Shown: one piece after another, positions 1 to 64,000 of the stretch
Position numbering within the stretch: the first letter of the stretch is position 1
Layout: every line of letters starts with the position of its first letter
Assembly (NCBI GenBank): GCA_026390795.1
Contig: JAPLFG010000001.1
Span: 310,001-374,000 of the forward strand
Length of the DNA: 64,000 nt
Source: Ignavibacteriales bacterium
GTDB lineage: Bacteria; Bacteroidota; Ignavibacteria; Ignavibacteriales; Melioribacteraceae
Direction: 5' to 3'
The notes under the pieces: model-generated
What the model was told of the DNA's origin: nothing
What the model saw: the letters and a program-made list of their open reading frames with translations, nothing else
Databases searched by the model: none
Program-made: the position numbers and the translations under genes

Positions 1-655
1 CGGCTGAGTTAATATCAAGTGCGCACGTTTCAGAAGTGATTATTAGAGAACCATTAATTTTTCCGATACATAAAGGACGGAAACCATGTGGATCTCTTGC
101 GCCAATCAATTTGTCATTTGTTAAAATTACGATGCTGTATGCGCCTTCAACTTTTTGAAGCGCTTCCTTTATTTGGTCTACTTGATTATCAAGTTTACTA
201 CGCGCTATTAAATGTAATATAACCTCAGTATCGCTCGTAGTCTGAAAAATCGCTCCATCATTTACAAGTTCTTCGCGCAGCTGCTTTGCATTAGTTAAAT
301 TGCCATTATGTGCAATAGCTAAGTTTCCCATCCGGTAATTAACAGTAAATGGCTGGATGTTTTTTGAAGAATCCGACGAGCCGGTAGTTGAATAGCGATT
401 ATGCCCAATTGCGTTAGGTCCGATAAGAACATTTTCGAATATATTATCATCATTAAATATTTCGGAAACCAATCCAAGATTCCGATGCACGTTAAATATC
501 GGCTTGTTTTTCAAATTATAAGATAACGAAACAATTCCAGCTGCTTCTTGACCTCTATGTTGTAAAGATAATAATCCATAGTAAGTAGTTAAAGCGGCAT
601 CTTTAGCTCCAAATATTCCGAATACTCCACAATTACATTTTGGTTTATCATTCAT
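1..655 (-). CDS. purF: Amidophosphoribosyltransferase (N-terminal part, truncated by window edge)
   Basis: Catalyses the first step of de novo purine synthesis: glutamine plus PRPP to phosphoribosylamine, in the cytosol. The start codon is ATG at 653-655 and 218 codons are visible before the frame leaves the left edge. After a short leader (MNDKPKCN) comes CGVFGIFG, whose Cys9 is the N-terminal nucleophile of class II glutamine amidotransferases once the propeptide is removed. Further family hallmarks are LQHRGQEAAGI, an HNRYSTTG segment and AHNGNLTN, all typical of the glutaminase half. The PRPP-binding half lies outside the window. Recognised by reading the reverse complement directly; identification is secure. 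Confidence 0.96.
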   Translation of the reverse strand, partial: MNDKPKCNCGVFGIFGAKDAALTTYYGLLSLQHRGQEAAGIVSLSYNLKNKPIFNVHRNLGLVSEIFNDDNIFENVLIGPNAIGHNRYSTTGSSDSSKNIQPFTVNYRMGNLAIAHNGNLTNAKQLREELVNDGAIFQTTSDTEVILHLIARSKLDNQVDQIKEALQKVEGAYSIVILTNDKLIGARDPHGFRPLCIGKINGSLIITSETCALDINSA

Positions 656-680
656 ATTTTATTAGTTATCAAGATTTATA

Positions 681-704
681 AAAAAGGCACATAATGCTGT
701 GCCT
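681..704 (-). terminator. Rho-independent terminator downstream of the tRNA-Pro fragment
   Basis: A 7-bp stem (AGGCACA/TGTGCCT on the minus strand, arms 698-704 and 685-691) with a 6-nt loop runs straight into TTTT on the minus strand. It sits 12 bp past the displaced tRNA 3' end, as expected if it was the original terminator of the tRNA-Pro gene before the islet split the locus. It also lies upstream of the purF start. Confidence 0.6.
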
Positions 705-713
705 GTATGCGTG

Positions 714-759
714 TGTCGGAACGGTGGGATTTGAACCCGCGACCCCTTGAACACCATTC
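714..759. repeat. Direct repeat, distal copy (candidate att site)
   Basis: These 46 bp match 2879-2924 at 44 positions; the mismatches are 725 versus 2890 and 753 versus 2918. Similarity stops abruptly at 760/2925 and at 713/2878. The repeat covers the tRNA-Pro sequence from the anticodon arm to the 3' end plus 2 bp, the usual att core of tRNA-targeting tyrosine recombinases. No recombinase gene is visible, so the function is inferred. Confidence 0.65.
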
Positions 760-760
760 T
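716..760 (-). pseudogene. tRNA-Pro 3'-half fragment
   Basis: The minus strand reads from the anticodon arm (GAATGG) through the T arm (GGTTCAAATCC) to an acceptor 3' strand CCGTTCCG and discriminator A. It nearly matches the intact tRNA-Pro at 2881-2954. The 5' half (acceptor 5' strand, D arm) is absent: the sequence beyond 760 bears no relation to a tRNA. The anticodon position reads GGT rather than GGG, and a T-arm base also differs, so the copy is decaying. It is best read as the host tRNA 3' end displaced when an element integrated. Confidence 0.75.
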
Positions 761-920
761 AGCAAAATGTTGGGAATTGAGGATTTTGATTCACTCTAAT
801 CATCATTTGGCCTTTTGGTTTGTTGACTTTCTGTCATTATTTTTTTCTGGCGTCAAATTAATCATTATGATTTTATTCTGCAACTCCCCACATTCATAAT
901 CTCCACTGGCAAAAGCAGGT

Positions 921-950
921 AAAAATAATGCGCCTTAATTTTAAGGCGCA
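921..950 (-). terminator. Terminator after the islet gene pair
   Basis: Perfect inverted repeat TGCGCCTTAA (929-938) and TTAAGGCGCA (941-950), followed on the minus strand by ATTATTTTT. It lies about 195 bp downstream of the 105-residue membrane protein gene and has GC-rich arms in AT-rich DNA, fitting an intrinsic terminator for the islet operon. Confidence 0.55.
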
Positions 951-1144
951 CTTTCTAATAGAGATTTCTGAAAAACTCCTCCATGATGGCCATTGCGAGT
1001 AATGAAATAATAGCCCGCTCCGCATTAATTTTGTACGGAAGAAATCCTAATTTAGATTATGATGCCACCTCAGACTGCTTTTCCGTTCACTTCGGAATAT
1101 CAAAGACAATTACAGGTATTAAGATGTTTCCAATACTTAATGAT

Positions 1145-1462
1145 TTAATTTTGGGTAATTCTTTTAATTATTACCTCCACCACCGCAGCAATTATTACCA
1201 CCCCGATCATAATCAATAGAGCGATTTTAACATTCTTTTTCCGGTCGTACCTTCCCTCATATATTACAAAACGGAAAAACAACCCAGAAACTATTCCAAG
1301 CGCAAGTGATCTTGTTACATATATCCAGGACCACTTCGAGTCATTGACAAGGAAGTAAAACACAATAAAATAATAGAGTGAATAGACAGGTATTGAGAGT
1401 GCCATGTTTGAATTAATTCGATGTACTATTTTTATTACAATATTTTTATTTTTCTTTTCCAC
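1145..1462 (-). CDS. Small membrane protein of unknown function (105 aa)
   Basis: I do not recognise the family. The protein has a lysine-rich N-terminus followed by hydrophobic segments at roughly residues 20-38, 48-65 and 78-98, suggesting three membrane spans with positively charged loops (RYDRKKN between spans 2 and 3). The start is GTG at 1460-1462, supported by an AAGAGG ribosome site 5 nt upstream. It follows the lipoprotein gene by 18 bp on the same strand, so the two are probably co-transcribed. Both lie inside the tRNA-flanked islet and are likely accessory genes. Function unknown. Confidence 0.6.
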   Translation of the reverse strand: MEKKNKNIVIKIVHRINSNMALSIPVYSLYYFIVFYFLVNDSKWSWIYVTRSLALGIVSGLFFRFVIYEGRYDRKKNVKIALLIMIGVVIIAAVVEVIIKRITQN

Positions 1463-1480
1463 GATAACCTCTTTCCAATA

Positions 1481-2356
1481 CTAAGAAAGCAATTCAACTA
1501 TTAGCGCTATGCATTGCACAAGAAGAACCGTGGCAGATACAACTGAAGTGTATACGGCAACACATGCTGGATATGTAGTAAAAAGTAATGATTCGGCACA
1601 ATTAATAACTGCACCAGCAAAAGCAGCAGCATCAGCATATATAACAGCCATCAAATCTATTTCCGCTAAAGAAGTTTTAGAAAGTTTATTATCCTTTTTG
1701 CCTTCAATGGGCAAATTCTTAACTAATTCAATCCACTCTCTACTATTCTTACTATGGTATTCATAAGAACTTTCAACTATAGAAGATACTGCAAGAACAT
1801 GTTTAGCATCAGTTTCTCCAAGTTCTTTAACTGCCCTCTCATTCATCTCCGCAATAGTGTCTTTAAGATCGTTAGGAGACATTCTTTTGTCTATCAGACT
1901 ATAAAAACCGTCAATAAACGCAAGTTGTTTATTATTCAATCCTTCATCTGATAGATTTTTCAAAAACTTCTCTTTTGATATTATGTAACGTTTATAATCG
2001 TGCTTTTTAAATAATTTCTTCATTGATTGATCGTCAAAAGAAATTTTCTTATTCCACCAATATTCGTTCATACCTTGCTGTGCAGTGTTAATAAGATCAT
2101 CAATACATCTAATTTTTGATGAATTCTTTTTTATAGCGGAATATACAGCAACCATTGCCTCATTGTGCATTTCCCCGATCTGTTTACAAGGGTTTTCAAA
2201 CCTTTCTTTTGGTACAGATTTGTTCAATGAAGCAGACGCTGACGGTTCGTTTACCGTCGTTTGTTGATGAGTGTCTTTGCAGCTTGCAAGAATCATGATT
2301 ATAAGATAAATGGCAACATAAGGAAGCATAATTGTGTAGTATTTGAAGCGTCTCAT
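1481..2356 (-). CDS. Predicted lipoprotein of unknown function (291 aa)
   Basis: The N-terminus is a lipoprotein signal: basic MRRFKYY, a hydrophobic stretch, then a lipobox LASC at about residues 23-26, predicting lipidation of Cys26 and membrane anchoring. The mature part is polar and probably helical, with Lys/Glu-rich segments. The last 50 residues are alanine-rich and hydrophobic (DAAAFAGAVINCAE onwards), possibly a membrane-associated tail. A GGAGG site 5 nt before the ATG fixes the start. No family recognised. It is the first gene of a two-gene islet operon; its position next to a tRNA suggests transferred cargo. Confidence 0.65.
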   Translation of the reverse strand: MRRFKYYTIMLPYVAIYLIIMILASCKDTHQQTTVNEPSASASLNKSVPKERFENPCKQIGEMHNEAMVAVYSAIKKNSSKIRCIDDLINTAQQGMNEYWWNKKISFDDQSMKKLFKKHDYKRYIISKEKFLKNLSDEGLNNKQLAFIDGFYSLIDKRMSPNDLKDTIAEMNERAVKELGETDAKHVLAVSSIVESSYEYHSKNSREWIELVKNLPIEGKKDNKLSKTSLAEIDLMAVIYADAAAFAGAVINCAESLLFTTYPACVAVYTSVVSATVLLVQCIALIVELLS

Positions 2357-2880
2357 AATACCTCCAATTAGTAATTTGTTTGATATGTTAATACTACAAC
2401 CACTCAGCTGTAGTATAAAAAATCAATTGGCTAACTATGGAATAATACGAGTATGTGCTTAGAATTAAATTACAACAAAAACCCTCTTTCTTGTTGCGGT
2501 TAGAAATTAATAAATAGATCAGTTTTATGCAAGATTTTTATTTTTTAATTTTACTCAATCTAAATAAGTATAGATTTTAGACTCAATACTATTATAAGGA
2601 AGACTTTCTATAAAACAAAAGCAACTTTCCTTTCTATAGCAAGAGTGAAATATGAGTAACATGCGGAGTATTAGTATCAAAGACATTACCGGTTTACTAG
2701 AAAATATTATGTGAGAATTGATCGAGATCAACTACGGCAAGAAGTTTTACTTCCTTTTAAAATAAAGTAGATATTGAACCAAGGTAAGTACAATAAATAA
2801 ATTATTATCATATCCACTTCGCTACTTATCAAATACGCAAAGGAGGATTAATCAAAAAATATTTTGTAGCTTCTTTTTTG
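2357..2880. other. Gene-free stretch between the lipoprotein gene and tRNA-Pro
   Basis: About 520 bp without a convincing open frame on either strand. Near the lipoprotein gene is an inverted repeat ATACTACA (2391-2398)/TGTAGTAT (2409-2416), possibly in its promoter region. The longest readable pieces (for example a 20-codon frame from 2652) are too short to call. It could hold a decayed integrase or the element end, but I see no recognisable motif. Confidence 0.5.
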
Positions 2881-2924
2881 TCGGAACGGCGGGATTTGAA
2901 CCCGCGACCCCTTGAACCCCATTC
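2879..2924. repeat. Direct repeat, tRNA-proximal copy (candidate att site)
   Basis: The partner of 714-759 (44 of 46 bp identical). This copy is part of the intact tRNA-Pro gene, covering its anticodon arm to 3' end. The two copies are in the same orientation, bracketing the islet. Confidence 0.65.
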
Positions 2925-2954
2925 AAGTACGCTACCGGACTGCGCCACGTTCCG
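2881..2954 (-). tRNA. tRNA-Pro(GGG)
   Basis: The minus strand folds into a full cloverleaf: 7-bp acceptor CGGAACG/CGTTCCG with discriminator A, D arm beginning TGGCGCAG, anticodon stem CTTGA/TCAAG with loop ATGGGGT (anticodon GGG, proline) and T arm CGGGTTCAAATCCCG. The 3' CCA is not encoded. Its first 23 nt overlap the 3' end of the MerR-type gene on the same strand, and its 3' half is duplicated at 716-760. It may be transcribed from the merR promoter. Confidence 0.95.
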
Positions 2955-3330
2955 TTTCTAATGTAGAATTTATATAAAGCAAAAAACTTTTTATTTCTTC
3001 CAAATCTTTTTTTATTGTCCTCGGTGCTGCCACTTTTGTTGTGTTTGTATTCAATTCTGAAGAAGTCATTAAAGGATTATCTAAATGCAAATCTGCCATA
3101 ATTTTCTTCGCGCCTTCAATGGTATATTTCTCTTCCCGCAATAAACGTTTTATCTGCAGAATAAGTTTTATATCCTTGTTGGTGTAAATCCGATTGCCTG
3201 CTCTATTCTTACCGGGTTTTAATTGTTCAAACTCTGTCTCCCAGTATCGAAGTATATATTGTTCCAAACTTGTGAGTTTACTTACTTCACTGATAGAGTA
3301 ATACAATTTTTTTAATCCAAAGTCTTTCAC
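2932..3330 (-). CDS. MerR-family transcriptional regulator (132 aa)
   Basis: The N-terminal 75 residues form a MerR winged-helix domain: YSISEVSKLTSLEQYILRYW is the helix-turn-helix, and NRAGNRIYTNKDIKLILQIKRLL is the wing region and following helix. The remainder has no ligand-binding domain, so this is a short MerR of the type common in Bacteroidota, probably an apo-type DNA-binding protein. The start is GTG at 3328-3330 with a weak AAAGGG upstream. The last residues (ERGAVR and the TAG stop) are encoded by the 5' part of tRNA-Pro, which is unusual and may mean the C-terminus is fortuitous. Confidence 0.85.
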   Translation of the reverse strand: MKDFGLKKLYYSISEVSKLTSLEQYILRYWETEFEQLKPGKNRAGNRIYTNKDIKLILQIKRLLREEKYTIEGAKKIMADLHLDNPLMTSSELNTNTTKVAAPRTIKKDLEEIKSFLLYINSTLETERGAVR

Positions 3331-3376
3331 TTTATTAACCCTTTTTTACAAATGGAAAATAGGTTTTGTTATTTGA

Positions 3377-3405
3377 ATCCGCAAGGATTTCGGATTTAAT
3401 CCGAA
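3377..3405 (-). terminator. Intergenic hairpin pair between aroQ and merR
   Basis: Two adjacent inverted repeats, AATCC-gcaa-GGATT (3377-3390) and TTCGGAT-tta-ATCCGAA (3389-3405), follow the aroQ stop codon on the minus strand. No clear T-tract follows, so termination is uncertain. An attenuator or mRNA 3'-end hairpin is equally possible. Confidence 0.3.
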
Positions 3406-3423
3406 GAATGAAAAAATATAATT

Positions 3424-3852
3424 TTATTCGCGTTCAATCATTTTGATCAAAGAATATATTGCTGCAAAATAACTTATCTCTTTTAATCCGGATATATAAC
3501 CATTTACCATAGATGTGGTAAGCATAATCTTTCTAAATTTCTCTCTCGATGCAAGGTTCGACAGATGGACTTCAATTTTTGGAATTTTTAAAATTTCCAA
3601 CGTATCTCTTATACCAACTGATGAATGACAATATCCTCCCGGATTAAGGACTAGACCATCAAATATCTCGCTTTTCTGGAGATGGTCTATCAATTCACTC
3701 TCAGAATTGGAGTGTATAAATGTAAATTCAATTTTAGGAAATTCGTCAATTATCTTTTCAGCGATTTTTTCTAATGAAAGAAAACCATAATTACCGCTGT
3801 CACGTTTTTCCAATAAATTAAGGTTAGGTCCGTTTAGTATTAATATCTTCAT
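3424..3852 (-). CDS. aroQ: 3-Dehydroquinate dehydratase, type II
   Basis: Cytosolic shikimate-pathway enzyme converting 3-dehydroquinate to 3-dehydroshikimate; type II enzymes are dodecamers. The 142-residue length is typical. Diagnostic motifs are GPNLNLLEKR near the N-terminus, the catalytic tyrosine in GNYG (about Tyr23), HSNSESELIDHL, NPGGYCHSSVGIRDTL (family usually NPGAYTHTS) and the catalytic His in IEVHLSNLASREKFR. The gene starts inside the last codons of the small upstream gene (ATGA overlap, 3849-3852), so the two are translationally coupled. Identification is strong. Confidence 0.95.
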   Translation of the reverse strand: MKILILNGPNLNLLEKRDSGNYGFLSLEKIAEKIIDEFPKIEFTFIHSNSESELIDHLQKSEIFDGLVLNPGGYCHSSVGIRDTLEILKIPKIEVHLSNLASREKFRKIMLTTSMVNGYISGLKEISYFAAIYSLIKMIERE

Positions 3853-4121
3853 GATTTATCTGAGATCTCATCAATTATTTCTCTGATCTTTGGTTGAATA
3901 AAATGTTCATTTATTCCCAAATCTTTTAAAGCCGCTGTAAGAATCATAATTTTTTTTTGAAGTGTGGAAAGTTTATTGATAACGATCGTTTTGTCCTCTC
4001 TCACAATGCAATAACCGCCTTTGAAATCACCTCTTTCAAATCTTACTTTAGCACCCATCTCTTGTGCTAATTGTTTGAGGTCCTGGAGAATGGTCTCATA
4101 TTCTTTCTCTTTAATTTTCAT
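3849..4121 (-). CDS. Conserved-looking hypothetical protein (90 aa)
   Basis: Unrecognised small soluble protein. It opens with a charged helix (EYETILQDLKQLAQEMG), continues with an alternating strand-like part rich in glycine and charged residues (VRFERGDFKGGYCIVREDKTIVIN), then a helical C-terminus. Its stop overlaps the aroQ start by 4 bp and its start overlaps the upstream membrane protein gene by 11 bp, so it lies in a tight three-gene unit. Length and coupling argue that it is real; nothing indicates a function. Confidence 0.7.
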   Translation of the reverse strand: MKIKEKEYETILQDLKQLAQEMGAKVRFERGDFKGGYCIVREDKTIVINKLSTLQKKIMILTAALKDLGINEHFIQPKIREIIDEISDKS

Positions 4122-4632
4122 TTATTTTTCTTAATGGTTTGAATAAACCAATGAAAATAATAGCTATGAGTGAAAATATTTCTATCAAAGAGAAACTACT
4201 AAGCTCCGTCATTCTAGCCTTGATTAACTCTGAAATAGCATTAATCTGCATCGTCTCGGCCATTATTAGTTTTGTTATTTTATAATCCGTAGTTAGTAAA
4301 TATATTTCGAATGGTGCTGTTACAAGAAGTATTATTGTTATTGCGAAGAGCCATCCTTCATATTTAATTTTTATTTTCGAGGTGATGATAAAGATCAAAA
4401 ATGAAAATAAAAATACAGCATACGTTACCATATTAAGGACAATAATGGGGAAAATAGTAAAATATACCGTGTACAAATTTTGTTCGTTATAAATCGATTT
4501 GAAATTAGTCCCGGTCGGTTCGAATAATTGATAAACAACTATTTGACGAGCCACATAACCACCAAGAAAGAGTGAGAAGAAAAGGATCGTAATGAATAAA
4601 AATGTTTTAGAGACTAGGTTTATTTTTTCCAT
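4111..4632 (-). CDS. Four-span membrane protein of unknown function
   Basis: Hydrophobic segments near residues 10-30, 65-95, 95-115 and 145-165 predict four membrane helices, with a polar loop after the first (QLFEPTGTNFKSIYNEQ). The frame is open from a TTG at 4653, but the ATG at 4630-4632 (MEKINLVSK) gives a normal short cytoplasmic leader and is preferred; neither has a clear ribosome site. The segment TFLFITILFFSLFLGGYVARQ resembles DUF4149-like proteins but I cannot confirm that. It is the promoter-proximal gene of the unit ending with aroQ and diverges from ppx/gppA. Confidence 0.65.
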   Translation of the reverse strand: MEKINLVSKTFLFITILFFSLFLGGYVARQIVVYQLFEPTGTNFKSIYNEQNLYTVYFTIFPIIVLNMVTYAVFLFSFLIFIITSKIKIKYEGWLFAITIILLVTAPFEIYLLTTDYKITKLIMAETMQINAISELIKARMTELSSFSLIEIFSLIAIIFIGLFKPLRKINEN

Positions 4633-4668
4633 TGGTCTAAATTGTTTTACCAAAAATAAATAAAAACT

Positions 4669-5610
4669 ATGACTATTGCCTCAATCGATATCGGCTCAAA
4701 TACAGTTTTGCTACTATTGGTCGAATTTAATCCTGAACAACAAACCTTCACCTCCATAGCAAATTATCAAAAGATTCCCCGTTTAAGTCAAGGATTAACA
4801 GCTAATGGAGAAATAACTAAAGAGAAAATCGATATCTTATTGGATATTCTTGCTGATTACAAAAATATTTGCACCAAATATAATTGTTCAAATATTCTGA
4901 TCAACGCGACAAATGCTTTTAGAATTGCTTCAAATTCATCTGAAATAATCGATCTTGTAAAAGAAAAATATTCCTTGGAAATCAAAACTATAACCGGAAT
5001 TGAAGAAGGGCGGTTGACTTTCCTCGGTTCAACTTTCCCTTTTAGTGATAATGAATCCAAAATAGTATTTGATATCGGAGGAGGAAGTACAGAAATTATT
5101 TTGGGTGACAAACAAAAAATTATTTATCAGAATAGTTATGATATTGGCGTAGTTTCATTAACGGAAAAATTCTTACGTTCACTTCCCTCTACAGATGCCG
5201 GGATACTTGCGTCTGAAGTATATATTGACAAAATGTTCGAGACGCTTTCTGAATTAATACCACAACATTCTGAAGCAATTGCAGTTGCCGGAACACCAAC
5301 TACTTTATCATGCATCAAACAAGGAATTAAAATATTTGATGAAAGTTTAGTTGATAATTCGAGTATCACCTTTTCAGAATTAAAAAAAATGATCTTCGAA
5401 TTGAAAAAAATGAGTAAAGAAGAAGTGTTAAACAAATATGGGAAAGTTGTTGAAGGACGTGAGGATATATTGCTCGCCGGATCTCTAATATTATTAAGGG
5501 TAATGAAAAAGTTAAATTTCAGCAGATTCAGAGTGAGCACTAAAGGATTGCGTTACGGTGCAATTGTGGATTATCTGATTAAAAATAAACTTATAGAAAT
5601 TGACAGATAA
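4669..5610 (+). CDS. Ppx/GppA-family phosphatase (exopolyphosphatase / pppGpp phosphohydrolase)
   Basis: Belongs to the ASKHA fold family that hydrolyses polyphosphate or the pentaphosphate alarmone. Phosphate-1 motif IDIGSNTVLLLL is at the extreme N-terminus, the central motif VFDIGGGSTEIIL at about residues 137-149, and an adenosine-like motif AVAGTPTTLSC near 210. At 313 residues it is the short form with only the two ASKHA lobes and no C-terminal HD-like extension, as in many Bacteroidota. Substrate cannot be decided from sequence. The last 40 bp overlap the convergent Yip1 gene. Confidence 0.9.
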   Translation: MTIASIDIGSNTVLLLLVEFNPEQQTFTSIANYQKIPRLSQGLTANGEITKEKIDILLDILADYKNICTKYNCSNILINATNAFRIASNSSEIIDLVKEKYSLEIKTITGIEEGRLTFLGSTFPFSDNESKIVFDIGGGSTEIILGDKQKIIYQNSYDIGVVSLTEKFLRSLPSTDAGILASEVYIDKMFETLSELIPQHSEAIAVAGTPTTLSCIKQGIKIFDESLVDNSSITFSELKKMIFELKKMSKEEVLNKYGKVVEGREDILLAGSLILLRVMKKLNFSRFRVSTKGLRYGAIVDYLIKNKLIEIDR

Positions 5611-6290
5611 GCTATTATAATCGTCGTTACAAAAAATCCTAACAGTCCTAAGAATATTGAATATATACGGCTTTTAGTTTGAGCGTAGGTAGATGTAATA
5701 AAGAGGAATGCGCTCCAGATAAACATTATTAATTCAAGAATGTACATTACAGTTGCAGCTCTTGGTTTCATCAAAAATGGAGATGGATTGAAAGTAAACC
5801 AGTAACTGCCAAACAAAGCGAACTGAATTGGAGTTAAGACTAGTAGTGATAACACCATTGGCGCGAAAGAATAAAAATAAACAGCAATTCCATCCTTTAC
5901 TCTACCCCGTACATTATTTTTTTTATTTATAAGAGTTATAATGATTGAGAAGACCGGGATAATAATCAGAAACGGAACACCGCCAAAAATAAATCCATGA
6001 ATAAAGGAATAATTTTCATTTTCAAAAGAGCGCACCGCGTTCATTAATATGAGCGAGAGTAAAGAAATTTTCAGTGAAGCAAGCAATGCGCAGGTAAGAA
6101 CAAAATTTTTATTTTCTGCCTGGATTATATTTTCCGCAGTTTTAATTGGGGAATAAAGTAATTTCCAAAGTGTATCCCAAAAATCTATATTAACTATTCT
6201 TGCCCGCAAAAATGATTTGCATTTAGTGCAGTTAAGCTGATAATAAGGATTTTCATTACCGCATTGTTCGCAAATCAAAACATTTTTCAT
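5571..6290 (-). CDS. Yip1-domain membrane protein with N-terminal zinc ribbon
   Basis: The first 27 residues carry a CxxC...CxxC zinc ribbon (CEQCGNEN then CTKCKSF). A Yip1-like membrane domain of about five helices follows (segments near residues 63-85, 95-122, 135-160, 180-200 and 212-237). Typical 239-residue length. Function in bacteria is unknown; the family is linked to membrane organisation in eukaryotes. The 3' end overlaps the convergent ppx gene by 40 bp, leaving no room for a terminator. The next gene downstream (DUF5683) follows after 11 bp upstream of this start, suggesting co-transcription. Confidence 0.8.
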   Translation of the reverse strand: MKNVLICEQCGNENPYYQLNCTKCKSFLRARIVNIDFWDTLWKLLYSPIKTAENIIQAENKNFVLTCALLASLKISLLSLILMNAVRSFENENYSFIHGFIFGGVPFLIIIPVFSIIITLINKKNNVRGRVKDGIAVYFYSFAPMVLSLLVLTPIQFALFGSYWFTFNPSPFLMKPRAATVMYILELIMFIWSAFLFITSTYAQTKSRIYSIFLGLLGFFVTTIIIAYLSISISLFLIR

Positions 6291-6301
6291 ATAGAACCAA
6301 A

Positions 6302-6829
6302 TTAGAACTTAATCTTTAATGAAAGCCGGAGATTTTCCACCGAGTTAATTTTTGAAACATCAAAGTCGAATAAATGTGCGTCTATATATGCATCAACAAG
6401 ATTAAGAAAATATGTTAGTCCAATAAATACGGCTACCAAATCTCTTTGATCTCTGTAAAACTGGCTCATTCTATAATATGTAATATTACCGCCAGCCTTA
6501 GTATTAAAACTTTCTGCATATTTATCTTTATTCAGAACATAAGAGTTATTATTAACACTCCATTGGTATCCAAGTGCACCAAGAACTCCCCACACAACGG
6601 GAATTTTCCAGTAAGATTCGTTGTAAAATTGCCCAAATCCCGGTAACACCGCACTTCTAAGAACAGCACCCCATGGCGATTTCTTCATTACAAACTTACT
6701 CGTGTCTATTTTGACGGCGTTAGAATCGAAAGGTTGTACCTGTGCATTAATATTTTTTGGAAACAAAACTATAAATAAAACAACCAAGAGGTTTTTAATT
6801 ATAATTTTTACCGATGATTTCGAAAAGTT
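6302..6829 (-). CDS. DUF5683 protein with signal peptide
   Basis: Carries the DUF5683 pattern common in Bacteroidota/Chlorobiota: LRSAVLPGFGQFYNESYWKIP, a hydrophobic middle, then TYFLNLVDAYIDAHLFDFDVS. It is probably exported or envelope-associated. The frame is open from a TTG at 6868, but a TTG at 6827-6829 gives a normal signal peptide (basic KSSVKIIIK, hydrophobic LLVVLFIVLF, cleavage after NAQ) and reduces the overlap with parB from 74 to 35 bp. Neither start has a strong ribosome site, so the choice is tentative. The gene follows parAB in the same direction and is probably co-transcribed. Confidence 0.75.
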   Translation of the reverse strand, partial: NFSKSSVKIIIKNLLVVLFIVLFPKNINAQVQPFDSNAVKIDTSKFVMKKSPWGAVLRSAVLPGFGQFYNESYWKIPVVWGVLGALGYQWSVNNNSYVLNKDKYAESFNTKAGGNITYYRMSQFYRDQRDLVAVFIGLTYFLNLVDAYIDAHLFDFDVSKINSVENLRLSLKIKF

Positions 6830-7742
6830 CAAATAATCTTTCAAGCTCGTCCAATGAATAAAATTCAATAATTAGTTCTCCGGCACCATCTTTTTTCTGC
6901 TTACACATTACTTTTGTCCCCAGTATCCCCTGAAGTTTACTTTCTAGGTCTTTCTGAGATAAACTGCTTAGATCGTTATACGGGACAGTAATTTTTTTCT
7001 TCTTAACATTTTTTGAATTAAGATATTTTCTTACAATCTCTTCAACTTTTCTTACGGACAAATTATGTTTTATAATTTTCTCAAGTATTTCCAGCTGAAG
7101 TATTTCATCGGGAAGATTGATCAGAGATCTTGCGTGACCTGAAGTAATTTCATTTTTAATAAGACTTTGTTGAATTTTTCCCGGCAACTTCAATAAACGA
7201 ATTGTGTTCGTCACTGTAGTTCTGTCTTTTCCAACTTTGAGTGCAATTTCTTCTTGAGATAAGTTACATTCATCCATCAATCTTTTATATGCATTTGCAA
7301 TTTCTATTGAGTTTAATTTTTCTCTCTGAATATTTTCAATAAGAGATAAAGCAAGCATCATTTCTTTAGTCTCAACATGAATAATATAAGCGGGAATTTC
7401 TTTTATTCCGACCTCTTTTGATGCGCGAAGTCTTCTTTCACCGGAGATAAGTTCGTAATGATCTTTAGATACACGCCGGACTGTAATCGGTTGAATCAAA
7501 CCGTTTTCAAGAATTGATTTTTTCAATTCATCGAGTGCTACCGGATCAAATTCAGTTCTAGGCTGATATGGATTTGGCGATATAAGATTTACAGAGATCT
7601 TTGCAAGAACATCGTTGGAAATTCCATCATCCTTCTGCAAATCTTTGTTTGATAATGCAACCGGTTTATCGAGTGTGTTTCTTGCTTGAGGATTTATTAA
7701 AGCATCCAATCCCCTACCGAGTCCTGGTTTTAAATTGCTCAA
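6795..7742 (-). CDS. parB: Chromosome partitioning protein ParB/Spo0J
   Basis: CTP-dependent DNA clamp that loads at parS and works with ParA in chromosome segregation. The N-terminal domain (residues 45-140) has the CTP-binding motifs [11 protein letters not shown] and [12 protein letters not shown], also ENIQREKLN. The helix-turn-helix (about 150-200) includes [24 protein letters not shown] and TSGHARSLI. The C-terminal dimerisation domain ends the 315-residue protein. The start overlaps the parA stop by 4 bp (ATGA-type coupling). I did not find a parS site in the window by eye. Confidence 0.96.
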
Positions 7743-8521
7743 TTGATATTCTTCTTTTGTTCGAGATTATTTCTTTGAATTAATTCCGATGCTAATGAGA
7801 TATAATTTTGCGCTCCGACCGAACTTGCATCATATAGAATTACCGGTTTGGAATGACTTGGAGCTTCCGAGAGTCTAACATTTCTATGAACTATAGTTTG
7901 AAACACTTTAGCTCCGAAATATTTTTTTACTTCTTCCACAACTTGATTGGATAGGCGAAGACGAGTATCGTACATCGTAAGCAATACACCTTCAATTGCA
8001 AGATCTTGGTTAAGATTTTTCTTAACAATATTTATTGTGTTTAATAATTGTCCTAATCCTTCCAAAGCAAAGTATTCGCACTGAACCGGGATTAGAACGG
8101 AATCGGCAGCGGTTAATGCGTTAAGTGTAAGTAATCCAAGCGAAGGTGGACAATCAATAAAAATAAAATCATATTGATCTTGAATTGATTTGATTGCTTT
8201 TTTAAGAAGGTATTCCCGTTCATCCATTGAAACCAATTCGACTTCCGCCCCAACAAGATCAATGGTGGATGGAAGTATATCGAGATACGGCATATATGTA
8301 TTCACAATACAATCCGATGCGTTTTCTATACCAATCAATGTTTGATAAACAGAAAATTTATAGTTCTCAACACCAAGACCAGATGTTGAATTTGCTTGGG
8401 GGTCGATATCAATAAGTAAAGTTTTAAATTCAGCAGCAGCAATTGATGCAGATAAATTAATCGCAGTTGTTGTCTTACCTACGCCGCCTTTTTGATTTGC
8501 TATAACAATAATTTTCGCCAT
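7739..8521 (-). CDS. parA: Chromosome partitioning ATPase ParA/Soj
   Basis: Walker-type ATPase driving chromosome or origin segregation with ParB. The deviant Walker A KGGVGKTT (residues 11-18) includes the signature lysine of the ParA/MinD class. [13 protein letters not shown] is the A' motif and [14 protein letters not shown] the Walker B/switch region. At 260 residues with no N-terminal DNA-binding extension it is the short chromosomal Soj type. First gene of the parA-parB-DUF5683 unit. The usual gidA/gidB and origin neighbours are not visible here. Confidence 0.96.
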
Positions 8522-8556
8522 AAATAGAATTTTATCTCCAAAACGATAATAAAGAA

Positions 8557-9234
8557 TTATAAATCAATTTCCTGCCCAAAATTCATGACAATACATTTTT
8601 TACCAATTGATTCAACTTTTGTTTTAAATTCATTCGGATCTGCTTTAATAACATCAAAAGTATTGTAGTGCATTGGTATAGCAATTTTTGGGTTTGCTAG
8701 TTCAACAGCTTTTACAGCATCTGTAATTCCCATTGTAAAATTATCTCCAATCGGTAAAAGCATATAATCAAGTGAATTCATTTCGCCTATAAGTTTCATA
8801 TCATAAAATAAACCGGTATCTCCGGTGTGATAAATATTTTTTCCGTCAATCGAAAGGACAACTCCGGATGGTTCACCAGCATATTGGTTATCTGGAGTCA
8901 TAGAACCGTGGTGGGCGATCGTAAATTTTACACGACCGAAATCGAAATTGTGGCCGCCGCCAATATGCATATTATGAGCTTTAAATCCTTTACCTGCACA
9001 GTAGTTTGCAAGTTCATTAACACAGATAAAAAGTGAATTACACCTTTGTGCGATAGAAAATGCATCACCAATATGGTCTCCGTGAGCATGAGTCAAAATG
9101 ATATAATCTGCATTAACATCTTTCGATTTAATCACTGATGTCGGATTGCCGTCGAGAAACGGATCAATTAATATACTCTTTCCGGAATTTGTCGTTATCT
9201 GGAATGCAGAGTGAGAAAAATATTTTAATTTCAT
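8557..9234 (-). CDS. UPF0173-type metal-dependent hydrolase (metallo-beta-lactamase fold)
   Basis: Metallo-beta-lactamase-fold protein of the UPF0173 family (225 aa). The metal motif [11 protein letters not shown] is at about residues 49-59, with further ligands in AHHGSM, HTGDTGL and PMHYNTF. N-terminus FSHSAFQI and IDPFLDGNP match the family. Natural substrate unknown. An AGGAG site precedes the ATG by 7 nt. It stands upstream of parA by 35 bp on the same strand and could be the first gene of that transcript. Confidence 0.9.
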
Positions 9235-9394
9235 TTTTCACTCCTGATTAAGTATAAAAAAATATTTAATGCATTATTGAAGATAAATTTAGTCATTTCC
9301 ATTTTAATAAATCTTGTAACCTTTTTTTCCCTATTTAACTATTACAATTTCCCATCTGTTATTTATGCATAATGGATTTTATTATTACACAAGA

Positions 9395-10246
9395 TCAAGA
9401 TTCAAAATTAGATTTAGTTTTTTTTTGTTTAAAGATGTTTTTGATTCCCCGTGCAATTGTACTAAAAGAATTTCGTTTAGAAGTGTGCATGGCATTAGAA
9501 AGATAATATCTTAAACCTTCTTTTGATAAGCCGGATTTTAATTTTCCATTTTCTGCAACGGAGATTCCCCCGGTTTCTTCAGAAACAATTACACTAATGA
9601 CATCGGCTTGTTCTGAAATTCCGATTCCTGCTCGGTGACGCATTCCCAGCGGTAATCCATCCTTAGTAGTCTCTATTGTAAGAGGCAATGTACACCGGAC
9701 TGCTTCCACAATGTCGTTATTAATAATTACGGCTCCGTCATGCAATGCAGAACGTGGAAAGAAAATTGATAACAATAAATTTTTGGACAATTTTGCATTT
9801 ATGATTTCTCCGGATTCAACTACACCCCGTATTCCGACTGATCTCACAACAACCATTAATGCGCCGTGTTGATGCTGTGCAAGTTCGAAAGCTGCTTCCG
9901 AAATTATATCGGCAATATTTGCTTCATCCTTGTTAATAAATATTCTCACAAAAGGATTTCTGCCTAGATGTACTAAAAGCCTTCTGATTTCGGGTTGAAA
10001 TAAAATAACAAATGCGATTACCCAAATATCGGAAAGTAATTTTAATAACCAGCCGAGTGCCTTAAAGTTTGCCGCTTGAGTTAAGAAAGAAAGAATTAAT
10101 ACAAGTATCAATCCGTAAAATATTTGAGAAGCAATAGTACCGCGAATAACGTTATAGACTTTGTAAAAAACCAGTGTTACAAATAATATATCTATCAAAT
10201 CAAGTAGGGTAACCGAGAGAAATCCTATTTTGAAAAGCTCAATCAT
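9395..10246 (-). CDS. cdaA: Diadenylate cyclase CdaA
   Basis: Membrane-anchored enzyme making cyclic di-AMP from two ATP. Three N-terminal membrane helices (about residues 10-90) precede the DAC domain, whose hallmarks are HDGAVII and the nucleotide-binding RHRAGIGISEQADV followed by SEETGGISVAENG. The frame opens at 10270, but the ATG at 10244-10246, one base after the folP stop codon, is the more likely start (283 aa) and implies translational coupling. A folP-cdaA order is common in Bacteroidota. No CdaR regulator gene follows; the downstream 160 bp are gene-free. Confidence 0.94.
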   Translation of the reverse strand: MIELFKIGFLSVTLLDLIDILFVTLVFYKVYNVIRGTIASQIFYGLILVLILSFLTQAANFKALGWLLKLLSDIWVIAFVILFQPEIRRLLVHLGRNPFVRIFINKDEANIADIISEAAFELAQHQHGALMVVVRSVGIRGVVESGEIINAKLSKNLLLSIFFPRSALHDGAVIINNDIVEAVRCTLPLTIETTKDGLPLGMRHRAGIGISEQADVISVIVSEETGGISVAENGKLKSGLSKEGLRYYLSNAMHTSKRNSFSTIARGIKNIFKQKKTKSNFES

Positions 10247-10247
10247 C

Positions 10248-11432
10248 TTAAACCAATTCCGGATTATCAATTAAGCTGTTAATTCTTGATGCTTGTAGTG
10301 TATATTTAACATCGTGCGTTCGAATGAAACGGGCTCCATTTTTTATCGCGATTGTTTCGGCGACAACAGTTGAATTTCCCCTTTCATCAATTTTCAAGTT
10401 CATCGACTTTCCTAAAAATGATTTTCTTGAGACACCAATAAGAATTGGATGACCGATTCCCTTAAATTCATTCAATCGTTTGATAATTTCGAAGTTGTCT
10501 GAAATCCTTTTTCCAAAACCAATTCCGGGATCTATAATTATATTTTTAATCCCGGCTTTTTTTGCTTGATCAACTTTTAAATCAAGATAATCATAAATCT
10601 CAGAAACAACATCTTCGTAAGAAGGATCTTGCTGCATTGATTTTGGGTTCCCTTTCATGTGCATCAGAACCATTATAGCGTTAAACTGCTTTACAACATT
10701 TAGCATTTGATCATCGGCAGTGAATGAACTTATATCATTAACTATTTTTACACCGCATTTCAATGCTTCGTAAGCCACTTTTGATTTGATAGTATCGATC
10801 GATAGGATTGCATCTTTTTTCTCTTTCAAGATTTCTTGAATTACAGGTATTACCCGATTTAATTCTTCTTCTTCACTTATGGAGTCCGATCCGGGTCTGC
10901 TCGATTCACCGCCGATATCCAAAATATCAGCCCCTTCTTCCAGTAATGTTATGGCGTGATCTACGGCAGCTTTCTTGTCTAAATATTTTCCGCCATCAGA
11001 AAAAGAATCCGGTGTAACATTTAATATCCCCATTACATACGAATGGTCCATCAAAAAACTTTTATGCGCAATATTCAAAATATGATTTTCATATTCAGTA
11101 ATATTTCTGACAGTTCTTGCAACTTTTAAACCGAGTTCTTCATTTCCGATGGCAATAATTTCTTTTGACAATTCTTCAAATATACCGTAGTAGCCAAGTA
11201 CGAGTAAGTCGCATGAAGTATCACCCTTTTTACCGGTATTGTAACAGATTTCTTTGTTAGTCAAAATTATTTTTTTAATGTTCTGCGCAAGTTTAAAATC
11301 AATCCCGCGTATTTCAATTCCAACGAGATCTTTTTCGTAAAGTTCACGGAAGATATTATACTTAATGCTATACCGTTTAAATACGTTCGGATAGAATATG
11401 TCTACAAGTTGAATAGTCAATCGTACCCTCAA
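10248..11432 (-). CDS. folP: Dihydropteroate synthase with N-terminal extension
   Basis: Folate synthesis enzyme joining p-aminobenzoate to hydroxymethyl-dihydropterin pyrophosphate. The catalytic TIM barrel begins near residue 130 with SYVMGILNVTPDSFSDGG; further signatures are ADILDIGGESSRPGS, SIDTIKS, NDISSF, IIIDPGIGFGK and GVSRKSFLG. About 125 residues precede the barrel and match no part of the standard enzyme, making 394 rather than about 280 residues; the extension resembles extended DHPS forms of some anaerobes. The only start codon consistent with the frame near the 5' end is a TTG at 11430-11432. Followed at once by cdaA. Confidence 0.93.
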   Translation of the reverse strand: MRVRLTIQLVDIFYPNVFKRYSIKYNIFRELYEKDLVGIEIRGIDFKLAQNIKKIILTNKEICYNTGKKGDTSCDLLVLGYYGIFEELSKEIIAIGNEELGLKVARTVRNITEYENHILNIAHKSFLMDHSYVMGILNVTPDSFSDGGKYLDKKAAVDHAITLLEEGADILDIGGESSRPGSDSISEEEELNRVIPVIQEILKEKKDAILSIDTIKSKVAYEALKCGVKIVNDISSFTADDQMLNVVKQFNAIMVLMHMKGNPKSMQQDPSYEDVVSEIYDYLDLKVDQAKKAGIKNIIIDPGIGFGKRISDNFEIIKRLNEFKGIGHPILIGVSRKSFLGKSMNLKIDERGNSTVVAETIAIKNGARFIRTHDVKYTLQASRINSLIDNPELV

Positions 11433-11532
11433 TTAATAAATATTACAATACAAAGCTTGATTACATGAATAAGCAGAATCACTTTCTTAAGATAAAAAAA
11501 TAATTTGAATGGATTAAAGAAAAGTATTAGAA

Positions 11533-11551
11533 ATCGCTACGATTAAGCGAT
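11533..11551 (-). terminator. Weak hairpin at the end of rpe
   Basis: ATCGCT (11533-11538) and AGCGAT (11546-11551) form a 6-bp stem that encloses the rpe stop codon in its loop, followed on the minus strand by TTTCTAATACTTTTCTTT. The short stem makes it a tentative intrinsic terminator. Confidence 0.35.
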
Positions 11552-12205
11552 AAGGTTCTTCAATTCTACAGTAGCTGCAGTAATGTTATCTTTGCCGTAA
11601 ATTGAATTACCGATCACGAATACATCGCATCCAGCACTTGACAAAGCCTTAATATTTTCAGTGCCAATACCGCCGTCAACTTCAATCAAAAAATCAGCAT
11701 GGGTGCTATTACGAAGTGAGACCAGTTCTTTAATTTTTTTAAAAGAGTTATCTATGAATTTTTGTCCGCCGAAACCGGGATTAACCGACATAACCAAAAT
11801 CATGTCAACAATACTTATTATTTCTGTTAAGGTTGCAATTGGTGTGGATGGGTTAATAGCAACACCAGCTTTAGCTCCAAGCTCATGTATCATGGTTATT
11901 GTTCTATTCAGATGAACTACTTCTTCCTGATGAACGGTTACCAAGTTGGCACCCGATTCTATAAATTTTTCTATCAAAGAATCCGGATCCTTGACCATCA
12001 AATGTACATCAATCGGGAGTCTAGTTGATTTGCGAACCGCTTGTATAATTACCGGACCGAAAGTTAAACTCGGTACAAATTTCCCATCCATAATATCGCA
12101 GTGAATCCAATTTGCCCCTCCGATTTCAACTGCTCTAATCTGTTGAGAAAGGTTTGAAAAATCGGCTGTTAGAATTGAAGGCGCTATAATTTTTTGATTG
12201 CTCAT
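11543..12205 (-). CDS. rpe: Ribulose-phosphate 3-epimerase
   Basis: Pentose phosphate enzyme interconverting ribulose-5-phosphate and xylulose-5-phosphate; TIM barrel with a divalent metal. Family signatures in order: IAPSILTADFSNL, HCDIMDGKFVPSLTFGP (metal His and catalytic Asp), DVHLMVKDP, VMSVNPGFGGQKFI and EVDGGI with the second catalytic Asp, then VIGNSIYG at the phosphate site. Length 220 aa is standard. It lies 10 bp downstream of the PASTA protein gene on the same strand and is probably co-transcribed with it. Confidence 0.97.
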   Translation of the reverse strand: MSNQKIIAPSILTADFSNLSQQIRAVEIGGANWIHCDIMDGKFVPSLTFGPVIIQAVRKSTRLPIDVHLMVKDPDSLIEKFIESGANLVTVHQEEVVHLNRTITMIHELGAKAGVAINPSTPIATLTEIISIVDMILVMSVNPGFGGQKFIDNSFKKIKELVSLRNSTHADFLIEVDGGIGTENIKALSSAGCDVFVIGNSIYGKDNITAATVELKNLIA

Positions 12206-12215
12206 TTAATCTCGC

Positions 12216-12944
12216 TTATTTACTTCGATACAAAACTACATTGACACTATCGCCGATTTTGACAAGCGTATCTTCACTTGGCTCTTGATCTGCAATTGTG
12301 TTTGGTAAAAATGAAGATGAATAAATGTAAATTCTATTTCCCAACCTAAGAGAATTAGACTTTAAAATATTTTCAGCTTCTGATAAAGATTTGGATAAAA
12401 GATTTGGAACACGGACCATTCCGATTTTGGGTCCGACACTAATTTTAATATTAATTGTTGATCCTTTTGCAATTTCTCTTCCTTCCATATATTGCTGTTC
12501 AACAATTATATCCGAAGGAAATTCTGATTCGACGGAATCAATTTTACCGACAATCAAACCCAATCTTTCCAAAGATAGAGTTGCATCCCGTAATGTTTTG
12601 CTAATTAAAGACGGCACTCTAATCATCGGATCGCCACCGCTAACAGTCAAGTATATTCTGCGGTTTTCTTTAACAATTACACCGGCTTCCGGTTTTTGAA
12701 ATATTACTTCATTCTTCTGAAATTTTTCATCGAAACGGGATGTCTGAACGATTGGATTAAAATTTGCATCTTGAAGGATTTTAATAGCTTCATCTTTATT
12801 TTTGCCGATAACATTCGGAACTTTACTTTCCGTTCCGCTTACGTAATAAGGTAAAAATACGTCATCAATAAGAATGAAAGCGGCGAAAAATATAGCGAAT
12901 ATGATGAGTAGCTTATACCAGAATTTTTTGTTTGGCATTTTCAT
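12216..12944 (-). CDS. Membrane-anchored protein with three PASTA domains
   Basis: One N-terminal membrane helix (residues 10-28) is followed by an extracytoplasmic part of three PASTA repeats, beginning at KVPNVIGKNKDEAI (about 42), RVPSLISKTLRDAT (about 110) and RVPNLLSKSLSEAE (about 178). PASTA domains bind peptidoglycan or muropeptides and usually sit on Ser/Thr kinases or penicillin-binding proteins; here there is no catalytic domain. Such stand-alone proteins occur in Bacteroidota. It probably follows cell-wall material in the periplasm. Upstream is the divergent promoter region shared with the sugar nucleotidyltransferase. Confidence 0.88.
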   Translation of the reverse strand: MKMPNKKFWYKLLIIFAIFFAAFILIDDVFLPYYVSGTESKVPNVIGKNKDEAIKILQDANFNPIVQTSRFDEKFQKNEVIFQKPEAGVIVKENRRIYLTVSGGDPMIRVPSLISKTLRDATLSLERLGLIVGKIDSVESEFPSDIIVEQQYMEGREIAKGSTINIKISVGPKIGMVRVPNLLSKSLSEAENILKSNSLRLGNRIYIYSSSFLPNTIADQEPSEDTLVKIGDSVNVVLYRSK

Positions 12945-13086
12945 ATCTGAAATATATCAAACAGAAACCTTATCACAAAATATTTCCGGATGCTTCTCTT
13001 TAATTAATGATTTTTGCTTCTAGCCAATATTTTTGATTAATTTATTGCAGTAATCAAAATCAATATTAATATCTGATAGAGAAAGA

Positions 13087-14346
13087 ATGAAAACAGCATT
13101 GTGCATTTTTGAAGATGAAGGGTTCCGGAATTTTCTTCCACTTACTTATACACGCCCGGTTTATGATTTGCGATGCGGAATATTAACTATTCGCGAAAAA
13201 ATAGCTGCTCGTTTTTCGATGTATGAATTAGTTCTTCACACACGAGATTATTTGAAAAATATAGTTAAAGAACAGAATCAAAAAATAGCAGTTAATGAAT
13301 TTACTGCTCCAAATATTTTGTTTGTCAATGGTCGCCTACTGGCTGGAATAACTTCAGTAACTCAAATTAAGAAAATGAAGGATAATTCAATTCTGTTAGC
13401 AAAAGACGGGTCAGTTATTACTGCAAAACTTTCGGGCAATTATCTGAAAAAACTAATTGAGAATAAAAAGGAATTCCTCCCTTTTCACATTCTCGAGAAT
13501 ATTAATAAAATCGAAACTGACTTGGATTTGATCAAATACACTTGGGAACTGGTTAATATAAACGGTGTAGAGATAAATAATGACTATGATCTGCTGGTGA
13601 AGAAAATTCAAAAAATTGAGGCAAGAAAGTTTCCATCCGTTGAATTTAAGAACAAGAAAAAAATATTTATCAATAAGGATTCTGCTATTGATCCCTTTGT
13701 ATTTATCGATGCATCAGATGGTCAGGTATATATCGGCAAACATGTTCATATTATGTCGCATACGTATATTCAAGGACCGGTATACATTGGCGATAATTCA
13801 ATTATAAAAAGCGGTGCGTCAATATATCACAACACAAGTATTGGAGAAGTTTGCAGAGTCGGTGGCGAAGTAGAATCGTCAATCATTCAATCATATTCCA
13901 ATAAACAGCACGAAGGATTTCTCGGTCATTCATATCTAGGAAGCTGGATAAATATTGGGGCAAGTACAAACAACAGTGATCTTAAAAATAATTATGATAA
14001 TATTTCTGTTTTACTGAACGGTAAACCTGTCGATACCGGATCTAAATTTATTGGATTGATGATGGGCGACCATTCTAAAACCGCAATTAATACAATGTTC
14101 AACACCGGGACAATAGTTGGTGTAGCTTGCAATATTTTTGGTTCGGGTTTTCCTCCGCGTTACATCCCATCTTTTAGCTGGGGCGGATCCGATTTTCTAA
14201 AAACAAACGATCTGAATAAAACCGTGGAAACTGCAAAGATTGTTTTGCAGAGAAGAAAATTAAATCTAACACTTAATGGTGAAGACCTTTTAAGAAAAGT
14301 ATTTGACCTAACAACTGAAGAAAGATTGTTAAAGTTGAAGTCATAA
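13087..14346 (+). CDS. Putative sugar nucleotidyltransferase (GlmU-like, left-handed beta-helix C-terminus)
   Basis: A 419-residue protein of the GlmU-related family found in Bacteroidota. The N-terminal part (1-200) begins ALCIFEDEGFRNFLPLTYTRPVYDLRCG, in the place of a nucleotidyltransferase domain but without the classical GxGTRM motif. From residue about 200 come hexapeptide repeats typical of a left-handed beta helix (VYIGKHVHI, VYIGDNSIIKSGASIYHN), then GHSYLGSWINIGAST and GLMMGDHSKTAINT, which resemble the GlmU acetyltransferase active-site region. A sugar-1-phosphate nucleotidyl- or acyl-transferase role in envelope sugar supply is inferred. Confidence 0.82.
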   Translation: MKTALCIFEDEGFRNFLPLTYTRPVYDLRCGILTIREKIAARFSMYELVLHTRDYLKNIVKEQNQKIAVNEFTAPNILFVNGRLLAGITSVTQIKKMKDNSILLAKDGSVITAKLSGNYLKKLIENKKEFLPFHILENINKIETDLDLIKYTWELVNINGVEINNDYDLLVKKIQKIEARKFPSVEFKNKKKIFINKDSAIDPFVFIDASDGQVYIGKHVHIMSHTYIQGPVYIGDNSIIKSGASIYHNTSIGEVCRVGGEVESSIIQSYSNKQHEGFLGHSYLGSWINIGASTNNSDLKNNYDNISVLLNGKPVDTGSKFIGLMMGDHSKTAINTMFNTGTIVGVACNIFGSGFPPRYIPSFSWGGSDFLKTNDLNKTVETAKIVLQRRKLNLTLNGEDLLRKVFDLTTEERLLKLKS

Positions 14347-14382
14347 TTTCCGTCAATAATTGATCATCCAATCCAGCCAGAT

Positions 14383-15993
14383 ATGTATAAAAATTACTTC
14401 TATCTTTTCAGATGCATGCAGCAATTGGAACCGATAATCTGCGGTAAACAAATTGTTGAGGCTTATACGCAGGAAAGAGACAAACTATTCTTTCACATCC
14501 CTCTTGATGGTAAACCAGATTTTCATGTGGTAGTCTCAACAAATCTTCAGCAGCCGTATATTTCCACTAAAGATGAACATCATAAAGCAAAAAAGAATAC
14601 TATAAATTTTTTCAGTGAATTATTTCCTTCCACTATTGAATATCTTCATATTGCAATTGGAGACCGTGTGGTTCAGATTTGTCTGAATAACGGAATAATA
14701 ACTATTGTTTTCAAAGGTGGGCAAAGCAACATATTCTATGCTGAGAATAAAAATATTACGCACTCCTTCAAAAAGAATTCCCCTCAAGAAAAGAAGAAAC
14801 ATGAAGATGAAATCGCGAAATTAAATTTTACTAGTTCTCTTGTAACACTTTATGAAGCCATAGGAAATATGACCGATGACAGTGGCATAAAAAAAATGCC
14901 CTTTATCGGGAAAGATATTATAACAGAAACTGAATCACGACCCGGCAGTTTCAAAAAAAATCTTTTTGATGTTCTTGACGATATCAACCATGAGATAATT
15001 GTTGTTTATTTCGATGAGAATGCAAATAAGCCAAAGTTTCATCCGAAGAGATTTAAAAGCGCAAATATCCTGGAAGATCATTCTGAATTTGTCAATTACT
15101 TTGATGCATTAAATAAATATTTCGCCCTCTCCTATTCTCAATCTAGAGTAAAAGATGTGAGAAGAGAAATCGAAAATTTCCTAACAAAGCAAATTGAATC
15201 TCTTTCTCACAAGTTGAACAATCTGAAAATTCGAGTAGATTCGGGTTCGAAAGAAACTATTTATCATCATTACGGTGATTTATTACTTGCAAATATTAAA
15301 TTATTGCATAAGGGACTAAAAGAAATAATAGTGAGTGATTATATCTCCGGTGAAGAACTGAAAATAATCCTTGACGAAAAACTTTCACCGCATCAGAATG
15401 TAGACCGTTACTACGATAAATCCAGATCCGAAAAAATAGAATATCAGAAATCAAAAGAATTGCTGAGTTATAATCAAAAGGAATTCGAGCGGATAGTAAA
15501 AATTAGAACAAGGTTTGAATTAACCGAAGAACAAGATCAACTCTTAAAAATAAAAAAAGAATTAAAAATGAAATCTCAAGTGATGCAAGATGATGAGAAA
15601 AAGGATAAATATTCGTTCCGTCATTTTTTATTAGAAAGTAAGTACCATATTTACGTTGGTAAGGATAGTAAGAATAACGATATTCTAACCACTAAATTTG
15701 CCAAACAGAATGATTTTTGGTTCCACGCACGCTCAGTATCTGGTTCGCATGTTGTTTTGAGAGTTGAAAACACAAAAGAAGTAGTACCAAAGAATATATT
15801 GCAGAAAGCCGCATCAGTTGCAGCATTTTACAGCAAAGCTAAGACTTCTAAAGTTGTTCCAGTTACTTATACTTTGAAAAAATATGTGAACAAAAACCAG
15901 AGACATGAACCGGGTCAAGTAACTGTTACAAAAGAAAATGTTTTACTGGTAAAACCCGAAATTCCAAAGGATTGTGAAGTGGTGATTGAATAA
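14383..15993 (+). CDS. NFACT family protein (RqcH/Rqc2-like)
   Basis: Homologue of the bacterial Rqc2 family (formerly fibronectin-binding protein A), which binds obstructed 50S subunits and recruits tRNA-Ala for C-terminal tailing. The N-terminal NFACT-N domain covers about residues 1-200, a long charged helical coiled-coil region 240-400 follows, and the NFACT-R domain starts at about 415 with FLLESKYHIYVGKDSKNNDILTT and HARSVSGSHVVLR. At 536 residues it is full length. The N-terminal half is more divergent than the C-terminal half, so whether it still performs Ala-tailing cannot be told. It follows the nucleotidyltransferase gene by 36 bp. Confidence 0.88.
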   Translation: MYKNYFYLFRCMQQLEPIICGKQIVEAYTQERDKLFFHIPLDGKPDFHVVVSTNLQQPYISTKDEHHKAKKNTINFFSELFPSTIEYLHIAIGDRVVQICLNNGIITIVFKGGQSNIFYAENKNITHSFKKNSPQEKKKHEDEIAKLNFTSSLVTLYEAIGNMTDDSGIKKMPFIGKDIITETESRPGSFKKNLFDVLDDINHEIIVVYFDENANKPKFHPKRFKSANILEDHSEFVNYFDALNKYFALSYSQSRVKDVRREIENFLTKQIESLSHKLNNLKIRVDSGSKETIYHHYGDLLLANIKLLHKGLKEIIVSDYISGEELKIILDEKLSPHQNVDRYYDKSRSEKIEYQKSKELLSYNQKEFERIVKIRTRFELTEEQDQLLKIKKELKMKSQVMQDDEKKDKYSFRHFLLESKYHIYVGKDSKNNDILTTKFAKQNDFWFHARSVSGSHVVLRVENTKEVVPKNILQKAASVAAFYSKAKTSKVVPVTYTLKKYVNKNQRHEPGQVTVTKENVLLVKPEIPKDCEVVIE

Positions 15994-16109
15994 AGATTCT
16001 TAACAACTACCTCATTGATGGAGTAAGAGATTCTTCGTAAATTGAATTATGAATTGAGAAGAGATTTCTTCCAATAAGGATGGGTTATTAAAATAAATTC
16101 GGTTATTGA

Positions 16110-17150
16110 GTGAAACCAATCAGAAAAGAAAAAGTAAAAAAAATACTTATTATCAAGCTTCGTGGTATCGGTGATGTTGTTCTCTCAACGATCGTTATCG
16201 ATAATCTTAGAAAAGATTTTCCGAAAGCTCAGATTGATTACTTAGTTGAATCACCTTCACAACCCGGATTATCCGGTCTAAAAGAAATTAAACAAGTTCT
16301 GATTTTCGATCGTAACAACTTTTGGAATAAAGTTTCGATGGTACTACAAATCAGAAAGAATAAATACGATTTAATCCTTGATTTGTTTTCGAATCCCTCA
16401 ACCGCTTTGGTAACTTTTTTCAGCGGAGCAAAATATCGTGTTGGATTTCCCTATCGAGGAAGAAGATACGCTTATAATTTATATGGTCCCGCTGAACGAG
16501 GAAAATATCATTCTGCATTACTTCATCTCGAAACATTAAAAATGATTGGGTTGAATTCTTCTTATAAACAGTTGTATTATTATATAAGTCCAGCAGCATT
16601 ACGGGTTGCGGAGAAATATCTTAGAGACAGTTTTATAGAAAATAATTTTGTCGTCGGTATATGCCCCACCGGCGGATGGGAATCAAAGAAATGCGATCCC
16701 AGTAAGTTTGCAGAGATTGCTAAAGCTGTGATCAAAAAATATAACGCAAAGATATTTATTCTTTGGGGAAAATCTGATCAGGAAGATGCATTCAAAATTC
16801 AATCTCTAATCGGTGATAAATCAATCATTGCTCCGGAAACTACAATTCAAGAACTAGCAGCATTGATAGCACGATGTAAAATTTTAATTGCTAACGATAG
16901 CGGACCAATGCATATTGCTACATCAGTTGGTACACCGGTACTAGGATTGTTTGGTCCCACAAGTCCGCATATGCAGGGTCCATTCGGTGAAATGCATGAG
17001 TGGGTAAGGTTGGATGAACTGGATTGTATAGAATGCAACCTGCTTGTCTGTCCTAAACAGCATGAATGTTTCCGCGATCTTCCTCTTGAAAAGGTATTAG
17101 ATAAAGTTGATTATCTAATTTCAAAAAACAACATACTGATTAAGAGTTGA
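16110..17150 (+). CDS. Glycosyltransferase family 9 protein (heptosyltransferase-like), copy 1
   Basis: GT9 enzymes transfer heptose or related sugars to lipopolysaccharide core at the inner membrane. The start is GTG (MKPIRKEK). Hallmarks are the N-terminal KILIIKLRGIGDVVLSTIVIDNLRKDFP and the nucleotide-sugar region ILIANDSGPMHIATSVGTPVLGLFGPTSP near residue 265. The C-terminus has a Cys cluster (CIECNLLVCPKQHEC), frequent in GT9 proteins. First of three overlapping GT9 genes, hence part of one polysaccharide or LPS-core assembly unit. Acceptor and donor unknown. Confidence 0.9.
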   Translation: MKPIRKEKVKKILIIKLRGIGDVVLSTIVIDNLRKDFPKAQIDYLVESPSQPGLSGLKEIKQVLIFDRNNFWNKVSMVLQIRKNKYDLILDLFSNPSTALVTFFSGAKYRVGFPYRGRRYAYNLYGPAERGKYHSALLHLETLKMIGLNSSYKQLYYYISPAALRVAEKYLRDSFIENNFVVGICPTGGWESKKCDPSKFAEIAKAVIKKYNAKIFILWGKSDQEDAFKIQSLIGDKSIIAPETTIQELAALIARCKILIANDSGPMHIATSVGTPVLGLFGPTSPHMQGPFGEMHEWVRLDELDCIECNLLVCPKQHECFRDLPLEKVLDKVDYLISKNNILIKS

Positions 17151-18223
17151 AAAAAATCGAGATACTATTTAGAAGATTTATGCTTTCATTACTTCTTTTG
17201 ATAAGGAAGAATGCAAATCAAAATGAGTTACCCATAATTTCTAGAGAAAGCAAAGTTCTATTCATTAGATTGAATAGAATTGGTGACGCACTTGTTACAA
17301 CCCCACTGCTAAAAGAGATCAAGGAACAGATTGGCTGCAAAGTTTATGTATTGGCAGGTAGTCAGAACTACTTTATCTTTGAAAATCCAAACTTAGCAGA
17401 CGAGCTAATAATCTACCGTAAAAGTATTCATGGTATTCGAACTTTAATTAAAATGGTAAATAGGTTCGAATTTGATGCTATCGTTGATTTGCATGACGAT
17501 GTATCATCAACAGTAAGCTATTTAATTGCATTTGCTAAAAGCAAATACAAATTTGGTCTCAAAAAAAAGAATGCTAAGCTTTATACTCATACCGTTCTCA
17601 AATTGGACCCGTCGAAATACCATGTTGTAAATAGAATGTTGGAATTTGGAAAACTTTTTGGATTAAAAATAAACCCGGATAAAATAAATATATTCTTTGA
17701 GCCGAAGTTAACTTCTTCTAAATCTGCAGAAGAATTTGTAAAAAATAATTACTCTGCAAAGAATTTCTTAGTTGGTATAAACATTTCAGCCGGCAACGAG
17801 GCAAGGTTTTGGGGAGTGGCAAATTATAGACTTCTCATTGCAGAATTGTCAACTTATGATGTTAATGTGCTTTTGCTCTGTTCCCCAAAAGATTTGAATA
17901 ATGCTTCACAGATTTCGAATAATAATATTCCAATATTTTACCGCCCAACATTTGATGAATTCTGTGCAATGATTCCGTTAATCGACTTTTTGTTTACTCC
18001 GGATACTTCTATTGTTCATGTTGCTTCTGTATTTCAAAAACCATTGTTCGGGCTTTATGTTAAATATAACACAACTGATAAGATCTGGTCGCCTTATAAA
18101 TCTGAATATGAAGCCATAATAACCGAAGAACCAACATTACAAAACATTACTTTTGAGGAAGTAAAAAATAAATTCATTCCATTTTTTGAGAAAATCTATA
18201 TAGAGAAGGAAAGAAATGAATAA
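17147..18223 (+). CDS. Glycosyltransferase family 9 protein, copy 2
   Basis: Second GT9 gene. The TTG start at 17147 overlaps the stop codon of copy 1 and follows AAGAG. After a hydrophobic N-terminus (FMLSLLLLI) come ESKVLFIRLNRIGDALVTTPLLKEIKEQ and, at about residue 280, FLFTPDTSIVHVASVFQKPLFGLY; the usual NDSGP is changed to TPDTS, as in some other GT9 members. It lacks the C-terminal Cys cluster. The start of copy 3 overlaps its stop by 8 bp. Likely adds a different sugar in the same pathway. Confidence 0.88.
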   Translation: MKKIEILFRRFMLSLLLLIRKNANQNELPIISRESKVLFIRLNRIGDALVTTPLLKEIKEQIGCKVYVLAGSQNYFIFENPNLADELIIYRKSIHGIRTLIKMVNRFEFDAIVDLHDDVSSTVSYLIAFAKSKYKFGLKKKNAKLYTHTVLKLDPSKYHVVNRMLEFGKLFGLKINPDKINIFFEPKLTSSKSAEEFVKNNYSAKNFLVGINISAGNEARFWGVANYRLLIAELSTYDVNVLLLCSPKDLNNASQISNNNIPIFYRPTFDEFCAMIPLIDFLFTPDTSIVHVASVFQKPLFGLYVKYNTTDKIWSPYKSEYEAIITEEPTLQNITFEEVKNKFIPFFEKIYIEKERNE

Positions 18224-19352
18224 ACAAGCTCCAAACTGTAAAAACTTTAATGGATATAAGCCTTGTTTTCCGGATCATAATTGTTGGGAAGACGGATGTA
18301 AAGAAATGAACCCGATTGGAACAAAAATTTTAATTATAAACCTTGATGCGATGGGAGATGTCTTAATGACGACTGCCCAGCTTCAATCAATCAAACGGAA
18401 ATATCCTGTATCTACAATCTATTGGATTACGCTAAAGGTTGCATCAGGATTACTTGAGAACAACACCTACATCGATAGAGTACTAGTTTTTGACTTTGAA
18501 TCATTATTGATTCTTCAGTCTTTAGATTTTGATATCGTCATGAATGTTGATAAATCAATTCGCTCCGGTGCTTTGGCAATGCAAGTAAAGGCAAAAGAAC
18601 GTCTTGGTTTTGGAATAAACTCTAATGGACAGATAATACCGCTGAACAATGGCGCTGAATACAATTACCGTCTTGGTATGGATGACCACCTGAAATTCAA
18701 AGTAAACAAAAGATACGGGCAGGACTATCTTGCTGAGACATTTGAGCTCGATTATAACCGGGACGACTATGTTTTTAATTTTACAACTGCCGAGAATGAT
18801 TTCATAGAGAAATACAAAAATGAAATTGGTGTAAGGGAGAATGATGAAATAGTTGGTTTTAATACCGGCTGTTCTCTTCTATTCCCAAACAAAAAAATGA
18901 CAATAGAGCAGCACGTTGTATTGATAGAAAAGTTCTTAAGTTATAATCGTTTTAAGATTATGCTCCTTGGCGGTCCGGAAGACGAAGAGAGAAATAAAGT
19001 AATCGCCGAGAATTTTAAAGGACGGATAATAAATACTCCAACACATGACGGTGTCCGAAAAGGAGCTTGTTATGAGAGTATTCCACAATTAATTATTACA
19101 GGCGATTCATTCGGAATGCATCTGGCAATAGCATTAAAAAAATATGTGATCGCATGGTTCGGGTTAAGTTGCTGGACTGAAATTGACTTATATGATAGAG
19201 GCGTTAAGTTGTTTCCAGAAAATCTTTTCTGCGCGCCTTGCTGGAAAAAAGTTTGTCCTTATAATCTGGAGTGCATTCAGATGATTGACCTCGAAAGGAT
19301 AGTAAATGAATCCTTGACATTTTTTGATAAGCAAAAAAATGAATCGAAGTAG
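18216..19352 (+). CDS. Glycosyltransferase family 9 protein, copy 3, with Cys-rich termini
   Basis: Third GT9 gene. TKILIINLDAMGDVLMTTAQLQSIKRKYP is the N-terminal signature and LIITGDSFGMHLAIALKKYVIAWFG replaces the usual ANDSGP region. It begins with an extra 30 residues containing four Cys (8, 17, 23, 28) and ends with CAPCWKKVCPYNLEC. The two Cys clusters could jointly hold a metal, which is inference. Tight overlap with copy 2 implies co-translation. Confidence 0.87.
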   Translation: MNKQAPNCKNFNGYKPCFPDHNCWEDGCKEMNPIGTKILIINLDAMGDVLMTTAQLQSIKRKYPVSTIYWITLKVASGLLENNTYIDRVLVFDFESLLILQSLDFDIVMNVDKSIRSGALAMQVKAKERLGFGINSNGQIIPLNNGAEYNYRLGMDDHLKFKVNKRYGQDYLAETFELDYNRDDYVFNFTTAENDFIEKYKNEIGVRENDEIVGFNTGCSLLFPNKKMTIEQHVVLIEKFLSYNRFKIMLLGGPEDEERNKVIAENFKGRIINTPTHDGVRKGACYESIPQLIITGDSFGMHLAIALKKYVIAWFGLSCWTEIDLYDRGVKLFPENLFCAPCWKKVCPYNLECIQMIDLERIVNESLTFFDKQKNESK

Positions 19353-20232
19353 AATTGACCTCATCGCAGAGTATGAATCATTAAAACGACCGTTATTACT
19401 AGATGGCGCGATGGGGAGTCTTTTACAACAGAAGAATATACCTCTTCATAAATATCTTTGGTCTTCTATAGCTAACATAACTCATCCTGATGCAGTTGTA
19501 CAAATTCACAAGGATTACATTGATGCGGGAGCAGAAATTATAACGACGAATACATTCCGTTCAAATCCAAATGCTTTCAATCAATCCAATCTTCATATCA
19601 CAAATGAAGAGTTTATCCGCTGCGGAGTGCAATTGGCATTTGACGCTATTGAAGAGAAACAAATTTTAGTTGCTGGTTCGAACGCACCCGCTGAAGATTG
19701 TTATCAAATAGAAAGATCAATTACCCAAAATAAATTAGATTACAATCATAAGTTACATATTGAGCAACTCTGGGAAAGCGGTTGTGATCTAATCTGGAAT
19801 GAAACGCAAAGTCATTGGGATGAGATTAAGATCATTTGCGATTTCTGTTCTGAAAACTCCTATCCATTTACCGTAAATCTATACTTCAATGATGAGCTAA
19901 AACTTTTGAGCGGCGAACCGTTGAATGAAGCAGTCGAATTTATTTCTGAATTTTCACCAACTTGTATTGGATTCAATTGCGTTACTCCGCAATTGTTAAA
20001 TAAATATTTTGAAAAAAATATTCCTCCTAAAAAATGGGGATTTTATTTTAATTGCGGTGGAAGTGAACATTCTGATGCAATTATAAAATGTGTACTCGAT
20101 CCACTAAGTTATTCGATTGAAATTAAACAATTATTAGAGTTGAATCCGATGTATGCAGGATCTTGCTGCGGCTCAAATCCAGATCACACCCGTGCAATCA
20201 AGGTTATGTTTGATGAATTATATCGAAATTAA
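19339..20232 (+). CDS. Homocysteine S-methyltransferase-family protein
   Basis: Zinc-dependent methyltransferase barrel as in MetH N-terminal domain, MmuM and BHMT. Substrate-side motif LLLDGAMGSLLQQ is near the N-terminus, ITTNTFRSNPNAF around residue 60, and zinc ligands in GFNCVTP and the C-terminal AGSCCGSNPDHTRAI. The ATG at 19339 is preferred to the TTG at 19324. About 297 residues: barrel only, no cobalamin domain. Methyl donor (S-methylmethionine or other) cannot be predicted. It overlaps the end of the GT9 gene and the start of ispE. Confidence 0.9.
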   Translation: MNRSRIDLIAEYESLKRPLLLDGAMGSLLQQKNIPLHKYLWSSIANITHPDAVVQIHKDYIDAGAEIITTNTFRSNPNAFNQSNLHITNEEFIRCGVQLAFDAIEEKQILVAGSNAPAEDCYQIERSITQNKLDYNHKLHIEQLWESGCDLIWNETQSHWDEIKIICDFCSENSYPFTVNLYFNDELKLLSGEPLNEAVEFISEFSPTCIGFNCVTPQLLNKYFEKNIPPKKWGFYFNCGGSEHSDAIIKCVLDPLSYSIEIKQLLELNPMYAGSCCGSNPDHTRAIKVMFDELYRN

Positions 20233-21055
20233 AGCTCCGGCGAAAATAAATATTGGATTATCAATTCTCTCTAAAAGAGAAGATAGTTTTCATAATCTTT
20301 CAACACTCTTCTACCCTATCTCGGATCTTTTTGATATTTTGATTTTCGAGCAGGCAAATCATTTTGAATTCTACTGCAATTCAGATTTGATTCCAAAAGA
20401 CCACTCTAATATTGTAGTGAAGGCAAAAAATCTTCTGGAAGAAGTTTCTGGAAAAATAATAAGGGTAAAAATTGAACTTAAAAAATTTATTCCGTCGCAA
20501 GCGGGTCTTGGCGGAGGAAGTTCAGATGCGGCTGCTACTTTAATTTCGCTTAATGAAATGTTTAGGCTGAAACTTAATCATGAAAAATTAATTGCTCTGG
20601 CTTTGGAGCTTGGTTCTGATGTTCCGTTTTTCATAAAATCAAAACCGGCAATTGGTACCTCTCGGGGTGAAATTCTTAATTACGTAGACTTTGAAATAAC
20701 CGAACCAATATTAATTATAAATCCCGGAATTAATATTTCAACAAAAGAAGCATTCCAGAATATCTCTCCCATCAATTTTCAGTTCGATTTTAATTCAATT
20801 GTGAAAGAAGGGAAAATAAATTATAACATTATCAAAGAAGTGATCAAAAACGATTTCGAAAAGTATGTGTTTGAGAAATTTCCAGTGATTGAAGAAATTA
20901 AAAATAAGTTGTATGAATACGGGGCATTTTTTGCTCTTCTTTCTGGCTCCGGTTCAACAGTATATGGGATATTTCCGAACCTTAAATTAGCAGAGAAGGC
21001 AAAAGCTAAAATGTCTAAAGAATATTTTAGTTTTCTAAGTAATCCTCTTTCGTGA
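20213..21055 (+). CDS. ispE: 4-Diphosphocytidyl-2-C-methyl-D-erythritol kinase
   Basis: GHMP kinase of the non-mevalonate isoprenoid pathway; phosphorylates CDP-methylerythritol at the 2-position. Signatures are APAKINIGLSIL at the N-terminus, SQAGLGGGSSDAAAT (ATP-binding glycine loop, about residue 95) and ALLSGSGSTVYGIF near the C-terminus. The ATG at 20213 gives 280 residues, the usual length, beginning at MNYIEIKAPAKIN. The 3' end overlaps the convergent sensor kinase gene by 29 bp. Confidence 0.95.
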   Translation: MNYIEIKAPAKINIGLSILSKREDSFHNLSTLFYPISDLFDILIFEQANHFEFYCNSDLIPKDHSNIVVKAKNLLEEVSGKIIRVKIELKKFIPSQAGLGGGSSDAAATLISLNEMFRLKLNHEKLIALALELGSDVPFFIKSKPAIGTSRGEILNYVDFEITEPILIINPGINISTKEAFQNISPINFQFDFNSIVKEGKINYNIIKEVIKNDFEKYVFEKFPVIEEIKNKLYEYGAFFALLSGSGSTVYGIFPNLKLAEKAKAKMSKEYFSFLSNPLS

Positions 21056-22460
21056 CTTCAAAAATATCATACTCGTTTTGTTTATAGCTAATAGGAATAA
21101 TAATTTCAAAATTTGTTCCGGGTCTATTTTCTTGAGTCAAACGTGAGGGACTTGTAACTTTTATTACCCCGCCTAGTTTTTCCACAATCTCTTTGACAAT
21201 AGCTAATCCCATTCCGCTTCCCTCGTGTATGGTTTTATTGATATTGGAAGCTCTGTAAAATTGTTCAAATATTTTATCAATGTCTTTTTGTGGAATTCCA
21301 ATCCCGTTATCACAAACTTCTAAAGTAAATCTATCAGCATTAGAGTCTAATCTAACTTCTATCGTTCCCTCATCTTCAATATATTTTAGCGCATTCGAGA
21401 TCACATTTGAAACAACCAGCTCTAAAAGTATTTTATCGGATTTTATGATTAGCTGTTCGTTTGTATTATCGATAAAAATCATATTGATTGATTTATCTTT
21501 TGCCAATTCACTGAAAGTATCAAGTAGATTCTTAATGAAGACACTTAAATTAATCTCATCGGTAAGATTAATTTCCAGTAATCTAAGTTTAGAAATGTTA
21601 AGAATGTTTTTGATAAGTTGCAGTGCTTCCTCAGTTCTAAGTTCAGCACGCTGAATTTTTTGTTCAACTAACTCACTCACGGTTCCTACATAACCATTCT
21701 TTATTAATTCTAAAATAGAATGAACAGCCGCAATGGGTGTTTTAATTTCATGAACGATTCCGATAGTATATTTTTGCTTTGCAATCTCAGCCTCATTAAG
21801 CTTTTCTAATGATGAACGCAGCTGTTGTTCCCGCTGGTATAGTTGGTGCGCAATTTTATTAGCAATGTACACTGAAATAAATAACATTATTGCGAAAATT
21901 ATTACAAAGAGAATATCATAAGTTAAGGTATGCGGCTGGGAGCCAACATAGAGTCCGGGAATAAAATGGTGCTGTATCCAATTTAGTTTTTGAAATAAAG
22001 TCAGAGTAGCGAACACACAACTAATTAATCCTGCAGTGAGATATATTATATAACCGGGTAAAATTAAACTGCCAATTATCATATGAAAGATAAAAAACAT
22101 GTAAAGCGGAGATTCAATTAGACCTGTGTAATAAACCAAAAGCATTAAAGCGGTTAAATCCAAAATCATCTGGATAAGTGAAAGATGAAGTCCATTAAAT
22201 TTACCGGGATCGGTAGAAACATATTTCCGAATTGAATGAACAAGTACATTGTAGAGGAGAATTGAAATATTAATGCCGTTAATGGCAATTATTTGGTCAA
22301 TTGAAAATTCTAAGTGAAAAAGAAATTGTCCAGTAATAAAAAAACCGAATAGTACAACAGAGGCGAGGTATCTTAGCCGTATAAACCAGAGATTACGAGT
22401 CTTTATTGCCTTCCAAAATTCGCCATAATGATAAGTCCACTCTGGTACAAGATTTAGCAT
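21027..22460 (-). CDS. Membrane sensor histidine kinase (orphan)
   Basis: N-terminal half: about six membrane helices (residues 25-205), with no recognisable periplasmic sensor domain. A short coiled coil (REQQLRSSLEKLNEAE) links to HisKA with the phospho-accepting His in IVHEIKTPIAAVHS (about 236), then HATPase_c with N-box NVISNALKYIED, G1 DNGIGIPQKDI, F-box and G2 GSGMGLAIVK. 477 residues. No response regulator is adjacent. It lies downstream of the hydrogenase operon but beyond its terminator, so a functional link is only possible. Input signal unknown. Confidence 0.9.
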   Translation of the reverse strand: MLNLVPEWTYHYGEFWKAIKTRNLWFIRLRYLASVVLFGFFITGQFLFHLEFSIDQIIAINGINISILLYNVLVHSIRKYVSTDPGKFNGLHLSLIQMILDLTALMLLVYYTGLIESPLYMFFIFHMIIGSLILPGYIIYLTAGLISCVFATLTLFQKLNWIQHHFIPGLYVGSQPHTLTYDILFVIIFAIMLFISVYIANKIAHQLYQREQQLRSSLEKLNEAEIAKQKYTIGIVHEIKTPIAAVHSILELIKNGYVGTVSELVEQKIQRAELRTEEALQLIKNILNISKLRLLEINLTDEINLSVFIKNLLDTFSELAKDKSINMIFIDNTNEQLIIKSDKILLELVVSNVISNALKYIEDEGTIEVRLDSNADRFTLEVCDNGIGIPQKDIDKIFEQFYRASNINKTIHEGSGMGLAIVKEIVEKLGGVIKVTSPSRLTQENRPGTNFEIIIPISYKQNEYDIFEVTKEDYLEN

Positions 22461-22539
22461 ATATATTCTAAAGAATTAATAATCTTGCGTTGAGAATCAC
22501 AATTAATATAGGCAGATTGTAATTTAAAGTAAACGAATC

Positions 22540-22734
22540 TCATATCAGTGTAGTGAAAAAAGAGATTCCTAAAATAATTAGTAGGGCTCCAATAATTATT
22601 GAAGTCTGCCATCTGGCAAAATTCAATGTCCACCCAATACCAACTCGTTTAGGGACAAAAACTTTCTGGTTCTCAGAATCGAAATAAAATATTCCAAATT
22701 TCCAATTTGATCTATCGTCTGAATCATCATTCAT
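22540..22734 (-). CDS. DUF5808 small membrane protein
   Basis: About 64 residues matching the DUF5808 pattern: WKFGIFYFDSENQKVFVPKRVGIGWTLNFARW, then one C-terminal membrane helix (IIIGALLIILGISFF). Function unknown in the literature I know. An upstream TTG at 22746 would add four residues; the ATG at 22732-22734, preceded by GGAAAAGAAG, is preferred. It sits just after the hydrogenase operon terminator and 79 bp before the sensor kinase gene on the same strand. Confidence 0.75.
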   Translation of the reverse strand: MNDDSDDRSNWKFGIFYFDSENQKVFVPKRVGIGWTLNFARWQTSIIIGALLIILGISFFTTLI

Positions 22735-22749
22735 CTTCTTTTCCAAAAT

Positions 22750-22781
22750 AAGGAAGGGCTCAATATTTTGAGCCCTTCCTT
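22750..22781 (-). terminator. Strong terminator ending the hydrogenase operon
   Basis: Perfect 14-bp stem AAGGAAGGGCTCAA (22750-22763), 4-nt loop TATT, then TTGAGCCCTTCCTT (22768-22781). On the minus strand it starts 5 nt after the stop codon of the last hydrogenase gene and is followed by ATTTTGG. This is the most stable hairpin I see in the window and marks the end of the ten-gene transcript. Confidence 0.85.
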
Positions 22782-22786
22782 ACCAA

Positions 22787-24703
22787 TTAAACTATGTATC
22801 TACCGCGAGGTGTATAATGAGTATGAAGTAATTCATGAGATTTATGTCCGCACGGACCATCGGTCAAGAACTCTTCATAAATCTGAACTACGTGTGGATT
22901 TTCGTGCGACTTACGAAGCTCAAGAGATTCATCTTCAGCATAAATTGCCTTGGCTCTTAACTTCCGAATTTCAGGAGTTGTTGGAATTGGTTGTCCACCG
23001 CCACCTATACAGCCACCGGGACAGGCCATAAATTCTATGAAATGACATTCTGAAAATTTACCGCCTGCTTTTATATCATCCATAATTTTTTTAGCATTTG
23101 CAGTACCATGAGCCACTGCTATTTTCAAAGTTGCTCCTTTAAGCCAATCCCAATTAGGTACTAAATGTTTTAGTATCTCCGGAACCGGACCGACTTTATC
23201 ACCAATTGGAATTTCCATATACTTAACACCATCAAATCCGCGTAATGGAATAATATTTGCGTTTGCAAAAATGTCCTCAGCTTTTTTACCTAAAACGAAT
23301 TCGACAACCGACCGGATCGCTGCTTCCATAACACCCCCAGTAGCACCGAATATTAATCCAGCGCCGGATGCTTCACCGAATGGATTATCGAAATCACTCT
23401 TAGGCATTTCCGGCAAATTGATTCCTGCTTCTCTAATCATTTTAGCCATTTCGCGTGTTGTTAAGCCGTAATCAACATCTCTAAAACCGCTATCATTCAT
23501 TTCCGGTCTGTTGCATTCGAATTTTTTAGCAGAACACGGCATCAATGCAACGGATACAACATCAGCAGGATCAATACCAACCTTCTGTGCATAAAAGGTT
23601 TTAATGAGTGCGCCGAACATCTGTTGAGGAGATTTGGCTGAACTTAAATTGTCAATATATTCCGGATAATAATGTTCAAGGAATTTGACCCAGCCAGGTG
23701 AACACGATGTGAATTGCGGAAGTGCGACTTCTTCTTTTTGAACGAGTGCTTTATATAAACGAAGAATTAATTCTGTCCCCTCTTCGATGATTGTTAAATC
23801 GGCTGTAAAATTGGTATCAAATACTTTATCGAAACCAATTCTCTTAAGCGCTGTATTTAATTCTCTTGTCATTGAATGACCTGCACCTAATCCAAATTCT
23901 TCTCCAATTGCAGCTCTTGGTGACGGAGCCGTCTGAATAATAACATGTTTTTTAGGATCGTCAATAGCCGCCCAAATTTCATCAGATGGATCGTTAGCTC
24001 GTAAAGCAGCAGTTGGGCACCGGTTAATACATTGCCCGCAATTGATGCAAATTACATCGCTCAATGGTTTATCTAAAAATGTACTGATATGAGTTTTGTC
24101 TCCTCTGTCTACAGCTTCAAGAACACCTACTTCCTGAAGATCAATACAAGTTCTAACACAACGTTTACAGAGAATGCATTTACTCATATCTCTAATAACG
24201 GAATATGAAGATTTATCAATTTCATACTTTGGTTCTGTAACATGACCGTAAGTGTAACTATCAACACCATACTCTTTAGCAAGAGCTTGCAATTCACATT
24301 TACCATTTCTAAAACATGAATAACATTCGCCGTAATGTTCACTCAACATTAAATCTATAATATTTCTTCGTGCCTTTCGAACCATTGGCGTTGAGGTCTT
24401 TATTTTCATTGGTGCAGTGATTGGGTATGCACAAGATGCTTGAAGTGTTCTCATCCCTTCAACTTCTACAACACATATTCTGCAAACTCCGGCTACACAC
24501 AAATCCTCATGGTTACACAAAGTTGGAATACTTATGCCGCTCATCTTGCACGCTTCAAGAATTGTGGTTCCAAGCGGGACAGTAATTTTCTTTTCGTTTA
24601 TTTCAACCGTAATGGTTCCGCCGATTGTAGTTAAATCAGTAGGTTTTTCAATCGTCAACGGTTTTTGACTAACCGGCGCTCTCAAATTATCTTTACTTTC
24701 CAT
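22787..24703 (-). CDS. hydA: [FeFe]-hydrogenase catalytic subunit HydA, set 2 (638 aa)
   Basis: Catalytic subunit of a multimeric NAD(P)-linked, probably electron-bifurcating hydrogenase. N-terminal [2Fe-2S] domain with C63, C74, C77, C91; His-Cys3 [4Fe-4S] site H123, C127, C130, C136; two [4Fe-4S] clusters from C176/179/182/186 and C219/222/225/229. The H-cluster domain has L1 TSCSPGW (332-338), L2 MPCSAKKFE (C390) and L3 CPGGCIGGGG (C561, C565), followed by the small-subunit-like tail. L1 has Ser335 where the classical TSCCP motif has its second Cys. Overlaps the HydB gene by 11 bp. Confidence 0.95.
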   Translation of the reverse strand: MESKDNLRAPVSQKPLTIEKPTDLTTIGGTITVEINEKKITVPLGTTILEACKMSGISIPTLCNHEDLCVAGVCRICVVEVEGMRTLQASCAYPITAPMKIKTSTPMVRKARRNIIDLMLSEHYGECYSCFRNGKCELQALAKEYGVDSYTYGHVTEPKYEIDKSSYSVIRDMSKCILCKRCVRTCIDLQEVGVLEAVDRGDKTHISTFLDKPLSDVICINCGQCINRCPTAALRANDPSDEIWAAIDDPKKHVIIQTAPSPRAAIGEEFGLGAGHSMTRELNTALKRIGFDKVFDTNFTADLTIIEEGTELILRLYKALVQKEEVALPQFTSCSPGWVKFLEHYYPEYIDNLSSAKSPQQMFGALIKTFYAQKVGIDPADVVSVALMPCSAKKFECNRPEMNDSGFRDVDYGLTTREMAKMIREAGINLPEMPKSDFDNPFGEASGAGLIFGATGGVMEAAIRSVVEFVLGKKAEDIFANANIIPLRGFDGVKYMEIPIGDKVGPVPEILKHLVPNWDWLKGATLKIAVAHGTANAKKIMDDIKAGGKFSECHFIEFMACPGGCIGGGGQPIPTTPEIRKLRAKAIYAEDESLELRKSHENPHVVQIYEEFLTDGPCGHKSHELLHTHYTPRGRYIV

Positions 24704-25892
24704 TGTGTCCTCCGTTACCGTTGAATATTTCTTCTTTAAAATTTTCTAATATTGAGATGAATGAGTTGGGGCTCGATTGCCCTAATCCACATTTAGATGC
24801 AACCTGCATCGTACGTCCAAGATCTTTTAACTGATTGATATAAGCAAATGTGAATTCGTTTTTTTCGATCATCCTTACACCTTCGAGCAATTTAACATTT
24901 CCTATTCTGCATGGTGTGCATTGCCCGCATGATTCTTCAACAAAGAACTCCATAAAATTTTTCAAAACATGGAGCATATTTCTACTTTCATTGAATATCA
25001 TTATTGAACCGCCGGTTGCGGCATCTTCATATGCAAGCGTCCGTTCAAATTGAGATTTAGGAAGACAATTGCCGGAAGCTCCGCCAACTTGGACAGCTTT
25101 TGTATTTTTTGCGCCGACTAATTCTAAAAGTTCGGATATTTTTGTACCCCAAGGTAATTCATAGACACCTGGTTTTTCACAATCGCCGGAAACAGAAAAC
25201 AATTTAGAACCAGAGGATTTATCAGTCCCGTGTTTTCTAAACCACTCTCCGCCTTTGTTTACGATGTGCGGAATAGAAGCTAATGTTTCAACATTATTAA
25301 CTGTTGTTGGTTTTCCCAGGTAGCCGGTGGTTACTGGAAATGGAGGTCGGTTTCTTGCTTCACCTCGGTTTCCTTCAAGCGACTCAATTAAAGCTGTCTC
25401 TTCTCCGCAAACATAAGCGCCGCTTCCCATTCTGATACCGATTTCAAAGTCGAATCCTTTCTTTCCGAGAATATCACTGCCAAGCAGTTTATCTTTTTTC
25501 ATTGCTTCAAGATAATCTTCCAAAGATTTTTTCATGTATTCGTACTCACCGCGCAGGTATATAATTCCTTTCTTGGCTCCAATAACATATCCGGCAATTA
25601 CCATTCCATCAAAAACTAATTCGGGGTATTCGAGAAGCAGAACACGGTCTTTGAATGTTCCCGGTTCACCCTCATCTGCATTGCAAATAATATATTTTTC
25701 ATCAGAATTTGCGGCGGCTACCATCATCCATTTTGTAGCAGTTGGAAAACCAGCTCCGCCTCTCCCTTTTAATTTCGATTCGCGAATTTCAAATAGTATA
25801 TCTTCTCGTGACTTTGCAATTGCTTTTTTAATTCCATCTCCGCGTTTGTAGTCAGAGAATAAAACAGCTCCTTTTCGTTTATTCTTTTCCAT
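24693..25892 (-). CDS. hydB: HydB/NuoF-like flavoprotein, short form, set 2 (399 aa)
   Basis: NuoF-type subunit binding FMN, NAD(H) and one [4Fe-4S] cluster; passes electrons between NAD(H) and HydA. Motifs: LKGRGGAGFPTATKW (FMN), CNADEGEPGTFKDR, GAYVCGEETALIESLEG, and SCGQCTPCRIG with a distal CGLGQ for the cluster. It has neither the N-terminal thioredoxin-like [2Fe-2S] domain nor the C-terminal 2x[4Fe-4S] ferredoxin domain found in the set-1 protein, so it is the minimal form. Very tight coupling with HydA and HydC genes. Confidence 0.94.
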   Translation of the reverse strand: MEKNKRKGAVLFSDYKRGDGIKKAIAKSREDILFEIRESKLKGRGGAGFPTATKWMMVAAANSDEKYIICNADEGEPGTFKDRVLLLEYPELVFDGMVIAGYVIGAKKGIIYLRGEYEYMKKSLEDYLEAMKKDKLLGSDILGKKGFDFEIGIRMGSGAYVCGEETALIESLEGNRGEARNRPPFPVTTGYLGKPTTVNNVETLASIPHIVNKGGEWFRKHGTDKSSGSKLFSVSGDCEKPGVYELPWGTKISELLELVGAKNTKAVQVGGASGNCLPKSQFERTLAYEDAATGGSIMIFNESRNMLHVLKNFMEFFVEESCGQCTPCRIGNVKLLEGVRMIEKNEFTFAYINQLKDLGRTMQVASKCGLGQSSPNSFISILENFKEEIFNGNGGHNGK

Positions 25893-25894
25893 AA

Positions 25895-26368
25895 TTATTT
25901 CACCTCGCTAAGAATTGAAACAGCAGATTCGGGAGAAATTTTTGAATAGACTCTTTCATTTACTAATAGAGCGGGTCCTTGATCGCACATTCCTAAACAA
26001 TTCACATATTCAAGAGTGAATTTATTGTCTTTCGTTGTTTCGCCGAATTTTATTCCAAGTTCTCTTTCGAGAGCTTTAGCAATTGCAGTTTTACCAGCCA
26101 TATCGCAAGTGATAGTTTGGCATAGTCGCACAATATTTCTTCCTTTCGGTTGTGTGTTGAGGAATGAATAAAATGAAACAACGCTGTAAACTTCAACCGG
26201 ATGAATACCGAGTAAGCGGGCAATTTCCTGTTGAGCAAAATCCGGAATGTATTTATGACTTCTTTGGATATCTTGAAGAATCGGCAAAAGCGATGAACGA
26301 TCTTTGCCGTATCTATCGACAAGAATCTCGATCTCTTCGGTCATAGCATTTTTTTCTAGTACTAGCAT
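25895..26368 (-). CDS. hydC: HydC/NuoE-like [2Fe-2S] subunit, set 2
   Basis: Thioredoxin-like [2Fe-2S] subunit of NADH dehydrogenase/hydrogenase complexes. The cluster ligands are in RLCQTITCD (Cys-x4-Cys) and YVNCLGMCDQGP (Cys-x3-Cys). The helical N-terminal domain contains SSLLPILQDIQRSHKYIPDFAQQEIARLLGI. 157 residues, normal length. The ATG at 26368 shares a base with the stop of the receiver gene (TAATG), supporting that start; a second Met at residue 8 is the alternative. Two bases separate it from HydB. Confidence 0.94.
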   Translation of the reverse strand: MLVLEKNAMTEEIEILVDRYGKDRSSLLPILQDIQRSHKYIPDFAQQEIARLLGIHPVEVYSVVSFYSFLNTQPKGRNIVRLCQTITCDMAGKTAIAKALERELGIKFGETTKDNKFTLEYVNCLGMCDQGPALLVNERVYSKISPESAVSILSEVK

Positions 26369-26763
26369 TATCGTTTCTCCTCAACTTTTTGTAACAAACT
26401 TTCTACTTTTTTTACAAGTTCATCCGGTGAAATTGGTTTTTCTACAAAATCATCTACAGGAACCATTTCGTTCTTTCCGAATTCAAATCCGATTGCTTTT
26501 GATACCGATGTGTACATTAGAATCGGTGTCATAATTTTTTCTTTACGGAATCTTTGTGCAAGAAAAAATCCATCATCCGGCTCATCCATCATAACATCAA
26601 GAATAATTAAATTTGGATTTTTCTCTTTTACAATTTTATAACCGTCACTCGGGTTAGTGGCGGTTATTACATTGTATCCTTTCGATTTCAATACCAAACT
26701 GCTCGCGTCAAGAATATCCGGGTCGTCGTCGATAATTGCTATAAGTGCCATTATGCTCTCCAT
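26368..26763 (-). CDS. Stand-alone receiver-domain protein (131 aa)
   Basis: Single REC domain without output domain. Acidic pocket IDDDPDI, phospho-acceptor Asp in LIILDVMMDE (about residue 55), switch Thr in MYTSVSK and conserved Lys in VEKPISPDEL. It is translationally coupled to hydC of set 2 and separated by 3 bp from the receiver-kinase gene upstream. It may serve as a phosphate shuttle or act by protein contact, perhaps on the hydrogenase; no DNA-binding region exists in it. Confidence 0.93.
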   Translation of the reverse strand: MESIMALIAIIDDDPDILDASSLVLKSKGYNVITATNPSDGYKIVKEKNPNLIILDVMMDEPDDGFFLAQRFRKEKIMTPILMYTSVSKAIGFEFGKNEMVPVDDFVEKPISPDELVKKVESLLQKVEEKR

Positions 26764-26766
26764 TTG

Positions 26767-28248
26767 TTAATTAATATTTATGGGTAAAATAACTGTGATT
26801 GATGTTCCTTCACCATAAGTCGATTCTACTTCAATTTTACCATGATATGAATCTACAATTCTTTTTACAATTGTAAGACCAAGCCCCGTGCCGCTTATGC
26901 CGCGTGTTAAATCATTTTTTATGCGGTAAAATTCATTGAATAGTTTTTTCTGTTCTTCCTCTCTCATTCCAATTCCGGTATCTTTAATTCTTATAGAAAT
27001 GTAATTTTTCTTCGTGAAGATGTCTATTAATATTTTACCGCCGATCTTGTTATACTTAATTGCATTACTTAAAAGGTTGGTCAATATCCTCGTAATTTCG
27101 TTTTGATCAGCTTTTATTAACGGTAAATCTTTTTCGATTGTAGAGACTAATGAAATGTTCTTCTTTTTAAGTTCTAGTTCTAAAAGTTGAACCGTATTAT
27201 GAAGAATTTCATGAAGATGAATCTCTTCTATTTCACGTTGTTTAGTCTTTAATTCCATACGAGAGATATCGAGTAGATCATTAACTAATTCTTTAAGATT
27301 ATTTAAGCGAACAACAGAACGCTTCAAATAATCTTTTTCTTTTTCTTTATCAATTACTATCGTATCATCCAACAGAATATTTAAAAATCCTTGAACAGCA
27401 GAAAGAGGAGTTTTTAATTCATGCGCTACCATTGATACGAACTGCGATTTGATCTGCTCTATTTTCTTGAATTGTGTAATATTGCTTAAAACAATTACTA
27501 CACCAGCAATGCTGCCGTCCGGATGAGGAACCGGTGTGCATGCCGCTTCTATCACTAATTCATTATTCGGCAGCAGTTCAATCTGGATAGAATAAGTTTT
27601 GAGAAGGACTTTATCTGCGGAAAGAATATTTTTTATTATTTCAATTATTTTTTCCGGAAGTTTTTGAATTGCCGTATCGCCGATTTTAAGTTCAGAAATA
27701 TTTAGGAATTTTAGGGCAGCGTAATTGAAATAAACTACTTCTCCAACTCTGTTAATTACAAGTACTCCATCGCTTATGGATTTAATAATTGCATTGAGAC
27801 GTGATTTTTCATAAGCAATTACTAAAAGATTTTCCTCACTCTCTTTTTTAAGTCTTTCGGATTCAATAATTAATTTTCTTTGTTTAACTCCAAGTTCAAC
27901 TTGATATATTAACTCTTCAGGAGTAAAAGGTTTGGGAATATACCCGAAAGCACCCAAACGTGTGGATTGGATTGCCGTATCATAACTAGCGAACGCGGTT
28001 GCAATAAAACAGACAGTGTTCGGTCTGGTTAATTTTATTTGTTTCAAAACTTCAAGTCCGTCTATATCAGGCATCTTTAAATCAATCACGGCAACGTCAT
28101 AATTATTTGAGATTCCGAGATGAATTCCAGATTTTCCATTTTCAGCTGTTTCAACAATATAACCTTCATCTTCAAGTAAACGCTGGGCACCAAGGCGTAA
28201 TCCTTTTTCGTCATCAATAATCAAAATATTTTCTTTTTTCGTATTCAA
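26767..28248 (-). CDS. Soluble receiver-PAS-histidine kinase hybrid (493 aa)
   Basis: Domain order: REC (residues 5-125; Asp in VAVIDLKMP), short linker, PAS (about 145-255, including IIKSISDGVLVINRVGEVVYFN), HisKA with His in SMVAHELKTPLSAVQ (about 270) and HATPase_c (N-box LLSNAIKYN, G1 DTGIGMREEE, G2 GTGLGLTIVKR). No membrane helices. An N-terminal receiver lets another kinase control this one, so it is likely the second stage of a relay starting at the sensory hydrogenase-kinase upstream. That order is inference from gene order. Confidence 0.93.
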   Translation of the reverse strand: MNTKKENILIIDDEKGLRLGAQRLLEDEGYIVETAENGKSGIHLGISNNYDVAVIDLKMPDIDGLEVLKQIKLTRPNTVCFIATAFASYDTAIQSTRLGAFGYIPKPFTPEELIYQVELGVKQRKLIIESERLKKESEENLLVIAYEKSRLNAIIKSISDGVLVINRVGEVVYFNYAALKFLNISELKIGDTAIQKLPEKIIEIIKNILSADKVLLKTYSIQIELLPNNELVIEAACTPVPHPDGSIAGVVIVLSNITQFKKIEQIKSQFVSMVAHELKTPLSAVQGFLNILLDDTIVIDKEKEKDYLKRSVVRLNNLKELVNDLLDISRMELKTKQREIEEIHLHEILHNTVQLLELELKKKNISLVSTIEKDLPLIKADQNEITRILTNLLSNAIKYNKIGGKILIDIFTKKNYISIRIKDTGIGMREEEQKKLFNEFYRIKNDLTRGISGTGLGLTIVKRIVDSYHGKIEVESTYGEGTSITVILPININ

Positions 28249-28263
28249 TTTATCAACAAGAAT

Positions 28264-28677
28264 TTAAATGTTTTCGACTGCGTTATAATTTTCTAGCTTT
28301 GCAATCAGTTCTTCAATAACAACAGGTTTATTCAAGATCCCATCGCTCTTAATCCATTCTTTTTCTTCAGGCGATGACGAACTGAATTTGAATCCCGTTT
28401 CATAAGTTGCCGATGTTAAAATAAATACCGGGATTTTTTTGCCAACTTCTGTTTTTTTTATTTTGTAACAGAGAATAAATCCCGAATCCATCTGTTCCAT
28501 AATAAGATCAACTATTGCTGCATCCGGTTTCTCTCTCTGAAATATTTTATATCCATCTTCACCGCTTTCGGCAGTTACTACTTCAAATCCTTTTGCTTCA
28601 AGAAGGAGTTTATTTTGTTCCAAAAGATCAATATCATCATCAACCAAAAGTATTTTCTTATATTTTCCTGCTATCAT
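28264..28677 (-). CDS. Stand-alone receiver protein (137 aa)
   Basis: REC domain with acidic VDDDIDL, Asp in AAIVDLIMEQ (about residue 55), Thr/Ser in ILTSATYE and Lys in GILNKPV. An insertion between the switch Thr and the Lys (ETGFKFSSSSPEEKEWIKSD) lengthens the beta4-beta5 region. No output domain. It directly follows the sensory hydrogenase-kinase gene (10 bp), the best candidate cognate partner. Confidence 0.92.
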   Translation of the reverse strand: MIAGKYKKILLVDDDIDLLEQNKLLLEAKGFEVVTAESGEDGYKIFQREKPDAAIVDLIMEQMDSGFILCYKIKKTEVGKKIPVFILTSATYETGFKFSSSSPEEKEWIKSDGILNKPVVIEELIAKLENYNAVENI

Positions 28678-28687
28678 AATGTCCTCG

Positions 28688-30682
28688 CTAATTCATATTT
28701 GCAGTTTGTGACTGCAATTTCTTGGGAAGTCTTATAGTGAAAGTTGTTCCCTTTCCATCAACACTTTTAACTTTTATATCACCATTATGCATTTTAATAA
28801 TTCCGTATGTTATTGCTAATCCAAGACCTGTGCCTTTTCCTATTTTTTTTGTAGTAAAAAATGGAGTAAATATTTTATTTAAATTTTCTTCCGGAATTCC
28901 ACATCCTGTATCAATGATGTCAACAATTACATTTTCATTACTATTAAGAACATTTACGGTCACTAGTTTAATCGGACTAGATTCAATTGCTTCACACGCA
29001 TTTACAATGAGGTTCAGAAAGACTTGCTTTAACTGATCAGCATCACCTTCAATTTTCAATTCATCCGATAGTTCATTTAATGAGAAAGAAATCTTAAAGT
29101 AATCTGGATTTGCTTTTAAAGTCTTGATAATTGTCGAGATCATTTCTGCAAGATCCACTGTCGATATTTTTATCTTTCCTTGACGGGCAAAATTGAGGAG
29201 ATTTGAGACAATATTTTTACATCTTGTTGCTTCATCCATAATAAGTCTTAAATCATCGCTGCTCTGTTGATCACCGGCATTTTTATCAATTTTTCTCCTC
29301 AACATTGAAGCGTATAACATTATTGAACCGAGCGGATTGTTAATTTCATGTGCAACGCCAGCTGCCAACTGTCCAATTGATGCAAGTTTCTCAGCGCTAT
29401 GAAGTTGAACTTGTGTTTCCTTCAACTCTTGATATGCAAGTTCCAACTTATCTATTAAAAAGGGTAAACACATATCTTCTTCCGCTAGGTCTTTTGCAAT
29501 TGCTATTGCATACTCGCGGCATGTTGGATATCCACACGAACCGCAATTAAGTTCGTCTGTTTTAGAGAATTTATTTGTACTCGTGAGAATTGCCTTTATA
29601 TCTTCTTCGCTTGGCATTGGGCGCCGTTGGCTCTTTGAGTGGAACTCACGAGTTAAATCAATCTCGCGGCTATTGTATAAATTACTTTTCCAAACATTTT
29701 TATCAAACGCATTTATATTATCGTTTATAAAACCAATTACTTTTTCTCTGCGAGAATAGTAATTTAGATCAGAATCAATTGCGGGACCGTTGATGCAGCC
29801 TTCACAAAAAAGAATATCGATGAATTTCGATTTTAAATTCCCATTTTGAATTTCATCCATAATCTCAACTACTCTGTTTTTTCCTTCAACTACTATAATT
29901 TCTTTATGAAGTATATCACTGGAGATATTTGCCGTTTTCAACAATCCGCCCGTCAACGGGAATGATTTACCCATGTAAGCATGCGGAGCGTCAAGTTCTG
30001 TTTCCATCAATTCAGATATGTCGATATGAAGCGTTTCAAAAATTTCTTTTAATTCTTTGAATGTGAGAACTGCGTCAATCACCCCAATCACTTCATCATC
30101 TATATATTCACTTTTCTTTGCAACACAAGGACCTATGAAGACGATTTTTGTTTCATTGCCAAAATTTTTCTTGATGTACCGTCCCATTGCGATCATTGGT
30201 GAAACAACTTTTGCCAGATTAGGAACAATTTCCGGATAATATTTTTCGATCAAATTATAAACTGCAGGACATGGCGAACTAATAATTGTTCTATCGTCGG
30301 TGTGATCAAAATATTTTGTGTATAAGTCGCTTACCAAATCTGCACCAAAAGCAGCTTCCATCACTGAATGGAATCCAATCCTTTTCAGCCCGGATGCAAC
30401 TTTGGAATAATTTAGAGGAAAAGATGACGGAAACGATGGAGCCAGTATAGCAACGGCTTTACCGTTAGGAATTATCTCAGTCAACACTTTGTCAATATCA
30501 TTTAAGATTTTTTTTGCGTTTTGTGAACAAACTTTCACACAATGACCGCAAACAATGCATCTTTCTTCGATCACTACGGCTTGACCATCTACAACACGGA
30601 TAGCTCGTGCTGGACATTCTCTAATGCAAGAGTAACATCTTTTACACCGCTGACCTATGGTACTAACTATTCCATGTGACAT
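28688..30682 (-). CDS. Sensory [FeFe]-hydrogenase fused to histidine kinase (664 aa)
   Basis: Four modules in one chain. A 2x[4Fe-4S] ferredoxin domain (C13/16/19/23 and C42/45/48/52); an [FeFe]-hydrogenase large-subunit domain (about 70-345); a [4Fe-4S] FeS domain with C380, C383, C388, C405; and HisKA plus HATPase_c (His445 in GVAHEINNPLGS, G1 DTGCGIPEENL, G2 GTGLGLAITYG). The L1 loop reads SSPCPA: the proton-relay Cys is Pro137 but C138 is kept, as are C186, C293 and C296, so an H-cluster can still bind. This fits histidine-kinase-linked (group C type) sensory hydrogenases. No membrane helices: cytosolic hydrogen or redox sensor. Confidence 0.92.
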   Translation of the reverse strand: MSHGIVSTIGQRCKRCYSCIRECPARAIRVVDGQAVVIEERCIVCGHCVKVCSQNAKKILNDIDKVLTEIIPNGKAVAILAPSFPSSFPLNYSKVASGLKRIGFHSVMEAAFGADLVSDLYTKYFDHTDDRTIISSPCPAVYNLIEKYYPEIVPNLAKVVSPMIAMGRYIKKNFGNETKIVFIGPCVAKKSEYIDDEVIGVIDAVLTFKELKEIFETLHIDISELMETELDAPHAYMGKSFPLTGGLLKTANISSDILHKEIIVVEGKNRVVEIMDEIQNGNLKSKFIDILFCEGCINGPAIDSDLNYYSRREKVIGFINDNINAFDKNVWKSNLYNSREIDLTREFHSKSQRRPMPSEEDIKAILTSTNKFSKTDELNCGSCGYPTCREYAIAIAKDLAEEDMCLPFLIDKLELAYQELKETQVQLHSAEKLASIGQLAAGVAHEINNPLGSIMLYASMLRRKIDKNAGDQQSSDDLRLIMDEATRCKNIVSNLLNFARQGKIKISTVDLAEMISTIIKTLKANPDYFKISFSLNELSDELKIEGDADQLKQVFLNLIVNACEAIESSPIKLVTVNVLNSNENVIVDIIDTGCGIPEENLNKIFTPFFTTKKIGKGTGLGLAITYGIIKMHNGDIKVKSVDGKGTTFTIRLPKKLQSQTANMN

Positions 30683-32413
30683 TTATTTACCGAGTAAAAT
30701 CTTTTTCCGATCAACATATTCAGTATGAAGAATTTCATGTGAGATATGACCATTGGGTTCTCCAAGAAATTCCTTGTACAATTTTTTAACCGATTCATTT
30801 TCGTGAGATCGTCTATGTTTCATTTTAGAATCGATTTCGTATAAAGCTTGAATGCGTTTCTCTACTTTTTTATTTTTTTGATGTATTGGCTGTCCGCCGC
30901 CATTGATACAACCACCGGGGCATGCCATCACTTCTATAAAATGATATTTTGAATTTCCATTTTCGATGTCGTCTAAAACTTTTCCAACATTCCCGATTCC
31001 GTTGACAACTGCAACATTTAATTCTAGACCATCAACTAAAACTGTACTCTCTTTAATTCCTGAATTGCCTCGTACATCAATCAGCTCAATATTGTCAAGT
31101 TCTTCACCAGATAATTTGAAGTATGCCGTCCTTAGAGCGGCTTCCATCACTCCACCGCTTGTACCAAATATTGCCGCAGCTCCGGTCGATTCTCCGAGAG
31201 GGCTATCAAATTCTTCTTCTGCCAGATCATTAAAATCAATCCCGGACATTTTGAATAGTCTAACTAATTCACGAGTCGTTAATACTGCATCAACATCCGG
31301 TATATGTTCTTCTGTTAATTCTGCTCTTGTTGATTCATATTTCTTAACTGTGCAAGGCATAATAGAAACTATAAAAATATCTTTCGGGTCAATGCCCATT
31401 TTTTTAGCATAATAAGTCTTGAGGAGGGCTCCTTCCATCTCGTGTGGAGATTTACACGAAGAAACATGATCTAATAATTGGGGGCGGTTTTGTTCAATAT
31501 ATTTTACCCAGCCCGGGCAACAACTTGTGAACATCGGCAAGGTCTTTCCAGATTGAATTCTATTAATTAATTCCGATGCTTCTTCTATGATTGTTAGATC
31601 GGCAGCAAAATTAGTATCAAAGACTTTTTTGAATCCAAGCCGTTTTAAACCGGTTATAATTTGACCCGTTACATTTGTACCGAGAGGTAAATTATATTCT
31701 TCTCCAAGAGATGCTCTAACAGCGGGTGCAATTTGAGCAACGGTAAATTTCTTCTTATTATTTATTGCGCTCATAACTTCTTTTGAATGACTCTTTTCTC
31801 TAAGAGCAGCAGTAGGACAGACAAGAATACATTGACCGCATAGAATACAATCGCTAACATTAAGTCCTTTATTAAATGGTGTCGTTACATTGCTTGTGAA
31901 ACCGCGATGTGTAAAATCTATGGCGCTTATTTTTTGAAGCTGTCCGCATACACGAACACATCTTCCGCATAAGATACATTTAGCCGGGTCACGTTCCATA
32001 GAAGGACTTGAGATATCAATAGCATGATCTTTCGTTTCGCCAACATAGCGGTGTTCCCTAATGCTGTACTGTTCTGCTAAATCTTGCAGCTCGCAATTTT
32101 TATTTCTAACACAAACCAAACAATCTTGAGGATGATTTTCTATCAGAAGTTCAATAATTGTTTTTCTAGCAATTCTAACTCGTGAAGAATTTGTCTCGAC
32201 TTTCATTCCTTGCATAACCGGGTAAGCACATGATGGTGTTAAGCCTCTCATACCATCAACTTCAACAACACAAAGTCTACAAGCCCCGGTGGGGAAATAC
32301 CCTTTCATATGACAAAGTGTTGGGATGTGAATACCAACAGACTTTGCCGCATCAAGAATTGTCATACCTTCTTCGGCTTTAATTTTTATATTATTTATGG
32401 TCAAATCAACCAC
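30683..32413 (-). CDS. hydA: [FeFe]-hydrogenase catalytic subunit HydA, set 1 (576 aa)
   Basis: Paralogue of the downstream HydA with the same layout: [2Fe-2S] ligands C34, C45, C48, C62; His-Cys3 cluster H94, C98, C101, C107; [4Fe-4S] clusters C146/149/152/156 and C189/192/195/199. H-cluster loops are classical: L1 TSCCPGW (C298 proton relay, C299 cluster ligand), L2 MPCTVKKYE (C354) and L3 ACPGGCINGGGQP. It lacks the roughly 25-residue N-terminal lead of set 2. It abuts the sensory hydrogenase gene without a gap and follows HydB by 19 bp. Confidence 0.95.
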   Translation of the reverse strand: MVDLTINNIKIKAEEGMTILDAAKSVGIHIPTLCHMKGYFPTGACRLCVVEVDGMRGLTPSCAYPVMQGMKVETNSSRVRIARKTIIELLIENHPQDCLVCVRNKNCELQDLAEQYSIREHRYVGETKDHAIDISSPSMERDPAKCILCGRCVRVCGQLQKISAIDFTHRGFTSNVTTPFNKGLNVSDCILCGQCILVCPTAALREKSHSKEVMSAINNKKKFTVAQIAPAVRASLGEEYNLPLGTNVTGQIITGLKRLGFKKVFDTNFAADLTIIEEASELINRIQSGKTLPMFTSCCPGWVKYIEQNRPQLLDHVSSCKSPHEMEGALLKTYYAKKMGIDPKDIFIVSIMPCTVKKYESTRAELTEEHIPDVDAVLTTRELVRLFKMSGIDFNDLAEEEFDSPLGESTGAAAIFGTSGGVMEAALRTAYFKLSGEELDNIELIDVRGNSGIKESTVLVDGLELNVAVVNGIGNVGKVLDDIENGNSKYHFIEVMACPGGCINGGGQPIHQKNKKVEKRIQALYEIDSKMKHRRSHENESVKKLYKEFLGEPNGHISHEILHTEYVDRKKILLGK

Positions 32414-32432
32414 TTCATTCTCCTACCAAAAT

Positions 32433-34418
32433 TTATTTAATACTTATTGCATCAAACCGGCAAGTCTCAAAGCAAATTCCGCACTTAATACATTTCACTT
32501 CAATAATTTGATGCGGCTGTTTTTTCTCTCCTATAATAGCTTCTGCCGCACATTTTTTAATACATAAACCGCAACCGCTGCAAAGTTCGGGGTCAATCTC
32601 ATATGTTAATAGATCTTTACAAACTTTAGCTTTGCATCTCCTCTCGAAAAGATGTTCTTCATATTCTTCTCTGAAGTATCTTAAGCCCGATAAAACCGGA
32701 TTGGGTGCGCTTTGACCAAGGCCACAAAGAGAAGTATCTTTAATTACATCTGCCAATCTTTGAAGATGTATTATACCCTTAAATCTTTGCAGCTGATCTG
32801 TCTTACTACCGTTATGAGCATAACTTACAGGGATTCGCTCTATTATTTCCAGCATCCTTTTTGTTCCTTCACGGCATGGAACACATTTACCACATGACTC
32901 TTCTTGAATAAAATTTAAAAAGAATTTAGCAATATCAACCATACATGAATCTTCATCCATAACAACGAATCCTCCCGATCCCATCATTGCTCCAACACTT
33001 TTCAAAGATTCATAATCAACTTTAGTGTCAAGGACGGAATCTGGCAAGCATCCGCCCGAAGGTCCTCCTATTTGTACAGCTTTAAATTTTTTTCCATTTG
33101 CAATTCCGCCGCCAATATCAAAGACTACTTTGCGTAAACTTATTCCCATCGGAACTTCAACTAGTCCGCTATAAGTAATATTTCCGCTCAGAGCAAAAAC
33201 TTTAGTCCCTTTACTGGTTGCGGTACCAATAGATGAGAACCAGGAGGATCCCCGGTTAATTACTGTTGGTACATTTGCAAAAGTTTCTACATTATTGATG
33301 ATAGTTGGGTTTTTCCATAATCCTTCGTCGGATGGATAAGGTGGGCGTGGTGAAGGCATACCGCGTTTTCCTTCTATCGAGGCGATTAGAGCAGTTTCTT
33401 CTCCGCAAACAAAAGCGCCTGCTCCTTTTTTTACTTTTAAGTCGAAGTCAAAGTCGCTATTTAAAATGTTTTCACCTAGTAATCCATACTCTCTGCATTT
33501 TATAATTGCATCATTAAGTCTCTGAATTGCTAAAGGATATTCGGCACGGCAGTAAATAAATCCCTTTGAAGCACCAATTGCGTAGGCACCTACAATCATT
33601 CCTTCAATAACTCTAAACGGATCACTTTCTAGAACGGACCGATCCATAAAAGCACCAGGATCACCTTCGTCAGCATTACAAATAATATATTTTTGCTCAG
33701 CATTTTTTTTGCCGGCTAATTCCCATTTTGTTCCGGTAGAAAATCCGCCGCCACCTCTTCCCCGTAATCCACTTTCTTTAACTTCATGAATAACTTCTTC
33801 AGGACTCATTAACCGTAAAACTTTATCCACAGCTTTGAATCCGCTAGCCGATATATATTCGTCTATCGAATTTGGATTAATTACCCCGCAATTTTCCAGT
33901 ACAACTTTTTGCTGATGTTTGAAAAATGGCACTTCAGAAATTGAACAAATATTTTCATCATTCTTACCGAAAGAACCTAAAAGTTTTTTCTCAAATATTG
34001 ATCCATTAACAATCGTAGTATTAATAAGTTGCGAAACATCTTTAGGTGTAATTTCGCAATAAGAAATTCTGTTTTTGCCGGGAAGTTTGATATCAACAAT
34101 CGGTTCTTTAGCACAATATCCAATACATCCTGTTGGTATGACTACAGCTTCTAATTTTAGTGAAGCAAGTTCAGCCTCAATTGCAATCTTTACTTTATCG
34201 GCACCGGAAGCCAAGCCGCAAGTTCCCATACCAATAAATATTAGGGGAATATCGTGATTGATATATCTAAGAGATTTATTTAAATCTTCATATTTCTTTT
34301 TACAGCCATTATCTTGATGGCATAACGGTCCTTCAAGACAGCACGCAATAAATATATCACATGGATTTTCTGGCGAATGCCAGCATTGATCACAACATTT
34401 TTCAAGAAAATTTTTCAT
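32433..34418 (-). CDS. hydB: HydB/NuoF-like flavoprotein, long form, set 1 (661 aa)
   Basis: Full-length HydB: a Cys-rich N-terminus (C8, C9, C12, C20, C26, C27, C33, C39); a thioredoxin-like [2Fe-2S]-type domain (C67 in GTCGLASGA, C98 and C102 in GCIGYC; only three of the usual four Cys stand out); the NuoF core with GLRGRGGGGFSTGTKW, CNADEGDPGAFMDR, GAFVCGEETALI and SCGKCVPCREG; and a C-terminal 2x[4Fe-4S] ferredoxin domain (CSGCGLCIKKC, CIKCGICFETC). The extra ferredoxin-like end fits an electron-bifurcating complex using ferredoxin and NAD(H). Overlaps HydC by 4 bp. Confidence 0.94.
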   Translation of the reverse strand: MKNFLEKCCDQCWHSPENPCDIFIACCLEGPLCHQDNGCKKKYEDLNKSLRYINHDIPLIFIGMGTCGLASGADKVKIAIEAELASLKLEAVVIPTGCIGYCAKEPIVDIKLPGKNRISYCEITPKDVSQLINTTIVNGSIFEKKLLGSFGKNDENICSISEVPFFKHQQKVVLENCGVINPNSIDEYISASGFKAVDKVLRLMSPEEVIHEVKESGLRGRGGGGFSTGTKWELAGKKNAEQKYIICNADEGDPGAFMDRSVLESDPFRVIEGMIVGAYAIGASKGFIYCRAEYPLAIQRLNDAIIKCREYGLLGENILNSDFDFDLKVKKGAGAFVCGEETALIASIEGKRGMPSPRPPYPSDEGLWKNPTIINNVETFANVPTVINRGSSWFSSIGTATSKGTKVFALSGNITYSGLVEVPMGISLRKVVFDIGGGIANGKKFKAVQIGGPSGGCLPDSVLDTKVDYESLKSVGAMMGSGGFVVMDEDSCMVDIAKFFLNFIQEESCGKCVPCREGTKRMLEIIERIPVSYAHNGSKTDQLQRFKGIIHLQRLADVIKDTSLCGLGQSAPNPVLSGLRYFREEYEEHLFERRCKAKVCKDLLTYEIDPELCSGCGLCIKKCAAEAIIGEKKQPHQIIEVKCIKCGICFETCRFDAISIK

Positions 34419-34948
34419 TCCGCATTTGCCAATTGTTCAATCTTATTTTTAGGTGTTTCTTCTTTCTTATATTTTGCCAAAATTTTTGAAATCTCTTTTA
34501 TTGTTGCCCGACCATAATAATCTTTGTTTATATTTATTACGGGAGCTATGCTGCAAGCGCCAATACATGCAACTGTTTCAAGCGTAAAGTTTTTATTACG
34601 GGTTGTCTGTCCGGCTTTTATTCCAAGTTCGTTCTCTAATGCTGTTAAAAGATTTGCCGAATTTTTAACATGACACGCAGTTCCTCTACAAACACGTATA
34701 ACATTCTTACCTAATGGTTTTAATCTGAATTGATTATAGAAAGTTGCAACGCCGTAAACTGAGCTAAAAGGAAGATTAATATATTCTGCAATTGCACGTA
34801 AATCGTCTTCAGGAAGATACCCGTATGCTTCCTGAACTTCTTGAAGAAGTGCTATTAAGTTGCTTCTATCATTGGGTGAATACTTTTCTAGGATTCCTTT
34901 TTTCATCACGATCTCAATTTGTTCGAAGATTTTTGTTTTAATTTGCAT
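34415..34948 (-). CDS. hydC: HydC/NuoE-like [2Fe-2S] subunit, set 1
   Basis: First gene of the ten-gene operon. NuoE-type protein: helical domain with LIALLQEVQEAYGYLPEDDLRAIAEYI, then ligands in RVCRGTACHV (Cys-x4-Cys) and VACIGACSIAP (Cys-x3-Cys). The frame begins at a TTG at 34960; the ATG at 34946-34948 is preferred, and a Met at 34906 (MKKGILEKYSPND) would also give a normal-length subunit. None has a good ribosome site, so the exact start is open. A Lys-rich tail after the cluster domain (KKEETPKNK) is extra. Confidence 0.92.
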   Translation of the reverse strand: MQIKTKIFEQIEIVMKKGILEKYSPNDRSNLIALLQEVQEAYGYLPEDDLRAIAEYINLPFSSVYGVATFYNQFRLKPLGKNVIRVCRGTACHVKNSANLLTALENELGIKAGQTTRNKNFTLETVACIGACSIAPVININKDYYGRATIKEISKILAKYKKEETPKNKIEQLANAE

Positions 34949-35026
34949 ATAAGATGCCAATAGATGTGGTTTATGAACCTCTTATTTCACCGTTAAACAA
35001 AATAAAATTCGGCTAGAATTGACTGA

Positions 35027-35065
35027 ATTTCCTAAGTGTGAGAATAATATTCTATAATTTCCTAA
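35027..35065 (-). promoter_or_regulatory. Candidate operator upstream of the hydrogenase operon
   Basis: Two identical ATTTCCTAA elements (35027-35035 and 35057-35065), 30 bp apart start to start (about three helical turns), flank a palindrome AGAATA-a-TATTCT (35041-35053). The cluster lies about 80-120 bp upstream of the probable first start codon. No other structure of this kind is seen in the 270-bp gap. Regulatory role is inferred from position and symmetry only. Confidence 0.35.
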
Positions 35066-35219
35066 AACATCATAGTTCTAGGGGTAAATAGTGAAAGTTC
35101 GCGGTTGAGTGAAGGGACTATATATTTAATGGTGGAACTGCAATGATTTATGTCGAAAAAATAAATCGTGATCAACTTCTAATGAAAAGTATCGCACTAA
35201 AATTCAAATATAATTCTTT

Positions 35220-35714
35220 CTATTTTTTTTGATGTAACAGCTTATCTTTTCTAAGAACCTCTTTTTCCATCTGCATTTTATATAAAGTCATTTTTTTTGC
35301 AAGGGGTTTATTAGATACCGCAAGAATTTGCACTGCCAGCAATGCTGCATTTTTAGCACCGTCGATTGCTACAGTTGCTACCGGAACTCCAGAAGGCATT
35401 TGAACAATTGAAAGTAACGAGTCTAATCCATTGGTCGATTTTCCAAGAATCGGTATACCTATTACAGGTAAAATTGTATGAGCTGCGATAACACCTGGAA
35501 GGTGTGCAGCTCCGCCCGCACCTGCTATAAATACTTTTGCTCCATTCTTCTGAGCAGAGGTAATAAATTCAACGGTTTGTTTCGGAGTTCTATGTGCGGA
35601 AAGAATTCTTGTTTCAAAAGCCACTCCAAATTCATTAAGTGTTTCTTCTGCTTTCTGAATAACATTATAATCAGAATCACTCCCCATTAAAATTGCGACT
35701 TGAATATTTTTCAT
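35220..35714 (-). CDS. purE: N5-carboxyaminoimidazole ribonucleotide mutase
   Basis: Purine pathway mutase converting N5-CAIR to CAIR (class I PurE). Motifs MGSDSDYNVI, ILSAHRTPKQ with the catalytic His, FIAGAGGAAHLPGVIAAHT, GIPILGKS and DSLLSIVQMPSGVPVATVAI are all present. The open frame begins at 35765, but the ATG at 35712-35714 (MKNIQVAILMGSD), preceded by AAGAGAAAAAT, gives the standard length of 164 residues. No purK next to it. Stands alone downstream of the GIN-domain gene terminator. Confidence 0.96.
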   Translation of the reverse strand: MKNIQVAILMGSDSDYNVIQKAEETLNEFGVAFETRILSAHRTPKQTVEFITSAQKNGAKVFIAGAGGAAHLPGVIAAHTILPVIGIPILGKSTNGLDSLLSIVQMPSGVPVATVAIDGAKNAALLAVQILAVSNKPLAKKMTLYKMQMEKEVLRKDKLLHQKK

Positions 35715-35791
35715 ATTTTTCTCTTGAATTAACTGATTTCGATATTCAAAGATAATTGCTGCCAATGAATTTGCAAAATATGTTTAAATAA

Positions 35792-35827
35792 AAAGAGCGG
35801 AACTAGAAACTCTAGATTCCGCTCTTT
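35792..35827 (-). terminator. Terminator of the GIN-domain lipoprotein gene
   Basis: Long hairpin: AAAGAGCGGAA (35792-35802) pairs with TTCCGCTCTTT (35817-35827), extended by CTAGA/TCTAG with one bulged base. On the minus strand it lies 17 bp past the gene's stop codon and is followed by ATTTAAAC. Strong intrinsic terminator between this gene and purE. Confidence 0.8.
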
Positions 35828-35844
35828 AATGAGATTATTTTTAA

Positions 35845-36492
35845 TTACTTTCTTGTAATCGATCCAACTCCGGATACATTAGTTTTTGTTTTTTCCGGGT
35901 TACCGTAATAATCTATCGACCCAACTCCCGATACCGATGCATCTAAGTATTTTGTCGCATATACATTGGCACTAGCGGCACCGCTTACCGAAATAAAAGT
36001 TTCTTTTGATTTCAACTCTCTGGCATCAATATTACCTGCGCCGGAAAGTTCAGCACGAAGTCTTTCTACCTCACCAAGTAAATGAATATTACCGGCTCCG
36101 CTAAGCTCCACATTAAATTCTGTTTCCTTAATTCCTTCAACTTCAATATCATTCGCGCCGGAAACTTGTATATCAGTTAAATTTGGAGTTGTGATCTCAA
36201 TTAAGATTTCTTTGCGTGGGGAAATATTTTTACGTGTATCGATAATAAGTCTATTCCCTCTCACGGTTGTCCGGATATAACCCAATAAATTTTCTTCGGC
36301 AGTAATTCTTAAAGAAGCTGCAGAACCAACTTTTACATGTATCGAGAAGGCACCGCCAGCTTCAATTTTATGGAATTCTGTTACCTTACGAGCTTCATCT
36401 CTAATCCTTCCATTTCCACGCACTCCCCAAAAACCACAGCCGCTAATAATAAATGCTAAAAATAAAACTGCAGAAATTAATTTCATTTTCAT
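35845..36492 (-). CDS. GIN-domain (DUF2807) lipoprotein
   Basis: Predicted outer- or inner-membrane-anchored lipoprotein: signal MKMKLISAVLFLAFIISGCG with lipobox ISGC (Cys19). The rest is a DUF2807 repeat beta-solenoid with recurrent glycine-asparagine/serine steps (VSGANDIEVEG, LSGAGNIHLLG, LSGAGNIDARE, VSGAASANVYA, VSGVGSIDYYG, VSGVGSITRK). Such proteins are abundant in Bacteroidota and called putative auto-transporter adhesin heads, but the function is not established. Single gene with its own terminator. Confidence 0.88.
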   Translation of the reverse strand: MKMKLISAVLFLAFIISGCGFWGVRGNGRIRDEARKVTEFHKIEAGGAFSIHVKVGSAASLRITAEENLLGYIRTTVRGNRLIIDTRKNISPRKEILIEITTPNLTDIQVSGANDIEVEGIKETEFNVELSGAGNIHLLGEVERLRAELSGAGNIDARELKSKETFISVSGAASANVYATKYLDASVSGVGSIDYYGNPEKTKTNVSGVGSITRK

Positions 36493-36624
36493 AAAGACCT
36501 CATAACTTTGATCATTAGACGTGTTTTCCTACAATTTGTTCATCTAAAAATAATAAAAATTACACATCCCGGATATTTCAGTTAATCTACTTAAGTTATT
36601 ATATTAACTTTATAAAATTACGAG

Positions 36625-39600
36625 ATGCAATTATTATTCAATTCGGGGTTCAGATTGTTTGATGAAGAACTAAATACTCTACAAGCAGAAGCTTACGATC
36701 ACTTATGGAATGGCAGATTTCGTTTAGCATTAAATGCTGCTGAAAAGGTCTACCAGTCGCGTCCCGATGATAGTGAAGCTGCGATCTGTTACGCATGGGC
36801 ACTATTGGAAAATGGAAATCCTATAAAAGCAATGGATTATGCGAATCTATCTGTTGAATTAAAGGGAGATTCAATCAAAGCTCGTGTTTATCGGTCTTAT
36901 CTGCTTTACCGGATGAGCATCTTTGAAGGTGCAATTGCGGACACAGATCAATCAATTGATAAACAAAAAGAAATTCTTGCATGGACCTATTTAAATCGAT
37001 CTAAATCGTATGCCGGACTTCAAAAATTTGAAGATGCAAATGCCGCACTTGAACTAGCTCTCATAATAGATAACGGTAAAAATCCTTCTTGGAAAGAAAT
37101 GCGTGATTGGCTTGATCAAGCAAATCAAATCCGGACAGGTAAGATGTTGATCAACTCGAAGAATATTAATACAATATTGGAAAGTGCCGGGCAAGCAATT
37201 AAAGCCAAAGAATTTTGGTTCTCTCTTTATTGTGCTAGAAAAATTTTAGAGAAAAATAAAAACGACGAAGCGGAATTGATGGAATTAGAATCGATGCTTC
37301 ATCTTTTCCAACTTAAACCTGCATTGAAGAAAGCAGATTCATTAGCAAATAAGTATAAAAAGAATGAAAGATTTACTAGCATTCATAATGCATTAAAAAA
37401 ATTTTCTCAGCTGGAGCAGGAATCCGATGTAAAGACAGAACCGCAGAAAAGAATTTCACATGAACGAATGATCCGGGAACGATCACAATCTACTACTTCA
37501 TTTGCAGAAAATGATTATAAGACTGAATCATATCATTACCCGAACGATTTCGTTGATATTTATTCTTTAAAATTATTTGACGCGGTAGAAGAATCTAAAT
37601 CCGGTTCCCGTATTTATTGCAAAAGTTTTGCTAACTCAACACGAATAATTGCCGCAGAAATTATTTTTAATAATCTTTATTATAAAAAAGAAGATAAAAT
37701 CTTTAGCTGTTCTCTGGTTTGGTATCATAATGATTTTGAGATTGGTAGAAATAATTTTCAGATGAGTGTACTCAAAGCTTGGGACTCCGTTATATTCGTT
37801 CAATCTCTAAGTTCTGAACAATCTGAAGATTGGCAGTCCGGACAAGCACGCATTGAATTTTATGTTAACAATTTCAAAACCGGGGAAAAATTTTTCGGGA
37901 TAGGAAATAAAAATGTACGGGAAACTGACGAGAGATTCGACATTCCGGAAAAAAGAACATTTGATAAACAATTTGAGCAGAAGAAAATTGAGAGACCGTC
38001 AACTAATAACAAATCCCAACATACAACAAAATCGTTAGCGGAACTTCTTGAAGAGCTAGATCACTTTACCGGATTGGTTAGTATAAAAGAATCTGTTAAG
38101 AGTTTTGTCTCCTATCTTGAATTTCTGAAAGAGAGGAAACGACTCGGATTGAAAGCCGAAGAAAAAATTGCAATCAATGCGGTATTCCTAGGTAATCCCG
38201 GAACCGGAAAGACAACAGTTGCTCGAATGCTCGGAGATATTTTTTACGCAATGGGAATTCTTCCGAATGGTCATGTCGTTGAAGTTGACCGCTCTGCACT
38301 TGTAGGACAATTCATTGGAGAAACTGCTCAGAAGACAGAAAAACTAATTAATGATGCAATAGGCGGGGTCTTATTCATTGATGAAGCTTACACTTTGATT
38401 AAAAAAGGCGGTAGTCAAGATTTTGGTCAAGAAGCAATTGATATTCTTTTGAAACGAATGGAAGACCGCAAAGGAGAATTCGTTGTAATTGTCGCCGGCT
38501 ACCCCGAAGAGATGGAATCGTTTTTAAATTCCAATCCAGGACTTAGATCCAGGTTCAGCCAAACATTTGTTTTTGATGATTATTCTCCGGACGAAATGAT
38601 TCTTATTTTTAATCAGCTTTTGAAGAAAGAAGATTATGCAATTACTGAGGACGCGCAAGAATTATTGAAAAAAGAATTTATCTCGCTTTTCAAAAGCAGA
38701 GATAAATCGTTCGGCAACGCACGTCTTGTAAAAAGACTTTTTGATGAATCGAAAAGAAATCTTAGCAAAGTATGTTTGATGATACCGGAAGAGGAAAGAA
38801 CGAAAGAGCTAATAACAACTTTCAATGATGAAGTAATAAAGGCTACCCTTTCCAAAAGATCTACCAAAACAATTATTTTCCCTATTAACGAAGAATCCTT
38901 GAATGAAGCATTAAAGGAATTAGAAGACCTTGTCGGTTTAAATTTAGTCAAAAAAGAAATTGCGGATATGGTGAAACTTGCACGTTATTTTAATGAGCAG
39001 GGAGAAGATATTAGAAAAGTATTCAGCGAACATATTCTGTTTCTTGGCAATCCCGGAACAGGTAAGACTACTGTTGCGCGTATTTTTGGAAAAATCTATT
39101 CGGCACTTGGAATTTTATCAAAGGGGCACCTTGTTGAAACAGACCGGCAAGGTTTGGTTGCCGGTTACGTGGGGCAAACTGCAGAAAAAACTACTAGTCT
39201 AATCGATAAATCTCTCGGTGGAATGCTGTTTATTGATGAAGCTTACGCGTTGTTAAAGCCAAGTGATTCCGGTAGTGATTTTGGGAAAGAAGCTATAGAT
39301 ATTTTACTAAAGAGAATGGAAGATGACCGCGGTAAATTTGTTGTAGTAGCCGCAGGATATACCGACGAAATGTTGAATTTTGTATCAGGTAATCCCGGTA
39401 TACAATCGCGGTTCAGTAAATCATTCACCTTTGAAGACTACTCCCCTACTGAACTAATGGAAATTGTGAACAGAACATTAATTAGAGAGAAAAAAAATAT
39501 ATCAAAAGAAGCTGAAGAAAAATTGCAGAAACATTTTGATGAATTGTATAAGAACCGAGATAAAAAATTTGGTAATGCGCGTATTGTTAGAAATATTCTT

Positions 39601-40566
39601 GAATCCGTAAAACAAAAAATGCTGCTCAGACTTTCCGACATTCCGACAGAAGAACGAAGTGAAGAGAAAGTTAACACAATAGAACTTAGCGATATAAACG
39701 AAGTTCTAAACCGTGATGTGGAGGCAAAACATTTTGATGTTCAAGGTGACCCGCTCAAACTTCAAGAATATATTGATGAGCTTAACCAATTAATTGGACT
39801 CGATAACGTAAAACGTGATATCTACAAATTGATCAGTTTTGCAAAAATATCACAGTTGAAAAAAGAACGTGGTCTGCAATCGGTTGACCGCAATTTGCAT
39901 TCTGTTTTTATTGGCAATTCCGGTACAGGGAAAAAATTAGTGGCAAAACTGATGAGCAAAATATTTAAAGAACTTGGTATACTGCATAAGGATCACATTG
40001 TTGAAGTTGACCGTGCCGATCTTGTTGCCGGTTATCAAGGTCAAACGGCTGTAAAAACCGATAAAATAATCCAACAAGCACTCGATGGTACACTCATTAT
40101 TAAGGATGCTCATAATTTATTCTCCGATGAGAATAATTACGGTCAGGAAGCAATAGAAATGATATTGAAACGGATGCACGATTTTAAAGGAAGATTTTTT
40201 GTTATACTTACAAGTCAAAGCGAAAAGATGAAATCCGTTCTTAAATCAAATCCTGGTTTGTCGGCTTATTTTCCTAATGTTTTTAATTTCGATGATTATT
40301 CTCCAATGCAGCTACTTTGCATAGCCGCCGATATTGCAGAGAAAAATGGGTACGCTCTTGATGAAGGTGCTTTGCAAGAATTGCTTGACCGATTCGAGCA
40401 ACTCGTCGAAAAACACGAAAAGAATTTTGATAACGGAAACCTGGCAAAAAACATTTTATACTCGGCAATTACAAATCAAGAAGAAAGAATATTTAACATC
40501 TTCGAACAAGATGATGTTGATTTGAAAACCATTACACTTGAAGACGTTCAAAAAATCAAGATCTAA
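36625..40566 (+). CDS. TPR protein with three CbxX/CfxQ-type AAA+ modules (1313 aa)
   Basis: Residues about 10-260 are TPR-like helical repeats; about 310-435 form a beta-rich domain I do not recognise (WYHNDFEIGRNNFQMS, ARIEFYVNN); then three AAA+ modules. Module 1: Walker A GNPGTGKTT (523), Walker B LFIDEAY, Arg finger region GLRSRFS. Module 2: the same motifs (Walker A at 808, GIQSRFS). Module 3: GNSGTGKKL (1097), Walker B altered to IIKDAH (K1160) and the Arg position changed to GLSAYFP, so probably no hydrolysis. CbxX-type ATPases remodel protein complexes (Rubisco activase, EccA). The client is unknown. Confidence 0.88.
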   Translation: MQLLFNSGFRLFDEELNTLQAEAYDHLWNGRFRLALNAAEKVYQSRPDDSEAAICYAWALLENGNPIKAMDYANLSVELKGDSIKARVYRSYLLYRMSIFEGAIADTDQSIDKQKEILAWTYLNRSKSYAGLQKFEDANAALELALIIDNGKNPSWKEMRDWLDQANQIRTGKMLINSKNINTILESAGQAIKAKEFWFSLYCARKILEKNKNDEAELMELESMLHLFQLKPALKKADSLANKYKKNERFTSIHNALKKFSQLEQESDVKTEPQKRISHERMIRERSQSTTSFAENDYKTESYHYPNDFVDIYSLKLFDAVEESKSGSRIYCKSFANSTRIIAAEIIFNNLYYKKEDKIFSCSLVWYHNDFEIGRNNFQMSVLKAWDSVIFVQSLSSEQSEDWQSGQARIEFYVNNFKTGEKFFGIGNKNVRETDERFDIPEKRTFDKQFEQKKIERPSTNNKSQHTTKSLAELLEELDHFTGLVSIKESVKSFVSYLEFLKERKRLGLKAEEKIAINAVFLGNPGTGKTTVARMLGDIFYAMGILPNGHVVEVDRSALVGQFIGETAQKTEKLINDAIGGVLFIDEAYTLIKKGGSQDFGQEAIDILLKRMEDRKGEFVVIVAGYPEEMESFLNSNPGLRSRFSQTFVFDDYSPDEMILIFNQLLKKEDYAITEDAQELLKKEFISLFKSRDKSFGNARLVKRLFDESKRNLSKVCLMIPEEERTKELITTFNDEVIKATLSKRSTKTIIFPINEESLNEALKELEDLVGLNLVKKEIADMVKLARYFNEQGEDIRKVFSEHILFLGNPGTGKTTVARIFGKIYSALGILSKGHLVETDRQGLVAGYVGQTAEKTTSLIDKSLGGMLFIDEAYALLKPSDSGSDFGKEAIDILLKRMEDDRGKFVVVAAGYTDEMLNFVSGNPGIQSRFSKSFTFEDYSPTELMEIVNRTLIREKKNISKEAEEKLQKHFDELYKNRDKKFGNARIVRNILESVKQKMLLRLSDIPTEERSEEKVNTIELSDINEVLNRDVEAKHFDVQGDPLKLQEYIDELNQLIGLDNVKRDIYKLISFAKISQLKKERGLQSVDRNLHSVFIGNSGTGKKLVAKLMSKIFKELGILHKDHIVEVDRADLVAGYQGQTAVKTDKIIQQALDGTLIIKDAHNLFSDENNYGQEAIEMILKRMHDFKGRFFVILTSQSEKMKSVLKSNPGLSAYFPNVFNFDDYSPMQLLCIAADIAEKNGYALDEGALQELLDRFEQLVEKHEKNFDNGNLAKNILYSAITNQEERIFNIFEQDDVDLKTITLEDVQKIKI

Positions 40567-40591
40567 CTCACCCACATTTTACTAAGGCTCT

Positions 40592-41317
40592 ATGTTAGAA
40601 TTACTGAATCTTGAAAAAATATTCGGCAGTTTTACTGCAGTTAATCGAATTAATTTGAAGATCAATAAAGGAGAACTTTTTGGTTTCCTTGGTCCTAACG
40701 GTGCCGGGAAAACTACTACGATTAAGATGATTGCAGGATTACTTTCACCTTCACATGGAAATATATTTTTGGACGGCATTGATGTCTGGGTTAAACCGAT
40801 CGAGTCTAAGATGAAAATCGGCTATATACCGGATCAGCCGTTTCTTTACGATAAATTAACCGGGAAAGAATTTCTTTATTTCAGCGGTGGACTTTATAAC
40901 CTGACAAAGGATAAGATAAAAAATAAGATTACTGAATTATCCGAGCAGTTAAAAATTGGAAGCTGGATTGATAAACGATCTGAGGAATATTCACAAGGAA
41001 TGAGACAGAGGATTGTAATTGCATCCGCATTTCTTCACGATCCCGAATTACTTATAGTTGATGAACCGATGATAGGCCTTGATCCACAGAGCGCTTTCGA
41101 TGTGAAAAAAATGCTTGCAGAAAAATCTAAGAACGGAACGACGATATTCATGTCGACTCATAGCTTAAATGTTGTAGAAGAAATTTGCACGCATGTTGGA
41201 ATTATTAACAACGGGAATATAATTTTTAACAGCAGCATCGAAGTTCTACACGATCTAAAACGTGAAAACAATCACAATCTTGAAGAACTTTTCATTCAAC
41301 TTACAAATGAAGAGTAA
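40592..41317 (+). CDS. ABC transporter ATP-binding protein
   Basis: Nucleotide-binding subunit of an ABC exporter of the CcmA/ABC-2 class. Walker A GPNGAGKTTT (about residue 32), Q-loop, signature EYSQGMRQR (C motif variant SQGMRQ), Walker B LLIVDEPMIGLDP and switch His in STHSLNVVEE. 241 residues, single domain. Its stop shares a base with the start of the permease gene (TAATG), so the two form one transporter. Substrate unknown. Confidence 0.94.
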   Translation: MLELLNLEKIFGSFTAVNRINLKINKGELFGFLGPNGAGKTTTIKMIAGLLSPSHGNIFLDGIDVWVKPIESKMKIGYIPDQPFLYDKLTGKEFLYFSGGLYNLTKDKIKNKITELSEQLKIGSWIDKRSEEYSQGMRQRIVIASAFLHDPELLIVDEPMIGLDPQSAFDVKKMLAEKSKNGTTIFMSTHSLNVVEEICTHVGIINNGNIIFNSSIEVLHDLKRENNHNLEELFIQLTNEE

Positions 41318-43005
41318 TGAAGCAAATTCTTCACATACTGAAATTCAAATTAATTGCTTTTCTAAGACTCGATACGAAAGCTACATTCAACAGCATTGTT
41401 AAAAGTTTCGGCAGCAGCTTAATCTACATCGCATTCGCGGTCGGTGGTTTTTTATTTGTCCAAAGATTATTCCATTTTCTCCTGGTTGATATAAAAGTCG
41501 GCTTGTTTTTATTGCATGAATTCATCTCTATGATTCTATTTATATTTTTTATTTCGGTTAATGTTGGAAATATTATAGTGTCATACTCAACACTTTACAA
41601 ATCGAGTGAAATATCTTTCTTGATTACAAAGCCAATTGCACCCGCAAAAATATTCACTATTAAATTCTTAGATAACTTTTTCTACAGTTCATCAACGCTA
41701 ATTATGTTGCTGATCTCACTTCTTGCCGGTTATGTAGTCTATTTTAAGCTTAGCATATGGGCATTTCTTCTTCTTGTTTTTAATTTCATCCCGTTAATGT
41801 TCAGCGCCGCATCGCTCGGTATTATAATTCTTTTAATAGTGATAAGATTAGCCAGTCGGTTTGGGATTAAAAAAGTGATTTATACTTTGATCTTTTCTTA
41901 TTTCCTTATCATCACTTTTTACTTCAATCTTAATTCTCCAAAAACTTTAGTAGCGTCAGTAATGAAATATTATCCGTTTCTCACAAAGGACATTTATCTT
42001 GGAAATTTGGTCTCACCATTAATTAAAATGTTTCCGAATAATTGGTTTGCACAATCAGCTTTCTGGCTATTAAACAATGACCTATTATTATCAATGGGAT
42101 ATCTAATATTACAAATTGCATTTTCTTTACTACTCTTTTCAATCGCGATTTATCTTGGCCACAGATGGTATTTCAAGACATGGCTCCTTAATCTAAAAAT
42201 GGTTTCGGATTTTACCTACAATCAGAAAAAGGGCAGAATATTTTTTAATTTGGAAAATAATTCATTTTTGAAACCACAGTCAGAATCAATAATTAAACGC
42301 GACCTCATAATGTTCATCAGAGAACCAAGCCAGTACATTCATTTTTTAGTTCTCCTTTTTTTAATCGCTGTTTTCATTTTTAGTGTTGCCGGAGTAAAAT
42401 TTGTAGGATTAGGTAATTATAATTTACAGACAATGATTTATTTATCCCTATTCATGTTTAATCTTCTTTTCATTTCCACTCTCTCACTCCGTTTTATTTT
42501 CCCTTTAATTAGTCTGGAAGGGCAAGCTTTTTGGAAATTGAAATCATCGCCTGTTCAGAATAAAATATTTCTTAAAAGTAAAATCACGATTTTCAGCTCA
42601 CTCATTTTATTAATTTCTTTGAGCTTGAGCTTCTTTTCAAATTACAAATTTGGGATTGTGCTGACGGTATTTTCTTCATTTATAACCTTAATAGCTGCAA
42701 TGGCTATAATCTCAATCAATTTTGGAATGGGAGGTATATACTCAAACTTCAGAGAAAAGAACGCAATTAGACTGTCATCATCTCAAGGCGCTTCTCTTTC
42801 TTTTTTATTCAATATTCTATATATGTTTTTTCTTGTGGTACTACTTTACAAACCATTGAGCGGATTATTTTTATCAATAATGCTAAATCAAAGATTTATT
42901 GTGAATAGTTTATTCTGGCCTGCAATTCTAATTGGACTTCTATCAATAATTATAGCCCTAACATTTTTTAAGATTGCTCTCAGTTCCATAAAAAGAGATT
43001 TTTAA
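41317..43005 (+). CDS. ABC-2-type permease subunit (562 aa)
   Basis: Highly hydrophobic protein with about twelve membrane helices in two groups (residues 20-290 and 345-555) separated by a polar cytoplasmic loop (NQKKGRIFFNLENNS, then IKRDLIMFIREPSQ). Partner of the ATP-binding subunit encoded directly upstream. It resembles the large undivided ABC exporter permeases of Chlorobiota/Firmicutes; cargo cannot be predicted. It ends 8 bp before the convergent SDR gene. Confidence 0.82.
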   Translation: MKQILHILKFKLIAFLRLDTKATFNSIVKSFGSSLIYIAFAVGGFLFVQRLFHFLLVDIKVGLFLLHEFISMILFIFFISVNVGNIIVSYSTLYKSSEISFLITKPIAPAKIFTIKFLDNFFYSSSTLIMLLISLLAGYVVYFKLSIWAFLLLVFNFIPLMFSAASLGIIILLIVIRLASRFGIKKVIYTLIFSYFLIITFYFNLNSPKTLVASVMKYYPFLTKDIYLGNLVSPLIKMFPNNWFAQSAFWLLNNDLLLSMGYLILQIAFSLLLFSIAIYLGHRWYFKTWLLNLKMVSDFTYNQKKGRIFFNLENNSFLKPQSESIIKRDLIMFIREPSQYIHFLVLLFLIAVFIFSVAGVKFVGLGNYNLQTMIYLSLFMFNLLFISTLSLRFIFPLISLEGQAFWKLKSSPVQNKIFLKSKITIFSSLILLISLSLSFFSNYKFGIVLTVFSSFITLIAAMAIISINFGMGGIYSNFREKNAIRLSSSQGASLSFLFNILYMFFLVVLLYKPLSGLFLSIMLNQRFIVNSLFWPAILIGLLSIIIALTFFKIALSSIKRDF

Positions 43006-43013
43006 CGACTTTA

Positions 43014-43808
43014 TTATTTGGTTGATAGAGACGTATAATATTTCCTTCTAACTCTGCCTGCTAATTTGACAATAAATTTTCTTGTAACAATTCTCGGAAT
43101 GAATGAAAGCAATTTATTAAATGAACCGTCTACAACACTGATCTTTCTACCTAGACTTATCATAGCGGTATTAATGACTTCTTCCACAGTTCTTGGTGAC
43201 GGACCGGAAGTAGTATTTGCCTTCATTTGAAATTCGGTATCGGTTCCGCCAGGGTTGAGAGCTAGAACATCAATATTATAATCTCGTAACTCATACCAGA
43301 GTCCTTCACTCATAAATAGATTAAACACTTTTGTTGCGGAATAAGTTGTAGTTAATGGTGTGGGCTGGTAGGCTACAAGACTTCCGAGAAAAATGATAGC
43401 ACCTTTTTTTCTTATTTTCATTTGCTGAATAAAATGATGGCTCAGTATTGTCGGTGCGATACAATTCACACGAATCATGTTTGTCTGTTGTTCAATTTCT
43501 GAATCAGCAAATTCTCCGGCAGATCCAAATCCGGCATTGTTAATTAGCATTCCAATTTCTCTATCATCAACTGCTTCTTCTATATCTTTCATAAAATTAT
43601 CTTTGGATAGATCAACCGGAGCTACAACAATATCAACATTGTACTTTTTCTTCAGCTCTTCAGAAAGTTTAATAAGACGATCATTTCTTCGAGCAACTAA
43701 TATCAAATTCATATTCTCGGACGCAAGACGTCTTGCAAAACCCTCTCCTATTCCGCTTGACGCGCCGGTTATCAATGCCCAACTGCCGTATTTTTCTTTC
43801 AATGTCAT
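43014..43808 (-). CDS. Short-chain dehydrogenase/reductase (264 aa)
   Basis: Classical SDR fold: NAD(P)-binding ALITGASSGIGEGFARRLA, NNAGFGSAG, catalytic Ser in IIFLGSLVAYQP and the YSATK motif (Tyr and Lys), then LNPGGTDTEF. The Arg-rich NLILVARRNDRL after strand 2 favours NADP(H). Similar proteins include the DltE/YqjQ type. Substrate unknown. The 3' end almost meets the ABC permease gene; the 5' side has a degenerate repeat and faces the RidA gene. Confidence 0.92.
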   Translation of the reverse strand: MTLKEKYGSWALITGASSGIGEGFARRLASENMNLILVARRNDRLIKLSEELKKKYNVDIVVAPVDLSKDNFMKDIEEAVDDREIGMLINNAGFGSAGEFADSEIEQQTNMIRVNCIAPTILSHHFIQQMKIRKKGAIIFLGSLVAYQPTPLTTTYSATKVFNLFMSEGLWYELRDYNIDVLALNPGGTDTEFQMKANTTSGPSPRTVEEVINTAMISLGRKISVVDGSFNKLLSFIPRIVTRKFIVKLAGRVRRKYYTSLSTK

Positions 43809-43824
43809 TTTATTATTCCTCTTT

Positions 43825-43866
43825 ATCTGTGTTTATCCGTTTGATCCGCGTCATCTGTGTTCTATT
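43825..43866. repeat. Degenerate tandem ATCYGYGTY-type repeat
   Basis: Four imperfect units of 9-10 bp follow one another: ATCTGTGTTT, ATCCGTTTG, ATCCGCGTC, ATCTGTGTTC. The stretch lies in the short gap between the SDR and RidA genes. Similar ATCTGTGT/ATCCGCGT strings are widespread in intergenic DNA of this group of bacteria as far as I know; role unknown. Confidence 0.5.
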
Positions 43867-43933
43867 TGATTAAATATGATTGATAAATTACTAAATCATT
43901 ACCATATTGAAACAGATATTCTTAAGGGGTTTT

Positions 43934-44404
43934 ATGAAAAAGATCTTCATTAAAAAATATTTTTTTATTCCTTCTTTTCAAATTAGCTTTTTCCTTCTGC
44001 TTTTCTTTTCATCATATTTAGATGCACAAATTAAAATTGTCTCTACTTCCGATGCTCCTGCTGCTATTGGTCCTTACTCCCAAGCTGTAGTGTCTGGTAA
44101 TCTTGTTTTCTGTTCCGGACAAATTGCGCTGCATCCAGTCACAATGCAAATTGTCGGTGACGATATTGAATCGCAAACACGACAGGTATTTAGTAATATT
44201 AAAGCCGTGTTGAAAGCAGAGAATTTAACCCTGGCTAACGTTGTCAAGTGCACGGTATTTATGAAAAATTTGGATGACTTTGCAAAAATGAACTCGGTTT
44301 ATGCCGAGGAGTTTGGTACTAATAAACCTGCACGGTCAACAATTCAAGCAGCACGAATACCAAAAGACGTTTTAATTGAAATTGAGTGTATAGCTGTAAA
44401 ATAG
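43934..44404 (+). CDS. RidA-family protein with predicted signal peptide
   Basis: RidA (YjgF/UK114) proteins deaminate reactive enamine/imine intermediates. The domain begins around residue 37: APAAIGPYSQAV, FCSGQIALHP, FSNIKAVLKAENL, KCTVFMKNLDDF, AEEFGTNKPARSTIQAARIPKDVLIEIECIAV, with the conserved Arg in PARST. Unlike the usual cytosolic forms it has a leader (KKIFIKKYF then FQISFFLLLFFSS and LDAQ) typical of a Sec signal peptide, so it is probably periplasmic. AAGGGG four bases before ATG 43934 fixes the start. Confidence 0.9.
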   Translation: MKKIFIKKYFFIPSFQISFFLLLFFSSYLDAQIKIVSTSDAPAAIGPYSQAVVSGNLVFCSGQIALHPVTMQIVGDDIESQTRQVFSNIKAVLKAENLTLANVVKCTVFMKNLDDFAKMNSVYAEEFGTNKPARSTIQAARIPKDVLIEIECIAVK

Positions 44405-44405
44405 C

Positions 44406-44433
44406 TGTTAGTTATCGGTTGTTAGTGATCGGT
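44406..44433. repeat. Tandem 14-bp repeat
   Basis: TGTTAGTTATCGGT (44406-44419) is followed at once by TGTTAGTGATCGGT (44420-44433), one mismatch. Each unit itself splits into two heptamers. It lies just after the RidA stop codon. A related heptamer string occurs inside rsmE. Confidence 0.6.
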
Positions 44434-44516
44434 ATTGTTATTCTAAATTATGCATATAATTAATTTATTTTGTACGGTTGTAAGTAATAAAGAATTCGAA
44501 AAAGGCAGTTTCTTTC

Positions 44517-44861
44517 ATGGAAATAGAAATTTCAAAAAACTATAATGCACGTAGACTTCAACAATGGCTCGATTACGAACTATCTTCATTAGCATTGATG
44601 CTGCTAAGTTGGTTTTGGAACTTTGCTATATTTCTGATGATTATTGCAGCGTTCTTGTTTACACCGTTTATGATAAAAATTCTTTTTGAGGAGAGAAGAT
44701 TCGGCTGGATAATATTTTTCCTACTGATTGTGGTTATTCCGGTGTGCGGAGTCTTCCTTTTAGGAAGCGATTCCACTTACGCATCTATTATCAGATTGAT
44801 ACCGCTAGCACTATTTTATTTTTATTGTTTTGTTTTAAGATTAGCAGTCAAAGACTGGTAA
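44517..44861 (+). CDS. Small membrane protein of unknown function (114 aa)
   Basis: After a polar N-terminus (EIEISKNYNARRLQQWLDYE) come hydrophobic segments near residues 25-55, 65-85 and 92-108: about three or four membrane helices. No family recognised. It stands between RidA and YdeI-like genes with 50-110 bp gaps on both sides. Its ATG follows TTTCTTTC without a clear ribosome site, so expression is less certain. Confidence 0.55.
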   Translation: MEIEISKNYNARRLQQWLDYELSSLALMLLSWFWNFAIFLMIIAAFLFTPFMIKILFEERRFGWIIFFLLIVVIPVCGVFLLGSDSTYASIIRLIPLALFYFYCFVLRLAVKDW

Positions 44862-44913
44862 AAAAATTTTAAGAAAGTAGAGTTTATCAATCATTTAGTC
44901 TACAATCAAAAAG

Positions 44914-45507
44914 ATGGAACCTATATTTTTTGCTGATCAATCTGAATTAAGGAAATGGTTTGAAAAGAATCACTTAAAAGAAAAAGAACTTTTACTTGGT
45001 TACTTTAAAAAAAGTTCAGGCCGACAAAGTGTGACATGGCCGGAGTCTGTGGATCAAGCCTTATGTTTCGGCTGGATTGACGGAATTCGAAAATCAATTG
45101 ATGATCTCAGCTATACTATTAGGTTTACTCCAAGGAATCCTAAAAGTATTTGGAGTGCTATAAATATCAAGAAAGTTGAAAATCTTACTAGTCTTGGATT
45201 AATGAAACCTGCCGGAATTGCCGCATTCAACAAACTTGATCTTACCAAATCAAAAATTTATTCATTCGAACAGAATAATGTAAAACTTACTAAGGCATAT
45301 GAAAATATTTTCAAGCAAAATAATAAAGCTTGGATTTTTTTTTCAGAACAAGTACCATCATATCGAAGGCCGGCAATTCATTGGGTTAACAGTGCAAAAC
45401 TGGAAGAAACGCGTTTACGAAGATTGAATATTTTAATAACCGACTCATTCAATAAACAAAAGATTGCGCCGCTAAGATGGAATATTAAAAATTATACTAC
45501 AAAGTGA
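44914..45507 (+). CDS. YdeI/OmpD-associated family protein
   Basis: Member of the YdeI/OmpD-associated family (197 aa): LRKWFEKNHLKEKELLLGYFKKSSG, SVTWPESVDQALCFGWIDGIRKSIDD, IRFTPRNPKSIWSAINIKKVE and a C-terminal helical part RLRRLNILITDSFNKQKI. The family has been linked to bacteriocin or antimicrobial peptide tolerance but its biochemistry is not known. Soluble, no signal. Single gene. Confidence 0.85.
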   Translation: MEPIFFADQSELRKWFEKNHLKEKELLLGYFKKSSGRQSVTWPESVDQALCFGWIDGIRKSIDDLSYTIRFTPRNPKSIWSAINIKKVENLTSLGLMKPAGIAAFNKLDLTKSKIYSFEQNNVKLTKAYENIFKQNNKAWIFFSEQVPSYRRPAIHWVNSAKLEETRLRRLNILITDSFNKQKIAPLRWNIKNYTTK

Positions 45508-45615
45508 GTGCACAGATAAAAGTGAGTTTTAAAAGTAAATATTTCTTTTTCATTGATGAGTATAGATTTTAATGGCGGGATTTAATGTATCAAGTCTAAA
45601 ACAGGAAGAAATCTT

Positions 45616-46167
45616 TTAGATCATTTCACTTAACAATTCAGGTCGCGGCTGAGCAATTACAATCTTATTCACAAGCAATCCTTTATCGGCAATTACTTTA
45701 GCACCGGATTCAACTGCGCTAGTAACAGCGGCAACTTCTCCGGTTAGTGTACAGAATGCTTTCCCGCCAAGAGCCATTGCTAATCGAATCTCAATAATGC
45801 GTACATTGGCGGCTTTAATTGCTGCATCGGCACCTTCTATTAGTGACGCCACGGAGAAGGATTCGATAATTCCCAATGCTTCAAGAAGTGTAACATCTGA
45901 GTGACCTGACAAAGCCGGAAAAATATCGGGATGAACATTTGGGATTACAAAAGTATCAATAACAGCAAAATCAATTTGATTAACCGCAGCATCAACCGAT
46001 GATTGAACAGCAGCGACATCTCCGCCGATAAGAACAATATATTTTCCCGAACAAATTGTACGGGAGAGAATTAATTCAACTTGAGATGTCTTCAACATAA
46101 TATCAGCCGCCTGCATACCGGCCGCAATGCTTGTCATTTCGATTAAGCCTAGAGAATTCATTTCCAT
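45616..46167 (-). CDS. Tandem-BMC microcompartment shell protein (PduT-like)
   Basis: Two BMC domains in tandem (residues 4-88 and 97-180), beginning SLGLIEMTSIAAGMQAADIMLKTSQ and ALGIIESFSVASLIEGADAAIKAAN; such proteins form pseudohexameric trimers in the shell. The first repeat has RTICSGKYI, matching the position of the PduT cysteine that holds a [4Fe-4S] cluster in the pore (about Cys39). Together with the PduS-like protein encoded 57 bp upstream this suggests electron transfer across a shell. No other shell or enzyme genes of a microcompartment are in the window. Confidence 0.93.
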   Translation of the reverse strand: MEMNSLGLIEMTSIAAGMQAADIMLKTSQVELILSRTICSGKYIVLIGGDVAAVQSSVDAAVNQIDFAVIDTFVIPNVHPDIFPALSGHSDVTLLEALGIIESFSVASLIEGADAAIKAANVRIIEIRLAMALGGKAFCTLTGEVAAVTSAVESGAKVIADKGLLVNKIVIAQPRPELLSEMI

Positions 46168-46224
46168 TATTGATACCTTTCAATTAATCATTGCGTAATT
46201 AGTTATAACACAACGCGAACAATT

Positions 46225-47538
46225 TTATTTTGAAATTTTGATATACTCATCAGAAATATGCGTCACTCTACCACTAATTGAAGAATGAATTTTTGCTCCA
46301 AGTTTTCCTTCTTCAATATCAGCAATCAATGTTCCTTCAAGTACATTGTCACCGAGTCTAACAATTGGTTTCGCCGCAATTCCGATATGCTGTTTCAACA
46401 CAATTATAACTTGTGAAACATCCGGCGATTTATTTACAAATGGTGTATGCGCATCATATTTTAAAACATCAATTCGTTTCATCAATTGTTTTAGTGGAAC
46501 GCGTCTCCCTTCTTTAATTGGATGTACTTTTACCGGTTTTTGTTGTTCGTATCTGGTTCCCAATTTTTTATTTTCAACTTTTCCTTGATCGCATGCTTCG
46601 CGAGGATATAAATCTTCCGGACACGCGTATAAAGAACACAAGCCGCAAGAACAACAGAGATCGGCATATTGATTCCACACGGCGCTTCCAGTTGTAGAGA
46701 ATCCGAGCGACCGCATAACTTTATGAGGCTGAACATCATAACCTAAAAGGTAACGAGGACAAAACTCGGTACAATAACTGCATTGGTCGCATGCGGATTT
46801 GCCAATTCTATTTTTATCTTGAATTGGTCTCTTAGTTCTGTTTACAAGATAATGATCGAAAGGAAGAACAATAATTCCGGCAGTAGTTTTAGTTACAACT
46901 TCATCAAGATCAAAAGTAAGTTTCCCCATTAAAATACCGCTGACAAAAACTCCAAAATCGGAAACAGTGGCTCCGCCTGCATGAGCAATTAACTCTTTCA
47001 AACTTGTGCCGATAGGAACGAAAAACGATGACGGATTTTTGACACAGCCGGCAATACAAACAAATTTCTGTGTAACCGGTTTGTCTTCAACGGCTCTACA
47101 GATATTATAAAATGTTTCAACGTTGTTTACAACACAGCCGACATCAAGAGGTAAACCGTATGGGGGAATTAATCTTTTTGTTGCGGCATAAACTAGTTCG
47201 TATTCATCGCCGCTGGGATAGAAATCACCGAGCTGACAAGTTTCAATTTTACCGTTAGAATAATTTCTTTCGATCGCTTCAATTGCATCGGCATTTTTTG
47301 CTTTTATACCAAAGTAAGATTTTTTTGCAGAAGTTTGTTTGGTCATTAACTCTACGCCTTTAACAATCTCCGGAGCAAAATTTTTCATTAACTCAAAATC
47401 TTTATGAATGAGTGGTTCGCATTCGGCGCCGTTGACAAGAACAAATTCAACTTTCGATTTTGCTTTTACATGAGTCGGAAATCCAGCGCCTCCGGCTCCA
47501 ACAACACCTGCATCAAATATTTTTTGAACAAGATCCAT
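46225..47538 (-). CDS. PduS/RnfC-like iron-sulfur flavoprotein (437 aa)
   Basis: Electron-transfer protein of the RnfC/PduS family; PduS reduces cobalamin or moves electrons into microcompartments. N-terminal FMN/NAD domain with VVGAGGAGFPTHVK and VNGAECEPLIHKD, an SLBB-like part (GTSLKELIAHAGG), two [4Fe-4S] motifs (CDQCSYCTEFCP near 255, CCSCGLCSLYACP near 300) and a C-terminal barrel-sandwich domain with GRVTHISDEYIKI. No membrane helices. Paired with the BMC protein; its stop and start lie within a compact minus-strand series beginning with clpC. Confidence 0.92.
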   Translation of the reverse strand: MDLVQKIFDAGVVGAGGAGFPTHVKAKSKVEFVLVNGAECEPLIHKDFELMKNFAPEIVKGVELMTKQTSAKKSYFGIKAKNADAIEAIERNYSNGKIETCQLGDFYPSGDEYELVYAATKRLIPPYGLPLDVGCVVNNVETFYNICRAVEDKPVTQKFVCIAGCVKNPSSFFVPIGTSLKELIAHAGGATVSDFGVFVSGILMGKLTFDLDEVVTKTTAGIIVLPFDHYLVNRTKRPIQDKNRIGKSACDQCSYCTEFCPRYLLGYDVQPHKVMRSLGFSTTGSAVWNQYADLCCSCGLCSLYACPEDLYPREACDQGKVENKKLGTRYEQQKPVKVHPIKEGRRVPLKQLMKRIDVLKYDAHTPFVNKSPDVSQVIIVLKQHIGIAAKPIVRLGDNVLEGTLIADIEEGKLGAKIHSSISGRVTHISDEYIKISK

Positions 47539-47539
47539 A

Positions 47540-48775
47540 TTATCGGTTTCGTTTTATAACAACAATTGTTTTGTCGTCTTGATATTGACTTTCATTTGTA
47601 CTGAATTTAATTACGTCTTCAAGAATTGATGCTGCAATTTCTTTGGGCGACAAATTAACACTATCCAATATAATATGCCCCAATTTTTCTTCACCGTAAA
47701 ATTCAAATTTATCGTTCGCCGCCTCAACTAATCCGTCAGAATAGATCACCAAAACATCACCCTTGTGAAAGTTGATACTATCGGTTTCGAATTTTGCATT
47801 CGGGGATGGTCCTAACAACGGTCCGGTTGAATCGAGTAAAATAATATCGTTAAATTTCTTTCTAAAAAACATTGGCGGGTTTTGCCCGGCATTAGCGTAA
47901 AGGAATAATCCCTTTTTATCATTGGAGAGTTCTCCATAAAACAACGAAGCAAACTTATCATCGCTGAATATTTTGTTCACAAGTTGATTCATGCGCGACA
48001 TCATCAAGGAAATTTTAACTTGAAAAGTGCTTGCCATCCTCATAGCACCGGAAATGTACATAGCTTCCGCAGCTGCTCCTAATCCTTTTGAAGCGGCGTC
48101 TCCCATTAAAATACCGAGACGCTCTTCCCCTTCACCGACTTTCAGGTAATCATAAAAATCTCCGCCGACAGTCTGTGCTGGGAGAGTAACTCCAAAAATT
48201 TCGTACGCATTAAAACTGTATTGATGTTCGGGCAGAATACTTTTTTGAATCTCTCGAGCTTTGTCAATATCCGCAATTAGATTTCTTCTCGATTGGTGAA
48301 GGTATCTTTCGTTCAATTTAGAAGTTAGAACAGTAGCAACAATATTAAGTGTATCACGCAGATCATCGCCTATCATATCGCTGTTCACAGCAATTAGATA
48401 TTCATAATATTTTTTATCGCCGACTTTTATTTTTCTTCCTACTCCACTTGCAGAGTAGTTAACAATTCCCTTCTTGATAAGTGTTTTATCAGTTTCTGTC
48501 GCAAGAATGGTTCTTTCAAAAGCTATTCTTTCAAAAAAAGGATAATTTTTAATATCAAGTGCGTATCCGTCGGCAATTTTGGAAACTTTACCGCTTTGGA
48601 ATGATAGATTATAAGTTTTTTTCTTTGGATTAAATTTCCAGATCCGTCCGCCGGTTAATTTAATCTCTTCATTATTTATGATTTGTTTTACAATATCGGC
48701 TAGCAATTCTTCATCTGACTCAAATTTTTTTGATGCTACTGTTTCAATTGTTCTGTAAAGTTTTTTCTGATCCAT
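47540..48775 (-). CDS. SpoIIE/RsbU-type PP2C serine phosphatase (411 aa)
   Basis: C-terminal PP2C-like phosphatase domain from about residue 190: REIQKSILP, QTVGGDFYDYLKV (metal Asp), LGILMGDAASKGLGAA, FLYANAGQNPPM, and VIYSDGLVEAAN. The N-terminal 170 residues are GAF-like (ILATETDKTLIKKGIVNYSAS). Such enzymes dephosphorylate anti-sigma-factor antagonists in partner-switching. No STAS or HPK partner gene is adjacent. The start of the PduS-like gene follows its stop by one base, so the two are co-transcribed. Confidence 0.92.
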   Translation of the reverse strand: MDQKKLYRTIETVASKKFESDEELLADIVKQIINNEEIKLTGGRIWKFNPKKKTYNLSFQSGKVSKIADGYALDIKNYPFFERIAFERTILATETDKTLIKKGIVNYSASGVGRKIKVGDKKYYEYLIAVNSDMIGDDLRDTLNIVATVLTSKLNERYLHQSRRNLIADIDKAREIQKSILPEHQYSFNAYEIFGVTLPAQTVGGDFYDYLKVGEGEERLGILMGDAASKGLGAAAEAMYISGAMRMASTFQVKISLMMSRMNQLVNKIFSDDKFASLFYGELSNDKKGLFLYANAGQNPPMFFRKKFNDIILLDSTGPLLGPSPNAKFETDSINFHKGDVLVIYSDGLVEAANDKFEFYGEEKLGHIILDSVNLSPKEIAASILEDVIKFSTNESQYQDDKTIVVIKRNR

Positions 48776-48783
48776 TAAGCAGT

Positions 48784-50052
48784 TTATTCCGAATAATAGT
48801 TTATGATATTTTGTAACACATTTTTACAAACTTTATTAAACTCGTTCGATGTGAATGAATTCATGATACTGTTGAATGTAGGACGGTAAACACCTTTTGC
48901 AACATATCCGCCTCCTTCAAAAACACCAATTTTATCTTTGTATTTATCTTCGGGAGGTGTAGGAATCGGAGTTCCGGGTTCAACTAAATTTTTCCATTTG
49001 CTATCAAAATTAACCATTGTTGTTAGGTTCGGCTCCCAAGGTTCAACATCCGTGGGATACATATCTTGATATGTATTATCGTTCCCATATTCATCTGCGA
49101 GACCGGCTAGACCGTGTGCAAATTCATGAACAAAAACTTGCTTAGCCGCTTTATTATCAACGCAAGTCATTGAGTAGAAATTATAAATAGCGCCGCCGCC
49201 GTATATAGAAGTGTTTACCATAATGAATATTTGATCATACGGAGCGTTTGCGGCAACATCTCGGACTGTTTGATAATCTGTAGTCATTAAATAGCGTTCG
49301 CTGTCAAAAGTATAGAAACGGGAATTGATTAATGTCTGCTTCCAAATATTTTTTGCCGGAATATCGGTTCCGGATTCGTTAGACGGTGCTTCAATTCCCC
49401 AGATATTTATTTTGTTTCTATTCTCTTTGTAAGGAGAATATTCAAACAAATAACCGGCGAATCTATCACAATCCTTATGAAATTTATCCATCTCATCTTT
49501 AGTATATCCTTCCGGAACAAATACAATATCTAACTTAGATGAAGGATCACCAGAATAATGAACTTTGAAATTTTCATAAGGCTTAATTCGTTCTGCGATT
49601 ATGAAATAATTTTTAGGATCTACAGAGTACTCAAATTTTTTCTCGAAATTATTTTTTCGATCTCTTCTGAATATTTCGACTCGAATATTTGACTTCGGAA
49701 ACGGCATAATGAGTGATCCGGAGAAGGAACGTATGGTATTCTTTGATTCTTCTGTTGTCTGCCATTCCTGGTATAGTGTTGAGAAGCCCCTCGAAAAGAT
49801 TAATTTTTTTGAAGTAGCATCAAATACTTTTAAAAAATAATTGCCATAACCAAATGGATCAATCAAATTATTTTTTGGACCGCTCCATTCCCCTTCTTTA
49901 ACCAACTTATCAAATGAAATTGTTTCTGTTGTTTTATCTCCCGTATGGAAAAAATCAAGTCGGAGTGTTTGATTAACAAAATAATCATCAAATTTAATCT
50001 GGGCATTTGTAATTATCACAAAACAGAGTAAAAGAGCAAATACTTTTCGCAT
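48784..50052 (-). CDS. M64-family metallopeptidase, exported
   Basis: Secreted zinc peptidase of the M64 (IgA peptidase) family. Signal peptide MRKVFALLLCFVIITNAQ. An N-terminal beta-rich domain (20-150), then the peptidase: IVFVPEGYTKDEMDKF, INIWGIEAPSNESGTDIP, and the zinc site VHEFAHGLAGLADEYG (HExxH and downstream Asp/Glu). It ends with YRPTFNSIMNSF, matching the family's Met-turn-like tail. 422 residues. Likely digests peptides or glycoproteins outside the inner membrane. Confidence 0.93.
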   Translation of the reverse strand: MRKVFALLLCFVIITNAQIKFDDYFVNQTLRLDFFHTGDKTTETISFDKLVKEGEWSGPKNNLIDPFGYGNYFLKVFDATSKKLIFSRGFSTLYQEWQTTEESKNTIRSFSGSLIMPFPKSNIRVEIFRRDRKNNFEKKFEYSVDPKNYFIIAERIKPYENFKVHYSGDPSSKLDIVFVPEGYTKDEMDKFHKDCDRFAGYLFEYSPYKENRNKINIWGIEAPSNESGTDIPAKNIWKQTLINSRFYTFDSERYLMTTDYQTVRDVAANAPYDQIFIMVNTSIYGGGAIYNFYSMTCVDNKAAKQVFVHEFAHGLAGLADEYGNDNTYQDMYPTDVEPWEPNLTTMVNFDSKWKNLVEPGTPIPTPPEDKYKDKIGVFEGGGYVAKGVYRPTFNSIMNSFTSNEFNKVCKNVLQNIINYYSE

Positions 50053-50071
50053 TTATTAATTCCTTAAGATG

Positions 50072-50650
50072 TTACGGTTGAACTTTTCTTGAACCCGGTT
50101 TGATTGCGGGGATATTTTGCTTGCACAACGGACATTCATCCGGGTTATAAGAGATTACCTCTAATTGTAGAGTACTAAACTGCGGTACACCAAACTGAAC
50201 TTTATTATTGCTTCTATCAACAATATAACCTACACCGGCAACAGTTCCGCCATTGTTTCTTACTATTTCCATTACTTCAAATACTGAACCGCCGGTAGTT
50301 ACAACATCCTCACAAACTAAATATTTTTTTCCTTCTTCAATATTAAAGCCGCGGCGGAGTTTTAAAATCTTTTCTTCTCTCTCAGCGAAAATCGATTTTT
50401 TACTCAGAAGTCGTGCAACTTCCTGACCTACAATAATTCCACCGATTGCCGGTGAAATTACGGTATCGATTTCAGTCCCCCTGAAATGATCTGCAATCAT
50501 ACCGCAAATAATTTCATTGTAGTTAGGATGCTGGAGTACTAGAGCACATTGAAAATATTGATTACTATGACGCCCCGACGTTAATAAAAAATGCCCATTT
50601 AAAAGGGCATTCGTATTCTGAAAAATTTCTAAAATATTTTGATTTGTCAT
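50072..50650 (-). CDS. pyrE: Orotate phosphoribosyltransferase
   Basis: Pyrimidine synthesis enzyme converting orotate and PRPP to OMP. Motifs: [49 protein letters not shown] and the PRPP loop [17 protein letters not shown]. 192 residues with an extra C-terminal tail containing CPLCKQ and IKPGSRK, as in several Bacteroidota/Thermus-like PyrE proteins. The start overlaps the phhB stop by 4 bp. Confidence 0.95.
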
Positions 50651-50931
50651 TGTCTAATTGTGTCAATTATTTGAGCGAGGTTGAAATCATTTTCTGTTAT
50701 TCCACCTTCACTATGAGTTGAAATTGTGATTTTTAATTTATTCCATGAATGAAGGAGCAAATCCGGATGATGATCCATTTTCTCTGCTTCAAAGCCGACT
50801 TTCACTAAAAAAGCAACGGCATCTGAGAAACTCTTCAGCTTAAACTCCTTTACAAACGAGTCATCCAGATAAAACCAGCCGTTTAATAAAGCCAATTTTT
50901 CAGTTATCTCATCAGTGCTAAGTAATTTCAT
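50647..50931 (-). CDS. phhB: Pterin-4a-carbinolamine dehydratase
   Basis: Small (94 aa) PCD/DCoH family enzyme: [65 protein letters not shown]. The catalytic His pair is in KMDHHPD. It recycles pterin cofactors after aromatic hydroxylation; no hydroxylase is nearby, so the partner is unknown. It is translationally coupled to pyrE. Confidence 0.94.
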
Positions 50932-50949
50932 TTACGTACCTTTCAAGGT

Positions 50950-53451
50950 TTACTCAACAGTTTCTTTCTCTTGATTATCTTGTTCCTCAGGTTCCGCTGT
51001 CTTACCGGCTACAAAATAAAGTTCTTCAGTATTTTTTTTATGCTTAACGACTATTTTATCACCTTCTTTGAAGTGACTTAGTAAAAGTTCTTCAGCTAAC
51101 GGATCTTCAACATATTTTTGAATTGCCCTTTTTAATGGTCTTGCTCCGAATTTTGGGTCAAATCCTTTATCTGCTAAAAATTCATTTGCAGATTTGTGAA
51201 GCTCGATACTCATCTTGTTATCGCTGATATTCTTAATCAAGTCTTTCATCTCAATTGAAATGATCTGCTTGATATCTTCCTTATCCAGGCTTCTGAAAAC
51301 TATAGTTTCATCGAGACGGTTAACAAATTCCGGGTTAAAGAGTTTTTTCATTGCATCTTCAACGGTATTTTTAAGATGAGAATACTGATCAGCTTCCGTT
51401 TCGCCGCCAAATCCAAATCCGCCAGTAGTTCGAATATCTCTTGTCCCAACATTCGAAGTCATTATAATAATTGTGTTCTTGAAATCCACTTTACGACCGA
51501 GACTATCTGTAAGAGTTCCGTCATCGAGAACTTGAAGGAGAATATTAAATACATCAGGATGAGCTTTTTCAATTTCATCAAAAAGAACAACAGAATAAGG
51601 TTTTCTTCTAACACGTTCTGTCAATTGTCCGCCTTCATCATAACCGACATAACCTGGAGGAGCACCAACTAGTCGGGATACAGCAAATTTTTCCATGTAC
51701 TCACTCATATCAATTCTAATAAGTGCATCCTCAGAGTCAAATAAATAACGAGCAAGTTCTTTGGCTAATTCTGTTTTACCAACGCCCGTTGGTCCAAGAA
51801 AAATAAATGTACCAATCGGTTTTGACGGTCTTTTTAATCCGGCACGCGTTCTTCTAATTGCTTTTGTTAGTCTCAAAACGGCTTCATCTTGCCCAACTAT
51901 TCTTCCCTTGAGAGCAGTCTCCATCTTCATTAATTTATCAGATTCAGCCTGAACAACCCTTGTAACAGGAATGCCGGTCATCATAGAAACAACCGTAGCC
52001 ATGTCATCTTCACTTACATCGTAAATGATATCTTTTGTTTTAGCATCCCATTCACGTTTAGCAATTTCCAGATCGGATTGAAGTGTTCTCTCTTTGTCAC
52101 GCAACCTAGCTGCTTCTTCATAATCCTGTTGTTTTACAACTTGAATCTTTAGTTGCTTAATTTTCTCAACTTCTTCTTCCAATCTCAATACTTCTTCTGA
52201 AACTGTGAAATTTCCCATATGAACACGCGATCCGGCTTCATCAAGAACATCGATGGCTTTATCCGGTAAATGACGGTCAGTTATATATCTCTCACTTAAA
52301 CGGACAGCAATTTCGATAGCTTGTTTTGAATAACGAACGTGATGATGTTCCTCATATTTAAACTTGATATGCTCAAGAATTTGAATTGTCTGGTCAACAG
52401 AAGGCGGTTCAACCATAACCTTTTGGAAACGGCGATCAAGAGCACCATCGGTTTCAATATATTTACGGTACTCATCTAGTGTAGTAGCTCCGATGCATTG
52501 TATATCGCCGCGTGCAAGAGCTGGTTTGAACATATTAGAAGCATCTAAAGACCCGGAAGCGCCACCGGCACCAACTATTGTATGTAGTTCATCAATGAAT
52601 AAAATAACATCATCCGCCTTCTCAAGTTCGGTCATTAGAGCTTTCATTCGTTCTTCAAATTGTCCACGGTATTTTGTTCCGGCTACCAAACCAGCTAGAT
52701 CAAGTGTAACAACTCTCTTCTCCTGTAAAATCCGGGGAACTTTCTTCTGAATTATTCTAAGAGCTAATCCTTCCGCAATTGCGGTCTTACCAACACCGGG
52801 TTCGCCAATCAACACCGGATTGTTTTTCTTTCTACGGCTTAAGACCTGCGCGACACGTTCAATTTCTTTTTCTCGTCCAATAACCGGATCAAGTTTATCA
52901 TCAATCGCTAATTTTGTGAGATCGCGACCAAAGTTATCGAGTACAGGAGTTTTTGTTTTGTCCTGCTTCTTTCCAGTTGCAAATTGAGGGGGTGTAGCAG
53001 CTTTTGATGGATCTTTACTGCTGAGAATGTTATTTAATTCTGCACGTGAGTTATCATACGTTAAATTAAATTGATGCAAAATCTGTGTTGCGATATTGTC
53101 TTCATCACGCAATAACGAGAGAAGTATATGTTCTGTTCCAATTACATCCGATTTATAAATCTTAGACTCAATTTGAGTGATCTTCAAAACTTTTTCGGCT
53201 TGTTTTGTCAACGGAATGTTTCCGATTGTCAAAGTTCCGCCTGAAGTTCTGACTGTATCTTCAATTGCCTTTTTTAACTTTACTAAGTCAACGTCAAGAT
53301 TACGTAGAATGCGTACGGCAACACCCTGTCCTTCTCTTATAATCCCAAGCAATAAGTGCTCGGTTCCAATATAATCATGCCCAAGTCTTAAGGCTTCTTC
53401 GCGACTTAATCTGATTACTTCCTGCACCCGTTCCGAAAAATTTCCTTCCAT
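50950..53451 (-). CDS. clpC: ATP-dependent Clp protease ATPase subunit ClpC
   Basis: Hexameric AAA+ unfoldase. Clp-N repeats (residues 1-140, with [19 protein letters not shown]), D1 ATPase with [13 protein letters not shown] and Walker [11 protein letters not shown]-domain coiled coil with UVR-like motif [15 protein letters not shown]2 with [12 protein letters not shown] and [14 protein letters not shown], and the C-terminal D2-small domain. The open frame starts at 53490; the ATG at 53449-53451 ([10 protein letters not shown]), with AAAGGAA seven bases before it, is the right start (833 aa). No mcsAB or ctsR genes are adjacent. Confidence 0.96.
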
Positions 53452-53641
53452 ATCATTTCCTTTATTATTCTTTATGTGTAAACAGCACACTTATTCAAAT
53501 GGTTTCCAATGCAAATATATAGATTGATTTTACTCATATCAAGGAACATCGGCATTGATGAATAAAGACGTTTGTTAAATTCAGAAATTGTAATAATGAA
53601 ATTGAATTGATATCTTGTATTTGGTTAATAAAGGAGAAATA

Positions 53642-54637
53642 ATGGAAGCTTTGACCGGTTTATCGGTAATGATAATAGTAGTATCTATAATTGTCCTCAT
53701 GATGATCTTATATTTCGTCCCGATCGGACTTTGGATTACTGCTTATTTTTCAGGTGTAAAAGTTAAAATTTTCAAAGATTTGATTGGAATGCGTTTAAGA
53801 AAAGTTTCACCTCAAGTAATTGTCCGCAATTTGATTGCCGGTACAAAAGCTGGTATTCCGTTAAATTCCTCGTTATTGGAAGCACATTTTCTAGCCGGCG
53901 GAAACGTAACAAAAGTAGTAAACGCTTTAATCTCTGCTAATAAAGCTAATCTTGATCTCGGATTTTCAAAAGCCGCAGCAATTGATCTTGCCGGGCGTGA
54001 TGTACTTGAAGCCGTGAAGATGTCAGTTAATCCGAAGGTTATTGAAACTCCGCTTGTTTCCGGTGTTGCAAAAGATGGAATTCAATTGAAGGCAATGGCA
54101 AGAGTTACTGTTAGAACAAATCTGGAAAGATTAGTCGGCGGCGCCGGCGAAGCAACAATTTTAGCACGTGTTGGAGAAGGTATTGTTTCTACAATTGGAT
54201 CGAGTATTTCTCATAAAGAAGTTCTCGAAAATCCGGATAAAATTTCAAAAGTCGTGCTATCGAAAGGATTAGATGCCGGTACAGCCTATGAAATTCTTTC
54301 AATTGATATTGCTGATGTTGATGTCGGATCAAACATCGGTGCAATTCTTCAGACAAATCAAGCGGAGGCTGATCTTAAGGTTGCTAGAGCAAAGGCAGAA
54401 GAGCGACGCGCCGCAGCAGTTGCTTTAGAACAAGAAATGAGCGCTGAAGTTGCACGTATGCGTGCTAAAGTTGTTGAAGCCGAATCTGAAATTCCGAGAG
54501 CAATTGCGGATGCGTTTCATAAAGGAAATCTCGGTGTTATGGATTATTATAATCTTAGAAATATTCAGTCGGATACGGAAATGAGAAACTCAATTGCTAA
54601 ACCGGATGACAAGAAGAACAAAGATACAAATGGATAA
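53642..54637 (+). CDS. floA: Flotillin-like protein FloA
   Basis: Membrane-microdomain scaffold protein. One N-terminal hairpin helix ([30 protein letters not shown]) and then the SPFH-like domain: [50 protein letters not shown], followed by a Glu/Ala-rich coiled coil ([26 protein letters not shown]). The start is ATG 53642 with AAAGGAG six bases before it, giving 331 residues, normal for the family. Divergent from clpC. Confidence 0.95.
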
Positions 54638-55151
54638 TATATTTCAACTGTTAATATTTCTTTTTGTCATTTATACAATATTTAATACAATAGCTGGTAA
54701 AAAGAAACCGCAGAATACGGGCAAAAAAATTCCTCAAGAGAATCCGGGAGAAGAAGAAACTGAAACTTCTCCCAATTCTCAATATTCACCTACCGATGTC
54801 TTACAAGATTTGTTCGGAATGAAAATTCCAAAAACCGGTAGTGAGTATGAAACATATTCTTCAAATAAATATCCGTCCAATTATGAGACCGGTGGTGAAG
54901 ATACTCTCAATCAGATTGAGCCGGAGCGAGTAAAATTACCGGATATTGATTACGATAAACTGCCTTCTCTTGAAACTCAGCAAAAAAATATTTCTGTCCC
55001 GGAAGAAGAAATTCATAAAGCTTATGAAGTTGGATTCAGTTTTAATTCCCGGACAACCGATTTAAAACAAAAAATTAAAAGCGCAAAAACACTTCAAGAA
55101 TTATATCTGATATCAGAAATTCTTAATAAGCCAAAAGCCCATCGTAGATAA
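54630..55151 (+). CDS. Membrane-anchored acidic protein of unknown function (173 aa)
   Basis: An N-terminal membrane helix ([19 protein letters not shown]) is followed by a low-complexity, charged and proline-rich region (about 25-120) and a helical C-terminus ([26 protein letters not shown]). No family recognised. The frame is open from 54594, but the ATG at 54630 (MDNIFQLL) overlapping the end of floA by 8 bp is preferred. The stop shares a base with the helicase start. Co-transcription with floA suggests a membrane role. Confidence 0.72.
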
Positions 55152-57145
55152 TGGCGAGAAAATACATCCTCAGAAGAACTGCTTTAGTAGAAGAGCACAA
55201 ACCGATTGTTGATGAATCCCGCTTTCAGATTAATTATCGTGAAGAACTTAACCCGGCACAATACGAAGCTGTAAGCGCAGTTGAAGGAAGTTATCTAATC
55301 ATTGCCGGTGCAGGAAGTGGAAAAACAAGAACATTAGTTTACCGAGTTGCCCGATTAACCGAATTAGGTTATGACCCATCTTCAATATTACTTCTTACAT
55401 TTACAAGAAAAGCTGCCAAAGAGATGATGGATAGGGCGGCAATTCTTCTTGATAACCGATGTTCTAAAATTAACGGCGGTACGTTTCATTCATTCGCAAA
55501 TATTGTATTGCGTAAATACGCTAAAGCTGTAAATCTTGAGAATGGTTTTACCATCCTTGATCAGACCGACAGTGAAGATGTAATTAATTTAATCCGCGGG
55601 CAGTTGAATCTATCGCAGCATAAAAAGCGATTTCCCAATAAAGCAACAATTTTCAAGGTTCTCAGTTTCAGTGCCAACACCGAACGAAAGGTTGAAGATA
55701 TTTTAGAAGAAGAATATCCTCACTTTGCAGAATACACGGAGAAAATTTTAGAGATTCAGAAAATTTATACCTCTTACAAAAGAAAAAACAATTTACTCGA
55801 TTATGATGATCTGCTGATATTCCTACGGGATTTTTTGTTAGGGCAGGGTCCGGCTGCAAAATCGTTTTTGTCAACAATCAAGTTTGTTATGGTTGATGAA
55901 TACCAGGATACGAATAAACTTCAAGCGGAGATAATACAAGGACTTTCGCAGATCAATCAAAATGTGATGGTTGTTGGTGATGATTCTCAGTCGATCTACT
56001 CATTCCGCGGCGCGAATTTTAAGAACATTATGGAGTTTCCAAAACTTTTCAGAAATGTAAAAATTATAACGCTTGAAGAAAATTACCGCAGTACTCAGGA
56101 GATTCTGAATTTCTCCAATCATATAATTGAATTCGCAGTAGAAAAATATCCGAAACATCTATACACAAGGAAAACAGGCGGTGAGCTACCTGGTATTATC
56201 TCTGCGGCAAATGAAAATATGCAGTCTCGTTTTATTGTAGAAAGAATTTTAGAATTGCGGGAAGAAGGTGTTCCGTTAAAAGATATTTCAATTCTCTTCC
56301 GTTCATCTTTCCATTCTTTTAATCTTGAGATTGAATTAAATAAAGCTAATGTGCCGTATGTAAAATTCGGCGGAATGAAATTTATTGAAACGGCACATGT
56401 AAAAGATGTATTGGCATTTCTTCGGATCTCAGCCAATCCGGTTGATTTTGTTAGCTGGTACCGTGTTCTCTTACTACACGAAGGAATCGGTCCAAAAAAG
56501 GCCCAGATGATTATGGATGAAATTGCAGCCAATAATCTTACGATTGATAAAATACCTGAAACGGCGGTAAGTAAAAATTATAACGACAGAATATTTAATT
56601 TGTTCAATCTTCTTCATCAAATGCATGTTAAAAACCAGTCGCCGGCGGAAAAAACCGAACTTGCATTTAATTATTACGAACCGTTATTTAAAGAAAAATA
56701 TGACGATTGGAATAAAAGGAAAAAGGATTTGGAAATTTTCATGAATCTTGCGGAAAATTATAGAAGTCTGGATAGTTTTCTTTCCGATATGGCGCTTGAA
56801 CCACCGCACGACAGTGTTACAGATATCGAAGCAGAAGATAAAGATAAGGAGCGTTTAACTCTTTCTACTATTCATTCTGCAAAGGGACTTGAATGGCACA
56901 CGGTTTTTATTCTTCATGCAATAGAGGGCTTCTTCCCTTCATCGCAATCAGTTGATAAAGTAGAGTCGCTTGAAGAAGAAAGGCGTTTAATGTATGTAGC
57001 TTCAACAAGAGCAAAACAAAATTTATATGTTTGTTACCCGATGCAGATATTTGACCGTCATCAAGGGATTACGTTTGCAAAGCCGTCACGTTTTATTGAT
57101 GGAATTGCCGACGAGATGGCGGAACAGTGGCTTCTGGAAGAATAA
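55151..57145 (+). CDS. UvrD/PcrA-type ATP-dependent DNA helicase
   Basis: Superfamily 1A 3'-5' helicase (664 aa). Motif Q/I: LNPAQYEAVSAVEGSYLIIAGAGSGKTRTL; Ia TFTRKAAKEM; II VDEYQDTN; III VVGDDSQSIYSFRGA; IV EENYRSTQEIL; V LSTIHSAKGLEWHTVF; VI RRLMYVASTRAK. It is shorter than UvrD/PcrA (about 720-750) and has no clear C-terminal Tudor tail, so which paralogue it is remains open. Roles are DNA repair and replication restart. Confidence 0.95.
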   Translation: MARKYILRRTALVEEHKPIVDESRFQINYREELNPAQYEAVSAVEGSYLIIAGAGSGKTRTLVYRVARLTELGYDPSSILLLTFTRKAAKEMMDRAAILLDNRCSKINGGTFHSFANIVLRKYAKAVNLENGFTILDQTDSEDVINLIRGQLNLSQHKKRFPNKATIFKVLSFSANTERKVEDILEEEYPHFAEYTEKILEIQKIYTSYKRKNNLLDYDDLLIFLRDFLLGQGPAAKSFLSTIKFVMVDEYQDTNKLQAEIIQGLSQINQNVMVVGDDSQSIYSFRGANFKNIMEFPKLFRNVKIITLEENYRSTQEILNFSNHIIEFAVEKYPKHLYTRKTGGELPGIISAANENMQSRFIVERILELREEGVPLKDISILFRSSFHSFNLEIELNKANVPYVKFGGMKFIETAHVKDVLAFLRISANPVDFVSWYRVLLLHEGIGPKKAQMIMDEIAANNLTIDKIPETAVSKNYNDRIFNLFNLLHQMHVKNQSPAEKTELAFNYYEPLFKEKYDDWNKRKKDLEIFMNLAENYRSLDSFLSDMALEPPHDSVTDIEAEDKDKERLTLSTIHSAKGLEWHTVFILHAIEGFFPSSQSVDKVESLEEERRLMYVASTRAKQNLYVCYPMQIFDRHQGITFAKPSRFIDGIADEMAEQWLLEE

Positions 57146-57270
57146 CCGATTAATTATTAACTAACTGTAAACCAAAAATAATTATCATGTTTCTTTTTCA
57201 CTCTCAATCAAATGTTTCATTTAATTATTCAATCAGCTATCTTGCTATTAAGAAAATTAGAAGACAAAAA

Positions 57271-57672
57271 ATGTTTGACGCAAAAGAATTAGCACGTAAA
57301 GCAGTTGAAGCAAAGAGCAAAGCTCTTCCCACATATTCCAACTTTCACGTTGGAGCGGCATTGTTGACGGAAAAAGGTGTTATTTACAAAGGTGCTAATA
57401 TTGAAAATTCGTCATACGGATTAACAATATGTGCCGAGAGAACAGCTGTATTTCAAGCAATTCTTGATGGTGAAAGAAAATTTGAAGCGATTGCAATTGC
57501 AGGCGACTCGGAAGATTTTCTTCCTCCTTGCGGTGCATGCAGACAAGTACTTGCAGACCTTTGCGGAAAAGATCTTGAAGTAATTTTAACAAATCAGAAA
57601 GGTGAAATTAAAACATTTAGATTAGAGGAACTTCTTCCTTTTTCTTTCGGCGAGGAATTTTTAAAACCATGA
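57271..57672 (+). CDS. cdd: Cytidine deaminase
   Basis: Homotetrameric zinc enzyme converting cytidine to uridine. Signature [18 protein letters not shown] (Cys ligand and catalytic Glu) and [10 protein letters not shown] (two Cys ligands). The frame opens at 57187, but ATG 57271 ([11 protein letters not shown]) gives the normal length of 133 residues. First gene of a nucleoside-salvage set; its stop overlaps the tdk start (ATGATGG, 4 bp). Confidence 0.96.
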
Positions 57673-58241
57673 TGGAATTTACTCCCCACTCAAGTCCTAG
57701 TAACACCGGTTGGATAGAAGTCGTTGCCGGATGTATGTTCAGCGGTAAAACAGAAGAATTGATTAGAAGATTACGCAGAGCTAATATAGCCCGCCTAAAT
57801 GTAAAAATATTCAAACCGAAGATTGATATTCGCTACTCTGAATGTGAAATTGTTTCTCACAGCGAACAATCTATGCCTTCTATTCTTGTTGACTCGCCAA
57901 ATGAAATATTAACCTTATCCGAAGATGCTCAGGTTGTTGGAATTGATGAAGCTCAGTTTTTCAGTAATGATTTAGTCGAAGTTTGTAATAAGCTTGCTAA
58001 TCAAGGCAAACGTGTTATTGTTGTCGGACTTGATCAGGATTACCGCGGGATTCCATTTGAACCAATGCCGCAGCTTCTTGCAATTGCAGAATATATTACA
58101 AAAACTTTAGCTATTTGTGTCGTATGCGGAAATCCAGCCGATAAAACTCAACGCAAAGTTGTTTCAACAGAACGTGTGCTCGTTGGTGCTGCAGATAGTT
58201 ATGAAGCCCGCTGCCGAAAATGTCATTACATTCCTGAATAA
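57669..58241 (+). CDS. tdk: Thymidine kinase (type II)
   Basis: Zn-containing thymidine kinase phosphorylating dT with ATP. P-loop [20 protein letters not shown], Walker B-like [13 protein letters not shown], lasso and zinc Cys pairs CVVCGNPA and CRKCHYIP, substrate loop ESYEARC-like DSYEAR. 190 residues, typical. Coupled to cdd and followed by a nucleoside transporter gene after 15 bp. Confidence 0.96.
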
Positions 58242-58256
58242 ACAAATAGGACCTAA

Positions 58257-59609
58257 ATGGAATTCTTTATATCTCTCTTAAGAGGCATTGGCGGAATAAT
58301 TATTTTACTTGGCATTGCATTTATTTTTTCAAATAATAAAAGGAAAATTAACTGGCGTCTTGTTGCAACAGGCATAACTATTCAGATTCTTTTTGCCATT
58401 TTTATTCTTCATAGTGAAACATTGCGGCATTGGTTCTTCCCTCTTGGTTGGCCAAAAGATTTAGTTAACTGGTTAGGGACTGCAATCGTAAGTCTGCTTG
58501 GCTTCACAATAGAAGGATCCAAATTTGTATTCGGAAAATTAGCTAACAGTTATGGCCCGGACAGTTTAGGGTTTTATTTTGCCTTTCAGGTATTACCAAC
58601 TATCATTTTTGTGTCCGCTCTCACCTCTCTTCTTTATTATCTGGGAATTCTTCAGCTGGTTGTAAAAGGGATGGCCTGGGTAATGGCTAAACTAATGGGA
58701 ACAAGCGGAGCTGAATCTCTTTCAAACACAGCAAATATTTTTGTGGGACAAACGGAAGCGCCTTTGCTGATAAGACCTTACATTGAAAAAATGACTAACT
58801 CTGAACTCCTAACAATTATGATTGGCGGTATGGCAACTATTGCCGGTGGTGTAATGGCAAGTTACATTCAGATGCTTGGACAAACTTTTGCCGAGGTTTA
58901 TAAGATAAGTATTCAAGACGCTCAAATTAAATTCGCTATTCAACTACTTGCCGCAAGTACAATGGCAGCACCCGCTTCTTTAGTTGTTGCAAAAATTCTT
59001 TATCCGGAAACCGGAGATCCTGTAACACGCGGAACCGTTAGGTTAAAAGTTGATAAAAATGCATCGAACGTGATTGAAGCAACTGCTAATGGTGCAGCGG
59101 ATGGTTTGCAGCTCGCACTAAATGTTGCCGGAATGCTTCTTGCGTTTATTGCTTTGATAGCTTTGGTAAATTATTTGTTCACCGGCTTGGGAGATTTAAT
59201 TGGAGTAAATAATTACCTGAGAGCAACATTTGGGGCACCGCTTTCTATGCAACTAATTTTTGGAGTCGTGCTGCGTTATCTTGCAGTTGGTATCGGAGTT
59301 CCATGGAACGATGCTTATAATTTCGGAAGTTTGATCGGCACCAAAGTAGTTTTGAATGAATTTGTTGCTTATGTTGATTTAACAACAATAATAAAAGCTG
59401 GGACCATGAGCCCTAAAGGTATGATGATGGCTACATATGCTCTGTGCGGGTTTGCCAATTTCTCTTCGATTGCAATACAAATCGGCGGTATCGGTCCATT
59501 AGCTCCATCCAGAAAAAAAGATATAGCCGCATTAGGATTAAGAGCTGTCCTTGGCGGTACAATAGCCACATTAATGACAGCAACACTTGCGGGAATACTT
59601 ATTCAATGA
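58257..59609 (+). CDS. nupC: Concentrative nucleoside transporter (NupC/CNT family)
   Basis: Inner-membrane nucleoside:cation symporter with about ten helices. CNT hallmarks: LPTIIFVSALTSLLYYLGILQ, GVEAxN-like variant in GTSGAESLSNTANIFVGQTEAPLLIRPY (QTEAPL), GGMATIAGGVMASYI, and YALCGFANFSSIAIQIGG. 450 residues. The enzymes encoded beside it use imported nucleosides. Overlaps punA by 4 bp (ATGA). Confidence 0.94.
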   Translation: MEFFISLLRGIGGIIILLGIAFIFSNNKRKINWRLVATGITIQILFAIFILHSETLRHWFFPLGWPKDLVNWLGTAIVSLLGFTIEGSKFVFGKLANSYGPDSLGFYFAFQVLPTIIFVSALTSLLYYLGILQLVVKGMAWVMAKLMGTSGAESLSNTANIFVGQTEAPLLIRPYIEKMTNSELLTIMIGGMATIAGGVMASYIQMLGQTFAEVYKISIQDAQIKFAIQLLAASTMAAPASLVVAKILYPETGDPVTRGTVRLKVDKNASNVIEATANGAADGLQLALNVAGMLLAFIALIALVNYLFTGLGDLIGVNNYLRATFGAPLSMQLIFGVVLRYLAVGIGVPWNDAYNFGSLIGTKVVLNEFVAYVDLTTIIKAGTMSPKGMMMATYALCGFANFSSIAIQIGGIGPLAPSRKKDIAALGLRAVLGGTIATLMTATLAGILIQ

Positions 59610-60427
59610 TAAATCTAAATGCTAAATATAGAGAGACCATAGAAGCTATAGTCAAAGAAATTCCATTTGAACCTGAGATCTGTTTGATTCTCGGAAGCGG
59701 ACTTGGCGATTTTGCCGAGAAAGTTGAAACTGTAAAATCAATTTCTACTGCTAAACTTCCTAATTATCCAATATCTACGGTGCAAGGTCATCAAGGTTAT
59801 CTTCATTTCTCAAAATATCATGATAAAAAACTTTTAATCGTTCAAGGAAGAATTCATTTTTATGAAGGTTACACATTGTCTCAATGCGTTCTCCCTGTTC
59901 ATGTTGCATCAAAATTGAATTGTAAAAAAATAATTTTAACTAATGCTGCCGGAGGAGTTAACCCGTATTATAAACCGGGTGATTTAATGCTTGCTTCTTC
60001 GTTAAATGGAATAAGTATTAAAACTGAATTGACAGAACTGATTGGTTTAGCTAGTCTTGACCAAAAAAATGAGTTGCTGGATTTTCCATCGCAAGAGATT
60101 AACGGAAAAATAAAATCCGCAGCACTCCAAGAAAAAATTCCTTTGCAAGAAGGAGTTTACTGGCTTACGAAAGGGCCGAGTTACGAAACTCCGGCAGAGA
60201 TTAAGATGATCCGTAAATTCGGCGGTGACGCAGTTGGTATGTCAACTGTGCATGAGGCAATATATGCAGCTTCAATTGGATTAAAAGCTGCTGCAATTTC
60301 TTGCGTTACAAATTATGCGGCCGGATTATCAGATCAAAAACTTTCGCATAAGGAAGTAATGGAAACTGCAGAGCGGGTTAAACATAACTTTGAACGTTTG
60401 GTAAAGAAAGCTATAGAGTTGTTATAG
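59606..60427 (+). CDS. punA: Purine nucleoside phosphorylase
   Basis: Trimeric PNP (family 2) that phosphorolyses guanosine/inosine. ICLILGSGLGDFAE (phosphate site), STVQGHQGYLHF, VQGRIHFYEGY, LTNAAGGVNP and GDAVGMSTVHEAIYAA. The open frame extends upstream to 59444 inside the transporter gene, but ATG 59606 (overlapping the transporter stop) gives the normal 273 residues. Last gene of the cdd-tdk-nupC-punA operon; overlaps the convergent rsmE gene by 6 bp. Confidence 0.95.
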   Translation: MINLNAKYRETIEAIVKEIPFEPEICLILGSGLGDFAEKVETVKSISTAKLPNYPISTVQGHQGYLHFSKYHDKKLLIVQGRIHFYEGYTLSQCVLPVHVASKLNCKKIILTNAAGGVNPYYKPGDLMLASSLNGISIKTELTELIGLASLDQKNELLDFPSQEINGKIKSAALQEKIPLQEGVYWLTKGPSYETPAEIKMIRKFGGDAVGMSTVHEAIYAASIGLKAAAISCVTNYAAGLSDQKLSHKEVMETAERVKHNFERLVKKAIELL

Positions 60428-61141
60428 AACGGTTGCTATCAATGAAGCCGCTGTTACAATTGCAGTTTCTGAACGTAACCTATTTTCTGTAAGACGAATT
60501 CTCATTTCTGAATTTGCAATTCTAAATTCATCTTCTGTAAATCCTCCCTCGGGACCAAAAATGAAGTAGTTATTAGTTATGAGTGATTGGTGATTATTTA
60601 ATAAAAATTGCTGAAAGGTTTGTTTGGCATTCTGGTCGAAAAGAATTTTTGTCCCGTCCAGTTTATATATTTCAGAAAGATTTTTTACGTACGACACTTT
60701 CGGCAGCCAAGCTCGGAGTGATTGTTTCATTGCGGCAACTAATATCTTTTCCCACCGGTCAATTTTTTCTCCTTTAGCAACCGTCCTTGTAGAATCGAAA
60801 ACAATAAAATTAGTAATCCCTAATTCAACAGATTTCTCAAGTGCGAATTCAAACCGGTCCGCACTCTTTAAGCGCGGAATGCAAAACCATATTTTTTCCG
60901 ATCTGTTTTCATATTGAGTTGACTTAATTACTTCGGCAACAACTATTTTTTTTCCTATCGATGTAATTGATGAAAGGTAGATTTTCCCGATTCCATCTGT
61001 AACATAGATTGAATCACTAACTTTATGCCGCATCACGTTAGTTATGTGATGACATTCTTCACCATCTATTGAAATTTTATTTCCAACAACTTGTTTATTA
61101 GTATAGTATAATTCAATATCAGAAAGAAAATCCGGCACCAA
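60422..61141 (-). CDS. rsmE: 16S rRNA (uracil(1498)-N(3))-methyltransferase
   Basis: SPOUT-class methyltransferase acting on 16S rRNA U1498. GEECHHITNVMRHKVSD, ALEKSVELGITNFIVFDS, KQSLRAWLPKVSYV, FIFGPEGGFTEDE and the C-terminal LRSETAIVTAASLI. 239 residues, normal. A heptamer-repeat-like string encodes NNHQSLITNNY just before the SAM-binding GPEGG loop. The start overlaps the 3' end of the BamA-like gene by 23 bp. Confidence 0.94.
   Translation of the reverse strand: MVPDFLSDIELYYTNKQVVGNKISIDGEECHHITNVMRHKVSDSIYVTDGIGKIYLSSITSIGKKIVVAEVIKSTQYENRSEKIWFCIPRLKSADRFEFALEKSVELGITNFIVFDSTRTVAKGEKIDRWEKILVAAMKQSLRAWLPKVSYVKNLSEIYKLDGTKILFDQNAKQTFQQFLLNNHQSLITNNYFIFGPEGGFTEDEFRIANSEMRIRLTENRLRSETAIVTAASLIATVL
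60568..60597. repeat. Heptamer repeat inside rsmE
   Basis: On the minus strand the coding sequence runs AATCACC-AATCACT-CATAACT-AATAACT, four imperfect heptamers encoding the low-complexity NNHQSLITNN of RsmE. It resembles the tandem repeat at 44406-44433. Confidence 0.5.
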
Positions 61142-62480
61142 TTATAAATTCTCCTCTTCCTAATTCATTAAATGCATATTCAAAACGGATCGCACTGTAA
61201 GGTAAGAATAAAAATGTCAAACCGAATCCGTAACCCGAATAAAAATGACTAAATGAAATTTCATCTTTATTATCAAATGTATCCCCCGCATCTATAAATC
61301 CGGTTAGATAAATACCGATTCGTGCCGAGGTCAATCTTTCCGGTAAAAGAGGAAGTTTAAGACTTAAATTCCATTCTTTGATAATCGAGTAATTCATTTC
61401 AAAAGAAGTCAACAAATAGTTTTTCCCCTCGCGAATATCTCTGTAATGTCCGCGTACTCTTTCAAAATATCCAAGAAAGGAGTAATCATAAAAAGGGACT
61501 ACATTTCCGAATGTGGTTCGATAAGCTATTCTCCATTTACCGCTTAATTTTTCGTAAATATCTCTGTATTCACGAAAGTCTAAATTAAATTCGTTGTAAT
61601 TAATTTTATTGATGCCGAATCCTTTATGAAGATAACTCACCATCGTATAAAGACCATTCTCTGAATATTGTTTCAGGTCGCGTGAATCATAAATATAACT
61701 GAATCCGCCGATGAGGAGCCTGTCAATTTTTCCACCGGAAGCTGTGATTCCTTTTAATGCAAAAGGATTTTCCAAGTAATTGAATCCAAGAGAAATAAAT
61801 CCAATGTTAAACTGGTCAAAACGCTTGCTTACGGATAAAGTTTGAGAAAAGATTTTATACTGGTAATCTTCGCCAGTTAAATTAATTGCCGCAACACTTT
61901 TATTTGAAAATTTAGTATATGAGGCGGAGAATGTGAAACCAATTCCGTTTTTAAATATTAATCCCGGATTATTATATAAAATAGAATAAGTGGGATCGTA
62001 TCCGAACCCGAGCATAGCTCTAAGATTTTCATTTCTGCCGCGGAAGTTTTTAAAGAGTAGGTTTACACCATAAGTAGCCTTACTAAAATCACCGTTGTTC
62101 GATCTAAGGTAAGGAATTGGATACAAATACCAGCTTTCTTTAAGCCGAATCTCTAGAATAATTTCAAAGTGTTCTTGGAGAATTATAAAATCAACTCGGT
62201 TGAATAAAGTTAGACTGAAAATTCTTTCCCTGTTATAACGTAAAATTTTCCCGGTCACTGTATCTCCGGGTTTAAATGTTAATTCGCGCAGTATTATAAA
62301 ATCTTCGGTTTTATCATTCCCGGTAATTTTTATTGAATCAATTTTAATTGATTCGGTATCATTCACCAAAAGTGAATCAGGTTCTTCGGCATAAATGCAA
62401 TTAGTAATGAGTATAATAAAAGTAATTGAAAGAATAAATTGATGTACTGAACGGAATAATATTTTCCTCTGTTGGAACAA
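61119..62480 (-). CDS. BamA/TamA-like outer membrane protein with one POTRA domain
   Basis: Signal peptide (FILSITFIILITNCIYAEE), one POTRA domain (about 43-115: IKIDSIKITGNDKTEDFIILRELTFKPGD) and a C-terminal beta barrel of alternating strands ending ...EFIIGAGFSF, with the terminal Phe typical of Bam-assembled barrels. 453 residues: shorter than BamA (five POTRA), closer to single-POTRA Omp85 relatives. Function (outer membrane assembly, protein or lipid transport) is inferred. Downstream of the CoA-binding protein gene on the same strand, no gap. Confidence 0.85.
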   Translation of the reverse strand: MFQQRKILFRSVHQFILSITFIILITNCIYAEEPDSLLVNDTESIKIDSIKITGNDKTEDFIILRELTFKPGDTVTGKILRYNRERIFSLTLFNRVDFIILQEHFEIILEIRLKESWYLYPIPYLRSNNGDFSKATYGVNLLFKNFRGRNENLRAMLGFGYDPTYSILYNNPGLIFKNGIGFTFSASYTKFSNKSVAAINLTGEDYQYKIFSQTLSVSKRFDQFNIGFISLGFNYLENPFALKGITASGGKIDRLLIGGFSYIYDSRDLKQYSENGLYTMVSYLHKGFGINKINYNEFNLDFREYRDIYEKLSGKWRIAYRTTFGNVVPFYDYSFLGYFERVRGHYRDIREGKNYLLTSFEMNYSIIKEWNLSLKLPLLPERLTSARIGIYLTGFIDAGDTFDNKDEISFSHFYSGYGFGLTFLFLPYSAIRFEYAFNELGRGEFIIGAGFSF

Positions 62481-62903
62481 CTAATTACTATTCGCTTTGC
62501 ACAAATTATAATAAACGGCGATACATTTATCCTGAATTGTATAAATACCATTCTCAATAACCGGTTTAACTGCTTCATCATTTCTGATCCCCTGCTGCAG
62601 CCATAGGACTTTTGGTTTAATCTTAATTAAGTCATCAATTATTTCTGGAATTGTTTCCGATCTTCTAAACACATCAACAATATCAACACTGAAAGGAATG
62701 GCAGAGAGATTGGGATAGATCTCAATCTCTCCGGCTTTTTTAATATTAGGATTTATACCAACAACTCTGAAACCATTGTAAACAAGAAACTCTGCAATTT
62801 GTCTGCTTGTTCTATCCGGATTATTCGACAAACCAACTACTGCAATTGTTTTAGCCTCGGATAGGAAACGGCATATTTCCATTAATTCTTTTGCATCGCT
62901 CAC
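62481..62903 (-). CDS. CoA-binding protein (Rossmann type)
   Basis: CoA-binding domain related to YccU and succinyl-CoA synthetase alpha: [77 protein letters not shown]. 140 residues, single domain. Cellular role unknown. Its start overlaps the gcvP stop by 4 bp. Confidence 0.92.
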
Positions 62904-64000
62904 TTAACAATTTCCTCTTCATATTCATTTATCGGAACGCAGCTGCAAACAAGATTCCTATCACCGTATGCGTTGTTTATTCTTCCGACAGTCGGCCAGA
63001 ATTTATTTTGTTTTGTATCGTTTGTTGGGAAAGCTGCAGTCTCGCGTGTGTATGGATGATTCCAATTCTCGGAAACTACTATTTCGACAGTGTGAGGAGA
63101 ATTTTTCAAAGCGTTATCTTCTCTACTAATTGTTCCTTTTTCAATCTCATCAATTTCATTTCTGATTGCAATTAAGGCATTGCAAAATTTATCAAGTTCG
63201 CGCAATGATTCACTTTCTGTCGGTTCAACCATAATAGTTCCCGGAACCGGGAAAGAAACTGTCGGTGCGTGAAAACCATAATCCATTAATCTTTTGGCAA
63301 TATCTTCAACTTCAACTCCAGCACTATTTTTGAAAGGACGGCAGTCAAAAATTAATTCATGCGCACAAAACCCGTTTGAGCCTGAATAAAGAACAAGATA
63401 ATGTTTTTCTAATTTTGCCTTAATATAATTTGCATTGAGTATTGCAGCCTTAGTTGCAAACGTTAATCCATTTCCACCCATCATTTTTATATATGCATAT
63501 GAAATGACAAGAACACTTGCGCTTCCCCATGGTGCCGCAGAAACAGCGTGTATTGCTTTATCATGACCTATTTTCACAAGAGAATGTCCCGGAATAAAAG
63601 GTGTTAAATGTTTTGCTACCGCGATTGGTCCCATACCGGGTCCGCCTCCGCCGTGAGGTATTGCAAATGTTTTATGCAGATTAAGATGACAAACATCCGC
63701 TCCGATAAATCCCGGACTTGTTAAACCGACTTGCGCATTTAAATTGGCACCATCCATATAAACTAATCCGCCGTTTTTATGAATGATATCGCATGCTTCA
63801 ATTATAGCTTCTTCAAATACACCGTGAGTTGATGGGTATGTGACCATCAAAGCAGAAAGATTTTCTTTGAATTGTTCAGCTTTTGCTTTTAGATCAAGCA
63901 TATCAATATTGCCTCGTTCGTCGCACTTAACAACAACAACTTTACTTCCAGCCATAACTGCACTCGCCGGATTTGTACCATGCGCAGAAGAAGGAATAAG
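62900..64000 (-). CDS. gcvP: Glycine dehydrogenase (decarboxylating), C-terminal part, truncated by window edge
   Basis: P-protein of the glycine cleavage system; a PLP enzyme that decarboxylates glycine and loads the aminomethyl group on the H-protein. 366 codons are in the window; the frame continues past 64000 ([15 protein letters not shown] precedes the internal Met at 63955). PLP lysine region [21 protein letters not shown], then [23 protein letters not shown] and [24 protein letters not shown], and the terminal part [12 protein letters not shown] with [16 protein letters not shown]. Whether it is the one-piece or two-subunit form cannot be seen. Confidence 0.96.

Follow-up and report, generated by a model that had tools for sequence, protein, structure and literature searches.

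Module-wise motif loss suggests stacked rings in a triple CbxX-type AAA+ protein of Ignavibacteria

Why should a single chain carry three AAA+ modules of one type if the third appears to have lost its catalytic motifs, and how would such chains assemble? The question arises from a gene for a 1313-aa protein in a window of 64,000 nt from an Ignavibacteriales bacterium, the whole stretch of DNA analysed here; all coordinates are positions within this window. An earlier note on this DNA, made from its letters, had described TPR repeats and a beta-rich domain in front of three CbxX modules, the third a pseudo-ATPase, and had proposed an asymmetric dimeric ring.

Layout of the protein and its locus

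The ORF, the Pfam matches and the predicted fold confirmed this architecture (Table 1). AAA and AAA_lid_6 each matched in three stretches, and the combination of AAA core and AAA_lid_6 typical of the CbxX/SpoVK/EccA clade was found in each of T1, T2 and T3. T1 and T2 both carry GNPGTGKT, FIDEA, SRF and GNAR, that is, the full Walker A/B motifs and Arg fingers (GKT, DE, SRF) previously ascribed to them. They also have AGY in sensor 1 and the sensor-2 Arg of GNAR, in accordance with the clade signature, GY in sensor 1 plus a second Arg (sensor 2), given in the passages of PMC10659427 on this clade.

The TPR-like region was predicted by AF2 as helices, with pLDDT >90 in most blocks. TPR Pfam matches in the window protein stayed under the gathering cut-off (E 5e-5); relaxing the threshold to E 0.5 gave TPR_2 matches in 55 of 56 aligned proteins. 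No Pfam family was found for the beta-sandwich. In other genomes of the phylum, this domain also occurs in 279-aa proteins that hold two copies of it, and in front of CbxX proteins with one or two modules. A UNC119-like fold was considered for it from Foldseek matches at E 1e-5 to 1e-4, with a target-normalised TM of 0.34-0.45 and 10-15% identity, but the claim was held to a beta-sandwich; the VIA-align rows spanned residues 9-266, which put this fold outside their reach. The AF2 input comprised 56 of 64 aligned sequences, the beta alignment every second sequence (33 including the window protein).

An ABC ATPase gene was the next same-strand gene in 32/76 loci. Where it came next and the second gene was visible, an ABC_tran_2 permease followed in 18 of 18 loci.

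Table 1. Features of the triple AAA+ locus, in positions of the window
Feature	Position	Strand	Basis
TPR / beta-sandwich / triple CbxX-type AAA+ protein, 1313 aa	36625..40566	+	ORF and profile matches
TPR-like helical region (residues 2-269)	36628..37431	+	AF2 helices, TPR_2 matches, structural matches to TPR proteins
Beta-sandwich domain (residues 302-427)	37528..37905	+	confident AF2 prediction
T1, CbxX AAA+ module and lid, motifs intact (residues 468-735)	38026..38829	+	Pfam, alignment
T2, CbxX AAA+ module and lid, motifs intact (residues 753-1022)	38881..39690	+	Pfam, alignment
T3, putative pseudo-ATPase CbxX module, AAA+ fold and lid retained by prediction (residues 1043-1308)	39751..40548	+	Pfam, alignment, AF2
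T3 Walker A GNSGTGKK, Thr to Lys	39913..39936	+	alignment
T3 Walker B DGTLIIKDA, Asp-Glu to Lys-Asp	40084..40110	+	alignment
T3 Arg-finger position NPGLSAYF, Arg to Tyr	40249..40272	+	alignment
T3 sensor-2 position FDNGNLAK, Arg to Asn	40426..40449	+	alignment
ABC transporter ATPase, 25 bp downstream of the triple AAA+ gene	40592..41317	+	profile match
ABC_tran_2 (PF16949) permease	41317..43005	+	profile match

State of the modules across the order

The substitutions read earlier in T3 (GKK, KD, SAYF) proved correct, and losses at both sensors were found in addition. Sensor 1 has TSQ instead of AGY and sensor 2 has GN, so that neither the GY signature nor the second Arg of the clade is left. 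With Walker A, Walker B, finger and sensors lost, the motifs support the reading of the third module as a pseudo-ATPase. Window T3 clusters with the intact T3 modules of relatives and would therefore be a derived pseudo-module, the protein belonging to the clade through T1 and T2.

L003 and L004, which are 91% and 89% identical to the window protein, have the same degenerate T3 motifs, which rules out a sequencing error. T3 was degenerate in 16/16 aligned members of the window's clade, and a local mutation or assembly error as its source was ruled out on this ground. A family-wide design was ruled out as well, since T3 was intact in 62 of the 105 distinct proteins having one; its state switched at least seven times across the family. 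Neither explanation therefore accounts for the degenerate T3. The earlier note had looked to the third modules of relatives to tell a conserved design from a local mutation: the intact ones speak against a design of the whole family, while one at the level of the clade stands.

The relatives of the window protein are Ignavibacteria and were found in 112/133 genomes of the order (threshold E 1e-80), a count that includes a few matches to a multi-module subfamily or to two-module forms. Among three-module proteins, T3 alone was degenerate in 31, T2 and T3 together in five (T1 intact), T1 alone in one (L075) and T2 alone in one (L171). Five two-module proteins composed of T1 and T3 had a degenerate T3 and a full T1. 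The same bacteria also have a sister subfamily with four to six modules per chain, the first module lacking the catalytic Glu and keeping the Arg finger.

The first alignment took 99 ORFs with a best score >900 bits that covered the window protein from before residue 350 as far as residue 1290; merging those with identical last 1000 residues left 81. It did not contain the contig-cut L068, L094, L099 and L103, nor L011/L037 with its in-frame stop in T3, nor the proteins with four to six modules. Excluded from the larger set were other architectures (L112-L116, L119, L141-L144), cut loci (L128-L139) and second copies of other loci (L120, L147, L179, L180). It held 121 rows, 107 of them distinct, in which the pairs L049/L157 and L052/L158, identical in the tree columns, remain.

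Probable arrangement of the modules

In the dimeric ring of the earlier note, two chains would close into a ring of six modules, two of them inactive T3 copies. Three modules times two indeed give six, and the beta domain is found with one, two or three modules; all these counts divide six and hence do not discriminate between ring models. The state of the motifs does bear on the matter. In a mixed ring, the T3 finger would complete a T1 or T2 site and a T1 or T2 finger that of T3, so that a dead T3 frees one Walker set and one finger of T1/T2. In all 31 proteins with only T3 degenerate, however, T1 and T2 keep their Walker motifs and fingers, and a mixed ring would leave the five proteins with T2 and T3 degenerate devoid of any complete site, although their T1 has all its motifs intact. 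Walker and finger state agreed inside the same module in 310/312 modules. When each site was paired with the finger of its own module, 2/294 sites were mismatched, against 78/294 in either mixed register, where fingers act between different modules as in a dynein-like or dimeric ring. This co-loss per module fits homotypic rings; the asymmetric dimeric ring found no support, and we regard it as improbable.

The homotypic mismatch was lowest in 8/8 motif definitions tried. Finger loss was an Arg-to-Lys change in nine proteins; with Lys scored as functional, the mismatches were 11/294 for the homotypic and 69 for the mixed ring. With Walker A as sole criterion they were 18 against 60 and 70, the forward register leaving no protein without a site. 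Independent, well-supported contrasts numbered only six, five in one direction (sign test, median p 0.06). Mixed rings might also retain a finger or Walker motif that has lost its partner, for ATP binding or allostery. Dynein and midasin likewise have several AAA+ modules per chain, some of them inactive, and there a single chain closes one ring in which the fingers serve the sites of other modules. Such an arrangement is disfavoured for the triple protein by its co-loss pattern. AF2 placed the modules of the window protein relative to each other without confidence (pTM 0.39). Foldseek gave CbbX as best match (CbbX and EccA1 were the top PDB sequence matches), then the two-ring AAA+ proteins Rix7, Drg1, NVL and p97 across two modules, at rmsd 17-29, which therefore does not show module orientation.

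Two further readings concern T3 itself. A redundant T3 that simply drifts would account for its faster change, with mean identities of 66% against 78-87% for T1/T2 in both degenerate clades under comparison and a dN/dS about twice that of T1/T2 in several pairs, for the at least seven state changes, and for an in-frame TAA within T3, near residue 1120, in L011 of the same genus (same numbers in L037; T1 and T2 whole), which reflects an error in the sequence or else a T3 on its way to loss. This gene also speaks against a T3 that is required. Degenerate T3 nevertheless had a dN/dS of just 0.03-0.15 in 12/12 pairs, that is, purifying selection, in a sample of these 12 pairs and four intact ones with dS near or over 1 in many; between the window protein and L003 or L004 it equalled that of T1 and T2. 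A full-length T3 is present in the other 16 aligned clade members, and the change of the Walker B Asp to Lys or Arg in 14/16 members of the clade points to a shared non-catalytic chemistry. We give little credence to neutral decay. Alternatively, only T1 and T2 would make rings, two in one hexamer, and T3 would have ceased to do so, being rather a C-terminal accessory or docking domain of AAA+ fold. Co-loss of the T3 motifs is expected equally under this arrangement, and in degenerate T3 the pore-loop region is relaxed (G1139 kept in 13/31), the lid and C-terminal residues being best conserved. Against it stand the many proteins in which T3 is an intact AAA+ module, the confident AF2 prediction of an AAA+ fold for window T3, and the Walker A Lys retained in 32/36 degenerate T3, suggesting a pocket that is still of importance. 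On balance an accessory T3 seems rather unlikely.

We consider it fairly probable, judging from the motifs, that the protein is a CbxX/SpoVK/EccA-clade motor of the dedicated-chaperone type, with three tandem modules and six chains in a tower of homotypic rings whose T3 tier is a pseudo-ring. Each module would most likely pack against its counterparts in adjacent chains, as the motif co-loss indirectly indicates, and six chains would thereby stack their rings. The TPR and beta-sandwich domains may catch a client, which T1 and T2, given their intact motifs, would thread or remodel using ATP. The T3 pseudo-ring would keep its fold and, hydrolysing no ATP, act as a scaffold, a gate or a docking ring. 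The client might perhaps be linked to the co-encoded ABC exporter. More tentatively, and with some doubt, the family may represent a three-tier bacterial tower whose rings were silenced singly and repeatedly, as complete units, giving relatives with three, two or one active ring; the sister subfamily with four to six modules would then have gone the other way, to a covalent mixed ring.

Related systems and implications

Characterised members of the clade are described as dedicated chaperones in the part of PMC10659427 that treats them, which also places TPRs in front of the AAA+ module of EccA, as in the triple protein. The latter shares with CbbX, SpoVK and EccA the AAA and AAA_lid_6 modules and, in T1 and T2, the GY of sensor 1 and the SRF finger, but differs by three modules per chain, another beta domain and one dead module. 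A RuBisCO activase function as in CbbX was rejected, since the RuBisCO large subunit (PF00016) had no match in the organism's own genome (5/14 control genomes were positive). As to a role in type VII secretion like that of EccA, the EccC model TIGR03925 gave two weak matches under cut-off in this genome and none over cut-off in the 14 controls either, a search that thus lacked a positive control. SpoVK, in the same part of PMC10659427, is confined to sporulating Firmicutes and has a single AAA+ module; the present relatives are Ignavibacteria, and the window protein has three. TIGR02881 reached 704 bits against a cut-off of 423, as a sum over three stretches. Anti-phage defence was set aside, the best stretches of the IetA and IteA models falling within the AAA modules (for IteA, 46 bits where the cut-off is 510).

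Pex1/Pex6 has stacked AAA+ rings, a D1 called inactive and N-terminal substrate or cofactor domains, as stated in the relevant section of PMC5762779. Tandem modules, an inactive ring and N-terminal domains recur in the triple protein, in which the stacking is inferred; Pex1/Pex6, however, is a eukaryotic two-module heterohexamer, whereas the triple protein belongs to another AAA+ clade and has its dead module at the C-terminus. EccC/EssC of type VII secretion, for which a passage in PMC6954902 gives a proposed three-layer hexamer, is alike in its three tandem ATPase domains of unequal activity, but these are FtsK/SpoIIIE-like and come with a transmembrane part, without CbxX modules. No triple CbxX protein was recognised in the literature searched, which was largely without subscription papers and does not prove absence.

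Six chains of the protein probably build a tower with as many as three rings, in which T1 would nearly always be active and T3 frequently a pseudo-ring. The register test of motif co-loss offers a cheap sequence readout of ring arrangement. With three, two or one active modules, examples of a dead module at each of the positions T1, T2 and T3, and a gene common in the order, nature provides a series of matched homologues in which the role of a dead ring is testable. This bears on why catalytically dead rings persist in ATPase motors built of many rings, the inactive D1 of Pex1/Pex6 being an example; loss of copies as whole units suggests stacked rings, one of them retained for structure or control.

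Build, motifs and spread of the triple protein

The triple protein carries a TPR-like helical region and a beta-sandwich in front of three CbxX/SpoVK-type AAA+ modules (T1, T2 and T3). Pfam found three stretches each of AAA and AAA_lid_6 on its ORF, and the NCBIfam models SpoVK, EccA and CbbX likewise gave three stretches each. AF2 (56-sequence alignment) predicted the TPR-like region and the beta-sandwich with a mean pLDDT of 89.1 and AAA+ folds for all three modules, T3 included, with a mean pLDDT of 84.7; the three-module model, with a pTM of 0.39, does not fix the relative placement of the modules. The gene is single-copy in its own genome, where the one further match, to a Clp-type ATPase, was weak (28% over 163 residues).

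Location of the features discussed (window positions unless another locus or residues are named)
Feature	Position	Strand	Length	Source
Triple CbxX-type AAA+ ORF	36625-40566	+	1313 aa	
TPR-like helical region	residues 2-269			AF2
Beta-sandwich	residues 302-427			AF2
Clp-type ATPase	50950-53490			
Hydrogenase-like/kinase fusion gene	28688-30682	-		Pfam
Hydrogenase gene set	30683-34960			
Protein with two BMC-domain stretches	45616-47538	-		Pfam
Tandem beta-domain protein, L145	L145:4523-5359		279 aa	
Tandem beta-domain protein, L146	L146:40-876		279 aa	

T1 and T2 of the window protein showed the motifs GNPGTGKT, FIDEA, SRF and GNAR. In T3 we found GNSGTGKK, LIIKDA and SAYF, with TSQ replacing AGY and GN replacing AR, which bears out the degenerate third module described in the earlier note. 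Among 81 distinct proteins, near-full-length or module-complete, all four motif checks (Walker A, Walker B, finger, sensor 2) were passed by T2 in 81, by T1 in 80 and by T3 in 50. The first pore-loop residue was Tyr or Phe in T1 of all 81 and in T2 of 66, the other 15 having His.

Matches at E <= 1e-80 occurred in 112 of the 133 genomes of the order, some of them multi-module or two-module forms, and the named relatives in the top 80 of 456 confirmed places were mostly Melioribacteraceae, Ignavibacteriaceae and other Ignavibacteria. In a FastTree phylogeny of 148 modules, the modules of the triple proteins separated by position into a T1, a T2 and a T3 group with supports of 96, 95 and 100, which makes the triplication an old event. 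Three two-module proteins (L117, L118, L123) consist of T1 and T3 without T2 in this tree, where long branches meet among the dead modules (those with Walker and Arg-finger motifs lost) and the placement of dead modules is uncertain; L165-L168 were likewise assigned T1 and T3 by position-specific models. The beta domain was present in 28 of 247 genomes sampled from the phylum. The finds include proteins in which two copies of it are combined with CbxX modules with intact motifs, namely L142 (one module) and L141, L143 and L144 (two modules). The 279-aa proteins of L145 and L146 hold two tandem copies and an N-terminal hydrophobic stretch resembling a signal peptide; a Pfam search with the L145 protein gave no match.

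Repeated loss of catalysis and constraint on dead T3

T3 was present in 105 of 107 distinct proteins: it was intact in 62, had lost both Walker and finger motifs in 41 and was intermediate in two, L014 (finger gone, Walker intact) and L153 (Arg kept, Walker gone). T1 was intact in 106 of the 107. Sole dead modules other than T3 were seen in single relatives, T2 in L171 and T1 in L075, and T2 and T3 were both dead in L121 and L161-L164. On the T1+T2 tree this amounts to at least seven state changes for T3, two for T2 and one for T1 (six for T3 on an earlier tree of 81 rows). T3 is dead in all 16 rows of the window protein's clade (support 100).

We consider it very unlikely that dead T3 is decaying neutrally. 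Its dN/dS was 0.03-0.15 in 12/12 pairs; between the window protein and its close relatives L003 and L004 it was 0.03 and 0.04, similar to T1 and T2, while in several other pairs it was about twice that of T1/T2. T3 also evolved faster in two dead clades (mean identity 66% versus 78-87% for T1/T2), which was not seen in three intact groups. Lid and C-terminal residues are conserved, pore-loop residues less so. The same-genus gene L011 (L037 has the same numbers) has an in-frame TAA within T3, at about residue 1120 in window-protein numbering, with T1 and T2 whole, and was therefore left out of the 107-protein counts; if real, this stop argues against T3 being essential in that genome. The Walker A Lys is retained in 32 of 36 dead T3 modules of three-module proteins. 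In the window's clade both Mg2+-ligand positions tend toward basic residues, the Walker B Asp being Lys/Arg in 14/16 and the Walker A Thr in 12/16. Judged from these substitutions, the pocket may be empty and charge-balanced, or may bind nucleotide without Mg2+.

Probable arrangement of the modules in rings

In AAA+ rings the ATP site of one subunit is completed by the Arg finger of its neighbour. In homotypic rings, where the same modules of neighbouring chains pack together, the Walker motifs and the finger of a module act on one kind of site and are expected to disappear jointly; a mixed ring, in which unlike modules sit side by side, should show losses paired across modules. Walker and finger states were concordant within 310/312 modules. 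Over 98 three-module proteins, homotypic packing left 2/294 mismatched sites and each of the two mixed registers 78/294, so the asymmetric dimeric ring proposed in the earlier note found little support. A mixed ring would leave five proteins without any complete site, homotypic rings none; with Walker A as the only criterion the forward mixed register also left none. Across eight combinations of motif definitions, mismatches numbered 2-19 for homotypic and 51-78 for mixed packing. Phylogeny is the weak point of this test: independent, well-supported pairs numbered only six, with on average 5.0 changing the same way, 0.1 opposite and 0.9 without difference (sign test, median p 0.06). The T1 finger did not differ in 6.0/6 of these pairs on average, which matches the homotypic prediction. 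From these motif patterns we lean slightly towards six chains forming a tower of homotypic rings with a non-hydrolysing T3.

A sister CbxX subfamily has four, five or six modules per chain without the TPR/beta part (L116 (=L106), L112, L113 (=L111), L109, L114, L115). In all six Ignavibacteria chains examined, Walker B of module 1 reads DN and is without its Glu, and the Tyr of sensor 1 and the Arg of sensor 2 are gone as well; the finger Arg is kept. CbxX modules can thus retain a finger after losing catalysis, and the joint loss of Walker motifs and finger in the triple family is no matter of course. The pattern would suit a mixed ring in this subfamily, or a ring binding ATP without hydrolysis, and a single six-module chain (1712 aa) may amount to a covalently linked hexamer. 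Two relatives from Spirochaetia, L107 and L110, contain four modules each.

Gene neighbours and proposed mechanism

The next ORF encodes a same-strand ABC ATPase in 32 of 76 loci where it was visible (gaps -41 to 140 bp; ABC assignment by Pfam on the window's genes only), followed by an ABC_tran_2-cluster permease in 18/18 loci with a visible second ORF. The pair accompanies both dead (18/29) and intact (14/47) T3 and is thus conserved, not obligate. Upstream, a relative of the window's DUF2807 gene was the neighbour in 38/73 loci, and a groEL-cluster gene preceded by groES lay directly 5' in 9/73 (L061, L063, L065, L079, L089, L093, L097, L098, L105; Pfam for L061 only). A paralogue group (L066, L072, L076, L077, L086) has T3 intact in 5/5, SpoIIE-phosphatase-cluster and SiaC-cluster genes nearby in 5/5 and a DUF6272-cluster gene in 3/5. 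These neighbours hint at a role in protein quality, in assembly or in signalling.

Elsewhere in the window, a gene adjoining the hydrogenase set encodes a fusion of three parts, an [FeFe]-hydrogenase-like domain, an Fe-S domain and a histidine kinase with HisKA and HATPase_c; the product may be a kinase that senses hydrogen. The protein with two BMC-domain stretches lies beside a Complex1_51K/RnfC-like Fe-S protein (Pfam), and the region likely holds microcompartment genes.

In the proposed tower of homotypic rings, a dedicated client would be brought in by the TPR region and the beta-sandwich; T1 and T2 would hydrolyse ATP and pull via their pore loops, and T3 would form a ring without hydrolysis, serving stability, gating or docking. 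What the data show directly are the motif states, their joint loss, the selection and the synteny, while the six chains, the tower, the client and the part played by T3 are inferred. Excerpts of PMC5762779 describe an inactive D1 ring in Pex1/Pex6, an analogue of a dead T3 ring, and excerpts of PMC6954902 a three-layer model of EccC, an analogue of the three-ring tower. A broader reading, which we regard as rather doubtful, is that of a three-tier tower whose rings were repeatedly switched off as complete units, with the sister subfamily as its opposite, a covalent mixed ring. The point of interest in this family is that catalysis was lost repeatedly, module by module.
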